This document shows positions 1 to 64,000 of a stretch of 64,000 nucleotides of DNA, piece by piece. Source of the DNA: Chloroflexota bacterium (GTDB lineage Bacteria > Chloroflexota > Limnocylindria > Limnocylindrales > CSP1-4); NCBI GenBank assembly GCA_016191395.1, contig JACPOS010000013.1, forward strand, positions 1 through 64,000. Reading direction: 5' to 3'. A model generated the notes under the pieces. The model did not search any database and had not been told where the DNA came from. It was given only the letters and a program-made list of their open reading frames with translations. Positions within the stretch are counted from its first letter, which is position 1. Every line of letters begins with the position of its first letter. The position numbers were made by a program, and so were the translations under genes.

Positions 1-51
1 ATCCTCGATCGAGGCCCACTCCGCGTTGTCGAGCTCGATCATGGCTGCCAT
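1..51 (-). CDS. 5' end of a leftward gene cut by the window edge, possibly a transposase
   Basis: The minus strand is open from an ATG at 51 (second ATG at 42) to the left edge and reads MAAMIELDNAEWASIED. The run L-D-N-A-E-W-A-S-I-E-D resembles the opening of IS5-type transposases (L-T/S-D-x-E-W-x-x-I). Only 17 codons are visible, so both the reality of the gene and the family are weak inferences. Its neighbours, an orphan regulator and a gene-poor stretch, fit an accessory patch. Confidence 0.25.
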   Translation of the reverse strand, partial: MAAMIELDNAEWASIED

Positions 52-103
52 CGCGGCGACGCTCGCACCCGGCCGCGACAAGTTCTATGGCACGAACGAG
101 CTA

Positions 104-115
104 TCCCGATCGGGA
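104..115. promoter_or_regulatory. 12-bp perfect palindrome, possible operator
   Basis: TCCCGATCGGGA is a perfect inverted repeat about 190 bp before the XRE-type regulator gene. Regulators of that class bind such dyads, so it could be an operator. In GC-rich DNA a 12-bp palindrome can also arise by chance, and nothing else supports it. Confidence 0.15.
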
Positions 116-308
116 ACTTTCATTCACAGGCTCTAAGAACCTGTTACCAGTGCGCCCCGGCAGCGAGCAGCACGGCCGACACCAGTCCCAAGCACCACGC
201 GACGAGGCTTCTCGGTGCGTCAACATGGACGGCGAGCCGGAAACGACCCCGGTTCGTTCGAGCCGCGATGCGGAGCATCATTTGTCATCTCCAGCGTGAA
301 GGGATGGC

Positions 309-1190
309 TTGAGCACACGCTCGCACAGTTCCGGATCACCAACCGTTAGAACGCCCGTTAGAAGTCAAGAGACAGCCTTTCCAACGGCGGCCCGCTTGGG
401 GCCCGCGCTGGCTGAGCTTCGGCGAGCCCTGGGGATCAGCCAGTCGCAACTCGCCACGAAGGTGTATTGCGATCGGTCTTTGATCGCCCAAATCGAGACG
501 GGACGCGTCCGCATATCCGAAGACCGGTACCGCGACATTGCGGCGGTCCTCCTCGCGGAGGCCGACCGAAGACCGGCAAACGAGTTCGCGTCGAATGTCG
601 CGATGGCGTCACTCGTGATGGCCACCGCCCTCAGGGCGGACCGCTCGCTCGAGGACGAGCGCCACGTGGCTCAAATGATGGTGGTTCATGAAGAAAGCTT
701 GGGCGCGATCCAGCGGCTGGCGCTCCGGTGGTCGAAAGGCGATACGTCCATCGCCCCCGAATTCACGGCGCCTCTGGTCGGCCTATCGCTGCTGCATCCC
801 GATGTCGAGGTCGACCTGCTGGTCTCCATGATGCGATGGTGGAGAGCCCAAGAACCCACGGCCGTTGAATACCTCGGTGATTCACACCTGCTCTACGCGA
901 TGTATCTGGCGAACTCCGTGCTGGCATCCATCAGTGGCGGAGCGGCCACCATCCGTGAACTGGCACAAGCCTCAATCATCAGCCGCGCAGCGAACCCACC
1001 GCTCGAGCGGCTAGCAGTGCTGCGAGGTTTGGCCGACCACACCGTCGACGGCGTTCTTCCGAGCAACGTCGGTCACTATCGACAGTTCCTCGAGAACCTT
1101 GAGCGGGGGCTCGTCGGCACCTTACCTGCGGGCACGGAAGTAGTCGCGCTCGAGGCCGGCCCGAGGACGTCGCGTGCGGGCGACCGCTGA
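309..1190 (+). CDS. XRE-family helix-turn-helix transcriptional regulator (293 aa)
   Basis: The protein has an N-terminal Cro/C1-type helix-turn-helix at about residues 28-85: LAELRRALGISQSQLA, then LIAQIETGRVRISEDRY, a typical recognition-helix pattern. The remaining 200 residues are helical and contain no catalytic motif I recognise; in such proteins this part usually senses a ligand or dimerises. The start is TTG at 309, chosen because AAGGGA lies just upstream and the overlapping ATG at 304 runs straight into TGA. No partner gene adjoins it, so its target is unknown. The arrangement of a lone regulator beside a gene-poor stretch suggests an acquired or eroding locus. Confidence 0.75.
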   Translation: MSTRSHSSGSPTVRTPVRSQETAFPTAARLGPALAELRRALGISQSQLATKVYCDRSLIAQIETGRVRISEDRYRDIAAVLLAEADRRPANEFASNVAMASLVMATALRADRSLEDERHVAQMMVVHEESLGAIQRLALRWSKGDTSIAPEFTAPLVGLSLLHPDVEVDLLVSMMRWWRAQEPTAVEYLGDSHLLYAMYLANSVLASISGGAATIRELAQASIISRAANPPLERLAVLRGLADHTVDGVLPSNVGHYRQFLENLERGLVGTLPAGTEVVALEAGPRTSRAGDR

Positions 1191-1736
1191 TGGCATCGGA
1201 AGCGCCCCCACGAGCGCGTTGTCAGTCGAGCGTGCGAAGTCTGCTCGCCGCCACCAATCCGCCCCTGCCCGCGCGGCATTGACGGGGAAATGATGGCCAC
1301 GGGTGCACTCAACGATCGAATCGATGGCCGCCCGTGCAGACGACCGGTAAGGTGGGGCTGCTGTAAGTTTGCGTGAACATGTCGGAACGAACGCTTAGCC
1401 GCAGTCTTGGCTCCGTCACGACCACGACTTGGCGTGATCTGCAGAGGCGCTGCCTCACCGATAGCACCGACATGCGCGCGGAAGGCAAGAAGCCCGGCCA
1501 GGGTTTCCGCCTGTGCGCGGTCAGCATTTCCCGATAGGGACACTCGTGCGCTTGTGCCCGGCCGACCCGGCCACCTTGGCCAACACCCTCGTTCATGCCT
1601 GCGCCGCCCGTGAGCGCGAGCTGGTGGTCACGCCGTGGGGAGATCGACATGCCCGCATGCGAGCCCACGATCGGGACGCAGCTGACGCTGTTCCGCCTCG
1701 CCGACGACTGATCGCAATTCGCGCGGGCGGGGCCGG
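1191..1736. other. gene-poor stretch of about 550 bp, possibly decayed coding DNA
   Basis: I find no convincing gene here. Short open frames exist: 1379-1540 plus, 53 codons from an ATG, and 1513-1752 plus, 79 codons from a GTG that runs past the start of the next gene. None has a recognisable family, a good ribosome site or typical composition. A segment of the second frame (RELVVTPWGDRHARM) faintly recalls the end of short-chain dehydrogenases, which would fit a decayed gene, but this is a guess. The right end carries the promoter of the ABC transporter pair. Confidence 0.4.
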
Positions 1737-1742
1737 TATCCT
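1737..1742 (+). promoter_or_regulatory. putative -10 box giving a leaderless ABC-ATPase transcript
   Basis: TATCCT ends six bases before the ATG at 1749, which would place transcription initiation on or next to the A of the start codon. No ribosome site precedes the ATG and no good -35 box is visible. The geometry matches that upstream of the gene at 15080. Confidence 0.4.
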
Positions 1743-1748
1743 GCGGCG

Positions 1749-2735
1749 ATGATCGAGCCTGGGGCCGTGATCTCGACGAGTGCGCTCACCAAGCGCTTCA
1801 AGGACGTCGACGCCGTCGCGGGCGTGGACCTGCGCGTGCCCGCCGGTGGCGTGTACGGCTTTCTGGGCCCGAACGGTTCCGGCAAGACCACCACGATCCG
1901 GATGTTGGTCGGGCTGATGCGGCCGTCGCGCGGCGTCGCCGCGCTCTTCGGTGAGCCGGTCCAAGCCGGAAGCGCGGTGCTGGACCGCGTGGGCGCTCTC
2001 GTGGAGCGGCCGGCGTTCTACCCGTATCTCTCGGCCATCGACAACCTGCGGCTCCTGGGGTTCACCCGGGGGATGACCGAATCGCGCCTGCGTGCCGCCG
2101 TTCCGGAGGCGCTGGATCGGGTTGGTCTTACCGAGGCCTCCAAGCGCAAGGCCGGCCGGTACTCCACCGGCATGCGCCAGCGCCTTGGAATCGCGGCGGC
2201 GCTGCTGGGCCGCCCGGAGCTCGTCATCCTGGACGAGCCGGCGAACGGCCTGGACCCGAGCGGCGTCGTGGAGGTCCGGCAGCTGATCCAGGGCCTCGCA
2301 CGCGACGGGATCACGGTGTTCCTCTCCAGCCACGTACTGCCGGAAGTGGAGCAGCTCTGCCAGCGGGTCGCCGTCCTCCAGAAGGGACGGGTCATCGCCG
2401 AAGGCGAGACGCAGGCAATGCTCCAGAAGGGCGAGCGCCTCCAGGTCCGGTTCGACTCCGCCGACGAGGCGCACCGAGCCGTGCCGATCCTCGCCTCGAT
2501 AGGTGCCACCACCCCGGCCGAGAGCGATGCAGCCCTGTATCTCGACGCGCCGGCCGATCGCGGCTCCGAGGTCAGCCGAACCCTCGCGGGCGCCGGGCTG
2601 TACCCCGCAGAGCTGAGCCTCCACCGACAGACGCTGGAGGCGGTGTTCATCGAGCTCACGGGCGACCACGTGCCGCCCGCTGCGTCCGGCGCCGCACCCG
2701 CAGCGCCCGCGGGCCCCACGGGGGCGGAGCCATGA
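1749..2735 (+). CDS. ABC transporter ATP-binding protein (328 aa)
   Basis: This is a cytoplasmic nucleotide-binding subunit that powers an ABC-2-type exporter. Walker A is GPNGSGKTT (residues 40-48), the signature is STGMRQRLG and Walker B is LVILDEPANGLDPSG. It is followed by the switch histidine in FLSSHVLPEVE. The C-terminal 90 residues form the accessory domain common in CcmA/NatA-like multidrug and antibiotic exporters. The stop overlaps the start of the permease gene by four bases (ATGA), so the two are translationally coupled and work as one transporter. The substrate cannot be read from the sequence. Confidence 0.93.
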   Translation: MIEPGAVISTSALTKRFKDVDAVAGVDLRVPAGGVYGFLGPNGSGKTTTIRMLVGLMRPSRGVAALFGEPVQAGSAVLDRVGALVERPAFYPYLSAIDNLRLLGFTRGMTESRLRAAVPEALDRVGLTEASKRKAGRYSTGMRQRLGIAAALLGRPELVILDEPANGLDPSGVVEVRQLIQGLARDGITVFLSSHVLPEVEQLCQRVAVLQKGRVIAEGETQAMLQKGERLQVRFDSADEAHRAVPILASIGATTPAESDAALYLDAPADRGSEVSRTLAGAGLYPAELSLHRQTLEAVFIELTGDHVPPAASGAAPAAPAGPTGAEP

Positions 2736-3718
2736 GCGGCCTGGTCCGGGCGGAGTGGATCCGCTTCCGCAAGCGCCAGTCGATCCAGATCATCGTGCTC
2801 GCGGTCCCGCTGCTCGCGGCCTTCATGTTCCTGGCCGGCGCCAGCTCCACCGGCCCGGAGCCGCCGCCGTTCGACGCCGCAGCCGTCCGGGCGGATCTCA
2901 TCGCGCAGGGCTTCGGCCTGGGTCTCCCGCCGGACGAGCTGGGGACGGCCCTGGACGACGCCGTCGAGGCGCAGCGCTTCCCCGTGGAGCAGATGCGTGA
3001 GCAGTACCTCCTCAGGCGCAGCACGTTCGCGTTTCCACAGAGCATGGTGACCCTGCTCGGCAGCGGAACGCTCGTGCTGTTCGCGCTCCTCCTGCTCGTG
3101 GCGACCTCGCTGGGCGACGAGTTCGGCTGGGGCACCATCAGGACGACCCTGCTCGCCTCCAGCCTGCGGGGCCGGCTCCTGCTCCTCCGGCTGGGTGCCG
3201 TCTCGGCGATCTCGATCGGCCTCTTGGCGACCTTGGCCGTCCTTGGGCTGGTCCTGCCGGTCGTCCTCACGGCACTCGGCACGCGCCATCCGGACGTGCC
3301 GTCGCTCAACCTCGCCGGGCTGGGGGTCCTCGTGCTGGGCACGCTGGAGGCTGGGTTCGTCATCGTCGCCTTCGGCGCGATGGCCACGTTGCTGGTTCGA
3401 TCAGGCAGCCTGACGCTCGTCGTCCTGCTCGTCTACGTGGCGGTGGAGGCCGCGATCCTGACCGTGCTCATCCGCTTCGACGCGTTCAAGGAGCAGGACG
3501 GCCTCGCCTGGGTCCTGGACGCATTCCCGGTCCGGGGCATCTCGCGCCTCGTCGATACGGCGGGTCGCGTTGCGTCCGGGCTCCCGCGCTTCCCGGGCGA
3601 ACCCGTGCCGACCGACCTTTCGGTCGCGATGGTTCCGCTCGTTGCCCTCCTGGTCTGGGGCGCGGCCTTCCTCGCGATCGCCTACCGGCGCTTTACCCGC
3701 ATGGACATCGTCGAGTAG
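2732..3718 (+). CDS. ABC-2-type transporter permease (328 aa)
   Basis: This integral membrane protein forms the channel for the ATPase encoded just upstream. One membrane helix lies near the N-terminus (about residues 15-36, IIVLAVPLLAAFMFLAGAS). A hydrophilic extracytoplasmic segment of about 75 residues follows, then roughly five more helices to the C-terminus. This one-loop-five layout is usual for NatB/ABC-2 permeases. The ATG start overlaps the ATPase stop (ATGA). The export substrate is unknown; drug, peptide or lipid export are all possible. Confidence 0.85.
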   Translation: MSGLVRAEWIRFRKRQSIQIIVLAVPLLAAFMFLAGASSTGPEPPPFDAAAVRADLIAQGFGLGLPPDELGTALDDAVEAQRFPVEQMREQYLLRRSTFAFPQSMVTLLGSGTLVLFALLLLVATSLGDEFGWGTIRTTLLASSLRGRLLLLRLGAVSAISIGLLATLAVLGLVLPVVLTALGTRHPDVPSLNLAGLGVLVLGTLEAGFVIVAFGAMATLLVRSGSLTLVVLLVYVAVEAAILTVLIRFDAFKEQDGLAWVLDAFPVRGISRLVDTAGRVASGLPRFPGEPVPTDLSVAMVPLVALLVWGAAFLAIAYRRFTRMDIVE

Positions 3719-3762
3719 CTGCGCCGCCGCCCGGCCGCCCATGCGGGCGTTGGCGCCGCGGG

Positions 3763-4968
3763 TCAGGCGCGGGGCAGCACCACGATGCGCCGGTTCGGCT
3801 CTTCGCCGATGGACTGCGTGGCGACGTCCGGGTTGGCCTTGAGCGCGAGGTGGATCCAGCGGCGCTCGAGCGCGGGCATGGGCTCCAGCTGGAGCATCTT
3901 GCCGGTCTCGACGACGCGCTTGGCGGCACGCTCGGCGATCTCGCGGAGCTGGCGCTCGCGCCTGCCGCGGTAGTCCTCGACGTCCACGAGCACGCGGGTC
4001 CACGCGCCCATCTGCCGCGAGAGCATCAGGTTCACGAGGTGCTGGAGCGCGGACAGGCGCTCGCCCTTGCGGCCGATGAGGGCCCCGAGCTCCTCGCGCT
4101 CGCTCGCCTCCCCGACGACGTTGAGCCGGCTCGTCTCGCCGGTCTCCACGTCCACGCGCGCGGCGAACCCGATGTGGGCCAGCAGCTGCTCCAGGATCAC
4201 CTTGCCGGCGGCGAGCGCCTCGGGCGATGCCTCGGCGGCCTCGAGCTCCGCGCGCTCGGAGGCGACGGAGCCGCGAAGCGCCGCGACCTCCGCCTCTTCG
4301 CCCTCGGTCAGGTCGGCGGACGGTCGGCGGGGTACGTCACGAGCTCCCTCGTAGCGGCGCGGCCCGCGATCGCGACCGGCGTCCCTGCCGCCGTCGCGGC
4401 GGGGACCGCGATCCTCGCGTGGTCGGTCGTCTCGCGGGCGCGCCTCGGCGACCGGCTCGTCGCTCATCGATCGATCGATCGCCGGCGCATCGGTCGCGAA
4501 GGCTCGCGTCGCGCTCTCCGGTCGGGGGCCGCCGCCGCCGTACGGTGCCCGGTCGTCTCGACGAGGGCCACGGTCGCGGTCGAACGGTCGATCGTCCCGG
4601 CGCGGGCCACGGTCGTCGCGACGAGGCCCGCGATCACGGTCGAAGCCGCCGCGACCGCGATCACGGTCGAAGCCACGGTCGCGGTCGAAGCCACGGCCGG
4701 CGCCACGATCCTCTCGATCGCGCGCCGGGGGCGCAGGCAGGGGGCGAGATGCGGCGGCCTCGCGCTTCGGTGCGGCGCCACCCAGCTCCGATCGGGGCGC
4801 GGCGAGCACGCGGGCAGGCTCTGCCCCCATGCCGAGCACGCCGCGGCTGCCGGGCGTGAGGATCTCGAAGTCGAGGTCGTCGAGCCCGACGCCGAAGTCC
4901 TCGCGCGCCAGGCGCAGGGCCTCTTCGACGGACTTGCCCGTGAACTCGCGATAGGCGCTGGTACTCAT
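3763..4968 (-). CDS. jag: Jag/KhpB-family RNA-binding protein (401 aa)
   Basis: Jag (SpoIIIJ-associated, KhpB) is an RNA-binding protein usually encoded next to yidC. The N-terminal Jag_N domain ([19 protein letters not shown]) covers residues 1-55. The C-terminal third holds a KH domain with its G-x-x-G loop ([15 protein letters not shown]), then an R3H domain ending at the C-terminus. Between them is a linker of about 130 residues, extremely rich in Arg, Asp and Gly, with repeated FDRDRG and RRDDR units. Most family members have a much shorter linker. The ATG overlaps the yidC stop (ATGA), making it the last gene of the rpmH operon. Confidence 0.92.
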
Positions 4969-6242
4969 CGACGTCTCCCTCGCCGGCCCTGTCGACCCCG
5001 GTGGCGAATCGTTGCGTTCGCCGACGCCGAGCGGTCGAGGGCTGACTTCTCAGGATTGGGCCGCGCCGGCGCTCCCGCCGGACGCGAGGTGGATGCGGCC
5101 GCCGAGGGCACGGCGACCGGGAAGCGCGGGGAATGGTCCACGGCGAATGCCGGGGTTCGGCCGAAGAGCGGGAACATGCCGCCCCAGCCGGTGGTCAGGA
5201 ACTGCTGGACGATCTGGTACAGGGTGGAAACGATCAGGTAGAGGAACACCCCGACGGGGATCGCGCCGCCGTACAGAATCGTGATCAGCGGCAGCCAGAG
5301 CGACAGCGAGCGCTGCGTCTTGGCCTGCTGGTCCAGCGCGACATCCGGGTTGTGCGGCGGCAGCGCCATCCGCGAGGCGACAAGCTGGAGGACCGTGTAG
5401 ACCAGGGCGAAGACCGAGATCCCGGCACCGATCAGCGGCAGGGCGAACGGCAGGGGGATGAGGCCCTCGAAGCCGCTGGCCTGGATGCCACCGAGCCACG
5501 AGATCGTGGAGTCGATGCACGGCGCGAAGTGCTGCGTCCCGTTCGCGGCGGTGACGAGGGTGGGCGGCGGGCAGGTCAGCGGAACCACCTGGAAGCCGAA
5601 GACCTTGAGCGACTCCACGAGGTCAGCGGCCTGAAGACCTTCGCGAACGACCTGATACATGGGCAGGATGAGCAGGATCGGGAGCATGGCGGTGAGGCAG
5701 CCCGCCTGGCTGACGCCACGCTCCTTGTACAGGGCCATCGTGGCCTGCTGGATCTTGGCGCGATCGCCCTTGAAGCGGCGCTGGACCTCCTTCACCTCCG
5801 GCGCGATGGCCTGCATGCGGCGCATCGAGACCATCTGGCGGCGCATCAACGGAACGAGCGCGGTCCTGACCAGCAGGGTGGTCACGATGATTGCGACGCC
5901 CATGTCGCCGACGACGCCGCGGATGCCGACGAGCAGGATCAGGAACAACTGGAAGATCGGGTTGAAGAGCCATGCGAGGATGCTGACCGGATCCGCCTTG
6001 AGCTCCGCCGGCTTGACGATCAGCGGCGTCGGCGCGGGCGTGATGGTGGGCGCCGCGGTGGCTGCGGGACCCGACGGTCCGGTGGTGGCGCCCGGGGCGA
6101 GCGTGGCGCCGGGCGCGACGGTGGAGCCGGGGGCCGCGGACGGGGCGATCGGCTCGCAGGCCGAGATCACCAGCGCGAGCGCGACGGTGAATCCGAAGAC
6201 GAGGGCGAGACGCAGGATCGGACGCTTGCGCATGGACGTCAT
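4965..6242 (-). CDS. yidC: YidC/Oxa1-family membrane protein insertase (425 aa)
   Basis: YidC inserts and folds membrane proteins with or without the Sec translocon. The N-terminus has a lipoprotein signal: charged MTSMRKRP, a hydrophobic stretch, then the lipobox I-S-A-C near residue 28, as in Gram-positive SpoIIIJ-type YidC. A Thr/Pro/Ala-rich spacer follows. The 60KD_IMP domain starts with the [30 protein letters not shown] helices and includes the cytoplasmic segment [21 protein letters not shown]. An open frame extends further upstream, but the ATG at 6242 overlaps the yidD stop (ATGA) and fits the signal peptide, so I start there. The large N-terminal domain of proteobacterial YidC is absent. 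Confidence 0.93.
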
Positions 6243-6463
6243 CTGACCGGGTCGTAGCCACCGGGGTGGCCGGGATGGCAGCGGGCGATCCGTCGTGCGC
6301 CCATCACCGAGCCGCGGATGAGCCCGTAGCGCTCGATAGCCTGCTCCGTGTAGCGGGAGCACGTGGGCTCGTACCGGCAGCTGGAGGGCAGCCACGAGAA
6401 CAGGAACCGATAGGCATGGATCAGCGCGATCCCCGCCCGCTCCAGGATCCCGACGTGCGTCAA
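6239..6463 (-). CDS. yidD: YidD membrane protein insertion efficiency factor (74 aa)
   Basis: YidD is a small membrane-associated protein that assists YidC-dependent insertion. The family hallmark is present: YRFLFSWLPSSCRYEPTCSRY with three conserved cysteines, then the G-x-x-x-G-x-x-R-I-x-RCHP-x-x-GGYDPV ending. The start is TTG at 6463, overlapping the rnpA stop (TTGA). The ATG start of yidC overlaps its own stop, so the genes rnpA-yidD-yidC-jag are coupled. Length matches the family norm of 70-90 residues. Confidence 0.94.
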   Translation of the reverse strand: MTHVGILERAGIALIHAYRFLFSWLPSSCRYEPTCSRYTEQAIERYGLIRGSVMGARRIARCHPGHPGGYDPVR

Positions 6464-6813
6464 CCTTGACCCAGGCCCATCTCACCGCCATGTTCGGCCA
6501 AGACGCCGCCCCGGGCGAGCAGTCGGCGCAGGGCCGTGCCGATCGCTCCAAGGTCGGCACCGACGATCGCCGGCCGGGCGATCACCAGTACGTCCCAACC
6601 CGGCTGCAGCATCGGCTGCATCGACCGGATCGCCTCACGGAGTCGTCGCCGAACGCGGTTCCGGACGACCGCCGAGCCGAGGGCTCGTCCGGTCGCCAGG
6701 CCGAATCGCGTGATCCCGAGCTCGGTCCGCATGACCCGAGCGGCGAGGAGTGGGTGCGATCTGATCGTGCCGCGCTCCTGGAGTGCCGCGAAGTCCTGCG
6801 GGTGGGTAAGCAT
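6460..6813 (-). CDS. rnpA: ribonuclease P protein component (117 aa)
   Basis: This is the protein subunit of RNase P, which trims the 5' leader of pre-tRNAs with the catalytic RNA. The diagnostic motif ATGRALGSAVVRNRVRRRLREA (read in two parts, GRALGSAVVRN and RVRRRLREA) sits at mid-protein. The N-terminus MLTHPQDFAALQERG matches family starts. A longer open frame reaches upstream through the rpmH region in another frame, but the ATG at 6813 gives the normal length of about 117 residues. It lies 32 bases after rpmH, the classical order. Confidence 0.95.
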   Translation of the reverse strand: MLTHPQDFAALQERGTIRSHPLLAARVMRTELGITRFGLATGRALGSAVVRNRVRRRLREAIRSMQPMLQPGWDVLVIARPAIVGADLGAIGTALRRLLARGGVLAEHGGEMGLGQG

Positions 6814-6845
6814 CTCGAGCCGCGGCCGCGGGCCGCGCCCGGCCG

Positions 6846-6980
6846 TCAGGCCGACAGGCGTTTGCGACCGCGGGCCCGGCGTGCGGCCAGGACGCGGCGT
6901 CCGCCCGTCGTCTTCATACGGGCGCGGAAGCCGTGTTCCTTGGCGCGGTGGCGCTTCTTGGGCTGGTAGGTCTGCTTCAT
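6846..6980 (-). CDS. rpmH: 50S ribosomal protein L34 (44 aa)
   Basis: Large-subunit ribosomal protein, read directly from the minus strand. It begins [18 protein letters not shown], continues with [20 protein letters not shown] and ends RKRLSA, a full-length bL34. It is the first gene of the operon rpmH-rnpA-yidD-yidC-jag, divergent from dnaA, the standard bacterial origin layout. A good promoter lies about 120 bp upstream. Confidence 0.97.
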
Positions 6981-7098
6981 CGTGCCTGCGCGGGATCCTC
7001 TCCATCCGGCCTCGGGGTTAGTCCGTCATCGACCCCAGAAGGCACGCAAACGCGCCAAACGCCCGATTCACGGGCGGGGCGCGTTCATCGTCCGGCGG

Positions 7099-7128
7099 AT
7101 GATAGGTCGCGCGCGTCACGAGCGTCAA
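7099..7128 (-). promoter_or_regulatory. putative sigma-70 promoter of the rpmH operon
   Basis: Read on the minus strand, TTGACG (7128-7123) and TATCAT (7104-7099) are separated by 18 bp, close to the consensus -35/-10. It is the only such pair I found between rpmH and dnaA in this direction. It predicts a leader of roughly 110 bases before the L34 start. Confidence 0.55.
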
Positions 7129-7129
7129 A

Positions 7130-7144
7130 CGATCGGCCCGATCG
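7130..7144. promoter_or_regulatory. 15-bp inverted repeat beside the rpmH -35 box
   Basis: CGATCGG-C-CCGATCG is a perfect 7-1-7 dyad starting two bases from the -35 element of the rpmH promoter. The position is suitable for a regulator that controls the origin-side operon, but no regulator is identified and chance cannot be excluded. Confidence 0.25.
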
Positions 7145-7230
7145 AGGTCGCTCATTGCTCGCTACGCGGTCCCTCGCGGGGCTCATTCGGCGCCGGTCGG
7201 CCGGCCGATCCGGCCGCACCGAGTCGAGGG

Positions 7231-7251
7231 TGGTATACTCCCGGGGAGTAT
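7231..7251 (+). promoter_or_regulatory. extended -10 promoter for dnaA overlapping a perfect dyad
   Basis: TG-G-TATACT (7231-7239) is an extended -10 box without a clear -35. It overlaps a perfect inverted repeat, ATACTCCC-G-GGGAGTAT (7235-7251), so a protein bound to the dyad would block initiation. Transcription from here gives dnaA a leader of about 165 bases. Confidence 0.5.
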
Positions 7252-7263
7252 CGCGGATTTGCC

Positions 7264-7292
7264 TTGCGAGGTCCCGGCGGCGGTGCTATGTT
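7264..7292 (+). promoter_or_regulatory. second putative dnaA promoter
   Basis: TTGCGA (7264-7269) and TATGTT (7287-7292) are separated by 17 bp. The -10 is imperfect. If used, it would start transcription about 115 bases before the dnaA ATG, downstream of the dyad-covered promoter. Confidence 0.3.
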
Positions 7293-7413
7293 TCGCCCCC
7301 CGAAGCCCCGGCGACCGGCCCATCCGCCCCGCGCCGAGCCGTCGGTCGCGTGCCCGTTCCGACCCGCGGCAACCATCTCCTGGCCCCCCGGAAGACGAGA
7401 GTCCCATCGATCC

Positions 7414-8898
7414 ATGGACGCGAAGCAGGTCTGGCGCGCAGCCCTCGGCGAGCTCCAGGTCACCCTCTCCCCCGCGAACTTCGAGACCTGGCTGCGCGAC
7501 ACCGCGCTGGTCGAGGTCGATGACACGCGCTTCCGGATCTCGGTGCCCAACGGCTTCGCCAAGGACTGGCTGGAGAGCCGCTACCGCTCGCTGATCTCCC
7601 AGACCCTCGGCCGCATCGTCGGCTACGGCGTCCAGGTGGACTTCTTCGTCGGGCAGGCGGAAGCACTGGTGGACGGCGACACGGCGTCGGCCAATGCGGA
7701 AGCCGGCACGGACGGCGACGCGCCCGAGGGCGTGCGCGGAACCCGTGCTGCCGCGCCGGTCGCGGTCGGGCCCGGGATGCTGCCGCGGAGTGGCGACGCG
7801 CCGGAACGGCGGCAGGCGCCGCCGGTGCCCCAGGTCCGCGTGGAGCCCGGCCGGGTCGGTGGTGAGGGCGGCACGAGCAACATCAACCCCCGCTACACGT
7901 TCTCGAACTTCATCGTGGGCTCTGCGAACCGCCTCGCCCACGCGGCGAGCCTGTCGGTCGCGGAGCGACCGGGTCACGCCTACAACCCCCTCTTCCTGTA
8001 CGGCGGCGTGGGCCTGGGCAAGACCCACCTCATGCACGCCATCGGCAACCAGGTGGCCGCGAAGTTCCCGCGCAAGCGGGTCGTCTACGCGACCTCGGAG
8101 AAGTTCACGAACGAGTTCATCACCTCCATCCAGCAGGGCAAGATCGACGAGTTCCGCGCCCGCTACCGCCGGATCGACCTCCTCCTCATCGACGACATCC
8201 AGTTCATCGCCGACAAGGAGCGGACCCAGGAGGAGTTCTTCCACACGTTCAATGCCATCCACGAGGACGGCAAGCAGATCGTGCTGAGCTCCGACCGGCC
8301 GCCCAAGGCGATCCTGACGCTCGAGGAGCGCCTCCGCTCCCGCTTCGAGTGGGGCCTCATCGCGGACCTGACCGCGCCGGACCTGGAGACACGCATCGCG
8401 ATCCTCCGTGCCAAGGCCGAGGAGGGCGCGGTGCCGATCTCGTCGGACGTGATCGAGTTCATCGCTCGCAAGGTCGTCAGCAACATCCGCGAGCTGGAGG
8501 GCGCGCTCAACCGGATCGTGGCGTACGCCTCGATGGGCGCGATGCCGATCTCCATCGAGCTCGCCCAGGCCGTCCTGTCGAACGTGCTCTACAACCCCAA
8601 GAAGCGCCAGATCACGCCGGAGCGAATCGTGAAGGCCGTGTCCGAGTACTACGGCGTGGGACTCGACGCGCTCAAGGGCCAGAAGCGCGACAAGGCCATC
8701 GTGGTGCCTCGCCAGATCGCGATGTTCCTGATGCGCGAGGAGACAGACGTCTCGCTGCTGCGCATCGGCGCCGAGCTCGGCAACCGCGACCACTCCACGG
8801 TGCTCCACGCGTGCGACAAGATCACGCGCGAGTCGGGCGGGAACGACGAGCTGCGCCGCGAGATCGCCGCGGTCCGCGAGCTGATCTACGCCGACTGA
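7414..8898 (+). CDS. dnaA: chromosomal replication initiator DnaA (494 aa)
   Basis: DnaA binds DnaA boxes and melts the origin. Domain I opens with VWRAALGELQVTLSPANFETWL; a poorly conserved linker (about residues 85-160) follows. The AAA+ domain begins with NPRYTFSNFIVGSANRLAHAA and has Walker A GGVGLGKT (197-204), Walker B LLLIDDIQFI and a sensor region. The C-terminal helix-turn-helix ends with the signature GNRDHSTVLHACDKI (about 455-470). An open frame reaches 430 bases further upstream, but the ATG at 7414 matches the usual domain I start, so the upstream part is regulatory DNA. Divergent rpmH and downstream dnaN/recF confirm the origin context. Confidence 0.98.
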   Translation: MDAKQVWRAALGELQVTLSPANFETWLRDTALVEVDDTRFRISVPNGFAKDWLESRYRSLISQTLGRIVGYGVQVDFFVGQAEALVDGDTASANAEAGTDGDAPEGVRGTRAAAPVAVGPGMLPRSGDAPERRQAPPVPQVRVEPGRVGGEGGTSNINPRYTFSNFIVGSANRLAHAASLSVAERPGHAYNPLFLYGGVGLGKTHLMHAIGNQVAAKFPRKRVVYATSEKFTNEFITSIQQGKIDEFRARYRRIDLLLIDDIQFIADKERTQEEFFHTFNAIHEDGKQIVLSSDRPPKAILTLEERLRSRFEWGLIADLTAPDLETRIAILRAKAEEGAVPISSDVIEFIARKVVSNIRELEGALNRIVAYASMGAMPISIELAQAVLSNVLYNPKKRQITPERIVKAVSEYYGVGLDALKGQKRDKAIVVPRQIAMFLMREETDVSLLRIGAELGNRDHSTVLHACDKITRESGGNDELRREIAAVRELIYAD

Positions 8899-9337
8899 CC
8901 CCTCGCTCCCGGGGGCAGGGTTCTCCACATTCGCATGCACTGACGGTGGATCAGCGGTGTCGCTGCGAGACTCCGGGGGCGGACTGCAACGTGGATGCAA
9001 TGTTGGACAACCGTGTCCCGACCTGTGGGCATTGGCAGCATGGCAACCACGTCGCTTCGGCATCGGGCCGTGTTATCCACGACGTCGACGGTCCGCCGTC
9101 CCCCATCCGGCCACGGTGGCCCACGCTCCCGGCCACGTCATCCACCGGCCTCGCGAACGGGACGGAGCACGGCTGTCCCCGGCGTCCACACCATGATGAT
9201 GGTGATGACGGACGTAGAAGAATGAAGGAAGATACACACACAAGATGACGCGGCTTCGCGGGAGCCGGGAACCCTGCGCGACGCAGCCCTTCGTACGTGA
9301 AATCCTGGATCCGACCCGCCCATGGAGTTGACCTGAC
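8899..9337. other. putative replication origin (oriC) between dnaA and dnaN
   Basis: This 439-bp non-coding region holds several sequences near the DnaA-box consensus TT(A/G)TCCACA. Those with one mismatch are TTCTCCACA (8921-8929) and TTATCCACG (9073-9081). Those with about two are TCATCCACC (9138-9146), GCGTCCACA (9182-9190), and on the minus strand TTGTCCAAC (9002-9010) and ATGCCCACA (9024-9032). At its right end 9190-9246 is markedly richer in A/T than the surroundings, with GATGATGGTGATGAC and GAAGAATGAAGGAAG, and is a candidate unwinding element. The dnaA-dnaN gap is the commonest oriC location. Confidence 0.65.
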
Positions 9338-10456
9338 GTGAAGCTCTCGGTCATGCAGGAGAACCTGGCTCGCGGCCTTGGCGTCGTGAGTCGAGCGGTC
9401 TCCAACAGGAGCACGCTGCCCGTGCTGGCCAACGTCCTTCTCAAGACGGAGGACGGCGGCCTCCGGCTCACCACGACGAACCTGGAGATCGGGCTCGTGT
9501 ACTGGGTGCCCGGCAAGGTCGAGACGGACGGGTCGACGACCGTCCCCGCCCGACTCCTGGCAGACCTCGTGGGCTCGCTGCCCGGGGGCCAGCGGATCGA
9601 CCTGGAGACCGGTGCCAACGAGACGCTCCACGTGAGCGCCGGCCCGTTCCAGTCCCACGTGAAGGGCATAGACGCGGACGAGTTCCCCTCGATCCAGCCC
9701 ACCGGCGAGCGCCCCACCACTCGGATCGCCCAGAACGTCCTCAAACGCGCCCTCGAGGAGACCGCGTTCGCCGCGGCCACGGACGAGGCCCGCCCCATCC
9801 TCACCGGCGTCCTGTGCCGGTTCGAGGGCGAGACCGTGACCCTCGCGGCCGCCGACAACTACCGGATCGCCGTCAAGACCATCCCCATCCTGGACCCGGT
9901 CGGCGACACGAGCGTCGTCGTGCCGGCGCGCGCGCTCAACGAGCTCATGCGCGTCCTCGGCGACACGGACGACCCGGTGGACGTGGTGCTCGCCCAGAGC
10001 CGCAACCAGATCCTGTTCCACCTCGAGGGGATCGATCTCGTCAGCCGGCTGATCGACGGCCAGTTCCCGAACTACCAGTCCGTCCTCCCGAAGGCGCATA
10101 CGACGCGCGCGGTCCTGGATCGCGAGGAGCTCCTCCGCGCCGTCCGGCCGGCCGCGCTGATCGCCCACGAGTCTGCCAACATCGTGAAGCTCCAGATCTC
10201 CGCGAACGGCGAATCCGGCATCACCGTCAGCGCCAACGCGGAGATCGGCGACCACGTGGGCCAGGTCCAGGCGACGGTCGAGGGCGACGGCACCTCCATC
10301 GCGTTCAACGCGAAGTACCTCGCCGACGTGCTCGAGAAGGTCGCCGCGGACCAGTTCGCGCTGGAGCTCCAGGGCCCCCTCGCCCCGGGCGTCTTCAAGC
10401 CGATCGGCGACGACTCGTATGTGCACGTGGTGATGCCGGTCCGCACCACCTCGTAG
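9338..10456 (+). CDS. dnaN: DNA polymerase III beta subunit, sliding clamp (372 aa)
   Basis: The beta clamp is a ring-shaped dimer that tethers DNA polymerase III and other partners to DNA. The opening MKLSVMQENLARGLGVVSRAV and the segment RSTLPVLANVLL are family hallmarks. Three tandem clamp domains of about 120 residues fill the protein, and it ends with the usual VMPVRTTS-type C-terminus (canonical VMPMR). The start is GTG at 9338 with GGAG upstream. It follows the putative oriC and precedes recF by only seven bases, so they are probably co-transcribed. Confidence 0.97.
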   Translation: MKLSVMQENLARGLGVVSRAVSNRSTLPVLANVLLKTEDGGLRLTTTNLEIGLVYWVPGKVETDGSTTVPARLLADLVGSLPGGQRIDLETGANETLHVSAGPFQSHVKGIDADEFPSIQPTGERPTTRIAQNVLKRALEETAFAAATDEARPILTGVLCRFEGETVTLAAADNYRIAVKTIPILDPVGDTSVVVPARALNELMRVLGDTDDPVDVVLAQSRNQILFHLEGIDLVSRLIDGQFPNYQSVLPKAHTTRAVLDREELLRAVRPAALIAHESANIVKLQISANGESGITVSANAEIGDHVGQVQATVEGDGTSIAFNAKYLADVLEKVAADQFALELQGPLAPGVFKPIGDDSYVHVVMPVRTTS

Positions 10457-10463
10457 ACGGCCC

Positions 10464-11624
10464 GTGCAGGCGGCCTCGGGCGTGACGGTCGCCACCCTGG
10501 ACCGGCTCCGGCTGGGCGATCTCCGGTCCTACGCGACGCTCGAGGTCGCGTTCGGGGCGGGCCCGCAACTGGTCTGGGGTCCGAACGCCGCCGGCAAGAC
10601 CAGCCTCCTCGAGGCGATGGTCGTCCTGGCGCGCGGCAGCTCGCATCGGACCACGACGGACGTCGAGATGATCCGCTGGGGCTCCGACGTGACGCGGATC
10701 GAGGGCCGCTCGGGCGCCGACGAGATCGAGGTCGCGCTCGTCAGACCCGGCTCGCCGGCGGCGGCGAGCGGTGCCAGGAAGCGGATCCGGGTCAATGGCG
10801 TCCCGCGCCGGGCGTCGGCCCTCGCCGAGCGGCTCCGGGTCGTCCTGTTCGCGCCGGAGGACATGCTGCTCGTCGCCGGCTCGCCGTCACTGCGCCGCGG
10901 GACGCTGGACCAGCTGGCGATCACCCTGATGCCCGGCTACGCGTCGGAGCTGTCCACCTACTCGCGCGCCCTTCAGCAACGCAACGGGCTCCTCCGCGCG
11001 ATCCGCGACGAGACGGCGTCCCGCGACGAGCTCCGCTACTGGGATCGGCCGTTCCTGGAGGCCGGCGGGGCGGTGGTGGCGGCCAGGCACGCGCTGCTGG
11101 CTCGCCTGGCCGGGCCCCTCGCGGCCGCGCACGCGGAGATCGCGCCAGAGGAAGCCGCGACCGGAGCGCTGGGCGTGGAGTACGTCACGAACGCGCCCAT
11201 CGGCCATGGCGAATCCGCCCGGGACGCGCTGGAGCGGCGACTCGCGGAGACCGCCGAGAAGGAGGTGTGGAACGGCACCACGCTGGTGGGACCGCACCGG
11301 GACGACCTCGCGTTCGTCATGGGCGGCCGGGACCTCGCGGCGTTCGCCTCGCGCGGCCAGCAGCGGACGGCGATCCTCGCGATGAAGCTTGCGGAGCTGG
11401 ACCTCGTGACGGCGCACGACAGCCGGCCGCCGCTCCTTCTCCTGGACGATGTCTTCTCGGAGCTGGACCCTGCCCGCCGGGCGCACCTCGTGCGCCGCAT
11501 CGCGGAGCTGCCGCAGGCGTTCGTTACCACGACCACGCTCGACGATCTGGATCCGGCGCTCCGCGAGATCGCGACGCCGTGGGAGGTCCGGACCGGGGCG
11601 GACGGCGCGCGGCTGGCGCCATGA
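10464..11624 (+). CDS. recF: DNA replication and repair protein RecF (386 aa)
   Basis: RecF is an SMC-like ATPase that helps load RecA at gapped DNA. After an N-terminal LRLGDLRSYATLEVAF strand, Walker A is GPNAAGKTS (about 39-47). The ABC-type signature region is ASRGQQRTAILAMKLAE and Walker B is LLLLDDVFSELDP, all in the expected order. The GTG at 10464 follows dnaN closely. Its TGA overlaps the ATG of the DUF721 gene, an arrangement seen in many origin regions. No gyrB or gyrA follows within the window. Confidence 0.96.
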   Translation: MQAASGVTVATLDRLRLGDLRSYATLEVAFGAGPQLVWGPNAAGKTSLLEAMVVLARGSSHRTTTDVEMIRWGSDVTRIEGRSGADEIEVALVRPGSPAAASGARKRIRVNGVPRRASALAERLRVVLFAPEDMLLVAGSPSLRRGTLDQLAITLMPGYASELSTYSRALQQRNGLLRAIRDETASRDELRYWDRPFLEAGGAVVAARHALLARLAGPLAAAHAEIAPEEAATGALGVEYVTNAPIGHGESARDALERRLAETAEKEVWNGTTLVGPHRDDLAFVMGGRDLAAFASRGQQRTAILAMKLAELDLVTAHDSRPPLLLLDDVFSELDPARRAHLVRRIAELPQAFVTTTTLDDLDPALREIATPWEVRTGADGARLAP

Positions 11625-11947
11625 CCGACGAGCCGCGCCGGCGCCGGCCGATGTCGCGGATCGGAGACCTCATGCCCCAGGCCGCGGCCCAGCTGGGGCT
11701 CGCGGACGAGCTGCGCCGGGCACGGTTTCTGTCGACCTTCGATGCGATCGTCGCCGAGCTTGCGCCCGCGGCCCACGGTGCCTGCCGGGCGCTCCGGGTG
11801 GAGGGCGAGACGCTCGTACTCGAGGCGGACGCCCCGATCGTGGGCCAGGAGCTGGTCCTGCACGGCGAGGAGCTCGCGGCCGCGTTCCGCAGGGCACCGG
11901 GCGGCGCGCCCGTGCGTCAGGTGCGCGTCACGATCAGGCGGCGGTAA
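11621..11947 (+). CDS. DUF721 (DciA-like) protein (108 aa)
   Basis: This small protein has the DUF721 fold: an N-terminal helix region, then SWxxIVAxxxAxHxxP-like segment FDAIVAELAPAAHGACRAL and a terminal KH-like beta-alpha core (LVLEADAPIVGQELVLHGEELAAAF). Members next to recF are often annotated DUF721. Some relatives (DciA) help load the replicative helicase DnaB, a reasonable but unproven role here. The ATG at 11621 overlaps the recF stop (ATGA). Confidence 0.82.
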   Translation: MTDEPRRRRPMSRIGDLMPQAAAQLGLADELRRARFLSTFDAIVAELAPAAHGACRALRVEGETLVLEADAPIVGQELVLHGEELAAAFRRAPGGAPVRQVRVTIRRR

Positions 11948-11997
11948 CCGAATACGAGGACCGATGGCTCGCGGGGTGTCGCCCCCGGTCCTCGAAG

Positions 11998-12022
11998 GGT
12001 TCGTACGCGAATCACACGAACC
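11998..12022. promoter_or_regulatory. 7-bp inverted repeat, possible operator
   Basis: GGTTCGT (11998-12004) and ACGAACC (12016-12022) are perfect inverted half-sites 11 bp apart, centre-to-centre about two helical turns. They lie upstream of the extended -10 box at 12075. No adjacent regulator gene suggests a binder; a weak hairpin is the alternative. Confidence 0.25.
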
Positions 12023-12074
12023 GTCGTCACGCACCGTCGTGGCAACTCGTCCACCCGAAGCTTCCACCACCCCA

Positions 12075-12083
12075 TGCGATAAT
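12075..12083 (+). promoter_or_regulatory. extended -10 promoter
   Basis: TG-C-GATAAT is followed by CCCCGCC. The same arrangement, TG-G-GATAAT then CCCGCC, occurs at 15065. It predicts a leader of about 30 bases before the GTG at 12119. No clear -35 is seen. Confidence 0.5.
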
Positions 12084-12118
12084 CCCCGCCCCGACGCAGC
12101 CCCTGGCAGAGGACCGCA

Positions 12119-14350
12119 GTGGCCCACCGGATCCAGATGAAGCTCGGTGTCGTGCCCGACGCCGAGCGCGCGCCAGATTCGCCCGACACCGCTCTCCACA
12201 TCGAGCCGCGTGTCGGCGCGCAGACGCGCAGCAAGGGCCACCTCTACCTGCTCGTCACGTCCCGCGTCACCGGCCCGAAGGCGCGCGAGGCGACCAGCCT
12301 CGTCGCCGACGCGATCCGCACCGAGTACTACTACGACGAGTCCGCCGGGATCCGCGTCTGTCTCGTCAAGGCCATCCAGGTCGCCAACAAGCGGCTCGCC
12401 CACGCCCGCGAGAAGGGGGCGCTCGGCTCCGGGCCGGGACCCATCGGTGTCGCCCTCGCCGTCGTCCGCGACAACGAGCTGTACGTCTGCACCGTGGGGC
12501 CGGCCGAGGCCTACCTCAACCGCGGCGCCCGGCTCTCCACCCTGCCGGACCCCCATCGCGATCGCGGCCTGCCGTCGGACGAGGTGGAGCCCGACGTGTG
12601 GCGCGGCGAGGTCAACGTCGGCGACCAGCTGCTCCTCGTGGCGCCGAGCGTCGTCGCCGCGCTCGGCGCCGATGCGCTCAAGGACGCGCTCGTGACGCTC
12701 CACCCCCAGTCGGCTGCGGAGGCGCTCACCGCCCGATTCCGTGAAGCGGGCGGCACTGGCAGCAGCGGCGCCCTGGTGATCGAGGCGGCGGAGGTCGCCG
12801 CCACTCGTGGCGGCGTCGTCCCGGTGCCGGTGCGGCCCTCGGAGCCGCTCGCCGGCACCCCGGATCGCTCGCCCATCCCGCTCGCGGATTCCGTCGCCAG
12901 CGGGCTGGCCGCGGCGCAGTCCGGCGCGCGCCGCGCACGGGGCGTCGCCGGCGGTGCCCTGTATCGGATCTTCGCCCGCCTCCAGGACGCGCTGCCGAGC
13001 CGCGGCGTCCCGAACCGCCGCGTCACGCCACTCGGTGCCCGCCGTGAGGTCCAGCGCCGCGCGGCGGTCGCCGTGCTGTCGCTCGTCATCATCGTCGGTG
13101 CCCTGGGCATCGGGTACTCGATGTTCGGCGGGCTCAAGCCCAACGGCCCCGCCATCGCGACCCTGGACTCTGCGCAGGGCGCGATCGAGCTCGCCCGTGG
13201 CAACCTCGACCGGGTGATCGGGCCGGGCATCGACCTCGTCCAGAACGACCCGACCCGAGCGGAGAAGCTGCTGACCGAGGCGTTCACCGCCCTCAAGCGG
13301 GCCGAGTTGGCGAACGTGCCGGCGTCCACGATCAACCCGCTGCGCACCAGGATCGTGGCCGCGCTCGATCGCCTCTACGGGATGATCGACGTGAGCTCCA
13401 CCGCCACGTTCACCTTCCCTGCCGACCCGGTGATCGACCTGCGGGCGCTGATCAAGGGCCCGGATGGGGCGCCATTCGTGCTCGACGCAGCGACGAAGTC
13501 GGTCTACCGGATCGACGTCGCCGGCAAGAAGGCCACGGCAATCTTCCGCGATGGCAACAAGGCCGCCGGTGCCACCGAGGCAGTCCCGAAGCTGCTCGGG
13601 GTCGGCGGACGCGACCTGCTGATGGTCGATTCGGCGAACGTGGTCTGGCGCTGGCGGCCCGCCAACACCACCGGCAAGGGCACCATCACGCGGGTTCGCG
13701 TCACCGGGGCATCGGAATGGGGCGACGACATCCTCGCGATCGGCACGTTCATCCGGAACGCCGACGCCAACCTCTACAACCTGTACGTGGTGGACCCGTC
13801 CGCGCAGCAGATCAAGCGCTATTCGCCGGCGGCGGACGGCAGCGGCTTCCCCGCCACGCCCAACTTGTACCTCTCGGCGGCCCGTGACATCAGCGGGATC
13901 ACCGCCCTGTACATCGACGGAGACATCTGGGTGGTCGACACCGGCCAGGTCCTCCGCCTCGTGAACGGCAACAGCGCGGGCTGGGTCGCGGCGCTCCCTG
14001 CCGACTCGATCCTGCGCGCGGCGCCCGGGTATCGGTTCATCGCGTCCGGTGCCGAACGACGCACGGGCACGATCTATGCGTTCGACGCCGTCAACGAGCG
14101 GGTGGTCGGCCTGTCGAAGGTCAGCGGCGCGATCGTCTCCCAGTACCGGCTCGCGGACGGGAGCAATGGCTGGCACGACCTGCGTGGCTTCTACATCGAG
14201 CCGGGGCTCGACCAGGAGCCCGACGTGCTCGTCTGGATCAACGCCGCCGGCCTGCACCGCGTCGTGCTCCAGCCCATCGGCGGCGTTCCCGGCTCGTCGG
14301 CGGTGCCGAGCGCCTCGGGAGGGTCCGGCTCGCCCGCAGCCAGCCAGTGA
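12119..14350 (+). CDS. membrane-anchored protein: degenerate PP2C-like domain plus beta-propeller (743 aa)
   Basis: Residues 25-250 have the size and pattern of a PPM/PP2C phosphatase (KGHLYLLVTSRV...EATSLVADAI, ANKRLAHAREKG, IGVALAVVRDNELYVCTVG, AYLNRGARLSTL). However, the metal-binding acids are gone: the usual ADGxGG position reads TSRVTGP and GDSRAY reads GPAEAY. A single helix (about 315-335, AAVAVLSLVIIVGALGIGYS) follows. Residues 340-730 are extracytoplasmic, with repeats typical of a beta-propeller (FVLDAATKSVYRID, LLMVDSANVVWRW, LYVVDPSAQQIKRYS). A signalling or scaffold role is inferred. The GTG start has AGAGGA upstream. The stop overlaps the rhomboid start. Confidence 0.6.
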   Translation: MAHRIQMKLGVVPDAERAPDSPDTALHIEPRVGAQTRSKGHLYLLVTSRVTGPKAREATSLVADAIRTEYYYDESAGIRVCLVKAIQVANKRLAHAREKGALGSGPGPIGVALAVVRDNELYVCTVGPAEAYLNRGARLSTLPDPHRDRGLPSDEVEPDVWRGEVNVGDQLLLVAPSVVAALGADALKDALVTLHPQSAAEALTARFREAGGTGSSGALVIEAAEVAATRGGVVPVPVRPSEPLAGTPDRSPIPLADSVASGLAAAQSGARRARGVAGGALYRIFARLQDALPSRGVPNRRVTPLGARREVQRRAAVAVLSLVIIVGALGIGYSMFGGLKPNGPAIATLDSAQGAIELARGNLDRVIGPGIDLVQNDPTRAEKLLTEAFTALKRAELANVPASTINPLRTRIVAALDRLYGMIDVSSTATFTFPADPVIDLRALIKGPDGAPFVLDAATKSVYRIDVAGKKATAIFRDGNKAAGATEAVPKLLGVGGRDLLMVDSANVVWRWRPANTTGKGTITRVRVTGASEWGDDILAIGTFIRNADANLYNLYVVDPSAQQIKRYSPAADGSGFPATPNLYLSAARDISGITALYIDGDIWVVDTGQVLRLVNGNSAGWVAALPADSILRAAPGYRFIASGAERRTGTIYAFDAVNERVVGLSKVSGAIVSQYRLADGSNGWHDLRGFYIEPGLDQEPDVLVWINAAGLHRVVLQPIGGVPGSSAVPSASGGSGSPAASQ

Positions 14351-15072
14351 TCCCGCTCCGCGATCGGAATCCGACGCGGCGAACGCCGATCGTCACATGG
14401 GCCCTCATCGGCGCGTGCTTCGCGGCATTCGCGCTGGAGCTGTCGGTCACGGCATCGGGTGGCGATGCCGCCCTCGAATCGTTCTTCCGGCGCTGGGGCG
14501 CAGTGCCGGCCGACATCACGGCGGCGCTCCGCGCCGGTGACTACCTGGGCCAGGCGACGATCGGCATGGTCAGCAGCATGTTCCTTCACGGCAGCTGGCT
14601 GCACCTGCTCGGCAACATGCTGTTCCTGTGGATCTTCGGCAACAACGTCGAGGACCGCCTTGGCTCCGTCGCGTTTGCCGCCTTCTACCTCGTCGGCGGC
14701 CTTGCGGCAGCACTGACCCAGGTCGTGATCGATCCGACCTCCCGCGTGCCCCTCGTCGGGGCGTCGGGCGCGATCGCCGCGGCCCTGGGGGCGTACATCG
14801 TCCTGTTCCCCGGAGCGCGAATCCTGTCGCTCGTGTTTCTCGGCTTCTTCTACCAGCTGCTCGAGGTGCCGGCTCTGGTCGTCCTCGGCTACTGGTTCGT
14901 GCTCCAGCTCGCCAGCGGGTTCGGCGCCCTCGGGGCGGAGACGGCCCAGGGCGGCGTGGCGTTCTTCGCCCATATCGGTGGCTTCGTCCTGGGCGTCGTG
15001 GTGGGGGTCATCCTGCGCGTGGGCGGGGCAGGCACGGCGCGGCGAGGCCCGGCCCTCGGTCCGATGGGATAA
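14347..15072 (+). CDS. rhomboid-family intramembrane serine protease (241 aa)
   Basis: Rhomboids cut transmembrane helices of substrate proteins within the membrane. The catalytic serine is in GASG (Ser140), the catalytic histidine in AHIGGF (His209), and the upstream HGSWLHLLGN (81-90) supplies the oxyanion-side residues. About six to seven membrane helices are predicted. It starts at GTG 14347, overlapping the stop of the PP2C-like gene (GTGA), so the two are translationally coupled and the membrane-anchored neighbour could be a substrate. That last point is inference. Confidence 0.9.
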   Translation: MIPLRDRNPTRRTPIVTWALIGACFAAFALELSVTASGGDAALESFFRRWGAVPADITAALRAGDYLGQATIGMVSSMFLHGSWLHLLGNMLFLWIFGNNVEDRLGSVAFAAFYLVGGLAAALTQVVIDPTSRVPLVGASGAIAAALGAYIVLFPGARILSLVFLGFFYQLLEVPALVVLGYWFVLQLASGFGALGAETAQGGVAFFAHIGGFVLGVVVGVILRVGGAGTARRGPALGPMG

Positions 15073-15073
15073 T
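15065..15073 (+). promoter_or_regulatory. extended -10 promoter giving a leaderless transcript
   Basis: TG-G-GATAAT lies at the end of the rhomboid gene. It ends six bases before the ATG at 15080, so transcription should begin at the start codon itself. No ribosome site precedes that ATG, consistent with leaderless translation. Confidence 0.5.
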
Positions 15074-15079
15074 CCCGCC

Positions 15080-15688
15080 ATGGGCCGCCTTGTGGAGATG
15101 GTCATCGAGAGCGTTCGCGTGCACATGCTCTCGAACCGGCACGTGGTGATCCTCAAGGACACCGCCGGTGATCGCTACCTGCCGATCTGGATCGGTGCGT
15201 GGGAGGCGAGCGCCATCGCGATGCGGCTTCAGGGCCTCACGGCGGAGCGCCCGCTCACCCACGACCTCTTCGCGTCTGCGCTGGAGCGCCTCGGGGTGCG
15301 CATCGTCCGCGTCGTCATCTCCGAGCTGGCGGACGAGACGTACCACGCACGGCTGCACCTGGAGCGCGACGGCCTGGAGGTGGAGGTCGACTCGCGTCCC
15401 TCCGATGCCCTCGCGCTCGCGGTGCGCACGGAGGCGGAGATCTTCGCCGACGAGGAGGTCCTCGCCCAGGCCGCGCTCGCCACGGATCCCGACGAGGACG
15501 TTGCGGGCGAATCCGGCGCCGACGAGCCCGCCTCCGACGCCGGTGATCGACCCCGCCGCGCCCGTCCGCCGATCGAATCCATCGGGGACACGCCCGCCGA
15601 CCCGCGGCTGGACATGTTCCGGGACTTCGTCAACTCGCTGGAGCATGACCAGGGCGCCGGCCCCGAATCCGGAGGTCGCCGCAGCTGA
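15080..15688 (+). CDS. bifunctional nuclease family protein, DUF151 (202 aa)
   Basis: The N-terminal 140 residues form the DUF151/BFN domain. Landmarks are VVILKDTAGDRYLPIWIG, the helix EASAIAMRLQG, RPLTHDLFASALERLG and the closing SRPSDALALAVRTEAEIFADEEVL. Plant and mycobacterial members have nuclease or stress-response roles, but the biochemical activity of most bacterial members is unsettled. The C-terminal 60 residues are acidic and disordered. The open frame extends upstream inside the rhomboid gene; the ATG at 15080 is chosen because the family begins here and a promoter abuts it. Confidence 0.85.
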   Translation: MGRLVEMVIESVRVHMLSNRHVVILKDTAGDRYLPIWIGAWEASAIAMRLQGLTAERPLTHDLFASALERLGVRIVRVVISELADETYHARLHLERDGLEVEVDSRPSDALALAVRTEAEIFADEEVLAQAALATDPDEDVAGESGADEPASDAGDRPRRARPPIESIGDTPADPRLDMFRDFVNSLEHDQGAGPESGGRRS

Positions 15689-15797
15689 CCTTCGCCAGGT
15701 GGCCGATCCGTGCGTTGGCGCTGCGCGCGTCGGCTCACGCCCTGGGTGCGCTCGCCCTCCGTGCTCTCGCCGCCTTCGCCTCGACCGCCTGGCTCGG

Positions 15798-16586
15798 TCA
15801 GGATTCCTTGCTGGAACCCAGAATCGGCGTGCCGCGGGACAGCGCGCGCCTCGGGGCGGCCCATAGCCGGAGGCGGAGCGCCCAGAAGTCACGGACCGCG
15901 CGGAACACGACCTGCGGCTTCGCGCCGGTGGGGCTGCCAGCCGTCCGGGGGTAGTGTGGCACTCCCACCTCGTCGATCCGCCGGCCGCGCGCCCGGAGCT
16001 TGATCAGCAGCTCCGCCGAGAAGAAGGCGCCCCCCGACTCCACCGAGACGCCTTCGAGCGCCGCGCGGTTGAACAGCTTGCAGGCGCAGTCCACGTCGCG
16101 GACCCTGAGGCCGAAGAAGATGCGATTCGCGAGCCGGTACAGCTTCGCATAGACGGTGCGCACCAGCGGGTCCGCGCGCTGGATTCTGTAGCCCACGACT
16201 GCGTCGGCGGAACCCGCCTGGAGTCGCTCGATCAGCCGTCCGAGGTCCGCGACCCTGAACTGGCGATCGCCATCGGTGAACGCGAGGTGGTCGAAGCGCG
16301 CTGCGGCGAACCCGGTCCTGAGAGCAGCGCCGTAGCCCAGGTTGACCGGATGGTGGACGGCCCGGACCTGTGGGTGCGCCGCCGCGAGCTCGTCGGCCAA
16401 GGCGGGCGTCGCGTCCTTCGAGCCGTCGTCGACGATGACGATCTCGAACTCGTCGGCGAGCGACGGCAGGGTGGCGAGCGCCTCCTCCACGAGGCCGGCG
16501 AGATTCGCGGCCTCGTTGTGGGCCGGGAAGAAGTATGACAGTGCCGCGAGTCTCGCGCCGGGCCCGGCCGTGGCGACCCGCGTCAC
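15798..16586 (-). CDS. GT2 family glycosyltransferase, polyprenyl-phosphate sugar synthase-like (262 aa)
   Basis: The protein is a single GT-A domain of the dolichol/polyprenol-phosphate mannose synthase group. Motifs are FPAHNEAANL near the N-terminus, IVIVDDGSKDAT, NLGYGAALRTGF and the metal-binding TDGDRQF, followed by the RVRDVDCACKLFNRAAL region. It would transfer a sugar, probably mannose or glucose, from a nucleotide sugar to a lipid carrier on the cytoplasmic face. The C-terminus has no membrane helices. Its GTG start overlaps the stop of the upstream GT-C gene (GTGA), and the lipid-linked sugar is the expected donor for those GT-C enzymes. Confidence 0.88.
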   Translation of the reverse strand: MTRVATAGPGARLAALSYFFPAHNEAANLAGLVEEALATLPSLADEFEIVIVDDGSKDATPALADELAAAHPQVRAVHHPVNLGYGAALRTGFAAARFDHLAFTDGDRQFRVADLGRLIERLQAGSADAVVGYRIQRADPLVRTVYAKLYRLANRIFFGLRVRDVDCACKLFNRAALEGVSVESGGAFFSAELLIKLRARGRRIDEVGVPHYPRTAGSPTGAKPQVVFRAVRDFWALRLRLWAAPRRALSRGTPILGSSKES

Positions 16587-18157
16587 GGCGTCGCCGCCCG
16601 TCTGCCGTCGACCGCCCAGACGGCGGTGCTGCCACCGCTCGCGACGATCCTCATGTCGTACTGGCGCGTGAGCTCGTCCGTGTCGCGGCCCTCGATGCGG
16701 ATCACGTACACGGGCCGCTTGCCGAGATTTGCCGCGATCACGTCCGGTGCACGGCCGAGGTCCCGGTCCAGCATCGTCCGATCATCGATGATCTCGATGT
16801 CCGGCCGGAGGCCCTCCACCTTCTGGGCGTACCAGAGGGCCGTGGACGTGCTCCACCAGCTCACGAGCACGGCGCCCTGCGGGATGGCGGGCAGGACCTC
16901 CGCCAGCCACGTCGAGGCGCTCGTGTCGCCCGAGCGATCGGCACGATGGCGACGAACGTCGAGGTCCGAGACGGTCGGCAGGAGCAGCACGACCCCGACG
17001 ATAGCGGCTGCGGCGACGGACGCTCGACGCACCGTCGGATCGTCGAGTGAGACGGGCCACGCACGTCGGATCGCGCTTCCGACGAGCACGCCGGCGATGT
17101 CCGCGAGCTCCGCGGCGAGGATCGCGAGCCACGTCCAGATCCACAGGGCGGGACCGAGGTAGTAGCGCTCGATGTCCGAGTTCGTGTACGCCTGGTTGAA
17201 CAGGACCGTGATCGCCAGGGCGAGGCCGGTCAGCAGCGTGTACCGCGGCGCGCGCCAGAGGGAGATCAGGAACGCGGGCGGGATGGCATAGGCGATCAGG
17301 CCGAGCTGGGCATTCGCCAGCGTGGCCAGCTTGTCCAGCTTGCCCGCAAGGTCGCCGAACGGATCCACGAGCGAGCCCCGGAACTGCTCGGCGAGCGCGA
17401 TGTACCAGAAGCCATCCCACGTCGCCGGCCGGCCGTAGATGAGCGTCGCCGGCACCAGCCCGCCGCGAATCGGCAGCTCGAGGTAGACAAGCGCGACGGT
17501 CCCGAACGCAGCCGCGAGGCAGCCCAGGACGAGCTTCCATCGACGCCAGATGCCGGGCTCCACCGAGAGCACGAACAGCCCGACGGGCGGAACGAGCAGC
17601 AGCGTCAGCGAGTGGTTGCCCGCGGCTAGCCCGAACAGCACCGCGGCCAGCACAAGGCGTCGATCGGCGCGGCGCCCGGCCGTCGGATCCTCGCCGAGCT
17701 CCCGCCGGGCGTCCTGCCAGCGAACGAGTGCCAGCACGAGCAGGGCGACGAACATCAGGTGGATCGGATGCGGGTCGGCTCGAGTGGCGTTGACCCACAC
17801 GACCGGTGTCGTCGCGAGCCCCAGGCCGGTCGCGATGCCCACGATGGTGGAACCGGTGAGGCGCTTCACGAGCGCCACGGTCGCGGCGGCGGCGGTCGCC
17901 ACCGCCACCAGGGACAGCACGGTGATCCGGAAGGCGGGCTCGCCGATCGGGGTGAGCAGGATGTTGCCGATGAAGCCGAGGAGCACGTATGTCGGGTAGC
18001 CCGTGGGGTGCGCGGTGCCCATGATGGGCAGGACCGTCTGGAACTCCCCCGTGTCCCAGAACGCGACGCCCGGGATCAGCCCGGACCAGGCATTGACGAT
18101 GACGACCAGCGCGACCGCGAAGGGTGCGGCGAGTGCCAGCATGCGCGAGCTCACCAT
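16583..18157 (-). CDS. DUF2723-type polytopic GT-C-like membrane protein (524 aa)
   Basis: This multi-spanning protein (about 10-12 helices) belongs to the DUF2723/TMEM260-like group of putative lipid-sugar-dependent glycosyltransferases. The first extracytoplasmic loop carries FWDTGEFQTVLPIMGTAHP and TGYPTY, where the acidic pair and HPTGYP are family hallmarks. The C-terminal 110 residues form a soluble domain with VSWWSTSTALWYAQKVEGL. ATG at 18157 is used; an upstream in-frame extension would lie inside the preceding gene. The stop overlaps the GT2 gene. Eukaryotic TMEM260 is an O-mannosyltransferase, so O-glycosylation of exported proteins is plausible but unproven. Confidence 0.8.
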   Translation of the reverse strand: MVSSRMLALAAPFAVALVVIVNAWSGLIPGVAFWDTGEFQTVLPIMGTAHPTGYPTYVLLGFIGNILLTPIGEPAFRITVLSLVAVATAAAATVALVKRLTGSTIVGIATGLGLATTPVVWVNATRADPHPIHLMFVALLVLALVRWQDARRELGEDPTAGRRADRRLVLAAVLFGLAAGNHSLTLLLVPPVGLFVLSVEPGIWRRWKLVLGCLAAAFGTVALVYLELPIRGGLVPATLIYGRPATWDGFWYIALAEQFRGSLVDPFGDLAGKLDKLATLANAQLGLIAYAIPPAFLISLWRAPRYTLLTGLALAITVLFNQAYTNSDIERYYLGPALWIWTWLAILAAELADIAGVLVGSAIRRAWPVSLDDPTVRRASVAAAAIVGVVLLLPTVSDLDVRRHRADRSGDTSASTWLAEVLPAIPQGAVLVSWWSTSTALWYAQKVEGLRPDIEIIDDRTMLDRDLGRAPDVIAANLGKRPVYVIRIEGRDTDELTRQYDMRIVASGGSTAVWAVDGRRAATP

Positions 18158-19611
18158 CCGAGGATGTTGCCCCAGATCACGCCCCAAAGGTTGATCACCA
18201 CGGACGCGGCGACGAGCCCGAACCCCAGCCACCCGACGCGGCCGCGGCGGGTCATGCCGGCGGCGACGAGCGGCAGCGCGAACACCACGAAGTCATTGCT
18301 GAACCGATAGCCGAACTGGACCCAGCCCTGGCTGAAATGCATGAGGTTCACGAGGGCGATCGCCATCACCGCCAGGAAGCCGCCGGCGACGAGGCGCGAG
18401 CGACCGCGACGCAGGGCCGGGATGACCAGGAGGAACGCGGGGCTCGTCAGGATGATGCTCATGCCCACGTCGCGCGGGATCAGCAGCGGACAGTCCTCGT
18501 CGAACAGGCCCCGCTGGGCTGCCGGCGCCGTGCACAGCGGCGACCGGTCGCCCACCGAGTTCTGGGTCTCGTCCGGGAGGACGGCCGGGGTGCCGAGCAG
18601 GAAGATCGCCAGGTTCTGCGGCAGGTAGCGCGCGTCCTCGATGGCCCAGTCCGGGTTGTAGCCCAGGCTCGGGTAGCCGTTCGCCTCCTTCTGGTACTGG
18701 TAGTCGTACCCCGGGTTGAAGACGTGGCCGGTGGTGGTCAGGTTGTAGATGAGCAGCAGCGTCACCGGGATCGCCGCTCCGATGCCGGCGGAGACGGACC
18801 GGCGCGCCCACGTCCCGCCCCCGCCCACGAGCATGAAGAAGGGCGCGCCGAACACGACCGTCAGCCGGGCGGTCGCGGCGATGCCGAACAGCATGCCCGC
18901 CAGCAGCTGGCGCCGGTCGATGAGCTGGAACGGGTGCCGGAGCGTATCGGCGAGCGACCGAACCGCACCCTTGACGTTCGGGGCGTCCTCCACCTCGTCG
19001 TCCGCACCGGGATCGGCGCCGAAGGCCGTGCCCACGGCCAGGAGGAGGACCGCGATCGCCGCGACGTGCGCGAAGAACCACGTGGTGCCGAGCTGCGCCG
19101 CGTACCAGAAGACGGTCCCGAAGGCGAAGAAGACGGTGGTGGCAAGGCGCACGCGCCGGGGAATCGCCAGACGTCCCAGCGCCCACCACGCGAGGCCCAC
19201 GTCGATCGCCCCGAGCCCCACCGACACCGCCCGGATGTCGGTGGCGAGGCCCCAGATCGCAACGAAGGGCATGAGCAGGATCGCCGGGAGCGGCGGGAAG
19301 GGAAGGAGCGCGCCGGTGGTCGAGGGGTCGCCCGTCACCTCGCGCAGCGGGTAGACGTCCTGCATCCAGGAGTTGCCGCGCGGGAAGCCGCCTGCAACGG
19401 GCCATTCGATCGCCGCGCGACCGTCGAGGAACGCCATCGCCTGCCAGACGAAGTGGTTGTAGTACCGGTCGCTGCCGGGCAGCCAGTACGCGGCCAGGGC
19501 GAGCGCGACGAGGCCGGCCCCGACGGCGAGCGCCGGCAGCCGATCGAGCCAGTCGAACAGGACGTCCAGGCGGCGGGAGCCCGCGGCGCCCTCTGCTACG
19601 CTCCCAAGCAC
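18151..19611 (-). CDS. polytopic membrane protein, GT-C-like (about 486-501 aa)
   Basis: About ten hydrophobic helices are visible and the first periplasmic-side loop (YYNHFVWQAMAFLDGRAAIEWP) resembles that of lipid-linked-sugar glycosyltransferases. I do not recognise a precise family. It lies upstream of the DUF2723 and GT2 genes on the same strand with a 7-base overlap, which ties it to the same pathway. The frame is open to a TTG at 19656, but that start would overlap the divergent giant glycosyltransferase gene; GTG at 19611 avoids this and is preferred. Asn/Tyr-rich loops are exposed, as in glycan-handling proteins. Confidence 0.65.
   Translation of the reverse strand: MLGSVAEGAAGSRRLDVLFDWLDRLPALAVGAGLVALALAAYWLPGSDRYYNHFVWQAMAFLDGRAAIEWPVAGGFPRGNSWMQDVYPLREVTGDPSTTGALLPFPPLPAILLMPFVAIWGLATDIRAVSVGLGAIDVGLAWWALGRLAIPRRVRLATTVFFAFGTVFWYAAQLGTTWFFAHVAAIAVLLLAVGTAFGADPGADDEVEDAPNVKGAVRSLADTLRHPFQLIDRRQLLAGMLFGIAATARLTVVFGAPFFMLVGGGGTWARRSVSAGIGAAIPVTLLLIYNLTTTGHVFNPGYDYQYQKEANGYPSLGYNPDWAIEDARYLPQNLAIFLLGTPAVLPDETQNSVGDRSPLCTAPAAQRGLFDEDCPLLIPRDVGMSIILTSPAFLLVIPALRRGRSRLVAGGFLAVMAIALVNLMHFSQGWVQFGYRFSNDFVVFALPLVAAGMTRRGRVGWLGFGLVAASVVINLWGVIWGNILGW
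19594..19602 (+). promoter_or_regulatory. weak extended -10 promoter of the giant glycosyltransferase gene
   Basis: TG-C-TACGCT followed by CCC fits the extended -10 pattern seen elsewhere in the window, though TACGCT is a poor -10. It would place the start about 32 bases before the TTG at 19641. Confidence 0.25.
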
Positions 19612-19640
19612 CTCATCGCTCGCTGGAGACCGAACCCCTG

Positions 19641-22600
19641 TTGAGTGGTCCCGCAATCGGTGAGCCCGACCCGGACAGGGCGGAGCGATCGCGGGCCGGG
19701 TTCAGGGACGCCGCGGGCAGCATCCTCGTCCTGCTGGCGCTTGGGCTCGCCTTCCGGCTCATCATCGCATACCTCCTGCCCGGCTCCGGCTTCAAGGTTG
19801 ACCTCGCCTCCTTCCAGTTCTGGGCGAACAACCTTGCCGACAGCGGCCTGGGCGGGTTCTACGACCGCCCGTTCTTCCACGACTACACGCCAGGCTACCT
19901 GTACGTGCTCTGGCTCGTCGGCGGCGTGGCGAACGTGCTGGGCGGTGGCGTCGGCGACCTGATCAAGATCCCGCCGATCCTGGGCGACCTCGCGCTCGCC
20001 TACCTCGTCTGGTCCATGACGCGGGAGCTCGGCGGGAGCGTGCGGGCGGCGCGGATCGGCGCGCTGCTCGTCATCATCAACCCGGTCACCTGGTTCGACA
20101 GCGTCGTCTGGGGGCAGGTCGATTCGGTGGGCGTGGTCGTCCTGCTGCTTGCGCTGCGCGAGCTGTGGCGCGACCGGCCGGAGCGTGCCGCCATCTTGGC
20201 GACGCTCGCCGCGCTGATCAAGCCGCAGCTCGGGATCCTGATCCCGATCGTGGCGATCGTCGTGATCCGGCGCGCCTTCTGGCCGCGCGGCGGCTTCGGC
20301 CGCGACGAGGACCCGGAGCCGCGCACCTGGACGCTGGGCTTGGAGGAGCGGATCCGCGGCCCGATCCGTGTCGTGACCACCGGCCTCGCCGGCCTGCTGA
20401 CGGCGATCTTCGTGTCGCTCCCATTCGGGCTCAGCTTCCCGGGGCTCATCGCGCAGATCTTCAAGACCGCGGCTGGTTACCCGTACCTGTCCGTGAACGC
20501 GTTCAACCCGTGGGCCCTCGTTATCCAGACGACCGCCGGCGGGCGGGAGCAGAGCCTCGCGCTCAACCGGTCATGGGTGTGCGATTCGACGATCGCCGCG
20601 TCGCCGGCGGGCGACTTCCGGATCGGCGACTGGCCGATCTGGAGCTGGCCCGCGAGCACGCAGACGTGCGACCCGGGCATGCTCATCGGCGCCTTTCCGG
20701 CCGCCCTCGTGGGGGCTGCGCTGTTCGTGATCGCCGCGGCCGTCGTCGTCTGGCTGGTCGCCCGCCGGCCGGATCGTATCACCACCCTCGTGGGCCTCGC
20801 GATCCTGTCCCTCGCCTTCTTCGTCCTCCCGACGCGCGTCCACGAGCGCTATCTCTTCCCGCTCGCGGCGGTCGGCGCGATCCTCGCCACGGTCTCGATC
20901 CGCTGGCGGATCGCGTACGTGCTCTCCGCTGCCGCGACGTTCGCGAACATGTACGTGGTCCTGACGACCTACTACCGCGACAACCCGGGCATCTCCGACT
21001 GGCTCGGGATGGGAGCCACGCTCGCCTCGCCGTGGGGCGTGGCCATCGCGTCGGTGACGCAGGCGCTCATCCTCGGCTGGGCGTTCTTCCAGCTGCGCGA
21101 GGAGGCGGTGGAGGGGATCGCGGACGGCGTCGCGACCGCGGGCCACGACCCGCACGAGCACAGCCGGCTCGCCGGCTGGCTGGGTCGCCGTCCCCCCGAC
21201 GATGGGCCGTCGCCCGATCTCGACCCGCACGAGCCCCAGCCGGCGTCATCCGGGTCGCCGGCTCCGTGGGCCGGCCCGCTCTCGGGCGTGCGCCCCGCCG
21301 CGGTGCCGGCCGGACCTGGCCCAGCGGCGGCTGCGGTGGCCACCCCCGTTGCCCCTCCCGCGGCCGCAGGCGCCGTCGTCGTGCCTGTGTGGGACGTGGA
21401 CCGCGACGCGGGCTCGCTGGGTCCCTGGGGGTGGTTCCGGGCGCGCCTGCGCGACTCCCCGGTCCGGGCCGACCGGAGCCGGTTGCTCGAGGGCGAGCGG
21501 GGCGGACGCCTCGACCGGCTGGACGCGTGGATGCTCGCGGTCCTCGCGATCAGCCTGCTGACCGTGCGCATGTGGCGGCTGGACGAGCCGTACCAGATGT
21601 ACTTCGACGAGGTCTACCACCCCCGCACGGCGACGGAGTTCCTCCAGGACTGGCGCTACGGCCTGTCGCACGACATCTACGAATGGACGCATCCGCATCT
21701 CGCCAAGTACGCGATGGCCCTGGGCCTCGTGGCACTCGGCGAGGACCGGGTCAGCGCCCGGAGCCAGCTGAACGTGGCGGTCGTCGACGCGGTCGTGGAG
21801 CCTCGGCGCGACGACGGCCTCGATTCAAGCCGGATCGAGGGCGATCGCCTGTGGGTCGCGACGGGCAGCGAAGTGCGGGCCTACGACCTGGCCACGCGCG
21901 AGCTCGCCGGAAGGGTCACGGTGCCGGACGCGGTCGCGCTCGCGTACGACACCAAGGGGCACACGCTGTACATCGGGACGCGCTCGGGCGAGATCCGCGC
22001 CGTCGATGTCGGCGCACTCGACGCCACCCGGCGCGGGCCACCCGTCGACGTCGACTCGCGGGCGTTCATGAGCGTGGACGGGCCGATCGACCGGCTGTAC
22101 GCGACCCGCAACGGCGAGCGCCTCGCGGCGGTGCTCCAGGCGGGGTTCGGCACGACCGATTCCGAGCACAGCCAGGTCGTCGTCATCGATGCGACCGCCG
22201 CGCTGGAGCTCAGCCGCCCGAGCTTGCGCGGCGTCGGCCAGATCAGCGAGGGCGTCAGCGACGACCGGCTGGCCGTCGCGACGGCCGATGGCGTCTCGTT
22301 CATCGAGCTGGTCTCCGGGGCCGTCACCAAGACCTTGGACGTCGGCGGGCCGGTGAGCGGGATCGTAGGCATCTGGGACATCCAGGACGATCCGCTGTAT
22401 GCCTCCGTCTCTACCCCGACCGGTCCGAAGTTCGCGGTCATCATCGCCAAGCGGGACGCTGAGCCTCGGGTCGACCGGACGTACATCCTCCCTGGCGCGA
22501 GGGCCGGGCGGGCGTATTACGACCTCGCCTCGCGGATGGTCCATATTGAGGGCTCTGTGCCCGTCGGAGCCGGCGGCGTCGATTCGGGCGGCGCGGACAC

Positions 22601-24998
22601 CGTGTACGTCATCGAGCCGCATGGCAACGCGGTGTATGCCGACGCGGTCCTGCCGTATGTGCCCACGGTCATGGTGATGGACGAGAACCAGGAGTACCCG
22701 TCCACGGACCGGGAGCAGCTGCTCGCCTTCGATGCCGGCGGCCAGGTCGCCGCGGTCGAGGTCGGGCGGCACGCGTACGCCTGGCGCGTTCCAGGCGTGA
22801 TCGCCGGTGTCCTGATGGCGCTGTTCATGTACGTGCTCGCGCGCCTGCTGTTCCGGCGCCGCTCGATCGCAGTCATGGTCGGCGTGATCGCCCTCGTGGA
22901 CGGGATGCTGTTCGCCCAGAGCCGCATCGGCATGAACGACTCGTACGTGGGGCTCGGGATCGTGGCGGCCTACACGATCTTCGCGGCGCTGTGGCTCCAC
23001 CCCGGCAACAGCCGGCGGCATTGGGTCGCGTTCGCCCTTGGCGTCCCGCTGATCGGCTTCTTCCTGGGCTTCGCGCTCGCGTCGAAGTGGGTCGCCGCGT
23101 ATGCGATCGGCGGCCTCGGCATGTTGAGCCTCGCCCGAAGCGCACTCGGCAGGCTGCTGCTCATCGTGGGCCTGGTGGTCCTGACGACCGCGCTGGGCTA
23201 TGTCGCGATCTCCGTGCCCGCGGGCCAGAGCGGCGGCAACTACGTGTTCCTGGTGATCATGTTCGCGCTGGTCATCGCCGCCGTCCTCGCGAACACGCTC
23301 CATCCCGTGGCGTGGACCGTGGAGGAGCTGCGCTTTGCCGTCGGGGCGCCGATCGCGGCAGGGGTCCTGGCGATGCTGTACGGCCTCAGCCGTGGCGACG
23401 CGACCCTGCCGGTCTCGATCGGCCCGATCACCGCGACCCCGATCCAGCTGGCGATGTTCGCGTTCCTTGGTGCCGCCGTGGTCTACGTGGGCTTCTACGT
23501 GCTCGGCCGGATCGGTTTCGGCCCGCTCGCGCTCCCGCCGGAGCCGGATGACCCGGCCGCGATCCTTGAGCCGCCAAGGGAGGCTCCGCAGGGCTGGCTC
23601 CGCCTCGGCGCGGGCTTCGGCCTGCCGGCGATCTGGCTGGCGGTGGGCCTGCTCGTGATCCCCATCGGGCTGTACGTGGTGTCGTACATCCCGTGGGCGA
23701 TGGTGGAGGGCCACCAGCTGTGGGCCGGGGCGGTGCCCGGGACGGGCTGGCCGCCGGGGAATACCGGGCAGACGCTGCTCGACCTCACGAGCACCATGTA
23801 CGCCTACCACAACAACCTGTCATCGGCGCACCCGGCCTCCTCGCCGTGGTGGGCATGGCCGCTCGACCTCAAGCCGGTCTGGTTCTACGAGGAAGGCTTT
23901 GCCGGTGGCACGTCCGCCTCGATCTACGACGCCGGCAACCTCGTTGCGTGGTGGCTGGCAATCCCGGCGCTCGCCTTCGTCGCCTGGCAGGCATTCAAGC
24001 GACGCAGCGCCGCGCTCGCACTGATCGGGATCGGGTTCGCCGTGCAGTGGATCTCGTGGGCGCGCATCGACCGCGCCGCGTTCGAGTACCACTACTACAC
24101 GTCGCTGCCGTTCGTGTTCCTCGCCCTCGCCTACTTCCTCGCGGAGCTGTGGCACGGAACATCTCGCCGCATCTGGCTCCTCGCGCGGCTGTCGGCGGCC
24201 GCGGCGATCCTGGGGCCGTTCGGGCTCTGGGTCATGCACCGGCCGCTGTGCGCGATCGCGCGCGTCACGGACATGGTCCCGAACTCGCAGGCGTGCCCGA
24301 CGCTGATACCGGACGTGACCATCTCGCCGCGCGCCATCGCGATCGCCGTTGTCATCGGCGTGGGCGTGCTCCTGCTCCTGCGCGAGCTGCTCGCGCTGTC
24401 CGAGGAGGACGACCCGGACCGGCTTGCGGTCGAGCAGGCGGCAGGCGGCTGGCGCGCCGCCATGGGGCGCTTGGGCCTGGGTAGCCGGTGGGCCACGGCG
24501 GCGGTCATCGCCACCCTCACCTCGATCGCGTTCGTCGTGGTGTCCACGGCGATCCCAGATTCGGACGGCTTGAAGATCGCGAACATCCCGGTTGAGCCGA
24601 TCGCCCTGTTCGTGACGCTCGCCCTGTCCCCGGTGGCGGCGTACGTCGCGACGGCGCGCGACGCGCGGCGGTTCGTGCTGGGGGCGCTCGGCGCGATGGT
24701 CTTCTGGTTCATCCTCTGGTACCCGAACATCTCCGGCCTGCCGCTGCCCGCCGCCATCCACAACGCATACCAGGGCTTCCTGCCGACGTACCTCTACCCG
24801 TTCCAGTTCTGGGTGCTCCAGGGGGACCGCGCGGCCGCCCCATCGCTCTTCGCGCCGGTGCCGGCGGTGATGCTGCTCGCTATCGCGTTCACGTCGATCG
24901 TGGTCGCGTACAGCGCGTGGTCGTGGCGGATCGTGCTCGCGGAGCGCCGGCGGGACCGGCTCGCGCCGCCGGAGGACCCCGGGCCGGGAGAGGGCTAG
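19641..24998 (+). CDS. giant fused GT-C glycosyltransferase with an inserted beta-propeller (1785 aa)
   Basis: Two GT-C membrane enzymes are joined. Residues 1-490 form a first module with about ten helices and KVDLASFQFWA and FYDRPFFHDYTPGYLY loops. A Pro/Ala-rich linker runs to about 620. The second module is GT39/PMT-like: the loop YFDEVYHPRTATEFL (near 655), then HPHLAKYAMALGLVALG. About 330 soluble residues follow (710-1040, beta-propeller style: LWVATGSEVRAYDL, LYIGTRSGEIRAVDV). The PMT fold then resumes at YAWRVPGVIAGVLMALF with the following DGMLFAQSRIGMND. More helices reach the C-terminus. The start is TTG 19641. The likely donor is the lipid-linked sugar made by the neighbouring GT2. 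The stop shares a CTAG with the convergent PimA-like gene. Confidence 0.8.
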   Translation: MSGPAIGEPDPDRAERSRAGFRDAAGSILVLLALGLAFRLIIAYLLPGSGFKVDLASFQFWANNLADSGLGGFYDRPFFHDYTPGYLYVLWLVGGVANVLGGGVGDLIKIPPILGDLALAYLVWSMTRELGGSVRAARIGALLVIINPVTWFDSVVWGQVDSVGVVVLLLALRELWRDRPERAAILATLAALIKPQLGILIPIVAIVVIRRAFWPRGGFGRDEDPEPRTWTLGLEERIRGPIRVVTTGLAGLLTAIFVSLPFGLSFPGLIAQIFKTAAGYPYLSVNAFNPWALVIQTTAGGREQSLALNRSWVCDSTIAASPAGDFRIGDWPIWSWPASTQTCDPGMLIGAFPAALVGAALFVIAAAVVVWLVARRPDRITTLVGLAILSLAFFVLPTRVHERYLFPLAAVGAILATVSIRWRIAYVLSAAATFANMYVVLTTYYRDNPGISDWLGMGATLASPWGVAIASVTQALILGWAFFQLREEAVEGIADGVATAGHDPHEHSRLAGWLGRRPPDDGPSPDLDPHEPQPASSGSPAPWAGPLSGVRPAAVPAGPGPAAAAVATPVAPPAAAGAVVVPVWDVDRDAGSLGPWGWFRARLRDSPVRADRSRLLEGERGGRLDRLDAWMLAVLAISLLTVRMWRLDEPYQMYFDEVYHPRTATEFLQDWRYGLSHDIYEWTHPHLAKYAMALGLVALGEDRVSARSQLNVAVVDAVVEPRRDDGLDSSRIEGDRLWVATGSEVRAYDLATRELAGRVTVPDAVALAYDTKGHTLYIGTRSGEIRAVDVGALDATRRGPPVDVDSRAFMSVDGPIDRLYATRNGERLAAVLQAGFGTTDSEHSQVVVIDATAALELSRPSLRGVGQISEGVSDDRLAVATADGVSFIELVSGAVTKTLDVGGPVSGIVGIWDIQDDPLYASVSTPTGPKFAVIIAKRDAEPRVDRTYILPGARAGRAYYDLASRMVHIEGSVPVGAGGVDSGGADTVYVIEPHGNAVYADAVLPYVPTVMVMDENQEYPSTDREQLLAFDAGGQVAAVEVGRHAYAWRVPGVIAGVLMALFMYVLARLLFRRRSIAVMVGVIALVDGMLFAQSRIGMNDSYVGLGIVAAYTIFAALWLHPGNSRRHWVAFALGVPLIGFFLGFALASKWVAAYAIGGLGMLSLARSALGRLLLIVGLVVLTTALGYVAISVPAGQSGGNYVFLVIMFALVIAAVLANTLHPVAWTVEELRFAVGAPIAAGVLAMLYGLSRGDATLPVSIGPITATPIQLAMFAFLGAAVVYVGFYVLGRIGFGPLALPPEPDDPAAILEPPREAPQGWLRLGAGFGLPAIWLAVGLLVIPIGLYVVSYIPWAMVEGHQLWAGAVPGTGWPPGNTGQTLLDLTSTMYAYHNNLSSAHPASSPWWAWPLDLKPVWFYEEGFAGGTSASIYDAGNLVAWWLAIPALAFVAWQAFKRRSAALALIGIGFAVQWISWARIDRAAFEYHYYTSLPFVFLALAYFLAELWHGTSRRIWLLARLSAAAAILGPFGLWVMHRPLCAIARVTDMVPNSQACPTLIPDVTISPRAIAIAVVIGVGVLLLLRELLALSEEDDPDRLAVEQAAGGWRAAMGRLGLGSRWATAAVIATLTSIAFVVVSTAIPDSDGLKIANIPVEPIALFVTLALSPVAAYVATARDARRFVLGALGAMVFWFILWYPNISGLPLPAAIHNAYQGFLPTYLYPFQFWVLQGDRAAAPSLFAPVPAVMLLAIAFTSIVVAYSAWSWRIVLAERRRDRLAPPEDPGPGEG

Positions 24999-26215
24999 AG
25001 GATCGCGACCGGCCCGGCGGGCTCGGCCGGTTCGAGCGCGATCAGCGGGACGCGCGGCGAGGGCGGCACCTCGGCATGGAAGCCTGATGGGAGCTGGCCC
25101 TGGGCGGCGAGACGCCGGATCACGAAGCCGTAGTAGTCCTCCACCTTCGCGGTCACGCGCTCCCAGCTGAACTCCTGCGCCCGCTCGAGGCCGGAGCGGG
25201 CCATTGACTCGCGGAGCTCGTCGTCACCGAGCAGCTTCGCGAGTGCCCCGGCGATCGCCTTGGGCTTTCCGGGCGGCACGAGGAGCCCCTCGCGACCGCG
25301 CCGGACGACGCCCTTGTAGCCGTGGATGTCGCTCGCGACGATCGCGGTGCCCGCGGCCATCGCCTCCAGCAGGACGATCCCGAACGATTCGCGTCCGGTC
25401 GCCGGCGAACAGTAGATGTCCGCGGTCTTGAACAGGGCGTCGCGCTCGTCGTCGCTGACCCGGCCGAGGAACTCGACACCGCCCAGCTTGCGGGTCATGA
25501 GGTAGCGCCGCATCTCCTTCTCCTGCGGGCCGCCGCCCACGACGAGCAGCCGGCAATCGCAGCCAGTCTTGCGCAGGATCCGGTAGGCCTTCAGGAGGTG
25601 GAGCAGGCCCTTGCGCGACTCGAACCGGCCAACGAACAGGATGTTCTTCGTGCCGTCCTGCCAGCGCGCGATCGGGACGGCCCGCTGGAATCGGGCGACG
25701 TCGACACCGTTCGGGATGATCTTGTAGTCGCCGGGGAAGAAGCGATCGACGAAATGTCGCGCCGCCGCCGACACCGCGATTCGCCCGTGGATCCGGTTGA
25801 CGGACGGGCCCATCAGCTTCGACCCGATCGAGTACACGGGCGAGAAGCCACCGAACGCGTGGAAGGTCGCCACGTTGACGCTGTTCGACAGCCCGAGGAC
25901 GACGAGCGATAGGAACGGCACGAACGGCTCGTGGAAGTGGAGCAGGTCGAACCGCTCCCGATCAAGGACGGTGCGCACCTGGGAGAGGAATCGCGGCGAG
26001 ACCGTGATCGTGCCCACGGAGCCGTTGGCCGGCATGGAGAAGCCCTTGCCGATCCGGATCACGTCGCCGTCGGAGGCTCTCTGCAGGCCGTGGCTGCTCG
26101 TGATGATGCGGACGTCGTGGCCGCGCAGGCGAAGGTTCTCGTACAGGTAGCGCACGTGCTGGTTCACGCCGCCGGGCAGCGGGTAGACGTACGGGGTCAC
26201 GAGCCCGATCTTCAC
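24995..26215 (-). CDS. GT4 glycosyltransferase, PimA-like (406 aa)
   Basis: GT-B enzyme resembling phosphatidyl-myo-inositol mannosyltransferase PimA, which adds the first mannose to phosphatidylinositol. Shared landmarks are KIGLVTPYVYPLPGGVNQHV at the N-terminus, MPANGSVGTI (PimA has a matching YNGSV), FDLLHFHEPFVPFLS, GRIAVS, IPNGVDVARF, FVGRFESRKG and the donor-site ESFGIVLLEAMAAGTAIVASD. The start is GTG at 26215, overlapping the PHP gene stop (GTGA). It is the last gene of the inositol-lipid operon. The open frame continues upstream but that part is antisense to the PHP gene. Another GT4 specificity remains possible. Confidence 0.82.
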   Translation of the reverse strand: MKIGLVTPYVYPLPGGVNQHVRYLYENLRLRGHDVRIITSSHGLQRASDGDVIRIGKGFSMPANGSVGTITVSPRFLSQVRTVLDRERFDLLHFHEPFVPFLSLVVLGLSNSVNVATFHAFGGFSPVYSIGSKLMGPSVNRIHGRIAVSAAARHFVDRFFPGDYKIIPNGVDVARFQRAVPIARWQDGTKNILFVGRFESRKGLLHLLKAYRILRKTGCDCRLLVVGGGPQEKEMRRYLMTRKLGGVEFLGRVSDDERDALFKTADIYCSPATGRESFGIVLLEAMAAGTAIVASDIHGYKGVVRRGREGLLVPPGKPKAIAGALAKLLGDDELRESMARSGLERAQEFSWERVTAKVEDYYGFVIRRLAAQGQLPSGFHAEVPPSPRVPLIALEPAEPAGPVAIL

Positions 26216-27066
26216 GCCGGGCCCTCCTCGGCGGCCGCCGCGCCGCTTCGGCCCGCGGCCCGGCGCTCGGCGAGCAGCGTCGCGCGATGACCGTCCAGCT
26301 CGCCACCGTTGCGTGGGTAGCCCAGGTCGCGGCGTGAGCCGTCGCGGCGCAGCCGGCCGCCAAGGCTGGCCCGCGCGTCGCGACCGTACTTGCGGAGCTG
26401 CTCGCGGAACGTGCCGAGCTGCGCGCCCGTGGCATGGAAGGTGCCGTGGTGGTGGGTCGTCGCGCCGGCGATCGCCGCCCGCAGCGCCTCGCCGTCGTGG
26501 CCCTGGAAGGTGGAGTAGCCGGACCCGATTGCGTCCAGCGAGTGGGCATCGGAGTTGCCCACGCGGGCGAGACCCTGCTCGTCCGCAAAGCGCACCACGC
26601 GGGCGTGCCAGGGCCGGCCGAGCGTCGTCGGATTGAACGCCTCGATCGCATCGGGGTGGAAGCGCGGCGCGTCGGCCAGCAGCCGGCGCAGCACGAACCC
26701 CTGGGCGCACAGCGGGTAGGGCACGAGCGGGTGCGCCGGGATGGCAAGGCCGCCCTGGTCGTGGATCTCCGCGATCGTGGAGCGCAGCGAGCGGAACGGC
26801 TTGATCGGCGTCTCGATCCACAAGGCCAGGAGATGCCCGCCGAGCGTGGTGACCTCCTCGCCGACGACGACCTCGAACGACAGGCCGCGATCGCGCGCCA
26901 TCGAGCGCCCGGCGAGCGCGGCGTCGATCCGCTCGTGGTCCGTGATCGCGATCACGTCCAGCTCCGTGTTGCGCTCCACGTGGTCGAGGATCTCCACGAT
27001 GCCCGCGGTCCCGTCCGACGCGAGGGTATGGATATGCAGGTCAGCGCGCCCCAGCCGCTCCGTCAC
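26212..27066 (-). CDS. PHP-domain phosphoesterase (284 aa)
   Basis: PHP enzymes are metal-dependent phosphoesterases. The motifs are ADLHIHTLASDG (His11, His13, Asp18), AITDHERIDAA, the GEEVTT segment, AIPAHPLVPYP and GNSDAHSLDAIG near the end of the domain. The closest functional relatives include RNase AM/TrpH-type nucleases and histidinol phosphatase. Both junctions are GTGA overlaps, with an acyltransferase upstream and the PimA-like gene downstream. The operon makes phosphatidylinositol phosphate but shows no other phosphatase, so this is the natural candidate to remove that phosphate. This is inference. A basic Ala/Arg tail follows the domain. Confidence 0.8.
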   Translation of the reverse strand: MTERLGRADLHIHTLASDGTAGIVEILDHVERNTELDVIAITDHERIDAALAGRSMARDRGLSFEVVVGEEVTTLGGHLLALWIETPIKPFRSLRSTIAEIHDQGGLAIPAHPLVPYPLCAQGFVLRRLLADAPRFHPDAIEAFNPTTLGRPWHARVVRFADEQGLARVGNSDAHSLDAIGSGYSTFQGHDGEALRAAIAGATTHHHGTFHATGAQLGTFREQLRKYGRDARASLGGRLRRDGSRRDLGYPRNGGELDGHRATLLAERRAAGRSGAAAAEEGPA

Positions 27067-28022
27067 GCGGCCACCCCCGGCGTGGGTGCCGGCACGTGGG
27101 CGAGCGCTGCCTCGAGATCCGGCCAGAGCGGGTGGAAGATCGCGAGCCATTGCTCCGGCGCCGCGGCGATGTGCCGCTCGAAGGCACGGGCCTCGGCGGC
27201 GAGGTACGCGGAGACGCGCTCGCGACGCGAGCCCTCCGCCGGGAACGCGACCGACTCGACGGCCACGTGATACACGCCGCTCAGGTCACGCCAGATCCCG
27301 AAGACGTGCGGCGTGACCCCCGTCTCCATCGCCAGCAGGGCCGGCCCAGCTGCAAGCGGTGAGGGCGCACCGAAGAACTCCGTGTCGATCCCCCCGCCGG
27401 TGATGTCGCGATCGCCGAGCAGCCCCACCGTGCCGCCCTCGAGCAGCTCCTCCTTCAGCAGGCGCTTGGCACCGGACAGCTCGATCAGCCGGAGGCCCAT
27501 CCGCTCCCGGGTCTGCACGAGATAGGCCTGGAGCGCGGGATCGGCGATGGTCTCCGAGGGAACGATCGCCGGTCGTCCGGTCCGGGCCGCCGCGACCATC
27601 GCCGGCAGCTCGAACCAGCCCATGTGCATGCCCACGAACAGCGCCCCCCTCGGGTCGTCGAGGGCCGCCTCGATGACGCCCGGCGTCTCGACGACGAGCC
27701 AGCGGTCCAGGTACGCGGCGTTCACGATGGGTGCCCGGGCCAGTTGCACGTAGTAGCGCGCGGCGTGCCGGAAGGCTTCGCGAACAAGGCGATTGAGGGC
27801 GCGTCCATCGCGGGCCGCGACGCGCACCTCCGACGAGCCCATGTCGTGGTCTGCGAGCCAGCGCACCACGCGCGTCAGGTTGCGCCTGGCCCGACGCCGA
27901 CGCTCGGGGGCGAGGCGGTACCAGACCCGGCCCGCGAAGTCCGCGAGGGCGAGGAGCGGGGGCTCGGGCAGGCGGCATGCGACCCAGGCCGCGACGACGA
28001 CGACACGCGCCTTGAGGTGCAT
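27063..28022 (-). CDS. LpxL/HtrB-family lysophospholipid acyltransferase (319 aa)
   Basis: The protein belongs to the HtrB/LpxL/PatA acyltransferase family, which transfers an acyl chain to a glycolipid at the membrane. The catalytic H-x4-E motif is HMGWFE (in FVGMHMGWFELPAM). GTVGLLGDRDITGGG and AAPEQWLAIFHPLWP match downstream family blocks. A single N-terminal hydrophobic segment anchors it. ATG at 28022 overlaps the stop of a second acyltransferase gene (ATGA). In the PIM pathway PatA acylates mannosylated phosphatidylinositol; two tandem enzymes may act at two positions. Confidence 0.85.
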   Translation of the reverse strand: MHLKARVVVVAAWVACRLPEPPLLALADFAGRVWYRLAPERRRRARRNLTRVVRWLADHDMGSSEVRVAARDGRALNRLVREAFRHAARYYVQLARAPIVNAAYLDRWLVVETPGVIEAALDDPRGALFVGMHMGWFELPAMVAAARTGRPAIVPSETIADPALQAYLVQTRERMGLRLIELSGAKRLLKEELLEGGTVGLLGDRDITGGGIDTEFFGAPSPLAAGPALLAMETGVTPHVFGIWRDLSGVYHVAVESVAFPAEGSRRERVSAYLAAEARAFERHIAAAPEQWLAIFHPLWPDLEAALAHVPAPTPGVAA

Positions 28023-29065
28023 CAGCCGGCCGGCGCGAGGGCTGTGACGTCCGGCATGGCCCCTGCCTGCTCGGTGCGCTCCGCCCGCTCGGCGAGCGCG
28101 GCCTGCTCCTCGGGAGTTGACGGCCAGATCGGCTTGAAGCTGTACCACTGCTCCGGGGCCGCGGCGATGGTCGCGGCGAGCGCGTCGGCGACGGCCTGCG
28201 TTGCGCGGCGCAGCTCCCCAGGCTCGGACGATGCGACCAGGATCGGCTCGCTGTGCGTCACCTGGAAGTTCCGGCCGTCCGGGGCGCGGCGGATCGCGAT
28301 ATGCACGATCGGCGCACCGGTCTTCGCAGCCAGCGCCGCCGGCCCGGCCGGGAGCGTGGTCCACGCGCCGAACATGCGTACCGGAACGTCCTCTTCGCGA
28401 TAGCCCCAGTCGATGATCAGGGCCAGGATCTCGTTGCGGCGCAGCACGCCGAACATGTCCCGGATGTTGCGCCACGGGATGAGCGTGACGCCCCACTCCT
28501 TGCGCTGGCGCATGAGCAGGTCGAACAGCTCCGGGAAGCTGGTGTCATCGGCCAGCGCGGCGATCGGCCAGCCATGCCGTGCGATCCCGCGAGCGACGCC
28601 CTCGAGGTTGCCGATGTGTGGGCTGGTCAGGATGATGCCCTTGCCGCTCGCCTTCCAGTACGCCTCCAGCGGGAGGAGCGACGAGGTGTCGACGAGCGCC
28701 GCCGCCTCCTCGTTGGTCAGCCGTGGCAGCCGCATGAGCTCCACGACGTAGCGTGCGTACGAGCGGTAGGCCGCGAGGGCCTTGCGCTTGACCTCCAGGC
28801 TGCCCGGGGGCTTCCCGAGGACGTGCGCGAAGTTGTCGTTCACCCAGCGCCGCTTCTTCGGCCACAGGACGAACGACAGCTGGAGCATGAAGCTGACGAT
28901 CCCGCGGGCGACCGGCACGGGCAGGCGGCTCATCAGCCACATGCCCGCCCGGTACCCGTAGATCGCGGCCTTCTCGACCGGCCGGAAGCTGCCCTTCGCG
29001 CCCCGCGTGTGCGGCGCGACGAGCCCCTTGCGCTCCTGCCGAGGGCCGTCGGCAGCCGGGCTCAC
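28022..29065 (-). CDS. LpxL/PatA-like acyltransferase (347 aa)
   Basis: This is the second of two adjacent HtrB/LpxL-type acyltransferases. The catalytic H-x4-E is HIGNLE (in [15 protein letters not shown]), and [14 protein letters not shown] matches the family C-terminal block. The N-terminal segment [22 protein letters not shown] is the membrane anchor. The start is GTG 29065, overlapping the inositol-phosphate synthase stop (GTGA); an upstream extension in the same frame is antisense-like and not used. It is only distantly similar to its neighbour, so the pair is not a recent duplication. PatA of mycobacteria, encoded beside pimA, is the functional model. Confidence 0.85.
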
Positions 29066-30333
29066 GCGCCGGCCGCCGCCTTGGCGCGAGCGCCGGATGC
29101 CGCCAGCTGCGCCGCGCTCGGGCCGCTCGCGGCCAGCTTGCGGAGCTTGCGCTTGACCGGTGCCTCGGTCCCGACGAGCGTCTCGTTGTCGTCGCCCTTG
29201 ATGAAGGCCTCGACCCGGTTGTACGCGATGTCGTCGTGGATCTGCTGCGGCGGGCTCTTCATGAAGTAGCTGGAGGGCGCGACGAGCGTGCCCTTCAGGC
29301 CGCGATCCAGGCCCAGCTTCAGGCAGCGGATGGCGTCGGTGATGACGCCCGCGCTGTTGGGGCTGTCCCAGACCTCCAGCTTCAGCTCCGCGTTGAGCGG
29401 CACGTCGCCGTACGTCGTGCCCTCCATGCGGATGTAGCACCACTTGCGGTCCAGGAGCCACGGCACGTGGTCGCTGGGCCCGACGTGGACGTCGCCGTCC
29501 TCGAGCTCGTAGTCGAGCATGGAGGTGACGGCGTTCGTCTTGGAGATCTTCTTGGACTCCAGGCGCTCGCGCTCGAGCATGTTCAGGAAGTCCGTGTTGC
29601 CGCCGAAGTTCAGCTGGTACGTGCGATCCAGGCGAACGCCGCGATCCATGAACAGGCGGGTGAGCACGCGGTGCGCGATCGTCGCGCCGACCTGGCTCTT
29701 GATGTCGTCGCCGATGACCGGGAGGCCCTCCTCCGCGAACCGGCGCTGCCAGTACGGCTCACGCCCGATGAACACCGGGATGGCGTTCACGAACGCCACG
29801 CCGGCCTTGAGCGCCTGCTCCACGTACCACTTGGTCGCCTCCTCGGAGCCGACGGGGAGGTACGAGACCATCACGTCGACTTCGCGCTCCTTCAGGATGC
29901 TGACGATGTCGGCCGTGGGGCCGGGGGCCTTCTCGATGACCTGGCTGAGGTACTTGCCGAGGCCGTCATGGGTCATGCCGCGCTCGACGGGGACGCCGAG
30001 ATGCTTGACCTGCTGGAACACGTAGGTGTTGTTCGGCTTGGTGTAGATCGCCTCGGACAGGTCCTTGCCGACCTTGTTCTTGTCGATGTCGAAGGCGGCC
30101 ACGAACTCGATGTCGCGGACGTGGTAGCCGCCCAGGTTGACGTGCATCAGCCCGGGGACGAAGTCGTCCTCCTTGGCGTTCTCGTAGTAGTACCGACCCT
30201 GCACGAGGCTGCTCGCGCAGTTGCCGACGCCGACGATCGCGACGCGGATCTTGCCGTCGCCGCGGCGCCCGGCGCCCGCCCACGTGTTGGCCGGGGTGCC
30301 GTTCTTGCTGCCGTTCTTGCCGTTCGATGCCAT
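29062..30333 (-). CDS. ino1: inositol-3-phosphate synthase (423 aa)
   Basis: The enzyme converts glucose 6-phosphate to inositol 3-phosphate with bound NAD. The N-terminal Rossmann motif is [13 protein letters not shown]. Family blocks include [54 protein letters not shown] and [13 protein letters not shown]. The short form matches actinobacterial and archaeal Ino1, not the longer eukaryotic type. The ATG at 30333 is preceded by AGGAG at good spacing, whereas the longer frame has no ribosome site. It lies 129 bases after the phosphatidyltransferase gene. It supplies the head group for the lipid operon. Confidence 0.95.
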
Positions 30334-30431
30334 GAGGCTTGCTCCTGCTCCTGCTGGTGCGGCTCGGGGCCGCTGAGGCCGATGGTTCGTTCGTGATGCG
30401 AGTGGGGTCATCAGTGGTGGGTGGTGGGAAG

Positions 30432-30448
30432 GCCCTCCGGGAGAGGGC
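30432..30448 (-). terminator. small GC hairpin between phosphatidyltransferase and ino1 genes
   Basis: GCCCTC and GAGGGC form a 6-bp stem around a 5-base loop in the longest gap of the inositol-lipid operon. There is no U-tract after it, so it is more likely a weak attenuator or mRNA-processing hairpin than a full terminator. Confidence 0.25.
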
Positions 30449-30462
30449 TGAGGCGCGCCGGG

Positions 30463-31143
30463 TCAGCCCTCCCTCGACTGGGCGCGGACGTGGAGGATGC
30501 GCTGGACGACCGTGATCGCGGACAGTGCCGCAATGGCTCCCATCAGTGCCAGGAACGGCGTCGTGCCACCACGGACGATCGCGTTGGGATCGATCACGAC
30601 GCCGTCGGGGAATGGTCGGTTAGGCCCGATTCCGCCCAGCGCGCCGCCAAGCACGAGGGCGAGGGCGAGCAGGACCAGCCGCTCGGAACGCGGGGCGATG
30701 CCGACCTCGGCGGAGAAGCCGAGTGATTCCGCCTTGGCGCGTGCGTAGGTCACCCCCGACGCGAACGCCATGGCGAGAACGGCGACGATCACGCCTTCGC
30801 CGTATCCGGCGACATGGCAACCGACCGCGACACCCGCGTACAGCAGGTTCTCGCCCGTCCGATCCAGGGTCGAGTCCAGGAATGAGCCGAACTTCGTCAC
30901 GCGCCCGGTGGCACGCGCGAGTGCGCCATCGAAGAGATCGAAGATGCCGAACGCAAGGACCAGGACGCCGGCGAGGGCCCAGGCCTCGAGGGCAGCCGCG
31001 AGAGAGGCCACGAACGTGCCCAGGAAGCCGATGACCGTCAGCGCATTCGGCGTGAGGCCCAGGCGGCCGAGGCCGCGAGCGATCGGGGTGGCGAGGTCGC
31101 GCACCCGCTGGCGCAGCGCCGGGGACACCACGGAGCCGGTCAC
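30463..31143 (-). CDS. CDP-alcohol phosphatidyltransferase, probable phosphatidylinositol-phosphate synthase (226 aa)
   Basis: The integral membrane enzyme joins CDP-diacylglycerol to an alcohol phosphate. The complete motif D-x2-D-G-x2-A-R-x8-G-x3-D-x3-D is present at Asp69, Asp72, Gly86, Asp90 and Asp94. About six membrane helices are predicted. Adjacency to ino1, two acyltransferases and a PimA-like gene points to inositol phosphate as acceptor, as for mycobacterial PgsA1. Phosphatidylglycerophosphate synthase is the main alternative. GTG at 31143 overlaps the ArsR stop (GTGA), so the regulator heads this operon. Confidence 0.87.
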   Translation of the reverse strand: MTGSVVSPALRQRVRDLATPIARGLGRLGLTPNALTVIGFLGTFVASLAAALEAWALAGVLVLAFGIFDLFDGALARATGRVTKFGSFLDSTLDRTGENLLYAGVAVGCHVAGYGEGVIVAVLAMAFASGVTYARAKAESLGFSAEVGIAPRSERLVLLALALVLGGALGGIGPNRPFPDGVVIDPNAIVRGGTTPFLALMGAIAALSAITVVQRILHVRAQSREG

Positions 31144-31547
31144 GAAGGTGCCTGCTCCTTTGCGCCGCGGATGCCCAGGATGCGGCGCTCGTACTCGACG
31201 AACGCGTGGAAGGCCTCGGGGAGCAGTCGGGACACGGTCTCGCGGCCCACTCGTCGGGTCGCGACGAGGCCCGCGCTCCGCAGCCGGCCGATGTGCCAGG
31301 ACACGAGCGGCTGGCTTAGCCCGATCCGTTCGATCAGCTCCGAGACCGTCGCCTCGCCCTGGGCCAGCCGCTGGACGATCCGCAGGCGGTTCACGTCCGC
31401 GAGCGCCTTGTGGACGATGCGCAGCGAGCGCAGCTCATCGGGCTGGTCGACGACCGCGGCGATGGTCGACCGAATGTGCGCCGGGGATGGGGCCAAGAGG
31501 CAAGCTCCGATCGGGGTGGCAGGGCGGAAATGGCTGGTCGGGCGCAC
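31140..31547 (-). CDS. ArsR-family winged-helix regulator (135 aa)
   Basis: The protein is a small winged helix-turn-helix repressor: ALADVNRLRIVQRLAQGEATVSELIERI, recognition helix SQPLVSWHIGRLRSAGLVATRRVGRETVSRLL. I see no clear metal-ligand cysteines, so a non-metal signal is likely. It is the first gene of the inositol-lipid operon, overlapping the next gene by GTGA, and is divergent from an MFS exporter. A dyad of the ArsR type lies between the two promoters, so it probably represses itself, the operon and perhaps the exporter. The GTG start at 31547 has limited support. Confidence 0.82.
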   Translation of the reverse strand: MRPTSHFRPATPIGACLLAPSPAHIRSTIAAVVDQPDELRSLRIVHKALADVNRLRIVQRLAQGEATVSELIERIGLSQPLVSWHIGRLRSAGLVATRRVGRETVSRLLPEAFHAFVEYERRILGIRGAKEQAPS

Positions 31548-31565
31548 GGGTACGGGCGCGCCGAA

Positions 31566-31601
31566 GGATCAACGGTGGTTTATATCAATATGCGTTGATC
31601 C
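31566..31601. promoter_or_regulatory. ArsR-type operator dyad
   Basis: GGATCAACG (31566-31574) and CGTTGATCC (31593-31601) are perfect 9-bp inverted repeats around an A/T-rich centre. A second overlapping dyad ATCAA-N6-TTGAT (31584-31599) has the spacing typical of ArsR/SmtB operators. It sits between the ArsR gene and the divergent MFS gene and is by far the most A/T-rich spot nearby. Confidence 0.65.
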
Positions 31602-31640
31602 GGCGCCCATGTCAACTGGCAATTACGGCACACTCGCCCG

Positions 31641-33242
31641 ATGACGCGTGGCCCGGCAATGCTCCTGCTCGGCGTGCTCGGCACCGGCGCGTTCCTGTCG
31701 GGCCTCGAGCTGATGATCACCGCGGTCGCGCTCCCGGCGATCGTGGTGGACCTCGCCGACTGGACGGAGCTGCGGCCGGCGTCCTGGATCATCAACGCGT
31801 ACCTGCTCGTGTCGATCGTGGTGATGCCCCTGGCGGGCCAGCTCACCGACCGGTACGGCGTGCGGCGCGTGTTCCTCTGGTCGCTCGTGGTGTTCATCGG
31901 CGGATCGGTCCTGGCGGGCCGCGCGGGGAGCCTTGGCGAGCTCATCGCCGCGCGGCTGGTCCAGGCCATCGGAGGGGGAGCGCTGGTTCCGGTCGCGACC
32001 GCGGCAGCATCGCACCTGTTCGACGGCCCTGCGCGGCCGCGCGCGCTCGGGGCCGTGGGGGCGCTGACGTTCCTGGGCATGGCCGCCGGGCCGTTCGCGG
32101 GGTCGTGGATCATGCAGGCCATCCAACCCGGCCGCGCCCTCGATGGGCTCGGGATCAGCGGCGGGCTTCGGGAGGCGCTCGCGTCGCCGTGGCGGTACGT
32201 CTTCTACCTCAACGTGCCGATCGGGCTCGCGACGCTCGCGCTCGGCTGGGCCGCGACGGCGGGCTGGGCAACTCCTCGGCGCGCGCACCGGCTGGATCTG
32301 GCTGGTGCCGCGGCCGCCTCGGTCGGGCTCGCCGCGCTGCTCCTGGGCGTGACGCTCGTCGGGAGCGAGCCCATCCCGGAGCTGTCCGTGGACCCGGCGG
32401 TGCTCGCGCCGGCGTTCGGCGTCGTGGCGGTCGTCGGCTTCGCCATCGCGATCCTGATCGGCCGGCGGGTTGCCGAGCCGTTCATCGACACGCGCTGGTT
32501 CCGTTCGCCCTCGTTCTCTTCGGCCGCGCTCGTCTCGCTCCTGACCGGCTACGGCTTCGCGACCGCGATCATCGGCGGCGCCGTGTTCGTCGATCGCGTG
32601 TTGTACGGCGGTCCCGACCAGCAGCGGATCGCGCTCGGCGCCCTCGCCGCCGCAACCGCGGCCGGGGCGCTCGTCTCCGGCTTCGTGCTGCGGGCCGTCG
32701 GCATGCGGATCACCACCCTCGTCGGGCTCGCGGCGTCCCTCGTCGCCCTCGTCCGCATGGCTGCGTGGACGCCCGCAACCCCGATCGGCGAGGTCGCGGC
32801 GTGGCTCGCGCTATTCGGTGCCGGGTTCGGGCTGACCGTGACGCCCCGTTCCACGGCGGCCGTCGTGGCGCTCGGCGAGCGCTCCTACGGGATCGCGTCC
32901 GCGACGGTCACCGTGGCCCGGATGATCGGCATGGCGATCGGGCTCGCGGCACTCACCGCCTTCGGATCCACCGTCATCGACCGCCTGTGGGCCCAGATCC
33001 GCGCGACGCCCGATGCCTACAAGGCGTTCATCCCGGAATCACTGCGGGACCGCGCGTTCAATGACGGGCTCGTCGTGCAGGCGCTGGAGTCCTGGGCCAG
33101 CAGCGAGGCGGCGCGGATCCTGGTCGGCGTGTTCCTCATCGCCGCCGTGGTGATGGCGATTGCAGTGCTGCCGACCCTGGCGCTCGGTCGAGGGGATCCG
33201 GTCGCCGTCGAGGACCCGGAGCCGGCGGCGGAAGCCGCCTAG
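31641..33242 (+). CDS. MFS transporter, DHA2 (EmrB/QacA) type, about 14 helices (533 aa)
   Basis: This is a proton-driven major-facilitator exporter. The first helices include LSGLELMITAVALPAI (motif D1-like) and the loop 2-3 motif A reads GQLTDRYGVRRVF. About 14 hydrophobic segments are seen, the DHA2 number. Transport substrates of this group are usually drugs or amphipathic compounds, sometimes lipids or glycolipids. It is divergent from the ArsR regulator of the inositol-lipid operon, so it may be controlled by the same protein. The stop shares a CTAG with the convergent sortase-like gene. Confidence 0.88.
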   Translation: MTRGPAMLLLGVLGTGAFLSGLELMITAVALPAIVVDLADWTELRPASWIINAYLLVSIVVMPLAGQLTDRYGVRRVFLWSLVVFIGGSVLAGRAGSLGELIAARLVQAIGGGALVPVATAAASHLFDGPARPRALGAVGALTFLGMAAGPFAGSWIMQAIQPGRALDGLGISGGLREALASPWRYVFYLNVPIGLATLALGWAATAGWATPRRAHRLDLAGAAAASVGLAALLLGVTLVGSEPIPELSVDPAVLAPAFGVVAVVGFAIAILIGRRVAEPFIDTRWFRSPSFSSAALVSLLTGYGFATAIIGGAVFVDRVLYGGPDQQRIALGALAAATAAGALVSGFVLRAVGMRITTLVGLAASLVALVRMAAWTPATPIGEVAAWLALFGAGFGLTVTPRSTAAVVALGERSYGIASATVTVARMIGMAIGLAALTAFGSTVIDRLWAQIRATPDAYKAFIPESLRDRAFNDGLVVQALESWASSEAARILVGVFLIAAVVMAIAVLPTLALGRGDPVAVEDPEPAAEAA

Positions 33243-33934
33243 CGGCAGATCCTGGGACGCGCGGCCGGATGCGCAGCCACGGGATCCACCTTTGCGGCGG
33301 ATAGGAAGTCGGCGACGACCTGCAGCTTCGGAACGGTGCCCATCGGGCCCTCCGAGGTCTGCAGCCACAGGCGCTCGGTCGTCGTCGCGGCGGCGTCGTT
33401 GAGGTCGCGGGTGTGCCGGCGGACCTCGCTGATCGTGTACACGAAGCGCCAGTCGTCACTCGTGTAGACCTCGACGGTCATGCCGATCATCGACTGGCCA
33501 TCGTCCGCCCGCTCCGAGCGCCTGAGCAGCGGCAGGAACATGCCGACGCGGGCGTGTGCGTAGATGTACGTGGCGCGGCCCTGGCCCGGCTGGCCGAACA
33601 GCGGCTGGTATAGCGCGACGTCGCACAGCGGGAACAGGCCGTCCTTGTCGTCCTGGAGGATCACCGGCAGGTCGATGTTCAGGCGACGGATGACGATCCG
33701 CGTGGCGACACGGCCGGGCGGGAAGCTCGGATTGACGGCCCCGCCGCCGCCGGGCAGCGTGAGAGCGCCGGTGAGGGTCGGGAGCGGCTCGTACGAGGCC
33801 AGCGCTCGCGCCTCCGGCGGCGGCTGGACCGCGGTCGTGTATGACATGAGGCCGTTCGCCAGCAGGGCCAGGCCAAGGGCCGTCAGGAGGGCAGGGAGCA
33901 GGCGGGAGCGCAGTCGCAGTGGGACCGTGTCCAC
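33239..33934 (-). CDS. sortase-fold membrane protein with Ser at the catalytic Cys position (231 aa)
   Basis: One N-terminal helix (about 12-30) anchors the protein and the remainder is exported. The fold reads as class E/F-like sortase: RIVIRRLNIDLPVI, catalytic His in YIYAHARVG (His127), and RLWLQTSEGP at the TLxTC site. There the nucleophile Cys is Ser194. The only other Cys is Cys104. Transpeptidation by the usual thioester is therefore doubtful; a serine hydrolase or structural role is possible. The GTG at 33934 follows an extended -10 by seven bases. It lies just downstream of nuoN on the same strand but seems to have its own promoter. Confidence 0.72.
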   Translation of the reverse strand: MDTVPLRLRSRLLPALLTALGLALLANGLMSYTTAVQPPPEARALASYEPLPTLTGALTLPGGGGAVNPSFPPGRVATRIVIRRLNIDLPVILQDDKDGLFPLCDVALYQPLFGQPGQGRATYIYAHARVGMFLPLLRRSERADDGQSMIGMTVEVYTSDDWRFVYTISEVRRHTRDLNDAAATTTERLWLQTSEGPMGTVPKLQVVADFLSAAKVDPVAAHPAARPRICR

Positions 33935-33941
33935 GTCGGGG

Positions 33942-33950
33942 ACACTAGCA
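33942..33950 (-). promoter_or_regulatory. extended -10 promoter of the sortase-like gene, leaderless geometry
   Basis: On the minus strand TG-C-TAGTGT (33950-33942) is followed by seven bases and then the GTG start at 33934. Initiation would fall at the start codon. No ribosome site is visible. Confidence 0.45.
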
Positions 33951-34019
33951 TCTGACCCCGGTGCACTCGGTCGACGGACCCACCCGTGCTTGGGACGGGC
34001 GTGATAGCGGGGCGTAGGG

Positions 34020-35519
34020 CTACCCGCCGATGGCCCGGGCGGCCCGGCCCACGATGTCCAGGAACGGTCCCGGGATCAGGCCCAGCACAACGGTGAGGAC
34101 GCTCGCGACCACGAGCCCGCCCCACATCAGCCGGCCGTGGGCCATGGCCGCGTCCTCCGAACGCGGCTCGCGCATGAACATGTAGACGACGACCCGCAGG
34201 TAGTAGAACGCCGCCGCGGCGGCGTTGATGACCGCGATGACGGCAAGGATGCCCACGGCCGTGTAGCCCGCGTTGCCGGCCTGGACCGCCGCGAGGATCA
34301 CGTACGCCTTCGCGAAGAAGCCCGCGGTCGGCGGGATCCCGGTGAGCGACAGCAGGAAGAGGGTCATGAGGATCGCGAGCCACGGCTCGCGACGCCCGAG
34401 CCCGGCGAAGGTATCGAGCCCCGAGGTCACGCCCGCACGACGCTGGATCGCCGCGACCACGGCGAACGCACCGAGGTTCATGACCGAATACGCGGCGCCG
34501 TAGTAGAGCAGGCCCTCCAGGCCCTCGATCCGGCCCGCGGCGAACGCCGCGAGACCCACGAGCATGTACCCGGTGTGCGCGATGGAGGAGTACGCGAGCA
34601 TCCGCTTCACGTTCGACTGGGTCAGGGCCACGAGGTTGCCGAGGGTCATCGTGAACACGGCGAGGATGATCACGACCTGGAGCCAGTCCACTCGGAGCGG
34701 CCCGAGGGCATCCACGAACAGCCGGAGGATCAGCGCGAACGCGCCGACCTTGGGCCCGACGGACAGGTAGCCGGTCACGGGGGTCGGCGAGCCCTGGTAC
34801 GCGTCCGGCGTCCAGTAGTGGAACGGGACGGCCGCGATCTTGAAGGCGACGCCGGTGGTCAGGAAGCCGAGGCCCAGCACCAGCGCCGGCGCCAGCGCGC
34901 CCCCGCCGGCCACCGCGGCCGCGAGGGCGCCGCTCACGCCCTCGATGCTCGTGGTCCCGGTGGCGCCCCACGTGAACGCAAGGCCGAACAGGAAGATCGC
35001 CGAGCTGAACGAGCCCAGGAGGAAGTACTTGATCGCGCCCTCGGTGGAGTAGCCGTCGCTCTTGTGATAGCCCGCGAGCATGTAGCCCGGCAGGACCATG
35101 AGCTCCAGTGCAACGAACAGGACGAGCAGGTCGCCGGCGCCCGAGATGAGCATCGCGCCGGTCATCGCGAACAGCAGGACCATCGCGAACTCGGCCAGGG
35201 GCAGGCCTCGGGCCTCCAGGTAGTCCGGAGCGAAGACGATCGTGAACGCCACGATCCCCACGAAGATCAGGTCCAGGAACGTGGTCAGGCCATCCACGAC
35301 GTACGCGCCGCCGAACGCCAGCACGCGCAGCGTGCCGTCACCGCCGGCCACGGCCTGGCCCGTCGTGAGCGTGAGCGCCGCCACCAGCGCGAGACCGCCG
35401 AGGCTGACGACGAGGACCGGCCCGCGCCTGCCGGGCACGGCGATGTCGACGAGCAGGACTGCGATCGCCACCGAGACGGCCGCGATGAACGGCCCCAGCG
35501 CGAGGATGTCGTTGGGCAT
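34020..35519 (-). CDS. nuoN: NADH-quinone oxidoreductase subunit N (499 aa)
   Basis: NuoN is one of three antiporter-like proton-pumping subunits in the membrane arm of complex I. About 14 helices are seen, with the conserved core YLLLGSFSSAIFLFGLAF and KIAAVPFHYWTPDAYQGSPTPVTGYLS holding the key lysines, followed by KRMLAYSSIAHTGYMLVG. The ATG at 35519 overlaps the nuoM stop by one base (TGATG). It is the last gene of the complex I operon. Confidence 0.96.
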   Translation of the reverse strand: MPNDILALGPFIAAVSVAIAVLLVDIAVPGRRGPVLVVSLGGLALVAALTLTTGQAVAGGDGTLRVLAFGGAYVVDGLTTFLDLIFVGIVAFTIVFAPDYLEARGLPLAEFAMVLLFAMTGAMLISGAGDLLVLFVALELMVLPGYMLAGYHKSDGYSTEGAIKYFLLGSFSSAIFLFGLAFTWGATGTTSIEGVSGALAAAVAGGGALAPALVLGLGFLTTGVAFKIAAVPFHYWTPDAYQGSPTPVTGYLSVGPKVGAFALILRLFVDALGPLRVDWLQVVIILAVFTMTLGNLVALTQSNVKRMLAYSSIAHTGYMLVGLAAFAAGRIEGLEGLLYYGAAYSVMNLGAFAVVAAIQRRAGVTSGLDTFAGLGRREPWLAILMTLFLLSLTGIPPTAGFFAKAYVILAAVQAGNAGYTAVGILAVIAVINAAAAAFYYLRVVVYMFMREPRSEDAAMAHGRLMWGGLVVASVLTVVLGLIPGPFLDIVGRAARAIGG

Positions 35520-37168
35520 CAGGCCGCGCCCTCGACGGTCTGGACGGCGGAGCCGCCATCGTCGGTGGGGCGGCGTGGGCGGAGCGCGAGCAGTCGCCAC
35601 GCGATGACTGCGACCACGAAGCCGAGCCCGGCCGCGACCCAGATGGGATCCACGGTGATCGCCGTCCCCTGGCCGACCGCGGCCAGGGCGACCTTCGCGG
35701 GACCCGAGACGAGGTTGAGCAGGATCCCCGGGAACAGGCCGAACACGACCACGAGCGCGCCGAGCGGCGCGAGCGTCAGGATCTCCGTCGCGGTCATGTC
35801 GGAGAGGTGGTGCTTGAGCCCGAGCAGGAACGCCGACGGCTCACCGAGCACGACCCGCTGGAACATCCACAGCAGGTACACGGCGCCCAGGATCATCACG
35901 ACCGCCGCGACCGCCGCGACCCACGGGTTTGCGACGAACGAGCCAATGAGCGTCAGGAACTCGCCGATGAAGCCGGACAGGCCCGGCAGCCCCGCGGAGG
36001 CGAAGACGAAGAATCCGAGGGTCGCGGCATACACGGGGGTGAGGGCCGCCAAGCCCCCCATCTTCGCGATCGTCCGGTCGTGCGTACGTTCGTAGATCAC
36101 GCCGACGAGGAGGAACAGGGCGCCGGTGATCAGGCCGTGATTGACCATCTGGAGGATCGCCCCGTCCATCGCCTGCTCCTGGAACACGAAGATCCCGAGC
36201 GTGACGAAGCCCATGTGGCTGACGGACGAGTAGGCGACGAGCTTCTTGAGGTCCGGCTGGACCATGGCCACGATCGCGCCGTAGATGATCGCGATCAGGC
36301 TGAGCACGATGATCAGCGGCGCATAGGTATGCGACGCATCCGGGTACAGCGACAGGCTGAACCGGATGAACCCGTAGCCACCGAGCTTCAGGAGCACGCC
36401 GGCGAGGATCACGGAGCCGGCGGTCGGCGCTTCCACGTGCGCGTCCGGCAGCCAGGTGTGGAACGGGAACATCGGGACCTTGATCGCGAAGGCAAGGAAG
36501 AACGCGGCGAAGCCCAGGAGCTGGAGCCCGTCGGCGAAGCCGGTGGTGCCGGCATAGGCCTTGAGCGCCTCGAAGTCGAACGCGCCTGCCCAGGCGCCGC
36601 CGTGGGCGCCCTGGTAGGCGAACGCGGTGGCGAGGATCGCCACGAGCATCAGCAACGAGCCGACGAGCGTGTACAGGACGAACTTGATCGTGGCGTAGAT
36701 CCGGTTCGCGCCGCCCCAGATCCCGATGATCAGGTACATCGGGACGAGCACGACCTCCCAGAAGATGTAGAAGAGGAACGTGTCCAGGGCGAGGAACACG
36801 CCGAGCATCCCGACCTCGAGGATCAGGAAGGAGATCATGTATTCCTTGATCCGGGTCTGGATCGGGGCGAAGCTCGCCAGGATGCTGATCCAGGACAGGG
36901 TCGTCGTGAGCACGATGAGCGCCAGCGACAGCCCGTCGATGCCGAGCTTGTACTGGATGCCGAAGATCGGGATCCAGTCCAGCTTCTCGACGAGCTGGAA
37001 GCCCTGCACGCCGGCGCTGAAGCCGACTGCCACCCACAGCGAGATCACCCACGCGATCAGCGATGTCACGAGGGCGAGGATCCGCGCCCAGCGCGCCGGC
37101 GCGAAGCCGATGACGAGCGCGCCGACGAGCGGCGTGAAGACGACCGCGCTCAGGAGTCCGACCGTCAT
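35519..37168 (-). CDS. nuoM: NADH-quinone oxidoreductase subunit M (549 aa)
   Basis: NuoM is an antiporter-like pumping subunit. Landmarks are GIDGLSLALIVLTTTLSWISI, the essential glutamate helix FYIFWEVVLVPMYLIIGIWGG, KVPMFPFHTWLPDAHVEAPT and KKLVAYSSVSHMGFVTLGIF. The ATG at 37168 starts three bases after the nuoL stop. The C-terminal 50 residues after the last core helices are a little longer than usual. It works with NuoL and NuoN in proton translocation. Confidence 0.97.
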   Translation of the reverse strand: MTVGLLSAVVFTPLVGALVIGFAPARWARILALVTSLIAWVISLWVAVGFSAGVQGFQLVEKLDWIPIFGIQYKLGIDGLSLALIVLTTTLSWISILASFAPIQTRIKEYMISFLILEVGMLGVFLALDTFLFYIFWEVVLVPMYLIIGIWGGANRIYATIKFVLYTLVGSLLMLVAILATAFAYQGAHGGAWAGAFDFEALKAYAGTTGFADGLQLLGFAAFFLAFAIKVPMFPFHTWLPDAHVEAPTAGSVILAGVLLKLGGYGFIRFSLSLYPDASHTYAPLIIVLSLIAIIYGAIVAMVQPDLKKLVAYSSVSHMGFVTLGIFVFQEQAMDGAILQMVNHGLITGALFLLVGVIYERTHDRTIAKMGGLAALTPVYAATLGFFVFASAGLPGLSGFIGEFLTLIGSFVANPWVAAVAAVVMILGAVYLLWMFQRVVLGEPSAFLLGLKHHLSDMTATEILTLAPLGALVVVFGLFPGILLNLVSGPAKVALAAVGQGTAITVDPIWVAAGLGFVVAVIAWRLLALRPRRPTDDGGSAVQTVEGAA

Positions 37169-37171
37169 CGC

Positions 37172-39190
37172 CTACCGTCCCAGGATCACGAAGTACGAGC
37201 CGGCCATGGCGATCAGCCCCAGGGCGATGCCGAGCGCGTAGTTCTGCACGCGCCCGGTCTGCACGCGGGCGAGGCCGCCGCCGCTCCGGCGGGTCAGGGC
37301 GCCGATGCCGTTGACGACGCCGTCGACGACGTTGCGGTCGAACCAGGCGAGGGCGTTTGCGATCCGCCCGCCGACCACGACGAAGACGAGGTTGTTGATG
37401 TCGTCGAACCACCAGTTGTTGGCCGACGCGCGGTACAGGAAGGGCACGCGCTTGGTGAGGCTCGCGACGAGGGCTGGCCGGCTGGCGCCCCTGATCGGAC
37501 CGATCTCCACGCCGAACAGTCGCCACGCCGCGAGCATCCCCGCGAGCGCGACCGCGATGCTGATCGCCAGCAGCATTCCATCGATGCCGGCGAGCTGGAA
37601 GGCCTCCTCGCGGCGGCCGAGAATCTCCTGGCCGTGCTCGAAGATGGGCTTGAGGTAGCCCCCGAGCAGGCCCTCGCCCTCCATCCCGAACAGCGGCCCG
37701 AGCGGCGGCCCCGGCCAGGTCAGCGCGATTCCGAGCAGGACCGACGGGATCGCGAGGAGCCAGAGCGGCACCGTCATGGTCCGCGGTGACTCGTGGATCT
37801 TGGGCTCCACGGCCGGGTCCACCCGGCTCTTTCCCCAGAACGTAAGGCCGATGAGCCGGAACATGTAGAACGCCGTCATCACCGCGACGAGGATTCCGAT
37901 CGCCCAGACCCACTGGAATCCGAGCTTGAAGCTCTCGCCAAGGATCTCGTCCTTGCTGAAGAACGCCGCGAGGGGCGGGATCCCGGACATCGCGATCGCG
38001 CCGATGAGCATGGTTCGGTACGTGTGCGGGAGCTTCTTCCGGAGGCCGCCCATCTTCCGCATGTCCTGTTCGTCGTGGACGGCATGGATCACGGATCCCG
38101 ACGCGAGGAACAGCAATCCCTTCGTGAAGCCCTGCGCCATGAGGTGGAAGATCGCCGCCGTAAAGGCGCCGACCCCGAGGGCGGCGAACATGTAGCCGAG
38201 CTGGCTCAGGGTCGAATATGCGAGCACGCGCTTGATGTCCGTCTGGGTCAGCGCGATCGATGCGGCGAGGATCGCGGTGAAGATGCCGATCGCCGCGACG
38301 AACGCCATGGCCTCCGGCGCGCTGGCGAAGATCGGGTTGGCACGGGCGACGAGGTAGACGCCCGCGTTGACCATCGTCGCGGCATGGATCAGCGCGGAGA
38401 CCGGCGTCGGGCCCTCCATCGCGTCCGGCAGCCAGACGTGCAGCGGGAACTGGGCGCTCTTGCCGACGGCGCCCGCGAAGAGCAGCAGCGCGATGACCCA
38501 GACCGGGATGCCTCCCGCGAACGCCAGGCTTCCGGTCGCGCCCATCGAGGCCGGGCCGACCAGCAGCTCGATCGAGTCGCGGATGTTGAGCGTGCCAGTG
38601 TTGACCCAGATCGCCATGATTCCCAGGGCGAAGCCGACGTCGCCGACGCGGTTCGTGATGAACGCCTTCTTGCTCGCCTCGGCGGCGGTCCGCTTGCGGT
38701 ACCAGAACCCGATCAGCAGGTAGCTCGACAGGCCGACCAGCTCCCAGGCGAGGAACAGCACGAGCCAGCTGTCCGCCAGGACGAGCAGCAGCATCGAGAC
38801 CATGAACAGGTTGAGATAGACGAAGAACCGCCAGTAGCCGGGGTCGTGGCGCATGTAGCCGATCGAGTAGACGTGCACGAGCATGCCGACCGTCGTCACG
38901 ACGACGAGGAGCACGGCGGTCAGGTTGTCGACGAACAAGCCGAAGTCCACCGTGAAGGTCCCCGCCGGGATCCACTGCCAAAGGGTGACCGCGATGCCAT
39001 CGGTGCCGGCGGGCAGCACGTCGTGGAAGGTGGCGATGACGTACATCGCGACCAGCCACGAACCCACCACCGGTGCGACCGGGATCCAGAACGCGTTGAG
39101 CCCGAGCCGCCGCCCCACCAGCGCCGTGACCAGGAAGCCCGTGAGCGGCAGCGCGATGATCAGGAAGACGAGCATCTGGTGGAGCGTCAT
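37172..39190 (-). CDS. nuoL: NADH-quinone oxidoreductase subunit L (672 aa)
   Basis: NuoL is the distal antiporter-like subunit with the long amphipathic helix that runs along the membrane arm. Conserved blocks are GLFVDNLTAVLLVVVTTVGMLVHVYSIGYM, FLAWELVGLSSYLLIGFW, KSAQFPLHVWLPDAMEGPTPVSALIHAATMVNAGVYL (read as adjoining parts) and DIKRVLAYSTLSQLGYM. Its ATG overlaps the nuoK stop (ATGA). The length is in the normal range of 610-680. Confidence 0.97.
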   Translation of the reverse strand: MTLHQMLVFLIIALPLTGFLVTALVGRRLGLNAFWIPVAPVVGSWLVAMYVIATFHDVLPAGTDGIAVTLWQWIPAGTFTVDFGLFVDNLTAVLLVVVTTVGMLVHVYSIGYMRHDPGYWRFFVYLNLFMVSMLLLVLADSWLVLFLAWELVGLSSYLLIGFWYRKRTAAEASKKAFITNRVGDVGFALGIMAIWVNTGTLNIRDSIELLVGPASMGATGSLAFAGGIPVWVIALLLFAGAVGKSAQFPLHVWLPDAMEGPTPVSALIHAATMVNAGVYLVARANPIFASAPEAMAFVAAIGIFTAILAASIALTQTDIKRVLAYSTLSQLGYMFAALGVGAFTAAIFHLMAQGFTKGLLFLASGSVIHAVHDEQDMRKMGGLRKKLPHTYRTMLIGAIAMSGIPPLAAFFSKDEILGESFKLGFQWVWAIGILVAVMTAFYMFRLIGLTFWGKSRVDPAVEPKIHESPRTMTVPLWLLAIPSVLLGIALTWPGPPLGPLFGMEGEGLLGGYLKPIFEHGQEILGRREEAFQLAGIDGMLLAISIAVALAGMLAAWRLFGVEIGPIRGASRPALVASLTKRVPFLYRASANNWWFDDINNLVFVVVGGRIANALAWFDRNVVDGVVNGIGALTRRSGGGLARVQTGRVQNYALGIALGLIAMAGSYFVILGR

Positions 39191-39504
39191 CGGCGCATCG
39201 CGTCGTACTCGTCCACCAGCGGCGTCTTGCGGTTGCGGAAGATCGCGATGACGATCGCGAGGCCCACGGTCGCCTCGGCTGCGGCCACCGCCATGACCAT
39301 CAACGCGATGATCGCGCCATCGAGCTGCAGGCTGGGGATGAACGCGCCGAACGCCACGATGGCGAGATTCACCGCGTTGAGCATGAGCTCGATGGACATG
39401 AGCATGGAGATCGCGTTGCGGCGCGCGAGGAACCCGAACGTGCCGATCGCGAACAGCATCCCCGACAGCGTCAGGTAGAAGTTCAGGTCGTTGGCGAGGC
39501 CCAT
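39187..39504 (-). CDS. nuoK: NADH-quinone oxidoreductase subunit K (105 aa)
   Basis: NuoK is a three-helix membrane-arm subunit. The family signature is LARRNAISMLMSIELMLNAVNL, with the functional glutamate in helix 2 (SIELMLN) and the second glutamate in AAAEATVGLAI. The ATG at 39504 overlaps the nuoJ stop by one base; longer upstream frames are antisense to nuoJ. The normal family length is about 100. Confidence 0.96.
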   Translation of the reverse strand: MGLANDLNFYLTLSGMLFAIGTFGFLARRNAISMLMSIELMLNAVNLAIVAFGAFIPSLQLDGAIIALMVMAVAAAEATVGLAIVIAIFRNRKTPLVDEYDAMRR

Positions 39505-40088
39505 CAGGCGCCCTTCTCGCGCTTGGCGAGGAAGACGCCGCCGATCACGGCGGCGAGGAGCAGCACGCCGACTGCCTCGAGCACCAGCACGTAGTTCTGG
39601 AACAGCGCATGGGCGACGTACACGGTCGCGGAACGGATGTGCTCGGAGACCTCGCCCCAGCTCGTTCCGAAGGCGGCCACGGACACCAGGACCGCGATCA
39701 CGATCGCCGCGATCGCTGCGGGTGCGGCCTGCGTCTGGAACGTGAGTCGGGCGCTGCCCACCTTCTCCTGGGTGAGCATGATCGCGAACAGGATCAGGAC
39801 GCTGATCGCGCCGATGTACACGATCACCTGGGCGGCCGCGACCATCGGCGCGCCGAGCGAGACGTACAGGCCGGCGAGCGACAGGAAGCACACGATCATC
39901 GCCAGGCCGCAGCGGATGATGTCGCGCATGGACACGACCGCGATGCCCGCGGCGATCATCAGCGTGGCGAGGCCGGCGACGAGCGCGTCGTCGAACGAGC
40001 CGCCAAGGAGGATCAGCACGATCAGGGCAGGCGTGGTGACGATCGCGCCGGCCACCGCCGCGGCGATGAGATACAGCCAGGCTCGCAT
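39504..40088 (-). CDS. nuoJ: NADH-quinone oxidoreductase subunit J (194 aa)
   Basis: NuoJ is a five-helix subunit at the junction between hydrophilic and membrane arms. The diagnostic helix 3 block is VAAAQVIVYIGAISVLILFAIML. The start is ATG 40088, eight bases after the stop of the flavoprotein fusion gene. The N-terminus MRAWLYLIAAAVAGAIVTT is a slightly longer leader helix than in many homologues. Confidence 0.94.
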   Translation of the reverse strand: MRAWLYLIAAAVAGAIVTTPALIVLILLGGSFDDALVAGLATLMIAAGIAVVSMRDIIRCGLAMIVCFLSLAGLYVSLGAPMVAAAQVIVYIGAISVLILFAIMLTQEKVGSARLTFQTQAAPAAIAAIVIAVLVSVAAFGTSWGEVSEHIRSATVYVAHALFQNYVLVLEAVGVLLLAAVIGGVFLAKREKGA

Positions 40089-40096
40089 GCGGTCGG

Positions 40097-42793
40097 CTAC
40101 TTCAGGTGGGCGTGCGCGCCGCCGCCGGACTCGCCGTGCGAGTGCCCACGTTCGAGCGTTGCCGGCAGGACGGTGAGCAGGCGGTCCGACTGGACGTAGC
40201 GGCCCGCGTCGATTGCCCGCTGAAGCCAGTCGCGCTCCTTGCGGATGTACGTGACCTCGGTCTCGCGATCCACCTGGGCCATGGCCATCAGGTCGATCAT
40301 CGGCTCCTCGCGGCTGGAGTGGGCGAGCTCGAACTCGCCGCCGTCGCGGAGCGCGTCGTACGGACAGGCATCCACGCAGATGCCGCACAGGATGCAGCGG
40401 CTCTCGTCCACCTCATACTTCTGGAGGACGCGCGGCTTGGGCATGAGCGCGCCCGTCGGGCACGTCTCCGCGCAGCGCCCGCAGGACACGCACGGCGTGT
40501 CGTTGAGGCTCATGTCCAGCGGCGTCGTGACGAGGGTGTCGAAGCCGATCCGCATGAAGTCGTAGCACGCGGCCCCCACGACCTCGGAGCAGACCTGCGC
40601 GCACCGGCCGCAGTCGATGCAGCGCGACGGCTCGCGCAGGATGAAGGCGTGGGAATCGTCGCGGACGTAGTCGTGGTTGATGCCCGTGAACCGGTTCTCG
40701 TTGACCGAGCGGAGGCCCGCGCCGTCGTGCGCGTTCGGCTCCAGGGTCGTGAGGGTGGTGCCGTACTCGATCCCGAGGCGGCGCAGGTCGCAGTAGCCGA
40801 TGGCCTCGCACGTGCACTGGAGGCAGCGCGTGGATTCGGCGACGATCTCCTCGCGGGAGTACGGGATCTCGTACTCCACGTAGTTGTGGTTGCGCTCCTC
40901 GGCGTCCATGGCCTTGAGCCGGTAGCGCGGCTCCTTCACCTCGGCGGTGAACGGCACGATGGACAGGAACTCCGGCTGCGGCTCGGCGAGTGTCTGGCGA
41001 GTGCGGATCGCGGCCAGGTCGTTGCCGCGCAGGAACGCGTCCACCGCGTACGCGGAGCGGCGGCCCTCGGCGATCGCCTGGACCACCGTCGCCGCGCCGA
41101 CCCGGACGTCGCCCGTCGCGAACACGCCGGTGCGGCCGGTCTCGAAGGTCACGGCGTCGGCCTGGAGGCGGCGGTTCTTGGTCGCCTTGGTGCCCTGCGA
41201 GCCCGGGCCCATCCACGTCAGCTCCGGCCCCTGGCCGATGGCGAGCAGGACGCGGTCGCACGGGATGATGAACTCCGTGCCGGGCGCAGGCTCCGGCCGG
41301 CGGCGTCCTGACGCGTCGGGCGCGCCGAGGGCCATCCGGATGAACTCGACGCCGGTGACGTTGTTGTCCTTGTCCGTCACCACCCGAACGGGGCCGGCCT
41401 GGAAGATCGCGGTGACGCCCTCCTCGATCGCTTCGTGGACCTCGTTGGACGCCGGCATGTCCTTCATGTCGCGGCGATAGACGAGGGTCACTTCCTTCGC
41501 GCCCTGGCGGATTGACGTGCGCGAGCAGTCCATGGAGGTGAAGCCGCCACCGATGACGACGACGCGCTTGCCCTTGTGCCCCGGGTACGGGAGGCCGAGG
41601 GTGGCGGTGCGCAGGTACTCCAGGCCGTCGAGGACCTCAGGTGCGTCCTCGCCGGGGATGCCCAGCTTGTTCGTGTCGTAGCAGCCGATCGCGATGACCA
41701 CCGCATCGAAGCCCTGGTATTGAAGGTCGTCCAGGGTGAAGTCGCGGCCCAGGCCCTGGTTGCAGACGATCCTGCCGCCGAGCCGGGTCACGCTCTCGTA
41801 CTCGGCCTCGAGCACCTCGACCTTGGGCAGGCGGTACTGCGGGATGCCGTAGCGAAGCATCCCGCCGGGGGCCGGGTCGCGCTCGAACACGGTGACGTCG
41901 TGGCCGGCGAGCAGCAGGTAGTAGGCCGCGGCCATGCCGGCCGGGCCGGAGCCGATGACGGCCGCGCGGCGGCCCGTCGCGGGCTGGCGATCGAACGGGA
42001 GCGGCGGGTCGACGTCCTCGTCCAGCATCGACTTGATGACCATGTCGCCCGCGTACCGGTGGCTGTCGCGGATCGCGATCGCCTCGTCCACCTCGTCGCG
42101 GCGGCAGTGGTCCTCGCACGGGGCGGGGCACACGCGCCCGAGCACGGAGGGGAACGGGATCGTCCGCTTGAAGATCCGGGTGGACTCGCGGAAGTTGCCC
42201 TCGGCGTTCTGCTTGAGGAAGCCCGGGATGTCGATGTGGCTGGGGCACTTGTTCTGGCAGGGCGGCAGGCAGTACGCGTTGTGGTCGGAGAAGATCAGCT
42301 CCAGGTTGGTGCGCCGCAGCCGGCGGACCTCCTCGGTCTGGGTCTGGACCTTCATGCCGTCCTCGCACGTGCGCGAGCACGAGATCGGCGGATGGTCCTC
42401 GCCCTCCACCTCGACCACGCACATGCGGCACGCCCCGAAGCCCGGCAGCTTGGGCTCGTAGCACAGGGTGGGGATCTCGATGCCGTTGTCGCGGCAGACC
42501 TCGAGGATCGTCTGGCCCTCCAGGCCCTCGATCGTGCGCCCGTCGACCTCGATCCGGATGCGCGGGGTGGACTGCGGGCGCTGCGGCGCTTGGGTCGTGA
42601 TGAGACGCTCGGCGTGCGAGTCCTCCAGGGGCACGAGCGTGTCCCGCTTGATCGGCTGATCGGGGCGGCTCTCGCCGCGGGCCTCGTGGTCGCGGGGCAC
42701 GTGCGGCGCCGGGCGCTCGCCAGCACCGCTGCCGCCGCTGCGTGACGCGGCGGGGCTCACCTCGCTCGGGGGCCGTTCGATCAGGTCGGTCAT
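40097..42793 (-). CDS. NuoG-position fusion: [2Fe-2S] domain + GltD-like flavoprotein + polyferredoxin (898 aa)
   Basis: After a disordered N-terminus, residues 78-155 form a NuoG-type [2Fe-2S] domain (Cys111, Cys122, Cys125, Cys139). Residues 170-235 hold the GltD-type cysteines (175, 179, 183; 222, 226, 230). The FAD motif VIGSGPAGMAAA (279-290) and a second nucleotide site VVVIGGGFTSMD follow, as in the NADPH-binding small subunit of glutamate synthase. The C-terminus has three [4Fe-4S] motifs: CIDCGRCAQVC, CVSCGRCAETCP and CILCGICVDACP. The molybdopterin-fold domain of NuoG is absent. It sits exactly where nuoG belongs, overlapping nuoF (ATGA). I infer that it feeds NAD(P)H electrons into the complex. 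Confidence 0.85.
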   Translation of the reverse strand: MTDLIERPPSEVSPAASRSGGSGAGERPAPHVPRDHEARGESRPDQPIKRDTLVPLEDSHAERLITTQAPQRPQSTPRIRIEVDGRTIEGLEGQTILEVCRDNGIEIPTLCYEPKLPGFGACRMCVVEVEGEDHPPISCSRTCEDGMKVQTQTEEVRRLRRTNLELIFSDHNAYCLPPCQNKCPSHIDIPGFLKQNAEGNFRESTRIFKRTIPFPSVLGRVCPAPCEDHCRRDEVDEAIAIRDSHRYAGDMVIKSMLDEDVDPPLPFDRQPATGRRAAVIGSGPAGMAAAYYLLLAGHDVTVFERDPAPGGMLRYGIPQYRLPKVEVLEAEYESVTRLGGRIVCNQGLGRDFTLDDLQYQGFDAVVIAIGCYDTNKLGIPGEDAPEVLDGLEYLRTATLGLPYPGHKGKRVVVIGGGFTSMDCSRTSIRQGAKEVTLVYRRDMKDMPASNEVHEAIEEGVTAIFQAGPVRVVTDKDNNVTGVEFIRMALGAPDASGRRRPEPAPGTEFIIPCDRVLLAIGQGPELTWMGPGSQGTKATKNRRLQADAVTFETGRTGVFATGDVRVGAATVVQAIAEGRRSAYAVDAFLRGNDLAAIRTRQTLAEPQPEFLSIVPFTAEVKEPRYRLKAMDAEERNHNYVEYEIPYSREEIVAESTRCLQCTCEAIGYCDLRRLGIEYGTTLTTLEPNAHDGAGLRSVNENRFTGINHDYVRDDSHAFILREPSRCIDCGRCAQVCSEVVGAACYDFMRIGFDTLVTTPLDMSLNDTPCVSCGRCAETCPTGALMPKPRVLQKYEVDESRCILCGICVDACPYDALRDGGEFELAHSSREEPMIDLMAMAQVDRETEVTYIRKERDWLQRAIDAGRYVQSDRLLTVLPATLERGHSHGESGGGAHAHLK

Positions 42794-44109
42794 GCGGTGG
42801 CTCCCAGGCGGATCGGGCGGCAGACGCCTGCCGGACACTCGCCGCGCAGCAGGTGCGCGTCGAGCTCGTCGCGGAAGTAGCGCAGGCCGCTGAGCATCGG
42901 CAGTGTGGCAAGGCGCTCGTGATCGCACAGCGCCGAGCCGACGACGTCGGCGGAGAGGTCGACGAGGAGGTCCAGGTCGCCTGCGCGCGACGTGCCGGTC
43001 GTGAGGCGCTCCCCGATCTCGGCGATCCGGCGGACGCCGATCCGGCACGGGATCGTCTTGCCGCACGCCTCGTCGGCGGAGAAGCGGGTCAGCAGCCGCG
43101 CGACGTCCACGACGCAGGCACGATCGTCGGCGGCGATCACCGAGCCGGACCCGATGTGGGCGCCCACCGAGCGCAGGTCGTCGAACGTATACGGCGTCTT
43201 CAGCTCGCTCGGCGGCAGGATCCCGCCGGTAGGCCCGCCGACGACGACGGCCTTCAGCGACCGGCCCTTCGCGAATCGGCCGCCAAGCTCGACGATCGCC
43301 TCGAGCGGCGTGCCCATCGGGACCTCCGCCACGCCGCTGCGCTCTGGCCCACGGACGTCCACGAGGATCGTGCCGGGCGCGGCGCCGAAGCCGATCGCCC
43401 CGAACGCCTTCGCATGGTGCCGGATGATCCAGGGCACGGACGCGAGGGTCTGCACGTTCTGGACGACCGTCGGGGCGCCGTGGAAGCCGCGCGTCGCCGG
43501 GTGTGGCGGGCGCTGCTCCGGCTGGCCGCGCTTGCCGTCAAGGGCCTTCAGGAGGACCGTCTCCTCGCCGAGCATGTACGCACCCTGGACCGGGCGGACC
43601 TCGATCTCCACGCGCCGACCGCTGCCGAGGGCGTCCTCGCCGATGAAGTTGCGCGCCGTCGCGGCCTCGATCGCGGTCTCCAGGCCCTTGATTGCCTGGG
43701 TCGCGGAGGCGCGGACGGAGATGTACCCGGTCTCCGCGCCGATGGTGAACGCCGCGATCGCCACGCCCTCGATGACCGCGTACGGGTCCGTCTCGAGCAG
43801 CGTCCGGTCGGTGCTCGTGGCGGGGTCCGCGCCGTAGCCGTTCGCGACGACGTAGCGCTCCTTCGCGGGGGTCTCTGCCGCAGCCTGCCACTTCGCGGCC
43901 GTCAGGTGCCCGGCGCCGCCGCGGCCCCGCAGCCCGCTCGCCTTGACCTCCGCGATCGTCCCTTCCGGGCCGAGCTCGCGGACCGACCGGCGGAGGGCCT
44001 CGAAGGCGCCGGCCTTGATCGCATCGTCGAGATCCGCCGGCTTCGAGGCGCCGGCGCGCGCCAGCAGGATGGACGGCCAGCCCTTGGCGGAGGAGAGGAT
44101 CGTGCTCAC
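42790..44109 (-). CDS. nuoF: NuoF-like subunit with altered NADH/FMN loop and lost cluster ligand (439 aa)
   Basis: The fold is clearly NuoF: RGRGGAGHLTAAKW (61-74), GEETVLLKALDG, TRGFHGAPTVVQNVQTLASVP, the SLBB region and the C-terminal cluster domain. Two functional sites are changed. The usual N-A-D-E-x-E-P-G loop that holds FMN and NADH reads NGYGADPATSTDR (90-102). The SCGxCxPCR motif reads ACGKTIPCR, so Cys349 and Cys355 remain but position 352 is Thr; the fourth ligand Cys395 is present. NADH oxidation here is doubtful. GTG at 44109 overlaps the upstream gene (GTGA), and its stop overlaps the fusion gene (ATGA). Confidence 0.88.
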   Translation of the reverse strand: MSTILSSAKGWPSILLARAGASKPADLDDAIKAGAFEALRRSVRELGPEGTIAEVKASGLRGRGGAGHLTAAKWQAAAETPAKERYVVANGYGADPATSTDRTLLETDPYAVIEGVAIAAFTIGAETGYISVRASATQAIKGLETAIEAATARNFIGEDALGSGRRVEIEVRPVQGAYMLGEETVLLKALDGKRGQPEQRPPHPATRGFHGAPTVVQNVQTLASVPWIIRHHAKAFGAIGFGAAPGTILVDVRGPERSGVAEVPMGTPLEAIVELGGRFAKGRSLKAVVVGGPTGGILPPSELKTPYTFDDLRSVGAHIGSGSVIAADDRACVVDVARLLTRFSADEACGKTIPCRIGVRRIAEIGERLTTGTSRAGDLDLLVDLSADVVGSALCDHERLATLPMLSGLRYFRDELDAHLLRGECPAGVCRPIRLGATA

Positions 44110-44783
44110 GCGTCGCCTCTCGACTTCCCGCCGAGCGAGGCGCCGAGCGCATCGAGATAGCCCTGGTCCGTGGCGCGCCGCGCGCGGACCTCCTTCGACT
44201 GGGCCTTGGCGGACGGCGGCTCGAAGCGCAGGTGGCCGTAGTACGAGGCGGTGCCGTAGATCGTTGCGTACCACGCCCCGGTGCGTTCGCTGATCCGCTT
44301 CAGCGCGGCGACGGGCAGGAACCCGAAGGTGTCCTGCGTGTCCTCGAGGATCTGGAGCATCCGCTTGGGGTCGTGGTCGAAGCGCTCCAGGATCTCGTCA
44401 ACCGTCTCGATGTCGAACGGGGCGAAGTGCTCGTAGGCGCGATCTGGCACGGTCCGTCCGGATCGCCTGAGCGCCGATTCCTCGCGTCGCTCGCCATACG
44501 TCTCGGGAGGGCCCCAGTGGACGTGGAAGCGGCCCTTGGTGTCCATGCCGCCCATGTCGATGCACTCGATGGGGCACGCCTGGGCGCATTGGAAGCACGT
44601 CTCGCACTTGAGGCCGCCGTACTCGTCGTACAGCAGCTGGAGCCGGCCACGGAACTTCGTGGCCACGTCGGCCGGCATCTCCGGATACATGACCGTGGCC
44701 TTGGGGGCGAAGAACCGGCGCAGGGTCAGCGCCATGCCCTTGACCATGCCCAGGCCCGGGACGAGGCCGGTCAGGAGGCTCAC
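44106..44783 (-). CDS. NuoI/NuoE hybrid subunit with a single [4Fe-4S] motif (225 aa)
   Basis: Residues 1-90 match the N-terminal half of NuoI: LRRFFAPKATVMYPEMP, KFRGRLQLLYDEYGGLKC and one cluster motif C60-x2-C63-x2-C66-x3-C70-P. The second NuoI cluster motif is missing. From about 115 the chain resembles the helical N-terminus of NuoE (MLQILEDTQDTFGFLPVAALKRISERTG, IYGTASYYGHLRF). It ends before the NuoE [2Fe-2S] domain and has none of its cysteines. The reading frame is uninterrupted, so this is a true hybrid, not a frameshift. It overlaps nuoH and nuoF by four bases each (GTGA). Confidence 0.8.
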   Translation of the reverse strand: MSLLTGLVPGLGMVKGMALTLRRFFAPKATVMYPEMPADVATKFRGRLQLLYDEYGGLKCETCFQCAQACPIECIDMGGMDTKGRFHVHWGPPETYGERREESALRRSGRTVPDRAYEHFAPFDIETVDEILERFDHDPKRMLQILEDTQDTFGFLPVAALKRISERTGAWYATIYGTASYYGHLRFEPPSAKAQSKEVRARRATDQGYLDALGASLGGKSRGDA

Positions 44784-46141
44784 TTCGGGGCCGCCTTCAT
44801 GGCGTCGATGACGAGGACCGCGGCCGCGGTGACGAACAGGTTGAGCAGCGCGGCCGGCAGCAGCCACTTCCAGGCGAAGCCCATGAGCTGGTCGATGCGC
44901 ACGCGCGGGAGCGTGCCACGCATCCACACGAACAGGAACACAAGGGCGAACGCCTTGCCGACGAACCAGAACAGGCCCGCGACCCAGTCGAAGTTGATGT
45001 ACGCCCACAGGCTGAAGATGCCGCCCGCGATCACGTTGAACAGGACGAAGCCGAGGATCAGGGCGACCCACCAGCGCGTCTTGCTGCGGAACAGGTAGAA
45101 CGGCGCTGCGAGGGCGAGGGTCCCGACCACCGGCACGATCGCGATGAGGATCACGAGCCACAGGCCCAGCGAGCCGGGGTCGACGATCCAGCTGATGTGC
45201 GGCGAGGGGAACGGCGCGTTCCAGCCGCCCATGAACAGCACGACGGTGATCGCCGAGATGATGAACACGTTGATGTACTCGGCGAAGAAGAAGAACCCGA
45301 AGCGCATCCCCGAGTACTCCGTCGCGAAGCCGGCGACGATCTCCGAGTCCGCCTCGGTCAGGTCGAACGGGGTCCGGTTCGCTTCCGCCGTCGCGGCGAT
45401 GGCGAAGATCAGGAAGCCCAGGGGCTGGCGGAACATGAACCAGTCCGTGAACCAGCCGGTCCGCGACTGCTGGATGACGATCTCGTTGAGGCTCATCGTC
45501 CCGGCGAGGATCACGAGCCCCACGACGGACAGCGTCAGCGGGATCTCGTAGCTGACGATCTGGGCCGCGGACCGCAGGCCGCCGATCAACGAGTACTTGT
45601 TGAAGCTGGACCAGCCGCCCATCAGCAGCCCCACCACGGTCATGCCGCCGACGGCGAAGAAGTAGAGCAGCCCGATGTTCATGTCCTGGCCGTACAGGCC
45701 GGGCGCGAACGGCAGCACGAGCGCGCTCAGCACCGCTGTGGAGAAGACGACGACGGGCGCCCAGGTGAACACCACCGCGTCCGCCTTGCCCGGCGTGAAG
45801 TCCTCCTTCATGAGGACCTTCAGGCCGTGCACCGTGGACAGGAGGGTGCCCCACGGCCCCACCCGGTCCGGCCCGATCCGGAGGTTCATGAGCGCGATGA
45901 TCTTCATCTCCATGTAGATGATCACGAAGGCCATTGGAACGAAGATCAGCATCAGGATCGTCACGGAGAACACGAACCGGACGATCGGCAGGTTGAAGAT
46001 CAGGATGTCCAGGATCTGCTGCCCGAACAGCGCGATCGTGATCACGAGCCCGAGCGTCAGGACGCCGAGCAACGGGATCAGGATGAACAGCGCCTTCCCG
46101 GGCAGGGTCAACCTGTCCCATGTGCGGGCCACGACGGTCAC
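44780..46141 (-). CDS. nuoH: NADH-quinone oxidoreductase subunit H (453 aa)
   Basis: NuoH forms much of the quinone chamber at the foot of complex I. Landmarks are YMEMKIIALMNLRIGPDRVGPWG, the loop EANRTPFDLTEADSEIVAGFATEYSG and FFFFAEYINVFIISA. It has about eight to nine helices. GTG at 46141 overlaps the nuoD stop (GTGA). Some 20-30 residues at the N-terminus (VVARTWDRLTLPGKALFIL) precede the core and are longer than in E. coli. Quinone reduction machinery therefore looks intact. Confidence 0.96.
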   Translation of the reverse strand: MTVVARTWDRLTLPGKALFILIPLLGVLTLGLVITIALFGQQILDILIFNLPIVRFVFSVTILMLIFVPMAFVIIYMEMKIIALMNLRIGPDRVGPWGTLLSTVHGLKVLMKEDFTPGKADAVVFTWAPVVVFSTAVLSALVLPFAPGLYGQDMNIGLLYFFAVGGMTVVGLLMGGWSSFNKYSLIGGLRSAAQIVSYEIPLTLSVVGLVILAGTMSLNEIVIQQSRTGWFTDWFMFRQPLGFLIFAIAATAEANRTPFDLTEADSEIVAGFATEYSGMRFGFFFFAEYINVFIISAITVVLFMGGWNAPFPSPHISWIVDPGSLGLWLVILIAIVPVVGTLALAAPFYLFRSKTRWWVALILGFVLFNVIAGGIFSLWAYINFDWVAGLFWFVGKAFALVFLFVWMRGTLPRVRIDQLMGFAWKWLLPAALLNLFVTAAAVLVIDAMKAAPK

Positions 46142-47397
46142 TTGTCGACGCCGCCCATGATCGGATCGAGGGAGGCCATGACCGCCATGCAGTCGGCGAG
46201 CAGGCAGCCTGGCAGCAGGGCGCCGACGGCCTGGAGGTGGATGAAGCTGGGGTCGTGGATCTTCAGCCGGAACGGCTGGTCCGTGCCGTCGGAGATGGCG
46301 TACGCCCCGTAGACGCCGCGCGGCCCCTCCACCCCGGACCACGCGCGACCGGGCCGCGGGCGGATCAGCCGCGGGAGCTTGGCCATGATCGGGCCGTCGG
46401 GCATCTTGTCCAGGCACTGGTCGATGATCCGGATGCTCTGCTTGATCTCCTCCATCCGGAGCAGGTAGCGAGCCAGGCAGTCGCCCTCGGTGCGGGTCGG
46501 GATGTCGAACTCCAGCTCGGGGTAGATGGAGTACGGGTGCGTCCGGCGCAGGTCGAACGGGACCCCGGTGGCGCGCAGGTTCGGGCCGGTCATGCAGTAG
46601 CGCAGGGCCATCTCGGTGTCGATCACGCCCAGGCCGGCGGCGCGGCGGACGAAGATCTCGTTCTCGTTGAGGAGGCCCATCCCGGCCTCGATCTGGCCGA
46701 CGGCCCGGCTCATCCAGTCGCCCAGGCGGCTCATGAACTCGTGGTTCAGGTCGCCGTTCACGCCGCCGATGCGGAAGTAGTTGAAGAGCATCCGCTGGCC
46801 GGTCAGCGCGGCGAGCATCTCCACGATCTCGTCGCGTTCGATGAACGACCACAGGATCGGGGTCAGGCCGCCCAGGTCCAGCGCGAACCAGCCGAGGAAC
46901 AGGGCGTGGCTGGCGATCCGGTTCAGCTCCCCGGAGAGGACGCGGATGTACTCCGCCCGCCGCGGCACCTCGACGTCCAGCAGCCGCTCGTAGGCGGTGA
47001 CCGGCGCCCACTCGCAGAACAGCGAGGAGATGTACTCGAGGGGGTCAACCTGGCTGATCGTCTGGTGATAGTCCGCGTTCTCGACGAGCTTCTCGACGCC
47101 GCGGTGGAGGTAGCCCAGGACCGGGTCGATGTCCACGACGCGCTCGCCGTCGAGCTTCAGGACCACGCGGAGCACGCCGTGCGTCGATGGGTGCTGCGGC
47201 CCCATGTTCAGGAACATCTCGCCGTCGCCGAGGGTGTAGAACTCGGCCTCGCGCTCCGTGCGCGGCGTGTACGGCGGGATGGGCTCGTAGAAGTCGTAGT
47301 CGTCCTGGAGCAGCACGTTCGGGTCGTCGGTGGAACGGTGCGTGCCCTTGGGGGCGGGACGGGGTTCGCCCGAGCGGGGCGCGGTCTCGGTCGTCAT
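46138..47397 (-). CDS. nuoD: NADH-quinone oxidoreductase subunit D (419 aa)
   Basis: NuoD lines the quinone-binding site together with NuoB. It shows MNMGPQHPSTHGVLRVVLKLDGE (in two parts), the quinone-site histidine loop GPQHPSTHG, IGGVNGDLNHEF, RGVYGAYAISDGTDQPFRLKI and the terminal SLDPIMGGVDK. The start is ATG 47397, with an N-terminal extension of about 55 residues that is Pro/Thr-rich. NuoC and NuoD are separate genes here, not fused as in E. coli. Confidence 0.97.
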   Translation of the reverse strand: MTTETAPRSGEPRPAPKGTHRSTDDPNVLLQDDYDFYEPIPPYTPRTEREAEFYTLGDGEMFLNMGPQHPSTHGVLRVVLKLDGERVVDIDPVLGYLHRGVEKLVENADYHQTISQVDPLEYISSLFCEWAPVTAYERLLDVEVPRRAEYIRVLSGELNRIASHALFLGWFALDLGGLTPILWSFIERDEIVEMLAALTGQRMLFNYFRIGGVNGDLNHEFMSRLGDWMSRAVGQIEAGMGLLNENEIFVRRAAGLGVIDTEMALRYCMTGPNLRATGVPFDLRRTHPYSIYPELEFDIPTRTEGDCLARYLLRMEEIKQSIRIIDQCLDKMPDGPIMAKLPRLIRPRPGRAWSGVEGPRGVYGAYAISDGTDQPFRLKIHDPSFIHLQAVGALLPGCLLADCMAVMASLDPIMGGVDK

Positions 47398-47405
47398 CTC
47401 GATCC

Positions 47406-47951
47406 TCAGGCTCCCGTCCGGCGCAGGACGCCGGGCGCGGCATCAACCGGGCTGCGCGAGCGCTCGACGTGGCGCACGCCGGCGCCCGTCGACCGTGCCG
47501 CGTCGTCCGGAAGGTAGAAGTCCTTCCGCAGCGGGAAGCTCGTGTAGTCGGGCGGCATGTAGATCCGCCGGAGGTCGCGGTTGCCCTCGAAGATGATCCC
47601 GAACATGTCGTACGTCTCGCGCTCCATCCACTCGGCGCCCTGCCACAGGAAGGTCACCGACGGGATCCGCGGCTCGTCGCGGGACAGGCCCTCCGCGATC
47701 ACGCGCAGCCAGTCCGTGGTCGTCGCGCTCCACAGGTGGTAGACGACCTGCATCTCCTTGCCCGTGTCCACGCCGGCGAGGTCTGCGAGCATCGTGAACG
47801 CGAGGTCCGGCTCGTCGTGGAGGCTGCGCAGCACGTCGATGACGTCGCCCGCGCCGATCCGGATCTCGGTCTGGTCGTGGCGCTGGCGCGCCGCGCCGTG
47901 CAGGACGCTCTCGAAGCGCGCCTCCAGCCTGCGCGCAAGGGTTCGATCCAT
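47406..47951 (-). CDS. nuoC: NADH-quinone oxidoreductase subunit C (181 aa)
   Basis: NuoC is the 30-kDa-type subunit in the connecting part of the peripheral arm. It has the block FTMLADLAGVD, YHLWSATTTDWLRVIAEGL and the signature EWMERETYDMFGIIFEGNRDLRRIYMPPDYTSFPLRKDF (read as adjoining parts). Start ATG 47951; it follows nuoB by five bases and precedes nuoD by eight. The ORF is open further upstream but that part is antisense to nuoB. Confidence 0.95.
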   Translation of the reverse strand: MDRTLARRLEARFESVLHGAARQRHDQTEIRIGAGDVIDVLRSLHDEPDLAFTMLADLAGVDTGKEMQVVYHLWSATTTDWLRVIAEGLSRDEPRIPSVTFLWQGAEWMERETYDMFGIIFEGNRDLRRIYMPPDYTSFPLRKDFYLPDDAARSTGAGVRHVERSRSPVDAAPGVLRRTGA

Positions 47952-47956
47952 CGCCC

Positions 47957-48694
47957 TCAGACCCCGGCCGGCACGGTTGGGCCGATCGCGCGCTCCGGCC
48001 AGTGGCCGCGGCGATCCTTGATCAGCTGCTGGAGCTTCATCATCCCGAAGATGAGGCCCTCCGGGCGGGGCGGACAGCCGGGCACGTACACGTCCACGGG
48101 CATGATCCGGTCGATGCCCTCGACCGTCGCGTAGCTCCGCTTGTAGCGGCCACCCGAGCAGGTGCAGTCGCCCATCGCCACGCACCACTTGGGCTCGGGC
48201 ATCTGCTCCCAGAGGCGGAGGAGCGGCCCGGCCATCTTGGTGGTGAGGGTGCCGGCGACGATGAGCACGTCCGCTTGGCGAGGGCTCGCGCGGAACGGGA
48301 AGGCACCCCACCGGTCGATGTCGTTCTTGGATGTCGCGAAGCTCATCATCTCGATCGCGCAGCAGGCGAGACCCGACAGCAGCGGCCACAGGCTGTTCGC
48401 CCGAAGCAAGTCCAGGACATAGTCCGCCTTCGTCGGGATGATCTCGAGGAGCCCGGACCACCGGGCGTCGTCATGGCGACCGGCGCCGCTCGCATCGAAC
48501 TCCGCGAGGTGCGTGATCGCCGCCGGCTGGCCGCCACTGTAGGCGTTGGGGTCCGCGGGGTTCCAGAGGTCGTTGCGGAGCACGATGGGTTCCGTGACGG
48601 CCGTCGATCCGGGAACGATCAGGGCCGAGGAGGTCGCGGCCTTCGCCGCCACCTCGGCCGGCGTGGGCGCCCACGGCTTCTTCGTCTCGGTCAT
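47957..48694 (-). CDS. nuoB: NADH-quinone oxidoreductase subunit B (245 aa)
   Basis: NuoB carries cluster N2, the last iron-sulfur centre before quinone. The ligands are in [18 protein letters not shown] (usually GxCxxxGG) and [11 protein letters not shown], so all four cysteines remain. The core begins near residue 85; a hydrophilic extension of about 75-80 residues precedes it and has no counterpart in E. coli NuoB. ATG at 48694 overlaps the nuoA stop (ATGA). The presence of N2 shows that the quinone end of the chain is normal despite the altered input end. Confidence 0.96.
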
Positions 48695-49071
48695 CGGCCG
48701 GGCCCGCCCCAGCTGAGCACGCCCTTGCGCCACGCGTAGCCCAGGCCAAGCAGCAGGATCGCCACGAAGATCAGCATGCTGGTGAAGCCGGTGATCGGGT
48801 CCGGCAACGACCGGAAGACCAGCGCCCAGAGGTAGATGAAGATCACCTCGATGTCGAACGCCACGAACAGCAGGGCGTAGATGTAGAAGCTCAGGCCGAA
48901 CCGCCCGTGCGTGTCGCCATACGTGTCGATGCCCGACTCGTACGGCATTCCCTTGTGCATGTCGCCGCGGTTGCGGTGCGAGATCAGCCACGCGGCGCCG
49001 AAGGTCAGGAACGTGAACGACCCGGCGGCGAAGGCAAACCCGATGACGTACCAGATCCCGGTCAAGGCCAT
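48691..49071 (-). CDS. nuoA: NADH-quinone oxidoreductase subunit A (126 aa)
   Basis: NuoA is a three-helix membrane subunit at the arm junction. The family block is [44 protein letters not shown] (read in parts: [22 protein letters not shown]). The start is ATG 49071. It is the first gene of the complex I operon, and the 500 bp upstream holds its promoter. Confidence 0.95.
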
Positions 49072-49174
49072 CCTCGCTCGGAGCGCCGGGCTGCGATCAG
49101 CGCTCGATCGTTGATCCGAAGGGTGTCAGAGGCATTCGCGACCAACCGTCCATCGACGCCCGTCGCCCTCGCGC

Positions 49175-49180
49175 ATTCTA
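49175..49180 (-). promoter_or_regulatory. candidate -10 box for the complex I operon
   Basis: On the minus strand TAGAAT lies about 95 bases before the nuoA ATG, a good -10 match in an otherwise G/C-rich stretch. No convincing -35 or TG extension accompanies it. Confidence 0.3.
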
Positions 49181-49373
49181 CCGATCCCGCCCCCCGGTCG
49201 CCTCGTGCTCAGGTCGTCGGCCGTTTCGGCTCTGCCGGCGGTCCTGGGCCGCTCCGGCGACCGCGGGTCCCTGCCATCGTTCACCGTCGGCCGCCCTGTT
49301 CTGCCCTTGTGACCACCCCACGAGCAAGATCGACGAGCTCGGCCTGTCGGGGCCCACGAGATCGCCGGAATTC

Positions 49374-49400
49374 GTCGATTCTGACCGCACGGAGCGCAAC
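49374..49400 (-). repeat. repeat copy 1 (inverted)
   Basis: Read on the minus strand it starts GTTGCGCTCC-GT-GCGGTCAG and continues AATCGAC. It matches copy 3 at 18 of its first 20 bases and shares AATCGAC with copy 2. Confidence 0.55.
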
Positions 49401-49482
49401 CGCGACCAGATTCGTGCTCGTTTGGGCCATCCGGCAGTTGCCGTACCCAATCGCGGCCGCATGAGGGTCAAGACTCGTCCCA

Positions 49483-49508
49483 GTTGCTCTCGCAGCGGTC
49501 AAATCGAC
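49483..49508 (+). repeat. repeat copy 2 (direct)
   Basis: GTTGCTCTCGCAGCGGTCA followed by AATCGAC. It differs from copy 3 at two of the first 19 bases. It is flanked by CTCGTC and GACGAG, which could pair as a stem around the repeat. Confidence 0.55.
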
Positions 49509-49554
49509 GAGAGCGGGGCCGTTCTCGCGGGTCGGAGCCTTGGACGTGGTCGAA

Positions 49555-49580
49555 GTTGCGCTCCCAGCGGTCAGTCGGAA
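49555..49580 (+). repeat. repeat copy 3 (direct)
   Basis: GTTGCGCTCCCAGCGGTCAG then TCGGAA. It overlaps the last codons and stop of the methyltransferase gene. Confidence 0.55.
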
Positions 49581-50830
49581 GCCGGAAGGCCTCGGAGGCG
49601 GGAGGCAGCAGGGAGCCCGCGGCCGAATGCGAGGACCGCGAAGGCGCCGGTCGCACGAGGGTCGAGCATGCGCATGAGCGCGGAGCGCGCTTCCACGTAG
49701 GACTGGAGGGTGGAGGCGGGGTCCGTCTGGAGCGCCACGAGCAGCTCACCGGCGTCGAGGTCGTCCAGGAACCGCGCCTGCGTCGTGCGGCCCAGCGGCT
49801 TCAGCCCGGTGGCGGTCGCCGCGCGTTCGACTGCTGTGAGGTCGACGTGGGCGGTAAGGTCCTGGCGCCCGATCGCGACGAATGGATCGGCGTGAACCCG
49901 ATGCCGGTGGTAGGCCCGCAGCGTGGAGCCGCGAGCGGCGGTGTACAGCTCCGGTGCCGGGTAACCGTAGTCGATCAGGAGCAGCTCGCCTCGCTCGAGC
50001 GGCTGCGTGGCGCGGGCGACCCAGTCGTCGACCGCCACGCAGATCTCGGCCGGCTGGCCCGGTTCCAGGCGGATGCCTTCCGAGTCGAGCCGTGCCGCGA
50101 GGGCCGGCGTCGATGGGGGACCGAGTGCGGTCGCGAATTGGGCACCCGCGTCGCCGGCGGCGCCAGGGGACCCCGCGGCGAGCGACGCAGCGCCGCCGAG
50201 GGTGACGAACCGCTCCAGCAGGGCGCCGTCGGGCGCGCCCTCGACTCGATGGATCGGCATTGCGTCGAGGAGCTCGTTGGCGAGAATCGCGCCTGGCGCC
50301 GCCATGGCATCGAACGGCTCGAGATGGCGACCCAGGCCCTGGGCAGCGAGTCGTTCGGCGAGGGCGTCCAGCCTCGCGGGTGCGACGTCGACCGCCTGAT
50401 AGCGGATGGCGTCGAGCAGGGGCGACCCGGAGCGTCGCAGTCCGTCGAGGATGCCCGCGGCCAGCGCGCCTGAGCCCGCGCCGTGCTCGCGGACCACGAA
50501 GTGCGACGGCGTGTCCAGCGCAAACCAGACGGATTCGAGGTGGCGCGCGACCGCCCACCCGAAGATGGGATGGCCCTCCGGGGCGGTCAGGAAGTCGCCG
50601 TGCCGACCGGGACCGGTGGCGCCGCTCGTGTAGTAGCCGGCCTCCGGGTCGTACAGCGCCAGCTCCATGAACCGGGCGAACGTCATCGGCCCGTTGGTGC
50701 GGATCTCCGCGACGATGCGGTCGACGAGGCGCGGATGGCTCTCGGGAAGCGGCGCACCTGGGTCCAGCTCCTCGACGCGCCGAAGCCCGAAGACGAACGG
50801 GCGTCGGGGCGAGCCGGGCGAGCTCGTCAC
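49571..50830 (-). CDS. NDUFAF7/MidA-family SAM-dependent methyltransferase (419 aa)
   Basis: The protein has the DUF185 methyltransferase fold: RIVAEIRTNGPMTFARFMELALYDPEAGYY at the N-terminus, the SAM loop EHGAGSGALAAGIL, and ANELLDAMPIHRVE (family ANELFDALPVH). Mitochondrial NDUFAF7 methylates an arginine of NDUFS2, the NuoD counterpart, during complex I assembly. Here the gene lies directly upstream of nuoA on the same strand, which supports a complex I maturation role. The GTG start at 50830 overlaps the upstream gene (GTGA). Repeat copy 3 covers its 3' end. Confidence 0.88.
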   Translation of the reverse strand: MTSSPGSPRRPFVFGLRRVEELDPGAPLPESHPRLVDRIVAEIRTNGPMTFARFMELALYDPEAGYYTSGATGPGRHGDFLTAPEGHPIFGWAVARHLESVWFALDTPSHFVVREHGAGSGALAAGILDGLRRSGSPLLDAIRYQAVDVAPARLDALAERLAAQGLGRHLEPFDAMAAPGAILANELLDAMPIHRVEGAPDGALLERFVTLGGAASLAAGSPGAAGDAGAQFATALGPPSTPALAARLDSEGIRLEPGQPAEICVAVDDWVARATQPLERGELLLIDYGYPAPELYTAARGSTLRAYHRHRVHADPFVAIGRQDLTAHVDLTAVERAATATGLKPLGRTTQARFLDDLDAGELLVALQTDPASTLQSYVEARSALMRMLDPRATGAFAVLAFGRGLPAASRLRGLPASD

Positions 50831-51897
50831 GCCGGGATCCCGAGCGCCAGCCCGAGCCCGGGGCCTACGAGGCTGTGCCCGCCGAGCGCGATGGGCACGG
50901 CGTGGGCCCATGCATGCAGCGTCAGCTGCTGGAGCCATGGGTCGCGAACCCGGTCGGCGAGCAGGAGGTCGGACGCGTACCGGTCCTCAGGGCTGGGCCA
51001 GCCCGCCTCGTCGGCACCGAGCCGGTGAGCGAGGAGGACGCGCGTGTCGATGATCGCGCCATCGGCGAGCCTGGCGACGAGCATTCCGATCTCGCCGGGG
51101 CCGTCTCGGTCGAGCAGCAGCCCGAGCGCGGATGCGGGCGGGCGCTGCCCCGCGGTGGACGCGCGAAGTCCCCGTTCCTCGACGAGGGCACGAACCCGGC
51201 ACGCCGTTCGCTCCTCGAGCTCACGGAGAGCCGCTGCGGACAGGCGACCCGCCACGACCAGCTCCCGTTTCGGATCGCCGGCGATCACGGCGAGCTCACC
51301 GAATGCCTGCGCGGCGCGCTCGAGCCGATGCGCCATGGACTTGGCGAGCTTGGCAAGCGCCGGCGGGCAGCGGCGGTCCCGACGCAGGAGCTCCAGGTCC
51401 AGCGGCGAATCGATGTCGAGCCCCAGCCTCGCGCGGTCCGGCAGCTCGGCGACTGACACGCCAGCTTCCGATTCGAGCCAGCGCGGCAGGGCGTTGTCCG
51501 AGGCAAGGTCCGGCACGCGAGCGAGAATCGCCGCGTCCCCGATCGCCACGACATCGGACGAGTAGCGGTTGTTCGTCAGCGCCCGTGGCGCTCCGGAGCC
51601 GGCGACCGCGACGAGCTCCGCCACGTGCGCGTCCTCCGCGAGGGGGATCGAGCCGGACCCGAGGACCACGAGGCCGCGTCCCGGCCCCACGTCGGTGGCG
51701 ATCTCGCGCAATCGATCGCCGAACGAGCGGCCATCTGGAAATCCTGTGATGACATGAACGTCATCAACGTGTGCCGCGCCAAAGCGCGCGACGAGCGCAT
51801 TCGCGGCCAGCGCGCGCGCCTTGGCCACGAGGCGCGTCAGCTCGCCGGCACCCTCGACGGGCTCCGGGTGCAGGATTCGAACGGCAACGGGCTGCAC
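50827..51897 (-). CDS. uncharacterised protein, possibly nucleotidyltransferase-like (356 aa)
   Basis: I do not recognise the family firmly. The N-terminal half has features of MobA/CofC-type nucleotidyltransferases (VVLGSGSIPLAEDAHVAEL, LTNNRYSSDVVAIGDA, and ARLGLDIDSPLDLELL resembling the D-x-D-T/S-P-x-D-L turn). The C-terminal half (LVVAGRLSAAALRELEERTACRVRALVEERGL and EIGMLVARLADGAIIDTRVLLAH) looks like a separate domain. The start is GTG 51897, leaving a short divergent gap to folK. The four-base overlap with the methyltransferase gene suggests co-expression. Confidence 0.55.
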   Translation of the reverse strand: MQPVAVRILHPEPVEGAGELTRLVAKARALAANALVARFGAAHVDDVHVITGFPDGRSFGDRLREIATDVGPGRGLVVLGSGSIPLAEDAHVAELVAVAGSGAPRALTNNRYSSDVVAIGDAAILARVPDLASDNALPRWLESEAGVSVAELPDRARLGLDIDSPLDLELLRRDRRCPPALAKLAKSMAHRLERAAQAFGELAVIAGDPKRELVVAGRLSAAALRELEERTACRVRALVEERGLRASTAGQRPPASALGLLLDRDGPGEIGMLVARLADGAIIDTRVLLAHRLGADEAGWPSPEDRYASDLLLADRVRDPWLQQLTLHAWAHAVPIALGGHSLVGPGLGLALGIPA

Positions 51898-51942
51898 GCG
51901 GCGACTGTAGCCGGGTGCGGACGGCGGGCGATCGAGGTGGTC

Positions 51943-52575
51943 GTGGGTCGAACGGTTCGGGCATACGTGGGGCTCGGCGCGAACGTTGGTGACGCGCGCC
52001 GCACGCTGACCCAGGCCGTGGCGGCGCTGGCGGCTCTTCCCGGCACGCGCATCCGTGGGGTCTCGAGGCTGTACCGTACCAAGCCTGTCGGGGTCGTCGA
52101 TCAGCCCGACTTCCTGAACGCTGTCGTGGCACTCGACGTTCCCGCCGGCCCCGATCCGGCGACCGGCGCCACGAACCTCCTCGTCGCGCTCAAGGCCCTC
52201 GAGCGCGAGTTCGGCCGCCACACGCGACGGCGCTGGGGTCCACGCGAGCTGGACCTCGACCTCCTGCTGTTCGGCCGGCATCGCCTCGCGATCGAGCGGC
52301 CCCCCGAGGCCGTCCCGCTCTCCGCGGCCATCGAACCGGGTGCCGCGGCGCGCCTGCTCGAGGTGCCCCACCCCTCGATGCACGATCGGCTCTTCGTCCT
52401 GGCCCCGCTTGCAGATCTGGCTCCAAGGCGCGCGCCGCCGGGCTGGGGCGAATCGGTCGCGACGGCAGCTGCCCGCCGTTCCCGCATGGAGGGTGCGAGT
52501 GCAGTCGAGCCCATCGGAACATGGGATGGCGCCCGGTGGCGCTTCGCGGATCAGGTGGGCGGGACGAGCCGGTAG
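51943..52575 (+). CDS. folK: 2-amino-4-hydroxy-6-hydroxymethyldihydropteridine pyrophosphokinase (210 aa)
   Basis: FolK transfers pyrophosphate from ATP to hydroxymethyl-dihydropterin in folate synthesis. It opens AYVGLGANVGDARRTL and contains SRLYRTKPVGVVDQPDFLNAVVAL, the catalytic RRWGPRELDLDLLLFG and PHPSMHDRLFVLAPLADL, all in order. GTG at 51943 follows GAGG at good spacing; a GTG at 51937 is the alternative. The last 35 residues exceed the usual length and contain no known domain. No other folate gene is in the window. Confidence 0.93.
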   Translation: MGRTVRAYVGLGANVGDARRTLTQAVAALAALPGTRIRGVSRLYRTKPVGVVDQPDFLNAVVALDVPAGPDPATGATNLLVALKALEREFGRHTRRRWGPRELDLDLLLFGRHRLAIERPPEAVPLSAAIEPGAAARLLEVPHPSMHDRLFVLAPLADLAPRRAPPGWGESVATAAARRSRMEGASAVEPIGTWDGARWRFADQVGGTSR

Positions 52576-52668
52576 ACCTATCGCGCCCCGCTCAGTCCCT
52601 TGAGCTCAGGCGTGGCATGTCCTGATCATGCGCGCGATCCGGCGATGAGGCGCCAGGAGCCGCGGCGG

Positions 52669-53079
52669 CTAGCCGACCGCCGCACCCACGGGTTCGAGAA
52701 GGACGTCGCGATGCTCCTCGGGGAGGGCGCCCTTCAGCAGCAACGCGGTCGCGGCATCCAGGAGGGGCGGCACCGCCTGGATGCGGATGTCGCCGAGCAT
52801 CGGGTTGGTCTGGAGGCTCTCGAGGGTGAATGCGCTGGTGCGCGAGATGTCCGAGCCCGCCCACTGGATGATCGAGCCCTGCAGACGCCCCAGCTCGTCG
52901 ATGAGTCCGCGCTGCCGGGCGATCGCCGAGGCGGCCGCACGAGCGGCATCGCGCGCTCCATTGTCGGCCTGCTGGTAGGTCGCGCTGATCGACATGAGGT
53001 CGGCGGCGTCGAGATGCGGGAGCAGGCGCATGAACTCCTCGAGATCGATCGCCCGCAGGCCGGCGCCATCCTCGTCCAT
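52669..53079 (-). CDS. uncharacterised small helical protein (136 aa)
   Basis: I do not recognise this protein. It is acidic and helical: LEEFMRLLPHLDAADLMSISATYQQADNG, ARAAASAIARQRGLIDELGRL, then PPLLDAATALLLKGALPEEHRDVLLEP. No membrane helix or catalytic motif is seen. The start is ATG 53079. It lies eight bases after the S51 peptidase gene on the same strand and is probably co-transcribed with that gene and glpX. Confidence 0.5.
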   Translation of the reverse strand: MDEDGAGLRAIDLEEFMRLLPHLDAADLMSISATYQQADNGARDAARAAASAIARQRGLIDELGRLQGSIIQWAGSDISRTSAFTLESLQTNPMLGDIRIQAVPPLLDAATALLLKGALPEEHRDVLLEPVGAAVG

Positions 53080-53087
53080 GTCAGGGC

Positions 53088-53798
53088 CTACCGAAGCAGC
53101 CGGGCGCGGATCTGGGTCTCCTCCACCGAGGTTCCCTTCCGGCGCTCCACCCGGTACGCATGCTGGCCCGGCATGGCGGCAACGACCTCCTCCAGCTCGC
53201 GGCCGTTGAACAGGATGCCCACGCTGTCGTCCGCGGCAAACCCGTCGGGCAGCGCGCCGGAGCCCACCGTCTCCTCGTACCGCGGCCGGCGCAGCGATTC
53301 GCTGTCGTAGTGCGGGCAGAAGCTCCCGGGCAGGAACTTCAGGCCGTCCCTCAACGGCGCGAGGCCAGGCCCGAAGGAATCGGTCAGGCCGGCCTCGAAC
53401 CAGCAGATCCCGCCGGCGGATGGCCCGGCGAGCACGACGCCCTCCTCCCATGCGGCCTTGAGCGCCTTGTCGACGCCGTGGAGGCGCCAGATCGCGAGCA
53501 TGTTCGCGGTGTTGCCGCCGCCGACGAAGATCACGTCCTGCTCCAGCAGGAATGAACCGACGTCGTCGACGGTCCGCCCGAAGAGATCCAGGTGGCTGGC
53601 CTCCGCGTGCCGCGCGAAGGTCGCGTAGAAGCCGGCGCGGTAGCTCGCGTCGTCGCCGGATGCGGTCCCCAGGAAGCAGATCCGCGGCCGGTCGCGCCCG
53701 GACAGGTCCAGCAGGAACTGGTGCAGCGGCCAGTCGGTGGAGTTCGACATCACGGACGAGCCCCCGATCGCGAGGATTCGCTGTGCGGTCGCTCCCAC
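53088..53798 (-). CDS. S51 (peptidase E)-family serine peptidase (236 aa)
   Basis: Peptidase E-like enzymes cut Asp-X dipeptides or act as cyanophycinase-type exopeptidases. The nucleophile is Ser127 in AGPSAGGICWF. The GGGNTANML loop (93-101) and IGGSS near the N-terminus are also family features. The start is GTG 53798, sharing one base with the glpX stop. The open frame runs far upstream, but that part is antisense-like sequence inside glpX. Specificity cannot be read from the sequence. Confidence 0.85.
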   Translation of the reverse strand: MGATAQRILAIGGSSVMSNSTDWPLHQFLLDLSGRDRPRICFLGTASGDDASYRAGFYATFARHAEASHLDLFGRTVDDVGSFLLEQDVIFVGGGNTANMLAIWRLHGVDKALKAAWEEGVVLAGPSAGGICWFEAGLTDSFGPGLAPLRDGLKFLPGSFCPHYDSESLRRPRYEETVGSGALPDGFAADDSVGILFNGRELEEVVAAMPGQHAYRVERRKGTSVEETQIRARLLR

Positions 53799-54772
53799 TA
53801 GAGGCGCACGCGGGGGGGCGAGTCGCGATCGAACATGTGGACGGTGTCGACGAAGCGGACGGTCTTGGTCTGGTAGGCCATCACCAGCGAGTGGGTGCGC
53901 GCGCCGCCGCCGAAGAAGCGGACGCCCTCGAGGAGATCGCCGGGCGTCACGCCGGTCGCTGCGAAGACAAGGTTCTCGCCCGAGGCGAGGTCCTCGGTTC
54001 GATAGATCCGGGACTCGTCGCCGTGGCCCATGCGCTCGCCGCGTGCGCGCTCGTCGTCGCTGCGGTACTTGAATCGGGCCTGGATCTCGCCGCCGAGGCA
54101 GCGCATCGCCGCCGCGGTGATCACGCCCTCGGGCGCGCCGCCGATGCCCATCACCGCGTGCACGCCGGTGCCCTGGACCGCGCAGCTGATGGCCGCCGAC
54201 AGGTCGCCGTCGGAGATCAGCTTGATCCGCGCGCCCGTGCCGCGCACCTCGGCGATGAGGTCCGCGTGGCGCGGGCGGTCCAGGATGATGACGGTGATGT
54301 CGCCGGTCCTGCGGCCGAGCGCCTCTGCCACGAGCCGGACGTTCTCCGCGGGCGGCAGCCGGATGTCGACCTTCCCGGCGGCGCCGGGACCCACGCACAG
54401 CTTCTCGAGGTACGTGTCCGGCGCGTGGACCAGGCCGCCTCGCTCCGAGGCCGCGAGGACCGTGATCGCGTTCGCCGAGCCGGTCGCGACGAGGTTGGTG
54501 CCCTCGAGGGGGTCCACCGCGATGTCGATCGCGGGCGCGTCCACGCCAGCGAGCCCGACCTCCTCGCCGATGTACAGCATCGGCGCCTCGTCGCGCTCGC
54601 CCTCGCCGATGACGATGGTGCCCTGCATCTCGATCTCGTCCATCGCGCGGCGCATCGCCTCGGTGGCGAGCCTGTCTGCGCCCATGCGGTCGCCGCGGCC
54701 CATGACGCGCGCGCTCGCGATCGCCGCCATCTCGGTCACGTAGACCATCTCGAGCGCGAGCAGCTTTTCCAC
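53798..54772 (-). CDS. glpX: class II fructose-1,6-bisphosphatase GlpX (324 aa)
   Basis: GlpX removes the 1-phosphate of fructose 1,6-bisphosphate in gluconeogenesis. Motifs are [25 protein letters not shown], the [20 protein letters not shown] stretch and CVGPGAAGK. The start is GTG 54772. It lies 11 bases downstream of purH on the same strand, so purH-glpX-peptidase are probably one transcript. The length matches the family (320-335). Confidence 0.95.
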
Positions 54773-54783
54773 GATGCGTCCCC

Positions 54784-56331
54784 CTAGTGCCGGAAGTGCC
54801 TTCGGCCGGTGAACACCATCGCCAGGTGATGGCGGTCGGCGACCTCGATGGCCATCTCATCCCGGATGGAGCCGCCCGGCTGGATGATCGCCGTCACGCC
54901 TGCCTGGGCGGCCATCTGGATGCCGTCCGGGAACGGGAAGTACGCGTCGCTGGCCATGACCGAGAGGCGCGCCCGGTCGCCGGCGCGGCGGAGCGCGATC
55001 TCCACCGACACCTGCCGGCTCGCCTGCCCGGACCCGATCCCGACCGTCGCCGCGTTCTTGGCCAGCACGATCGCGTTCGAGCGCACGTGCCGCACGGCGC
55101 GCCAGGCGAAGAGCAGGTCGGTCAGCTCCTCGAGCGTCGGCCGGCGCTTGGTAACGACCTGGAGCTGGTTGCCGTCGAGGCCGAGCGCGTCGATCGTCTC
55201 GACGAGGAGGCCGCCACCGATGCGCTTGAAGTCCAGCTGGGCGATGCCGTAGTCGCGCATGCCCTCGATGGGGTCGGGCGGCACGAGCAGCAGCTCCAGC
55301 CCGGGCTTGTGGCGCAGGATCCCGATCGCCGAATCGTCGAAGCCGGGCGCGATCACCGCCTCGTACGAGTTCGCCGCGATCTCGCGGGCGGTCGCTCCGT
55401 CGAGCACCCGGTTCACGCCGACGATCGCCCCGAACGACGCGACCGGGTCCGTCTCGAGCGCGTGCCGGTACGCCTCCACGAGCTCGTCGGAGGACGCGAT
55501 GCCCACCGGATCGGTGTGCTTGGCGATCACGACGGTGGGCGTCGCGTAGTCGCGGGCGATCTTGTAGGCGATGTCGAGGTCCAGCAGGTTGTTGAAGGAC
55601 GGCGTCGCACCCTGCAGGCTCGTGGCATCGGCGACGCCCGTGGACCGGTGCGTCGTCTCCCGGTACAGCGCGCCGGTCTGGTGCGGGTTCTCGCCGTAGC
55701 GGAGGTCGCTCACCTTCTCGAGGACCATGGCAAGGCGCTTCGGGTAGTTCGTGCCGGTGAGCTGGTTCAGGTAGGCCGCGATCTCCGCGTGGTAGGCGGC
55801 GACCGTGCCGAACGCCTCCGCGGCGAGCCTTGCGCGCAGCTCGGGGCTCACGCTGCCGCGTTCGCGCAGCTCGGCGAGGATCTGCGGGTACTGGTCCGGG
55901 CTGGAGACCGCGACGACCCCGGCGGGATTGCGGGCGGCGGCGCCCAGGAGCGCCGCGCCACCCACGTCGATCATCTCGATCGCCTTGTCCACCCCGACCA
56001 GCGCGCGCCCGATCTCGGCGCCGAACGGCTGGACGTTGACCACCACGATGTCGATGGGCTCGATGCCCTCGCGCTTGAGCTCCTCGAGCTGCTCCGGCTG
56101 ATCCCGGCGCGCGAGGATCCCCGCGTAGATCGCGTGGTGGAAGGTCTTCACCGAGCCGCCGAGCATCGGCTCGACGCCGGTCAGCTCCGCGACGGGCCGC
56201 GCCTCGATGCCATCCTGGGCCAGGTGCTCGCGGGTGCCGTCCGTCGCGAACAGCTCCACGTCGAGCGACTGCAGGCTGCGCGCAAAGGCGGTGATGCCGT
56301 CCCGCGTCGCGACCGACAGCAGCGCTCGCAC
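54784..56331 (-). CDS. purH: PurH-family AICAR transformylase/IMP cyclohydrolase with altered active-site residues (515 aa)
   Basis: PurH performs the last two steps of IMP synthesis. Both domains are full length: the MGS-like IMP cyclohydrolase (1-200) and AICAR transformylase (200-515). The latter has [50 protein letters not shown] and the terminal FTGRRHFRH. Several usual active-site positions differ: GRVKTLHP reads GGSVKTFHH (Lys62 kept), NLYPF reads NVQPF (Tyr to Gln101), AAAKN reads AAARN (Arg134) and KHxNPCG reads KHTDPVG (Lys271, His272 kept). GTG start at 56331. The cyclohydrolase half may be impaired. Confidence 0.9.
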
Positions 56332-56422
56332 CCGCAGTCCCTCCGGTTCGCGTGGCGTCGCGTCGGCTCTCGGAATGGCCGCGAATCGTCGCGCCCGAGC
56401 CGCGACGCTCCGGCCCGTCCCG

Positions 56423-56449
56423 AGTATAGCCAGCGCCTCATGGCATACT
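56423..56449. promoter_or_regulatory. bidirectional promoter dyad between purH and the divergent gene
   Basis: On the minus strand TATACT (56428-56423) faces purH. On the plus strand TG-G-CATACT (56441-56449) faces the gene at 56466. The two halves, GAGTATAGCC and GGCATACTC, form an imperfect inverted repeat, so both directions may be controlled together. The plus-strand leader would be about 10 bases. Confidence 0.45.
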
Positions 56450-56465
56450 CCAGCCGCGCCGTCCG

Positions 56466-56927
56466 ATGGCGACGATCAGGCAAGGTGACACGTTGACGCT
56501 GCTGCCCTGGGAATACTTCTGGATCGGCTTCAACCGGATCAACTTCCCGGACCTGTTCGACCAGATCTGGATGAGCTCCGGCGTCCTGCTGATCGTGCTG
56601 ATCGTGCTCTACGTGCTGCGCACGCGCGCACTCCATCGGCACCGTCACTACCTGGACATGTGGGAGTGGATCTTCTGGAGCGGGCTGATCACGTATTTCC
56701 TGCTCGTCGTCGGCTCCATCTTCCAGTTCGACTTCGCGGTCATCCTGGTGATCCTGTTCACCGGTCTCGGCGTGATGGCGTGGGCGCGATTCCGCAAGTT
56801 CCCACCGCTCTTCGAGGCGTACGAGCACCAGCTCGCCCGGCAGCGCTACCTCGCCCGCGCGCGCAGCTCGCGACCCGAGGCGACGATCCGCACGAAGGGC
56901 GTTCGCCGGCGCGGCAAGAAGCGCTAG
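56466..56927 (+). CDS. small membrane protein, two hydrophobic helices (153 aa)
   Basis: I do not recognise the family. Two membrane segments are clear: MSSGVLLIVLIVLYVLRT and WIFWSGLITYFLLVVGSIFQFDFAVILVILFTGLGVMAW (two closely spaced helices). They are flanked by a His/Arg-rich loop (HRHRHYLDMWEW) and a strongly basic C-terminus (TKGVRRRGKKR). The start is ATG 56466; a TTG at 56493 with AAGGTG upstream would shorten the protein by nine residues and is equally plausible. It lies five bases before the cupin gene. Confidence 0.6.
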   Translation: MATIRQGDTLTLLPWEYFWIGFNRINFPDLFDQIWMSSGVLLIVLIVLYVLRTRALHRHRHYLDMWEWIFWSGLITYFLLVVGSIFQFDFAVILVILFTGLGVMAWARFRKFPPLFEAYEHQLARQRYLARARSSRPEATIRTKGVRRRGKKR

Positions 56928-56932
56928 GTCCC

Positions 56933-57403
56933 GTGGAGATCCGGCGGTTCGGGGTCGGGAATCGGCGTGCCGAGGGACCGCCGGGCACCACCGGCGTCGC
57001 GGGGCAGGTCATCCACTCCGACGCGCGCGGCGTGATCACCGAGCTCGCCTTCTCGAAGGGTGGCCGGATCGAGCCCCACGACAACCCGAACACCACCTGG
57101 TTCATCGTCATCGAGGGCGGCGGCTTCGTCGCGGTCGGCAACGAGGAGCGCAGGATCGCGGCCGGCGAGGCCGTCCTCTGGCCGGCGGACGTCGCCCACG
57201 GTGCGTGGACCGTGCATGGGCCGATGCGTGCGTTCGTCGTGGAGTTCGCCGGCCCGGACGACTCGAAGATGCGGGGCATCCTCGAGGGGATCGCGAAACG
57301 GCTCGGGCCGGGCGAGGCGGGCAGGCTCGCCCGCGGCGAGGGCAAGCTCGCCGACCGCCCGCTCACCCCCGAGGAACGCCACCGCGAGGGCGAACCGACC
57401 TAG
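56933..57403 (+). CDS. cupin-domain protein (156 aa)
   Basis: The protein has a single RmlC-like cupin barrel: GGRIEPHDNPNTTWFIVIEGGGFVAVGNEE (motif 1 region) and GEAVLWPADVAHGAWT (motif 2 with the metal-type histidine). Motif 1 retains the first His (PHDNPN) but the second usual His is replaced, so metal binding is uncertain. The function is unknown; small cupins often bind sugars or act as isomerases. GTG at 56933 follows the upstream stop by five bases. The stop shares a CTAG with the convergent dhaL gene. Confidence 0.78.
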   Translation: MEIRRFGVGNRRAEGPPGTTGVAGQVIHSDARGVITELAFSKGGRIEPHDNPNTTWFIVIEGGGFVAVGNEERRIAAGEAVLWPADVAHGAWTVHGPMRAFVVEFAGPDDSKMRGILEGIAKRLGPGEAGRLARGEGKLADRPLTPEERHREGEPT

Positions 57404-58032
57404 GAGCGCTCCCGGCTTCGTGAGGCCGCAGCGAAGGCGAGCGCGATCAGTCTGGCGCCCGCGTCCTCGTTGCCTGCCGCTCGATCGGCGAGCCACCCCG
57501 CGCGGCCCACCTTCGCGGGCATCGTCGCCGTCGCACGCGCACCCGCGTCGGCAGCCAGGGCGGCGGCCCGCGCTGCCGACCCCGGATCGGCGCCGGCGTC
57601 CGCCGCCGCCCGGACTGCCTCGGCGGCAGGGCGGAGCGCGTCGAGCATCGTCCGGTCACCGGGTTCCACCTGGCCACGGAGCGCGATCGAACCGGCGGCA
57701 GCCTCCAGGTAGGCCGCGGCGCGCTCGAGCGGCGGCGTGTCCGGAGCGGCGGGCGCCTTGGCCGCGGCCATCAGCGCAAAGGCGATGAGCGTGCCCCCGG
57801 TCGAGGGGGCGCGGCGGGCGATCTCCGTCCCGCACTTCCGGATGGCCTCGGCCTCGGGCAGCGATTCGAGCGTCGGCGCGAGCTCCAGCACCGCCCGGCA
57901 GGCGGTGGAGACGGTGAGGCCCAGGTCGCCGTCCCCGGCGACACCGTCCAGTCGGTTCAGCTCGTCGCGATGGTCCTGGAGCCTGGTCGCGACCGCGCGC
58001 AGGAGATCGACGAAGCCGGACGCGTCGGTCAC
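57400..58032 (-). CDS. dhaL: dihydroxyacetone kinase subunit DhaL (210 aa)
   Basis: DhaL is the nucleotide-binding half of dihydroxyacetone kinase. It has LNRLDGVAGDGDLGLTVSTACRAV with the metal-binding aspartates (GDGDLG), APSTGGTLIAFALM and EPGDRTMLDALRPA. The start is GTG 58032, overlapping dhaK (GTGA). The phosphate donor may be a PTS DhaM protein or ATP. No dhaM is present in the window. The substrate may be another triose or sugar. Confidence 0.92.
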   Translation of the reverse strand: MTDASGFVDLLRAVATRLQDHRDELNRLDGVAGDGDLGLTVSTACRAVLELAPTLESLPEAEAIRKCGTEIARRAPSTGGTLIAFALMAAAKAPAAPDTPPLERAAAYLEAAAGSIALRGQVEPGDRTMLDALRPAAEAVRAAADAGADPGSAARAAALAADAGARATATMPAKVGRAGWLADRAAGNEDAGARLIALAFAAASRSRERS

Positions 58033-59024
58033 GCCTGGACGAAGAACGGCGTCTCGGCCGGCGCGTCGAGGAGGCTCCGAAGCTCGTCGTCGAGGCGGAT
58101 GAGCGTGAGCGAGGCGCCCGCCATCTCCAGTGAGGTCGCGTACTCGCCGACCCACACCCGGTGGACCCGGATGCCCTCGTTGCCGAGGATCCTGGCAACG
58201 CTGCGGTAGAGGATGTACAGCTCTTCCCTGGGCGTGGCCCCGAGCCCGTTCACGAGCACCCCGACCTCGTCCCCGCGCCGGTACGGCAGGTCGGCAAGGA
58301 TCGCCGCGGTCAGCTCCCGGGCGATCTCGTCCGCGGTCTCGAGCGGGCCGCGCCGGACACCCGGCTCGCCGTGGATGCCCATCCCGATCTCCATCTGCCC
58401 GACGGGGAGCTCGAAGGTCGGGACGCCCGCAGCCGGGATCGTGCACGGCGAGAGTGCAACGCCCATCGTCCTGGTCCCGGCCGCCGCCCGTTCCGTCACC
58501 GCCACGACCTCGGCGAGGGAGGCGCCGGAAGCCGCCGCCGCGCCGGCGACCTTGTACAGGAAGAAGATCCCCGCGATCCCGCGCCGGGCGCTTGCCCGCT
58601 CGGGCGGTGCCGAGGCGACATCGTCGGCTCCAAGGATCGTGCGGACCTCGATGCCGTCGTCCGCCGCGAGCTCCGCCGCGAGGTCGAAGTTCAGGCGATC
58701 GCCGCCGTAGTTGCCGTACAGGTACAGGACCCCGGCGCCCGACGAGATCGCGCGGGTGACCTCCAGCATGTCGTCGCTCGAGGGCGAGGCGAAGACGTTG
58801 CCGATCGCGGCGCCGTCGATCAGCCCGCGCCCCACGTAGCCCATGAACACCGGCAGGTGGCCGGATCCGCCGCCGGTGGCGATCCCGACCTTGCCGCCGA
58901 CGGGCGCGTCCGCCCGGACGATCGCACGCGCCGAAGGTCGTCGGAGCTGGCCCGCGTGCGCGGCAAGGATGCCGTCGAGCATCTCGTCGACGAAGGGTTC
59001 GGGGTCGTTGAGGATCTTCTGCAC
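58029..59024 (-). CDS. dhaK: dihydroxyacetone kinase subunit DhaK (331 aa)
   Basis: DhaK binds dihydroxyacetone covalently through a histidine. The family start KILNDPEPFVDEMLDGILAAH, the GGGSGHLPVFMGYVGRGLIDGAAIGNVFASP region and the active-site GIHGEPG are intact. GTG at 59024 matches the family N-terminus and has GGGAGG nine bases upstream; GTG at 59030 would add two residues. The stop overlaps dhaL. Together the two subunits phosphorylate dihydroxyacetone or a related ketose. Confidence 0.93.
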   Translation of the reverse strand: MQKILNDPEPFVDEMLDGILAAHAGQLRRPSARAIVRADAPVGGKVGIATGGGSGHLPVFMGYVGRGLIDGAAIGNVFASPSSDDMLEVTRAISSGAGVLYLYGNYGGDRLNFDLAAELAADDGIEVRTILGADDVASAPPERASARRGIAGIFFLYKVAGAAAASGASLAEVVAVTERAAAGTRTMGVALSPCTIPAAGVPTFELPVGQMEIGMGIHGEPGVRRGPLETADEIARELTAAILADLPYRRGDEVGVLVNGLGATPREELYILYRSVARILGNEGIRVHRVWVGEYATSLEMAGASLTLIRLDDELRSLLDAPAETPFFVQA

Positions 59025-59109
59025 GGGCACGAACCTCCCGATGGGGCCTGGACGAGTGCTCGAGCGGATCGGCGATCCGGCCCGCCGGCAGCTACGGCGT
59101 GAACCGCGG

Positions 59110-59787
59110 CTACGGAGTGAACCGCAGCGACTTGATGATCTGGTCCTCCTGCGGAACGCCGGCGGTCCCGACCACCACGAACTCAACGAGGACGGCCGTG
59201 GTGTCGTTGGCCACGAGGTAGACGCTCTCCCCGACCTCGTACGTGCCGCCGCCCGGCTTGTTGGCCTCCACCTTGATGTCCCAGTGAACGGCCGGGCCCA
59301 CCGGCAGCGTGACGTTCTCGGCCACGGGTGGTGTCTTGATGCCCGGTACGGCCGCGAACTGGCTGGTGAAGCTCGTCGCGAGGACGTCAAGGGTGAGGCC
59401 ACCCGTCGGGAGCGAGAGCGACACGACCACGTTGCCGACGAGCACGTTGACCGCCAGCGTCACGTTGGGCAGCTTCTTGAACGCCTCGATCGAGGCAGCC
59501 ATCTCGGGGTTCGCGGTGACGAACGCGTCCAGCACTGCGGTGCCGGACGGGTCCTTCAGGTCGAACGTCGTCCAGCCCGCGGGCAGGTCCAGGGCATAGG
59601 CCTGCCCGACGAACGGACCGGTGGCCTTCGGGGTGGCCGTCGGGCCTGGCGTCGGCGTGGGTGCGGGCGTCGGCGCGGCTGCCACCGTTGGCGCGACGGT
59701 GATCGCCGGGCTGGGGCTTGGCTGTCCCGTGCCGCACGCGGCCGCGAGCATCCCGACGACGACGATGGACACGAGCCGGCGCGCCAT
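59110..59787 (-). CDS. predicted lipoprotein (225 aa)
   Basis: A lipoprotein signal is present: MARRLVSIVVVGMLAAACG with the lipobox L-A-A-A-C. A Pro/Thr/Ala-rich spacer (TPAPTPTPGPTATP) then leads to a soluble domain (FVGQAYALDLPAGWTTFDL, IEAFKKLPNVTLAVNVLVG, DQIIKSLRFTP). The domain resembles the substrate-free ligand-binding or PsbP-like small lipoproteins, but I cannot name it. ATG at 59787 has GGAGG upstream. It is exported and membrane-tethered; the role is unknown. Confidence 0.72.
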   Translation of the reverse strand: MARRLVSIVVVGMLAAACGTGQPSPSPAITVAPTVAAAPTPAPTPTPGPTATPKATGPFVGQAYALDLPAGWTTFDLKDPSGTAVLDAFVTANPEMAASIEAFKKLPNVTLAVNVLVGNVVVSLSLPTGGLTLDVLATSFTSQFAAVPGIKTPPVAENVTLPVGPAVHWDIKVEANKPGGGTYEVGESVYLVANDTTAVLVEFVVVGTAGVPQEDQIIKSLRFTP

Positions 59788-59866
59788 GTGGCCCTCCAGT
59801 TGGTGGACGCCCCCGCGGCCAGTATGTACTCGGGCGCCCCGCCGCGCGATACCCGGCGATGCTCCG

Positions 59867-60511
59867 TCAGCGGGCCAGCATTGCCCCGAGCTGGCCCAGG
59901 ATCCGGGCCGTGGCGCCCCAGACGCGGTGCCCGTCGACCGGGAACGCGCCGAAGCGCAGCGGGAACTCGGCCTTCGAGGTCCGCACGGTCGTCTCGACGA
60001 TCTCGATGGGCGCGCCAGGAAGGAAGGCAGCGACGGGTGCCCACACGACCTCGGCCACCTCGTCCTGGGCCGCGACGACGTGCGGGCGCCGGGCCGCGAT
60101 CGCGAGGACCGGCGTGACGCGATAGCCCGAGACCGGGATCCAGAACTGCTCCAGCTCGCGCACCACCCTGACCTCTGCCGCCACTGCGTCCAGGCCCACC
60201 TCCTCGAAGGCCTCCCGCAGCGCCGTGCCGGCCGGGCCGTCGTCCTCCGGCTCGGCGCGGCCACCGGGCAGCGCCATCTGGCCCGAGTGATGGCCTCCGC
60301 GATCCACCCGGCGGATCAGCAGGACGTCAGCCTCCGCCGCGGGGTCGTCGCTCGCCGACGGCGCGATCAGCACGAGGACGGCCGACGCGATGGCCGATTC
60401 CGGGCCGTACGGCCAGTCGGGGGCGCGCCGCTCGCCCGTGTCGAGGCGTACCGGCAGCAGGGCCTCCGGCGGCTCGGGCAGGTCCTCCGGCAGGGACCCG
60501 AGCCGGGCCAC
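59867..60511 (-). CDS. Nudix hydrolase, CoA pyrophosphatase-like (214 aa)
   Basis: The Nudix box is GGRAEPEDDGPAGTALREAFEEVGLD, preceded by the CoA-diphosphatase-type signature HHSGQMALPGG (family LLTxRS...HxGQVSFPGG). It would hydrolyse CoA or a related nucleoside diphosphate derivative. The start is GTG 60511, 14 bases after the clpB stop, so it is probably in the clpB transcript. The C-terminus has VWGATARILGQLGAML, also typical for the subfamily. Confidence 0.88.
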   Translation of the reverse strand: MARLGSLPEDLPEPPEALLPVRLDTGERRAPDWPYGPESAIASAVLVLIAPSASDDPAAEADVLLIRRVDRGGHHSGQMALPGGRAEPEDDGPAGTALREAFEEVGLDAVAAEVRVVRELEQFWIPVSGYRVTPVLAIAARRPHVVAAQDEVAEVVWAPVAAFLPGAPIEIVETTVRTSKAEFPLRFGAFPVDGHRVWGATARILGQLGAMLAR

Positions 60512-60525
60512 CGCGTCGGCGTATC

Positions 60526-63231
<2,706 letters not shown>

Positions 63232-63257
63232 GGTTCGGGTCTCTCGGTTGCGGCGGG

Positions 63258-64000
63258 TCAAGCCCGCGGGTCGGGTTGGTCGATGAGGTCGGCGAGGGCC
63301 GTTGCCGCAGCCTTCGCCTCGTCGGTCAGATCGGTGGGGAGCACGACGCGGACCCGGACGAGCAGGTCGCCCGTGCCCTCGCCCTTGAAGCGCGGCATGC
63401 CCTGGCCCTTGAGCCGGAACGCGCGCCCGTTCTGGGTGCCGTGGGGCACCTTGAGGAGCACGCGGCCCTTGAGGGTGGAGACGGGAATCTCGCTCCCGAG
63501 CAGGGCCTCGCGCAGGGTGATGGGCACCTCACGCTCCAGGTCGTCGGCGCGGCGCGTGAAGACCGAGTGGGGCTTGAGCTTGGTGACCACGACGAGGTCG
63601 CGCCCGCCCGGTCCCTTCCCGGTCAGCTTGATCCGGCTGCCGGTCCCCGCGCCGCGCGGGATGGTCACCTCCAGCCTGCGGCCGTCGAGCTCCACGATCC
63701 GGCTCGTCCCGTGGAAGGACTCCTCCAGCGAGATCTCGGCGGTCACCTCGATCGGCGGCTGGGCCGCGGCGCCATGGATGCGCGATCGAGCTCCCGCCGT
63801 CCCGCCGGCTGCGGAGGCGGACCCGCCGCCGGACATGCCCATTCGGGCGAGCAGCTCGTCGATCGACTCGCCACCGGACGCCCCGGCGAACCGCTCGGGC
63901 TCGCCGGAGGCGGCGCCTTCATCGCCGAACATCATGTGGAAGAAGTCGGAGAAGGCGGCGCCACCCCCCGTGCCCCCTGCGGACCGGAACTCGAACCGGA
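63258..64000 (-). CDS. DnaJ/CbpA-type co-chaperone, cut by the right window edge
   Basis: The visible C-terminal 247 residues run from a Gly/Phe-rich linker ([15 protein letters not shown]) to the end. They contain the two substrate-binding beta domains: [41 protein letters not shown], and [32 protein letters not shown] (read in parts). No CxxCxGxG zinc finger is present, so this is a type II (CbpA/DnaJ-B) protein. The J domain lies beyond the edge. It precedes clpB directly, forming a heat-shock chaperone pair. Confidence 0.9.

Follow-up and report, generated by a model that had tools for sequence, protein, structure and literature searches.

The PP locus

The window analyzed here is a stretch of 64,000 nucleotides of Chloroflexota DNA in which dnaA, dnaN, recF, dciA, PP, a rhomboid protease gene and BFN all lie on the + strand (Table 1). 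PP stands for a protein with a PP2C-like domain, a transmembrane helix and a probable propeller, and BFN for a bifunctional nuclease domain protein. The PP stop and the rhomboid start overlap by four bases (GTGA), so that an overlap noticed in an earlier, sequence-only reading of this DNA is borne out by the open reading frame coordinates. The protein encoded next to PP is a member of the rhomboid family, sharing PF01694 and the Ser and His motifs with GlpG and other bacterial rhomboids; read by eye, it has GASG and AHIGG at the places expected for the catalytic Ser and His, and these we take to be the catalytic motifs. A promoter and terminator scan at the locus found nothing, which carries no weight either way. 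Elsewhere in the window, the C-terminal half of a 1785 aa open reading frame (19641-24998, + strand) matches PMT and PMT_4TMC (O-mannosyltransferase), and a propeller-like stretch, recognized by eye, lies ahead of the PMT part; this could be an unusual fusion.

Table 1. Genes of the PP locus and features of the PP protein, in window coordinates
Feature	Coordinates	Strand	Basis
dnaA, start approximate	7414..8898	+	PF00308, PF08299, PF11638
dnaN	9338..10456	+	PF00712, PF02767, PF02768
recF	10464..11624	+	PF02463 and place beside dnaN
dciA	11621..11947	+	PF05258, 35.6 bits (cut-off 24)
PP (PP2C-like/TM/propeller protein), 743 aa, GTG start	12119..14350	+	Open reading frame and class homologs
Degenerate PP2C-like domain, residues about 35-228	12221..12802	+	AlphaFold2 model and Foldseek; family profile against PDB
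TSRVTGP in place of canonical PP2C ADGxGG	12257..12277	+	Alignment with canonical PP2C; column counts
GPAEAY in place of canonical GDSRAY	12497..12514	+	Column counts; Pro for Asp common across the phylum family
Single transmembrane helix, residues about 315-336, Arg-rich stretch before it	13061..13126	+	Hydropathy, charge asymmetry
Outer helical stalk, residues about 344-421	13148..13381	+	Helices with a block-mean pLDDT of about 70-84; model poor elsewhere
Probable NHL/PknD-like propeller region, residues about 422-725	13382..14293	+	Profile matches over parts
Rhomboid intramembrane protease, 241 aa, GTG start	14347..15072	+	PF01694, 116.6 bits
BFN	15080..15688	+	PF02577, 141 bits

A PP2C fold that has lost its metal ligands

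The inner half of PP is a PP2C fold from which the metal ligands have been lost. Structure prediction of the N-terminal domain, which the sequence-only reading had proposed as a check, gave this fold: residues 1-240, modeled with AlphaFold2 from three sequences and at moderate confidence (pLDDT 60, pTM 0.62), have 484 Foldseek matches at E ≤ 10, the best 50 of which are all PP2C/PPM chains, headed by tPphA (2j86, E 9e-9). A few of these rows, RsbX 3w40 and 4jnd for example, are PP2C proteins whose titles do not say so. Against the PDB a profile of the PP family (26 rows) finds tPphA (E 8e-7, model positions 38-228), and the Stp1 PP2C model NF033484 reaches E 6e-4 over PP residues 52-142, far short of its cut-off; the window PP alone has no match in Pfam, kinases included. 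PP resembles the bacterial PP2C phosphatases, tPphA, PstP and Stp1 among them, in fold (by Foldseek) and in profile (by tPphA), but it differs from them in lacking the metal acids and in carrying a stalk and a propeller-like region besides.

In the window protein ADG is replaced by TS, GDS by GPA, SDG by PS and DN by GS, and T, P and G stand where ADG, SDG and DN would provide the metal Asp. None of 26 PP representatives of the class has all three metal Asp residues together, versus six of seven canonical PP2C proteins drawn from that class (seven of an original 12, less L253, L262 and L263, for which the wrong open reading frame was picked, and L256 and L257, which gave none). Columns were counted over 104 aligned rows from f1, f3, f4 and f5, with the f2 rows left out and L051 split into two rows (f1-f5, g1 and the like are family and genus codes of the genome set compared). 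At the ADG Asp column the residues are T, A, S, E, Q or H, and two of the 68 f1 rows still have D; the SDG Asp is kept in 0/104; and the GDS Asp survives in seven f1 rows, while all 36 rows of f3, f4 and f5 lack it. The claim that the phosphatase-like domain lacks metal-binding acids holds up in alignment and column counts alike.

The domain might still be an enzyme with a re-arranged metal site. Of the 104 rows, 100 retain an Asp at the position of the NED Asp, D73, D169 and E222 are invariant in the 26 representatives, and the seven f1 rows with Asp at the GDS place could point to residual catalysis. The ADG, SDG and DN acids are nevertheless nearly all lost in the class, and they are jointly lost in 36 of 38 proteins from elsewhere in the phylum, so that to judge from the aligned sequences such an enzyme seems very improbable.

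The domain is nonetheless under constraint. In six within-genus Nei-Gojobori comparisons with the window PP, dN/dS is 0.15-0.35 in the PP2C-like domain (residues 1-235), and the linker ahead of the helix, at 0.10-0.29, is slow like the domain; the propeller region gives 0.36-0.45, and the helix and stalk, at 0.45-0.74, form the fastest-evolving part of the protein. Conservation across 69 f1 rows, taken as the average fraction held by the most frequent residue, is 0.70 in the domain, 0.53 in the helix, 0.51 in the stalk and 0.55 in the propeller region. Such slow change in a PP2C domain that has lost its metal ligands is unlike what would be expected of a decaying enzyme.

Membrane topology and the outer region

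Hydropathy identifies one strong hydrophobic helix in PP, as the sequence-only reading had held in describing a tether of a single helix. The N side of this helix is the more positive one in 118 of 119 PP family members, and the Arg residues before it place the PP2C side inside; by hydropathy and charge, PP is predicted to be a single-pass protein with its N-terminus in and its C-terminus out.

The outer half beyond the stalk probably contains a propeller. The PP family profile matches designed Pizza propellers at E 8e-6 and weaker, and the PknD propeller (1rwi) at E 0.005 over part of the region; at E ≤ 0.1 the outer region matches SGL in five and NHL in four of 26 PP members. Because the structure model of the propeller part is poor (pLDDT 44.5), the propeller is read from these profiles, and its fold and blade count are provisional. 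Of the external beta-propeller proposed earlier, the outer side agrees with the topology, and the propeller itself is probable only. PknD has a cytoplasmic, active Ser/Thr kinase, one transmembrane helix and an outer NHL propeller, and the Pizza proteins derive from its propeller. PP appears to share with Mycobacterium tuberculosis PknD the order of inside domain, single helix and outer propeller, but where PknD has an active Ser/Thr kinase PP has a degenerate PP2C fold and no Pfam kinase match.

Distribution of PP in the class and the phylum

Of the 151 class genomes, 147 have the PP gene, among them all 53 of high quality. The gene order there is dnaA-dnaN-recF-dciA-PP-(rhomboid)-BFN, in which the rhomboid alone is variable: dciA lies upstream of PP in 111/117 testable loci and BFN downstream in 115/115, on the opposite strand in two of them (L037 and L038). 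Among the six loci with no dciA in reach, four belong to f2 and carry dciA farther upstream (their N-terminal PP domain being unmatched), one (L078) has just 603 bases available upstream, in which no dciA is seen, and in the last (L111) dciA was not found upstream of PP. In f2 (small genomes, L077-L088) the N-terminal domain is much diverged and many loci are matched only after it, with the helix and propeller part kept. In some f1 genomes an additional PP gene, or one related to its propeller part, lies elsewhere (G035:C92, G099:C131, G114:C144, G130:C34, G146:C33 and G149:C132).

The widest search made, with the family profile across the phylum Chloroflexota, gave matches in 259 of 400 genomes, of which 55 are counted as the window's own class; many of the matches span only one half of the PP model. 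Of the forty loci fetched from this search, 39 belong to other classes, and L246 is an additional copy within G007. Not one of the 39 has a rhomboid, dciA or BFN gene beside the PP relative at E ≤ 1e-4, some of these loci being cut by contig ends, and one (L239) has a weak recF-like match nearby. The proteins compared are 38 of the 40, L215 (N-terminal part missing) and the in-class L246 being left out; GDS has become GP in 32 of them, the ADG Asp has become E in 26, and 36 are without the full metal set. Since the inactive form is so widespread in the phylum, it is probably old in Chloroflexota. The two proteins that keep all three acids, L228 (G195) and L245 (G457), come from the large-genome family f21; they are related to the N-terminal half, their ADGMGG and DN motifs are intact, and they might represent an active sister group.

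The place of PP behind the replication genes may reflect shared expression alone, with no relation to replication. The neighborhoods of the other-class relatives favor this, since dciA, BFN and rhomboid are missing nearby at all 39 loci (with the same qualification about contig ends). Against it, PP directly follows dciA in five families of the class, the fifth represented by one locus. On balance we regard co-expression alone as rather probable, and it is compatible with a receptor function for PP.

Linkage of the rhomboid gene to PP

Linkage was scored in 119 loci from 118 of the 147 PP-positive genomes (G035 contributing two), 29 genomes being left out; L047 and L061 end at PP, which leaves 117 testable loci. 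The list of positives was compiled by hand, L016 being scored positive on its first 31 codons of rhomboid, and two f3 loci that also show a rhomboid beside PP (L180 and L181) stand outside the count. The rhomboid adjoins PP in 48 of the 117 loci, and is distributed unevenly: 21/21 in f3, 1/1 in f5, 26/69 in f1, 0/14 in f4 and 0/12 in f2. The coupling of PP to a rhomboid gene that was seen in the window is thus a real linkage, and probably an ancestral one; conservation of the pair in other genomes, the proposed check on it, does not follow, as the two genes are unlinked in 69 of the 117 loci, the outcome that the sequence-only reading had named as one that would refute it. A motif rule located the rhomboid start in 37 loci, and 24 of these show the four-base overlap.

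In a FastTree phylogeny of 106 PP proteins (104 labeled), which omits 12 f2 rows and L054 (the second copy in G035) and carries a long-branch warning, rhomboid presence changes 10 times, and eight of these changes are forced by starred branches. With f3 and f5 as outgroup, an assumed root, we infer that most of the changes are losses. Three genomes that are at least 90% complete and have PP (G053, G011 and G080) give no PF01694 match at E ≤ 0.001. The idea that the rhomboid is kept elsewhere in genomes where the adjacent one is missing was considered and dropped: seven f4 copies and those of G102, G112 and G119 (f1) are read as paralogs because they group with the second copies of f3, f5 and G014. 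All of these belong to one group of 16 distant copies (SH-aLRT 100) in a quick rhomboid tree, where the PP-adjacent copies do not form a single group, the distant L177 lying among them on a long branch. The remaining f1 genomes without an adjacent rhomboid have weak matches (E 1e-9 or worse) or none. Distant paralogous rhomboids could act on PP in trans.

Is PP a rhomboid substrate?

The sequence-only reading took the pair for a simple signaling device in which cleavage of the PP tether by the rhomboid would free one half of the protein. Several observations are in keeping with this: the four-base overlap, in the window and in most of the placed starts; linkage that lasts in f3, at the one f5 locus and in 26 of the 69 f1 loci; and, in f1, a mean of 2.46 glycines in the outer half of the helix with a rhomboid (n=26) versus 1.56 without (n=45, with L047, L061 and L054 placed in the latter group). 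The rhomboid is, however, missing from 69 of 117 loci, with 10 changes on the tree; the helix and stalk are the least constrained part of PP; and once proteins are paired on the tree glycine shows no link to the rhomboid (eight pairs, median p 1, low power). The glycine excess was accordingly set aside as a sign of cleavage, with the low power of that pairing in mind. In six hand-chosen pairs the protein without rhomboid has more outer glycines in three, the same number in two and fewer in one, and the helices of sister proteins with and without rhomboid are alike, with no consistent change.

Topology also speaks against cleavage. Rhomboids prefer N-out substrates, and published searches for their substrates were confined to N-out helices (PMC2941825, PMC7232013); the former paper discusses a type II exception, Star. 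PP, N-positive in 118/119 members, is oriented the reverse of the usual substrates (type I/III), and it has neither a lasting linkage nor a helix that changes with the protease, the pairing test being of low power. The cleavage-driven device is left unsupported by linkage, topology and the fast-evolving helix and stalk, and we give it little credence; on the same three lines of evidence we reject the rhomboid as an obligate partner. Cleavage is unlikely as the core mechanism of PP, and possible in those lineages that keep the rhomboid. A neat stop/start overlap with a protease gene need not signify a protease-substrate pair.

We see an even chance that the rhomboid is instead a housekeeping or quality-control protease, an operon-mate by history that acts on unassembled PP or never acts on it. 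Its repeated absence while the gene order is otherwise intact is what would be expected of such a protease, and bacterial rhomboids are reported to police orphan membrane proteins by quality control (PMC7232013); the f3 linkage (21/21), on the other hand, is beyond what mere accident might allow. Such a role would be compatible with PP being a receptor.

PP as a putative pseudophosphatase receptor

The explanation that we tentatively favor, at slightly less than even likelihood, is that PP is an old pseudophosphatase receptor of PknD-like layout which signals by binding and not by catalysis, and for which the rhomboid is dispensable. The outer stalk and propeller would bind an envelope or extracellular signal, and the cytoplasmic PP2C fold would relay it by binding a partner instead of by dephosphorylation. 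PP would come from a pseudophosphatase family spread throughout Chloroflexota that became fixed after dciA in the replication-initiation operon of its own class, with the rhomboid as an old yet dispensable neighbor. A bolder version, that these GP-type PP2C pseudophosphatase receptors are phylum-wide and that in one class they are a core part of the dnaA-dciA operon and couple an envelope signal to replication initiation, appears rather unlikely. A near-universal, constrained, dead PP2C in the replication operon of an entire class would be a defined place to ask how uncultured Chloroflexota link the state of the envelope to kinase signaling or to replication.

There are eukaryotic parallels. 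TAB1 and PHLPP2 are described as PP2C pseudophosphatases with an altered metal site and no phosphatase activity (PMC12002173); PP is like them in joining a PP2C fold to an altered site, and they differ from it in being eukaryotic and of other architecture. Each of the two keeps one metal ion. In the open literature, no paper devoted to a dead PP2C fold in bacteria was found by title, and none joining PP2C, beta-propeller, NHL and Chloroflexi.

The partner bound by PP would most likely be either a Ser/Thr kinase, which in the window genome is of PASTA type, or a phosphoprotein; one of the operon's own products is a further possibility. PF00069 kinases, PASTA and other types together, occur in 150 of the 151 class genomes, and the single one of the window genome has PASTA domains; because kinases and PP are both near-universal, their co-occurrence is weak evidence. 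Stp1-like PP2C proteins with strong scores are found in 66 of the 151 genomes (eight more are weak self-matches to PP), so PP is retained with or without a Stp1-type phosphatase. None was found in the 13 genomes of the window's genus, and the window genome has no PF13672 and no NF033484 match. The notion that it is devoid of any PP2C-type phosphatase was dropped when one SpoIIE-type phosphatase was found. Some 7-10 kb downstream of PP, several genomes of f3 and also G007 (f5) have a canonical Stp1-type PP2C gene, in some cases with an adjoining kinase gene; examples are G046:C215:21051-22897, G052:C17:98340 and G007:C64:12810.

Follow-up and report, generated by a model that had tools for sequence, protein, structure and literature searches.

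Respiratory complex I is usually regarded either as an enzyme that oxidises NADH through a fixed NuoEFG arm or as a form that has no dedicated input. The canonical 14-subunit enzyme (NDH-1, as in E. coli and Thermus) shares with the locus described here the membrane arm (A, H, J-N), subunits B, C and D with cluster N2 and the quinone-site residues, the operon order, and homologues of NuoF and of the [2Fe-2S] NuoG type. A second set of relatives comprises the bifurcating Stn/NfnABC transhydrogenases, compared here through Sporomusa StnABC (8oh5), Caldicellulosiruptor (9bov) and Thermococcus (9n5u) (PMC10482914); in Stn, the [2Fe-2S] cluster of NuoE/StnA is required for bifurcation (PMC10482914). 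Third, the 11-subunit complex I-like enzymes (PMC11238625; cyanobacterial NDH-1) have in common with our proposal that NADH is not oxidised at NuoF; they accept electrons from ferredoxin or unknown donors and have an intact NuoI.

The window, by which we mean the whole stretch of 64,000 nucleotides analysed here from a Chloroflexota bacterium of the class Limnocylindria, carries an operon in the order A-B-C-D-H-IE-F-fusion-J-K-L-M-N. The nuo set is complete, and three overlapping input genes at 40097-44783 on the minus strand are observed to be rebuilt: a NuoI/NuoE hybrid (IE), NuoF and a multidomain fusion. Within the operon there is no separate NuoE, NuoG or NuoI. The full gene order was also read at loci from three families, and orthologues in identical order are present at L047, L048 and L042. 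The features are as follows.

48691..49071, minus: nuoA, an open reading frame with same-order orthologues at L047, L048 and L042
47957..48694, minus: nuoB, four N2 cysteines retained
47406..47951, minus: nuoC
46138..47397, minus: nuoD, HPSTHG and quinone-site Tyr retained, 25-residue loop (SMEALIHHFKLYTEGY region) deleted
44780..46141, minus: nuoH
44106..44783, minus: hybrid gene of NuoI (N-half) and NuoE (helical part)
44541..44738, minus: NuoI first half with motif 1, CxxCxxCxxxCP (TIGR01971 positions 1-65 of 121)
44214..44402, minus: NuoE N-terminal helical part in the hybrid, [2Fe-2S] ligands missing (PF01257 positions 1-63)
42790..44109, minus: modified nuoF, StnB/HydB-like core with eroded NADH/FMN pocket
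43819..43842, minus: NuoF flavin/NADH loop, NADEGEPG changed to NGYGADPA
43045..43065, minus: NuoF cluster N3 motif, CGxCxPC changed to CGKTIPC, second Cys replaced
40097..42793, minus: fusion of NuoG-type [2Fe-2S], GltD flavoprotein, polyferredoxin and NuoI C-half; its start overlaps the nuoF stop
42332..42559, minus: fusion [2Fe-2S] domain (Fer2_4)
41024..42268, minus: GltD/NfnB/StnC-type domain with two [4Fe-4S] clusters and FAD and NADP(H) sites
42059..42061, minus: His245, aligned with Lys170 of StnC, a residue that ligates the FAD-proximal [4Fe-4S]
40433..40645, minus: NuoG/HydA-like ferredoxin pair of the fusion
40292..40432, minus: NuoI second half with motif 2, C-terminus of the fusion (TIGR01971 positions 71-117 of 121)
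39504..40088, minus: nuoJ
39187..39504, minus: nuoK
37172..39190, minus: nuoL
35519..37168, minus: nuoM
34020..35519, minus: nuoN

By sequence, the membrane arm (A, H, J, K, L, M, N) and the Q-module (B, C, D) are complete. The sequence-only reading of this DNA had called these subunits normal, which stands for their presence and for the N2 cysteines of NuoB but not for NuoD: the missing loop is part of canonical NuoD and is also missing in all other modified complexes. That reading had likewise noted the lack of a normal nuoE or nuoG in the operon; neither occurs as a separate gene, but NuoE has been rebuilt as part of the hybrid rather than simply lost. What it did not recognise is that NuoI is divided between its two ferredoxin motifs, with one half on the hybrid and the other on the fusion. 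NuoE is cut down to its helical part, with a remnant of the second domain in some sequences; the four-Cys [2Fe-2S] N1a set is not present, and the standard second N1a cysteine pair is absent from every NuoE/IE sequence read. In contrast to canonical complex I, the Limnocylindria form thus has NuoI on two chains, lacks both the standard N1a cysteine set and a catalytic NADH/FMN pocket, has a deleted NuoD loop, and has a GltD flavoprotein inserted and the molybdopterin-like domain of NuoG replaced.

The fusion fills the NuoG slot, and the composition earlier ascribed to it, a [2Fe-2S] domain, a GltD-like flavoprotein and a polyferredoxin, is borne out by matches to Fer2_4, Fer4_20, Pyr_redox_2 (GltD) and several Fer4 domains. 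Its closest PDB sequence matches are StnC/NfnABC large subunits (550 and 482 bits), to which fold comparison also matches it, and its GltD domain compares with NADP(H)-bound NfnI at an rmsd of 2.8. The alignment with StnC (2Fe-2S, GltD and NuoG clusters) extends over about 700 residues and NuoF aligns to the StnB core; StnC and StnB are the strongest resemblances of the two proteins, and the fusion contains an StnC-like 2Fe-2S, GltD and NuoG-cluster protein complete with FAD/NADPH site. Unlike Stn/NfnABC, the Limnocylindria form is accompanied by a complex I membrane arm, has a NuoI half in place of the FdhF domain and His in place of Lys170, and is without a thioredoxin-type [2Fe-2S] domain bearing the four standard cysteines (the StnA cluster); its NuoF is without the C-terminal Fd domain and has lost NAD/FMN residues. 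Conservation at the new site is high: the [2Fe-2S] cysteines of the fusion are invariant across a 30-row alignment, Fe-S, FAD and YRR motifs are retained in 117-123 of 123 orthologues, and the His is found in all 126 readable orthologues. AlphaFold models of hybrid and fusion, made as single chains from shallow alignments, are confident in the NuoE helices of the one and the GltD core of the other but nowhere else, the ferredoxin parts having pLDDT <50. We consider the locus likely to encode a respiratory complex I in which a module of the Stn/NfnABC type has taken the place of the input arm, with NADPH a likelier donor than NADH.

NADPH is favoured over NADH or ferredoxin by inference from homology, in that the YRR motif and neighbouring arginines common to NADPH-using StnC and NfnB are retained in the fusion. 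GltD-fold enzymes can nevertheless vary in cofactor preference, so the same rebuilt complex might instead take NADH at its GltD flavin, with the physiology otherwise unchanged. This would also give NADH an exit in the several Limnocylindria genomes where no PF22366-type NDH-2 was detected, though the support is weak, given that the PF22366 model also misses E. coli. Against it, the PntB transhydrogenase, found in 54 of 55 Limnocylindria and, among the other Chloroflexota sampled, in only 99 of 345, provides a route from NADH to NADPH, although this co-occurrence amounts to essentially one phylogenetic comparison. NADH as donor thus remains a minor possibility.

The change at the NADH/FMN loop of NuoF, already pointed out from the sequence alone, proves to be general. 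NuoF retains its Complex1_51K domain, but among 119 NuoF no readable sequence has an intact NADEG(D/E)PG, and the pocket features (NADEGEPG, three Phe, NNVET) are not preserved in modified NuoF. Of 93 columns invariant across 18 catalytic-type NuoF/HydB/StnB, 19 are lost, many of them belonging to the NADH/FMN pocket, and erosion of the pocket is seen across all modified lineages. The 16 modified NuoF compared form one clade (100/98); judged from this tree, the modified NuoF is of single origin.

Since Lys164 (numbered as in StnB), the GEE motif and the flavin-phosphate loop GRGG are all retained, NuoF may still bind flavin, and new pocket residues recur, with Tyr at StnB D183 in 13 of the 16. 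The N3 cysteines, too, persist in 10 of the 16 (families f4, f13, f21, f33, f35 and f38), the four-Cys set being one Cys short in the sub-clade to which the window belongs and kept outside it. It is therefore conceivable that NuoF is active with a pocket repurposed for another substrate, giving the complex two inputs (confurcation or Stn-like bifurcation). We regard this as improbable: the pocket differs among sub-clades, 101 of 112 readable sequences, which come mostly from Limnocylindria, lack the second N3 cysteine, the NuoE/StnA [2Fe-2S] is gone, and NuoF stops just past the CxxxxC linker motif, the C-terminal Fd domain of StnB being missing. The proposal that the GltD-like unit has taken over the diaphorase function of NuoE/F is largely supported, with the NuoF pocket eroded and the FAD, NADP(H) and Fe-S residues of the fusion nearly invariant; at the level of sequence comparison it agrees with every test run.

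Taking the exchanged input arm as the preferred reading, NADPH (less likely NADH) would pass a hydride to the FAD of the GltD-like domain, and electrons would then move through both [4Fe-4S] clusters of that domain, of which the first has His at an unusual ligand position, and by way of the NuoG-like clusters of the fusion to N6a/N6b, which two polypeptides would form together, each supplying half of NuoI. The path would continue to N2 in NuoB and end at the quinone in NuoD/H, driving pumping by the intact membrane arm, and NuoF, having lost NADH oxidation, would remain as a structural piece. The complex is probably a proton-pumping, NADPH-driven NAD(P)H:quinone oxidoreductase with entry at the GltD flavin; subunit assembly, electron path, donor and pumping are all inferred, without biochemistry. 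Since the reactions of complex I and of GltD can go either way and NADPH is needed for biosynthesis, the complex could run backwards in the cell, with quinol and proton-motive force supporting NADPH formation. That seems very unlikely with PntAB present as a more direct route and with no complex I other than the modified one found in these Limnocylindria genomes.

Homology of NuoF and the fusion to StnB and StnC, together with the existence of 11-subunit enzymes (PMC11238625), could also mean that IE, NuoF and fusion are a soluble Stn-like transhydrogenase in their own right, sharing no more than the operon with a ferredoxin-fed 11-subunit complex I. This is scarcely tenable, as complex I would be left without any NuoI. 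A TIGR01971 search of 14 Limnocylindria genomes recovered NuoI only as two complementary halves in every one, with no intact NuoI above the cut-off; intact NuoI appeared in only two relatives, both of which retain a canonical complex I. Moreover, in two families the genes lie in complementary operons, B-D-IE-F-fusion and A-C-H-J-K-L-M-N, and the encoding of NuoB and NuoD with the input genes ties the fusion to complex I. The StnA [2Fe-2S] ligands and the StnB Fd domain that such a transhydrogenase should have are, again, missing. In contrast to the 11-subunit enzymes, the Limnocylindria operon has its flavoprotein input covalently joined to a NuoI piece, and it conserves NuoF along with portions of NuoE and NuoG. 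The split NuoI gives fusion and hybrid a physical link to the Q-module, although this is inferred from sequence comparison without a structural contact model.

The rebuilt input arm in an otherwise complete nuo operon, as first proposed for this locus, is confirmed well beyond it: 155 of the 177 class genomes carry the fusion, and other Chloroflexota families, single-contig genomes included, have related forms of it. This distribution and the gene order shared across three families refute an artefact of a single metagenome bin (31 contigs, 89.9% complete), be it chimaeric assembly or the decay of a pseudogene. A scan of genome contigs used patterns from close relatives and its matches came from Limnocylindria, so it is not informative beyond Chloroflexota. 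As for a second, normal nuoEFG, at least 12 of 22 genomes, most of them near-complete, encode just one full-length NuoF, and that sole copy is the modified one. The other NuoF of the window genome is a NuoEF fusion adjoining formate dehydrogenase genes, and was rejected as a second nuoEFG.

The surmise that no complex of this make-up has been characterised agrees with our literature search, which found no earlier description; papers on Limnocylindrus and Ktedonobacteria are silent on the complex, and this Chloroflexota input-arm variant appears undescribed. We lean, with some reserve, towards class-wide respiration through a proton-pumping NADPH:quinone complex I with a retired NADH site, an StnC-like graft with His at the FAD-proximal cluster, and N6a/N6b ligands from two polypeptides. 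If correct, the input arm can be replaced while the pump stays, and respiration is tied to the NADPH pool; the complex would offer a natural experiment on the roles of NuoF, N1a and N3, and the split NuoI, with its inter-chain clusters, a striking test of ferredoxin assembly. The uncultured Limnocylindria include bacteria that are abundant in fresh water (Ca. Limnocylindrus, Ca. Aquidulcis). Some of the other Chloroflexota with related versions have single-contig genomes and are probably cultured, which makes the proposal testable.

The modified genes lie within a single operon in the window:

about 34.0-49.1 kb, minus strand: nuo operon with nuoA, B, C, D, H, a NuoI/NuoE hybrid, F, the fusion, J, K, L, M and N
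40097-42793, minus strand: fusion gene (898 aa) with NuoG-type [2Fe-2S], GltD-type Fer4_20 and pyridine-nucleotide domain, and several [4Fe-4S] motifs; its start overlaps the nuoF stop

Three lines of gene-order and sequence evidence lead us to conclude that the hybrid, NuoF and the fusion are part of complex I, physical assembly being inferred. First, the operon is conserved: among the loci compared the arrangement recurs in the Chloroflexota families f1, f2 and f5. Second, in f3 and f4 the gene set is divided into mutually complementary parts, A-C-H-J-K-L-M-N in one place and B-D-hybrid-F-fusion in another (seen completely in two f4 genomes, partially in f3), with one NuoD seen per genome. 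Third, in f13, f21, f35 and f38 a modified B-hybrid-F-fusion set, with A-C-D-H elsewhere, is found alongside a separate canonical complex I, and in one genome (G249) the two kinds lie about 10 kb from each other. At 152-5279 and 11001-19020 on its 28.9 kb contig (locus L059), this genome carries an A-B-C-D-F-G start that looks canonical and an A-B-C-D-H-hybrid-F-fusion cluster of the modified kind.

The quinone-site and membrane subunits, earlier described as normal, are indeed all present, but the window NuoD (46138-47397) lacks a 25-residue loop of canonical NuoD. The loop is missing from all modified NuoD compared, and this shared deletion may mark an interface that changed.

A second complex I nuoEFG set was looked for, and in most of the near-complete genomes checked none emerged: the sole other NuoF in the window genome belongs to a NuoEF fusion adjoining formate dehydrogenase genes, and at least 12 of the 22 relatives searched encode just a single NuoF of full length (G158, 99% complete, is one, as are G170, G176, G141, G142, G148, G127, G125 and G107). 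G162 and G156 add only NuoF fragments. Neither the fusion nor a full PF01512 protein was found in two family members (G064 and G065, 91% complete), where PntB is present; assembly gaps are perhaps responsible, though real loss of complex I is not excluded.

Over about 700 residues the fusion aligns with large subunits of electron-bifurcating transhydrogenases: Caldicellulosiruptor NfnABC (9bov, 550 bits), Sporomusa StnC (8oh5, 482) and Thermococcus NfnA (9n5u, 478). Foldseek with the fusion model returned top matches identical to those of the PDB sequence search, and placed its GltD domain at rmsd 2.8 from NADP(H)-bound NfnI; for the ferredoxin parts, confidence in the single-chain models is poor. 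Of 123 full-length fusion reads, 117-123 retain the FAD, YRR and Fe-S motifs. In StnC, Lys170 ligates the FAD-proximal [4Fe-4S] and is strictly conserved in Stn proteins, and electrons pass C7-C6-C5-C4-C3, C1/C2 sitting in a dead-end FdhF domain (PMC10482914). In the fusion, His stands at the Lys170 position in all 126 readable sequences (in a separate alignment, H245 of the fusion is invariant), and the FdhF domain is absent, a NuoI half occupying its place. Because of this replacement, the dead end of StnC could have formed an exit to N2.

NADPH is the favoured donor at the fusion flavin because the site resembles that of StnC/NfnB and has kept its arginines, a sequence-based inference that does not exclude NADH or a mixed preference. 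It is also favoured because PntB occurs in nearly all Limnocylindria sampled (54/55, 1.1 Mb genomes included, versus 99/345 other Chloroflexota), although this support is weak, the contrast amounting to one phylogenetic comparison.

Overlooked by the sequence-only reading, NuoI is divided exactly between its two ferredoxin motifs: against the NuoI model TIGR01971, the hybrid covers positions 1-65 of 121 and the C-terminal end of the fusion 71-117. We searched 16 genomes, 14 from Limnocylindria and two from relatives that also hold canonical complex I. No match above the family cut-off was found in the 14, all of which have NuoI only as two halves in different genes (1-65/74 and 69/71-112/117); both relatives have an intact NuoI at their canonical complex. 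In ordinary 2[4Fe-4S] ferredoxins the fourth cysteine of each cluster is supplied by the opposite motif, so with the halves on two proteins N6a and N6b would be ligated by two chains.

The reported alteration of NuoF at its NADH/FMN loop was borne out, NADEG(D/E)PG occurring in none of 107 readable sequences among 119 reads. Its best PDB matches are StnB/HydB (376 and 367 bits; any PDB NuoF at most 271). A set of 18 catalytic-type NuoF/HydB/StnB proteins has 93 nearly invariant columns. The modified NuoF have lost 19 of these, many of which belong to the NADH/FMN pocket (F159, D183, E184, G188, F190, R289, F294 and N308, StnB numbering), but they still have the GRGG loop, K164 and GEE. At the position of the second N3 cysteine, 101/112 readable reads have Thr, Ser or Ala and 11 have Cys; in a 16-sequence comparison, loss of this cysteine is limited to f1, f2 and f5. 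A single branch (support 100/98) groups all 16 modified NuoF together. In the hybrid, the standard second N1a cysteine pair (CLGxC) is found in 0/89 reads; a thioredoxin-like remnant that has the first pair only persists in f2 and f5, and in f4, f21 and others this NuoE domain is gone.

Three other arrangements were observed. In G000 (contig C9, L008, 829-6789) the large subunit of a formate dehydrogenase cluster reads through an in-frame TGA within NRTUHAPSVAGL, probably selenocysteine judging by sequence; the N-terminal [4Fe-4S] part of the enzyme is encoded further downstream, in a gene of its own that also includes a NuoG-like piece. Large-genome f21 members (5-14 Mb) carry a second fusion copy without NuoB, hybrid or NuoF adjoining (L054, 9717-12116; L055, 9595-12009); these solitary copies may have a use of their own. 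Chloroflexota with 1 Mb genomes (f51, f89) combine the same [2Fe-2S]+GltD architecture with a formate-dehydrogenase-like domain in one fused protein (L060, 8676-12293), which has Lys at the StnC Lys170 position.

Follow-up and report, generated by a model that had tools for sequence, protein, structure and literature searches.

Respiratory complex I (Nuo, 14 subunits) is usually taken to be an NADH-using enzyme whose core is fixed. The locus described here resembles it in holding NuoA-D, NuoH and NuoJ-N in the same operon, in the N2 cysteines of NuoB and in the quinone-site region of NuoD, but differs from it in that the NADH site of NuoF is altered, NuoE is truncated, NuoI is split over two proteins, and NuoG carries GltD and lacks the molybdopterin domain. 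With the electron-bifurcating Stn/NfnABC transhydrogenases (StnABC of Sporomusa ovata, NfnABC of Caldicellulosiruptor) the locus shares a GltD inserted in a NuoG-like protein, and their B subunit is the closest structure to the NuoF-like protein, hereafter NuoF'. Stn is a soluble enzyme (PMC7483475, PMC10482914), and the FMN of the B subunit is the proposed bifurcating flavin in both Stn and HydABC (PMC10482914, PMC9499530), whereas the system here is operon-linked to a quinone-reducing membrane complex, and the FMN/NADH site, the HydB-type C-terminal clusters and the FdhF-like domain are absent or changed. The 11-subunit complex I-like enzymes without NuoEFG (PMC11238625) are similar in that a functional NADH module is not expected, but here NuoE, NuoF and NuoG are present in remodelled form and there is a covalently attached flavin/nucleotide module. 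Chloroflexus aurantiacus has a second, loosely arranged complex I cluster, said to lack nuoG (PMC3150298); NuoG-GltD content is not part of its description, by which alone the two were compared. We found no description of the NuoF'/NuoG-GltD/split-NuoI arrangement in the literature, and it is a new variant of complex I.

Fused and divided subunits in the nuo operon

In the window (the whole stretch of DNA analysed, 64,000 nucleotides), NuoA, B, C, D, H, J, K, L, M and N all lie in one operon with NuoF', and alignment placed both the N2 cysteines in NuoB and the quinone-site motif in NuoD. The basis of each assignment is given in brackets:

34020..35600, minus strand: NuoN open reading frame, start codon not fixed (PF00361)
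35519..37168, minus strand: NuoM (PF00361)
37172..39190, minus strand: NuoL (PF00361, PF00662)
39187..39504, minus strand: NuoK (synteny)
39504..40088, minus strand: NuoJ (synteny)
44780..46141, minus strand: NuoH (synteny)
46138..47397, minus strand: NuoD, GPQHPSTHG and quinone-site region present by inspection
47406..47951, minus strand: NuoC (synteny)
47957..48694, minus strand: NuoB, N2 cysteines present by inspection (alignment)
48691..49071, minus strand: NuoA (PF00507)

The remaining genes encode NuoF' and two fusion proteins, G' and the I-E fusion:

40097..42793, minus strand: G' (P0003), 898 aa, NuoG N-terminus, GltD-type FAD/NADPH module, NuoG-type 2[4Fe-4S] and NuoI second half
40292..40432, minus strand: NuoI C-terminal half on G', cluster-2 motif CILCGICVDACP then FELAHSSR, TIGR01971 positions 71-117
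40445..40636, minus strand: NuoG/HydA-type 2[4Fe-4S] domain of G', about residues 720-783
41024..42271, minus strand: GltD/NfnL-type module of G' (Fer4_20, FAD and NAD(P)H Rossmann folds), about residues 175-590
42335..42562, minus strand: [2Fe-2S] ferredoxin domain of G', N1b type, PF13510, residues 78-153
42790..44109, minus strand: NuoF' (P0002), NuoF/HydB-type fold, altered NADH loop, one cluster cysteine missing
42925..42927, minus strand: Cys395 of NuoF', third retained cluster cysteine, within LCDHER
43042..43068, minus strand: NuoF' residues 348-356, ACGKTIPCR, Thr352 at the middle-Cys position
43804..43842, minus strand: NuoF' residues 90-102, NGYGADPATSTDR, in place of NADExEPG
44106..44783, minus strand: I-E fusion (P0004), 225 aa, NuoI N-terminal half and truncated NuoE
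44214..44402, minus strand: NuoE stub on P0004, PF01257 positions 1-63, without [2Fe-2S] cysteines
44541..44738, minus strand: NuoI N-terminal half on P0004, cluster-1 motif CETCFQCAQACP, TIGR01971 positions 1-65

NuoI is divided, TIGR01971 positions 1-65 lying on P0004 and 71-117 on P0003, and the window locus encodes no intact two-cluster NuoI. The tail of G' matches NuoI beyond the cluster motif (e.g. 8qby_I 99-141); P0003 ends with this NuoI half and has no C-terminal FdhF-like domain. No intact NuoI reached the curated TIGR01971 cut-off in any of the 15 Limnocylindria genomes tested; the three genomes with an additional, ordinary complex I were the only ones to show intact NuoI. A plasmid search returned no full-length I-E fusion. 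Gene order, the fusions and the split of NuoI are firmly established at the level of sequence.

G' keeps its cofactor ligands and nucleotide motifs all the way from the window clade to distant Chloroflexota. The conserved residues include the equivalent of StnC R239, while the equivalent of StnC K170 is His245 (StnC residues: PMC10482914). Judged by these motifs, the GltD-type FAD/NADPH site of G' is intact. The structure model of G' has a pLDDT of 60.6 and is poor outside the GltD region. An earlier note on this DNA had missed the minus-strand orientation, had not seen that the neighbouring subunits are fused and split, and had overlooked the adjacent intact GltD-type FAD/NADPH site.

Changes in NuoF' and their distribution

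The NuoF' reading frame runs from 44109 down to 42790 on the minus strand, starts with GTG and encodes 439 aa; automatic annotation would call the gene NuoF, which is a warning in itself. The earlier note held that the acids of the NADH loop are missing, and this stands for two of the three positions: aligned with NADExEPG, the window protein retains N90, D95 and P96, Tyr92 and Gly93 replace the first two acids, and the third survives as Asp95. Its reading of the cluster motif in P0002, ACGKTIPCR with Thr352 and with Cys349, Cys355 and Cys395 remaining, was correct. NuoF' consequently has neither the NADExEPG loop nor the four N3 cysteines expected of complex I. Several FMN-contact residues are still in place (GRGGAG, K73, N90, GEE, N218 and T221), so weak FMN binding by the window protein is possible. 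The protein ends shortly past the CPAGVC motif and the HydB/StnB-type C-terminal 2[4Fe-4S] domain is absent. C332, H419, C425 and C430, putative Zn ligands, are invariant in alignment A1 and are lost in f2 and in some C-terminally truncated copies.

As the same note had suggested, homologues were aligned, and the substitutions proved to be fixed across the clade. Across 50 related loci, Thr occupies position 352 in 49 and Ser in one (L018), and the other three cluster cysteines are retained in all 50. The NADH loop was readable in 47 of these loci: Asp is absent from position 92, which holds Tyr, Phe or Cys; position 93 holds Gly (23), Gln (18) or Glu (6); and position 95 is Asp throughout. 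Across the clade, then, the first acid is lost everywhere, the second is variable and the third is kept. An identical Cys motif was found in eight f2 genomes, seven of which fell outside our scan of the 50-locus set; the middle cluster Cys is lost in f1, f2 and f3, and His397 (in LCDHER) is conserved in every f1/f2 row seen. Because many independent MAGs share the NuoF' changes, chance and assembly error are excluded, and the recurrence in 50 independent loci rules out a strain-specific mutation. The fen sub-clade has lost the NNVET asparagines as well. In the f2 genome G067, the FMN loop GRGGAG has become CHRDGG, the FMN lysine Ser, and GEET GEST; G' is intact there despite the degraded FMN site of NuoF', and a search of that genome for a second NuoF, an Ndh-type NDH-2 or an NQR found none of them.

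The fold of NuoF' is well kept, as previously claimed: the AlphaFold model has a pLDDT of 91.6, Foldseek gave a TM of 0.94 to NfnABC B subunits, and VIA aligned 433 residues with 9bov_B (Z 55.1, rmsd 1.5 Å). The proposed estimate of dN/dS came to about 0.27 within the genus, which indicates purifying selection. Given the open frame, the high-confidence fold and this ratio, plain pseudogene decay was rejected. The further claim of selective change and not general decay held only in part: the motifs are changed and the fold is kept, but retention, scored at 85 positions where conservation among ordinary NuoF/HydB/FdsB proteins is 90% or more, is 68% in broad functional windows versus 74% elsewhere, and overall divergence is fast. 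At a NuoD identity of 78-80%, NuoF' identity is 58-66% (mostly 63-66%) and that of GltD 82-87%, whereas ordinary Chloroflexota NuoF shows 75-80% at NuoD 79%. By these alignments, the divergence of NuoF' far outstrips that of NuoD and GltD, and ordinary NuoF roughly matches the pace of NuoD. Since the retention gap is small and the whole of NuoF' diverges fast relative to NuoD, the alignments describe targeted loss plus general relaxation. The site changes, the rate shift and the ligands of G' are equally firm in the alignments. In the tree, all module NuoF' rows fall on one side of a 100/96 branch, and NuoF, FdsB and HydB/StnB fall together on the other.

Electron entry into the complex

We consider it probable that the locus encodes a proton-pumping complex I in which electron entry has moved to the FAD of GltD in NuoG, leaving NuoF' off the path as a structural subunit. 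NAD(P)H, most likely NADPH, would be oxidised at the FAD of the GltD-type module fused into NuoG; family and motif suggest NADPH over NADH. From there electrons would run via the [4Fe-4S] clusters of the module itself to the N5-like position in NuoG and by way of the NuoI clusters to N2 and quinone, the ferredoxin domain of NuoI being assembled in trans, half from the I-E fusion and half from the NuoG-GltD C-terminus. NuoF', presumably without FMN, and the NuoE stub would form an off-path branch that holds the arm together, with NADH oxidation lost. It is probably because an intact GltD-type FAD/NADPH site is adjacent that NuoF could be disarmed. With less assurance we lean towards a fuller statement, that a structural NADH subunit, a NuoG-fused GltD NADPH dehydrogenase and a two-chain NuoI make up a proton-pumping NADPH:quinone oxidoreductase, the sole complex I of Limnocylindria.

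It is unlikely that NuoF' is still the NADH site, with FMN kept, NADH bound by the remodelled loop and the GltD module serving as an additional input. In its favour, N90, D95, K73, GEE and T221 are retained in most of the clade and the gene is under purifying selection, but no row has kept the NADE Asp, f1, f2 and f3 have lost the middle cluster Cys, the fen sub-clade lacks the NNVET asparagines and G067 the FMN loop, the window NuoE has no [2Fe-2S] cysteines, and the rate of evolution of NuoF' exceeds that of ordinary NuoF. GltD-family enzymes are able to run in either direction, and the many conserved Fe-S clusters of G' would also suit a complex I fed by ferredoxin or flavodoxin, as in the 11-subunit type, whose GltD module exchanges electrons with NADP(H), possibly in reverse; we regard this as quite improbable, since the intact FAD and nucleotide motifs favour a nucleotide substrate, and no ferredoxin-specific docking domain was identified. 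Very unlikely is an electron-bifurcating Stn/NfnABC-like enzyme on a membrane arm, in which NuoF' would form one branch: the G-GltD plus B-subunit architecture is shared and NfnABC/Stn B subunits are the nearest structures to NuoF', but the B-subunit FMN site, the HydB/StnB C-terminal ferredoxin domain and the cluster of NuoE are changed or absent here.

Throughout the class, made up of uncultured bacteria from soil and freshwater, the sole complex I gene set has an NADH-binding subunit that is probably disabled. If entry at the GltD FAD is correct, a large environmental bacterial clade respires through a complex I fed at a different flavin, probably from NADPH. The entry module would then be swappable, with the old module kept as a scaffold, and one two-cluster ferredoxin domain could be divided between two chains.

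Searched by sequence, the genomes lack back-up genes for NuoI and for a complex I NuoF. A second, normal NuoF serving complex I was rejected for G000, where the one further PF01512 match, an FdsB-type protein that adjoins a formate dehydrogenase-like gene, has normal motifs. NQR was not found in the Limnocylindria genomes tested. The proposed entry from NADPH would also make the redox role of PntAB in these bacteria directly testable. In favour of that entry, all Limnocylindria genomes counted (38/38) have PntB, against 72/263 in the rest of the phylum sample. This association is essentially that of one clade and may reflect ancestry, and those f38 and f13 genomes in which an ordinary complex I accompanies the module do not appear among the genomes listed for PntB.

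The altered NuoF and its operon

The operon in the window is ordered A-B-C-D-H-(I-E)-F′-G′-J-K-L-M-N, where I-E (P0004) is the first half of NuoI joined to the start of NuoE, NuoF′ (P0002) is an altered NuoF and G′ (P0003) unites NuoG, an FAD/NADPH-type GltD module and the second half of NuoI. Two genes of this region are as follows:

44109 to 42790, minus strand: NuoF′ ORF, GTG start, 439 residues
49571-50938, minus strand: gene of family Methyltransf_28 (PF02636), just upstream of nuoA

Methyltransf_28 is the MidA/NDUFAF7 family, which is tied to complex I assembly. NuoF′ contains the Pfam domains Complex1_51K and NADH_4Fe-4S, scores 347.7 bits with the NCBIfam NuoF model (under the cut-off of 558.65), and was matched by phmmer to HydB, StnB/NfnB, FdsB and NuoF chains, with 9bov_B on top. 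The structures nearest to its predicted model (pLDDT 91.6) are the B subunits of NfnABC/Stn, the VIA Z being 55.1 to 9bov_B versus 48.8 to Aquifex NuoEF. In the tree, a 100/96 branch parts all NuoF′ proteins of the I-E/NuoF′/G′ module from NuoF, FdsB, HydB and StnB, and a 100/95 branch parts those of families f1-f3 from the rest.

Site changes and rates

Residues 90-102 of NuoF′ read NGYGADPATSTDR, and residues 348-356 read ACGKTIPCR, with Cys349, Cys355 and Cys395 all present. The altered NADH loop and the missing [4Fe-4S] ligand described in the earlier note were confirmed in the window protein, and the same changes were found to be fixed across the clade, in 50 related loci from a genome scan (by title all Chloroflexota or Thermomicrobiales, several Limnocylindrales). 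The cysteine motif was readable in all 50, each keeping the three cysteines, with Thr (49) or Ser (1) at position 352; eight f2 genomes have the same motif. The loop was readable in 47, with Tyr (44), Phe (2) or Cys (1) at position 92, Gly (23), Gln (18) or Glu (6) at position 93, and Asp at position 95 throughout. Compared site by site with 19 ordinary proteins, every module protein has the Asp of NADE substituted; at the Glu position, f1/f2 have Gly, Gln or Glu, and f4 and other families have Asp; the acid after the pair persists as Asp95, and GRGGxG, K73, GEE and T221 are mostly retained. The FMN and NADH roles of these residues are taken from the Thermus and Aquifex structures. Otherwise conserved positions were retained at 68% in broad functional windows versus 74% elsewhere; therefore, the loss is specific, as had been proposed under selective change at functional sites, but it is not isolated.

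The simplest order of events is that the loop Asp was lost first and Cys352 later, in the f1-f3 lineage. His397 and Glu398 occur in 50/50 loci, and His397 is a possible substitute cluster ligand for Cys352. At residues 395-397 (window 42919-42927, minus strand), His397 is also kept in f2, and ordinary proteins have CGLG there. In the small f2 genome G067 (L101:3592-4857), the FMN glycine loop of NuoF′ is gone, its place taken by CHRDGG, and GEST replaces GEET, with G′ intact.

A simple counting method without a codon-bias model gave within-genus dN/dS values of ~0.27 (NuoF′), 0.13 (G′) and 0.09-0.18 (NuoD). Where NuoD is 78-80% identical to that of the window, GltD identity is 82-87% and NuoF′ identity 63-66% (58% in L022). 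For the ordinary complex I of Chloroflexota, NuoF identity is 75-80% at 79% NuoD identity, 79% at 88% and 69-70% at 77-78%. Constraint appears, from these sequences, to have shifted from NuoF to GltD.

Split NuoI and the G′ protein

Positions 1-65 of the NuoI model match P0004 and positions 71-116 match P0003; the match of the last 78 residues of the P0003 search piece to NuoI chains extends beyond the cluster motif and spans as many as 52 query residues. In a profile search of 18 genomes, NuoI exceeded the cut-off in the three holding ordinary complex I and in none of the 15 Limnocylindria, where the N-terminal half was seen in 15/15 and the C-terminal half listed in 14/15; the remaining genome is G396, whose G′ frame continues to the edge of the available stretch. 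The two clusters of a 2[4Fe-4S] ferredoxin fold are each bound by three cysteines of one motif plus a fourth from the other motif, and therefore the domain of a split NuoI would have to form in trans.

Along P0003, a [2Fe-2S] domain is followed by Fer4_20 with the FAD/NAD(P)H GltD module, then by a dicluster domain and, last, by another motif of four cysteines. The protein aligns to StnC and NfnABC chain A across about residues 75-812, its model being confident only in the GltD region. StnC R239 is kept in the aligned G′ proteins, and the counterpart of StnC K170, a cluster ligand (PMC10482914), is His245 in 26/26. In StnC, electrons pass along FAD-C7-C6-C5-C4-C3 to StnB (PMC10482914). In G′, where the GltD module interrupts NuoG in the N5 region, electrons could exit to NuoI; N1b, N3 and NuoF′ would thereby become a side branch, which would account for the loss of the NADH site, of the NuoE cluster and of one N3 cysteine alongside a nearly invariant G′. 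We infer the electron route, the nucleotide preference and the loss of FMN.

Distribution and other enzymes

The I-E fusion occurs in families f1, f2, f3, f4 and f5 of the class Limnocylindria and in other Chloroflexota. Full nuo operons surround it in f1-f3, f4 loci read B-D-IE-F-G, and the other Chloroflexota have B-IE-F-G and carry an ordinary complex I as well; in the two of these genomes inspected, A-C-D-H lies at a locus of its own. Ordinary complex I with a second set, B-IE-F-G apart from A-C-D-H, was noted at L092, L096, L099, L168 and L169. No description of this arrangement was found in the literature searched; a second Chloroflexus complex I cluster is reported to be without nuoG and to have its nuoF far off (PMC3150298).

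All 17 f2 genomes with any PF01512 match have one each. A search with E. coli Ndh, which distant NDH-2 may escape, returned none in the four f2, in 5/10 f1 and in 2/6 f3 genomes among 24 class genomes, and NQR was absent from the 15 Limnocylindria tested. PntB is present in 38/38 class genomes of the phylum sample versus 72/263 others (two of those 72 below cut-off), a gene pattern from one clade that is compatible with an NADPH-fed complex.

The window's own genome also encodes an FdsB-type NuoEF fusion (L002, G000:C9:96472-97695) with normal NADESEPG and SCGQCVPCR, followed by a formate dehydrogenase-like frame, and a group-4 hydrogenase or formate-hydrogenlyase-like set (L167, G000:C9:170000-180000) with antiporter-like, NuoD-like, NuoB-like and ferredoxin-like frames. 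Some f1 genomes have separate HydB-like proteins (L116, L117, L118) with NADEGDPG, SCGKC(T/V)PCR and CPAGVC.
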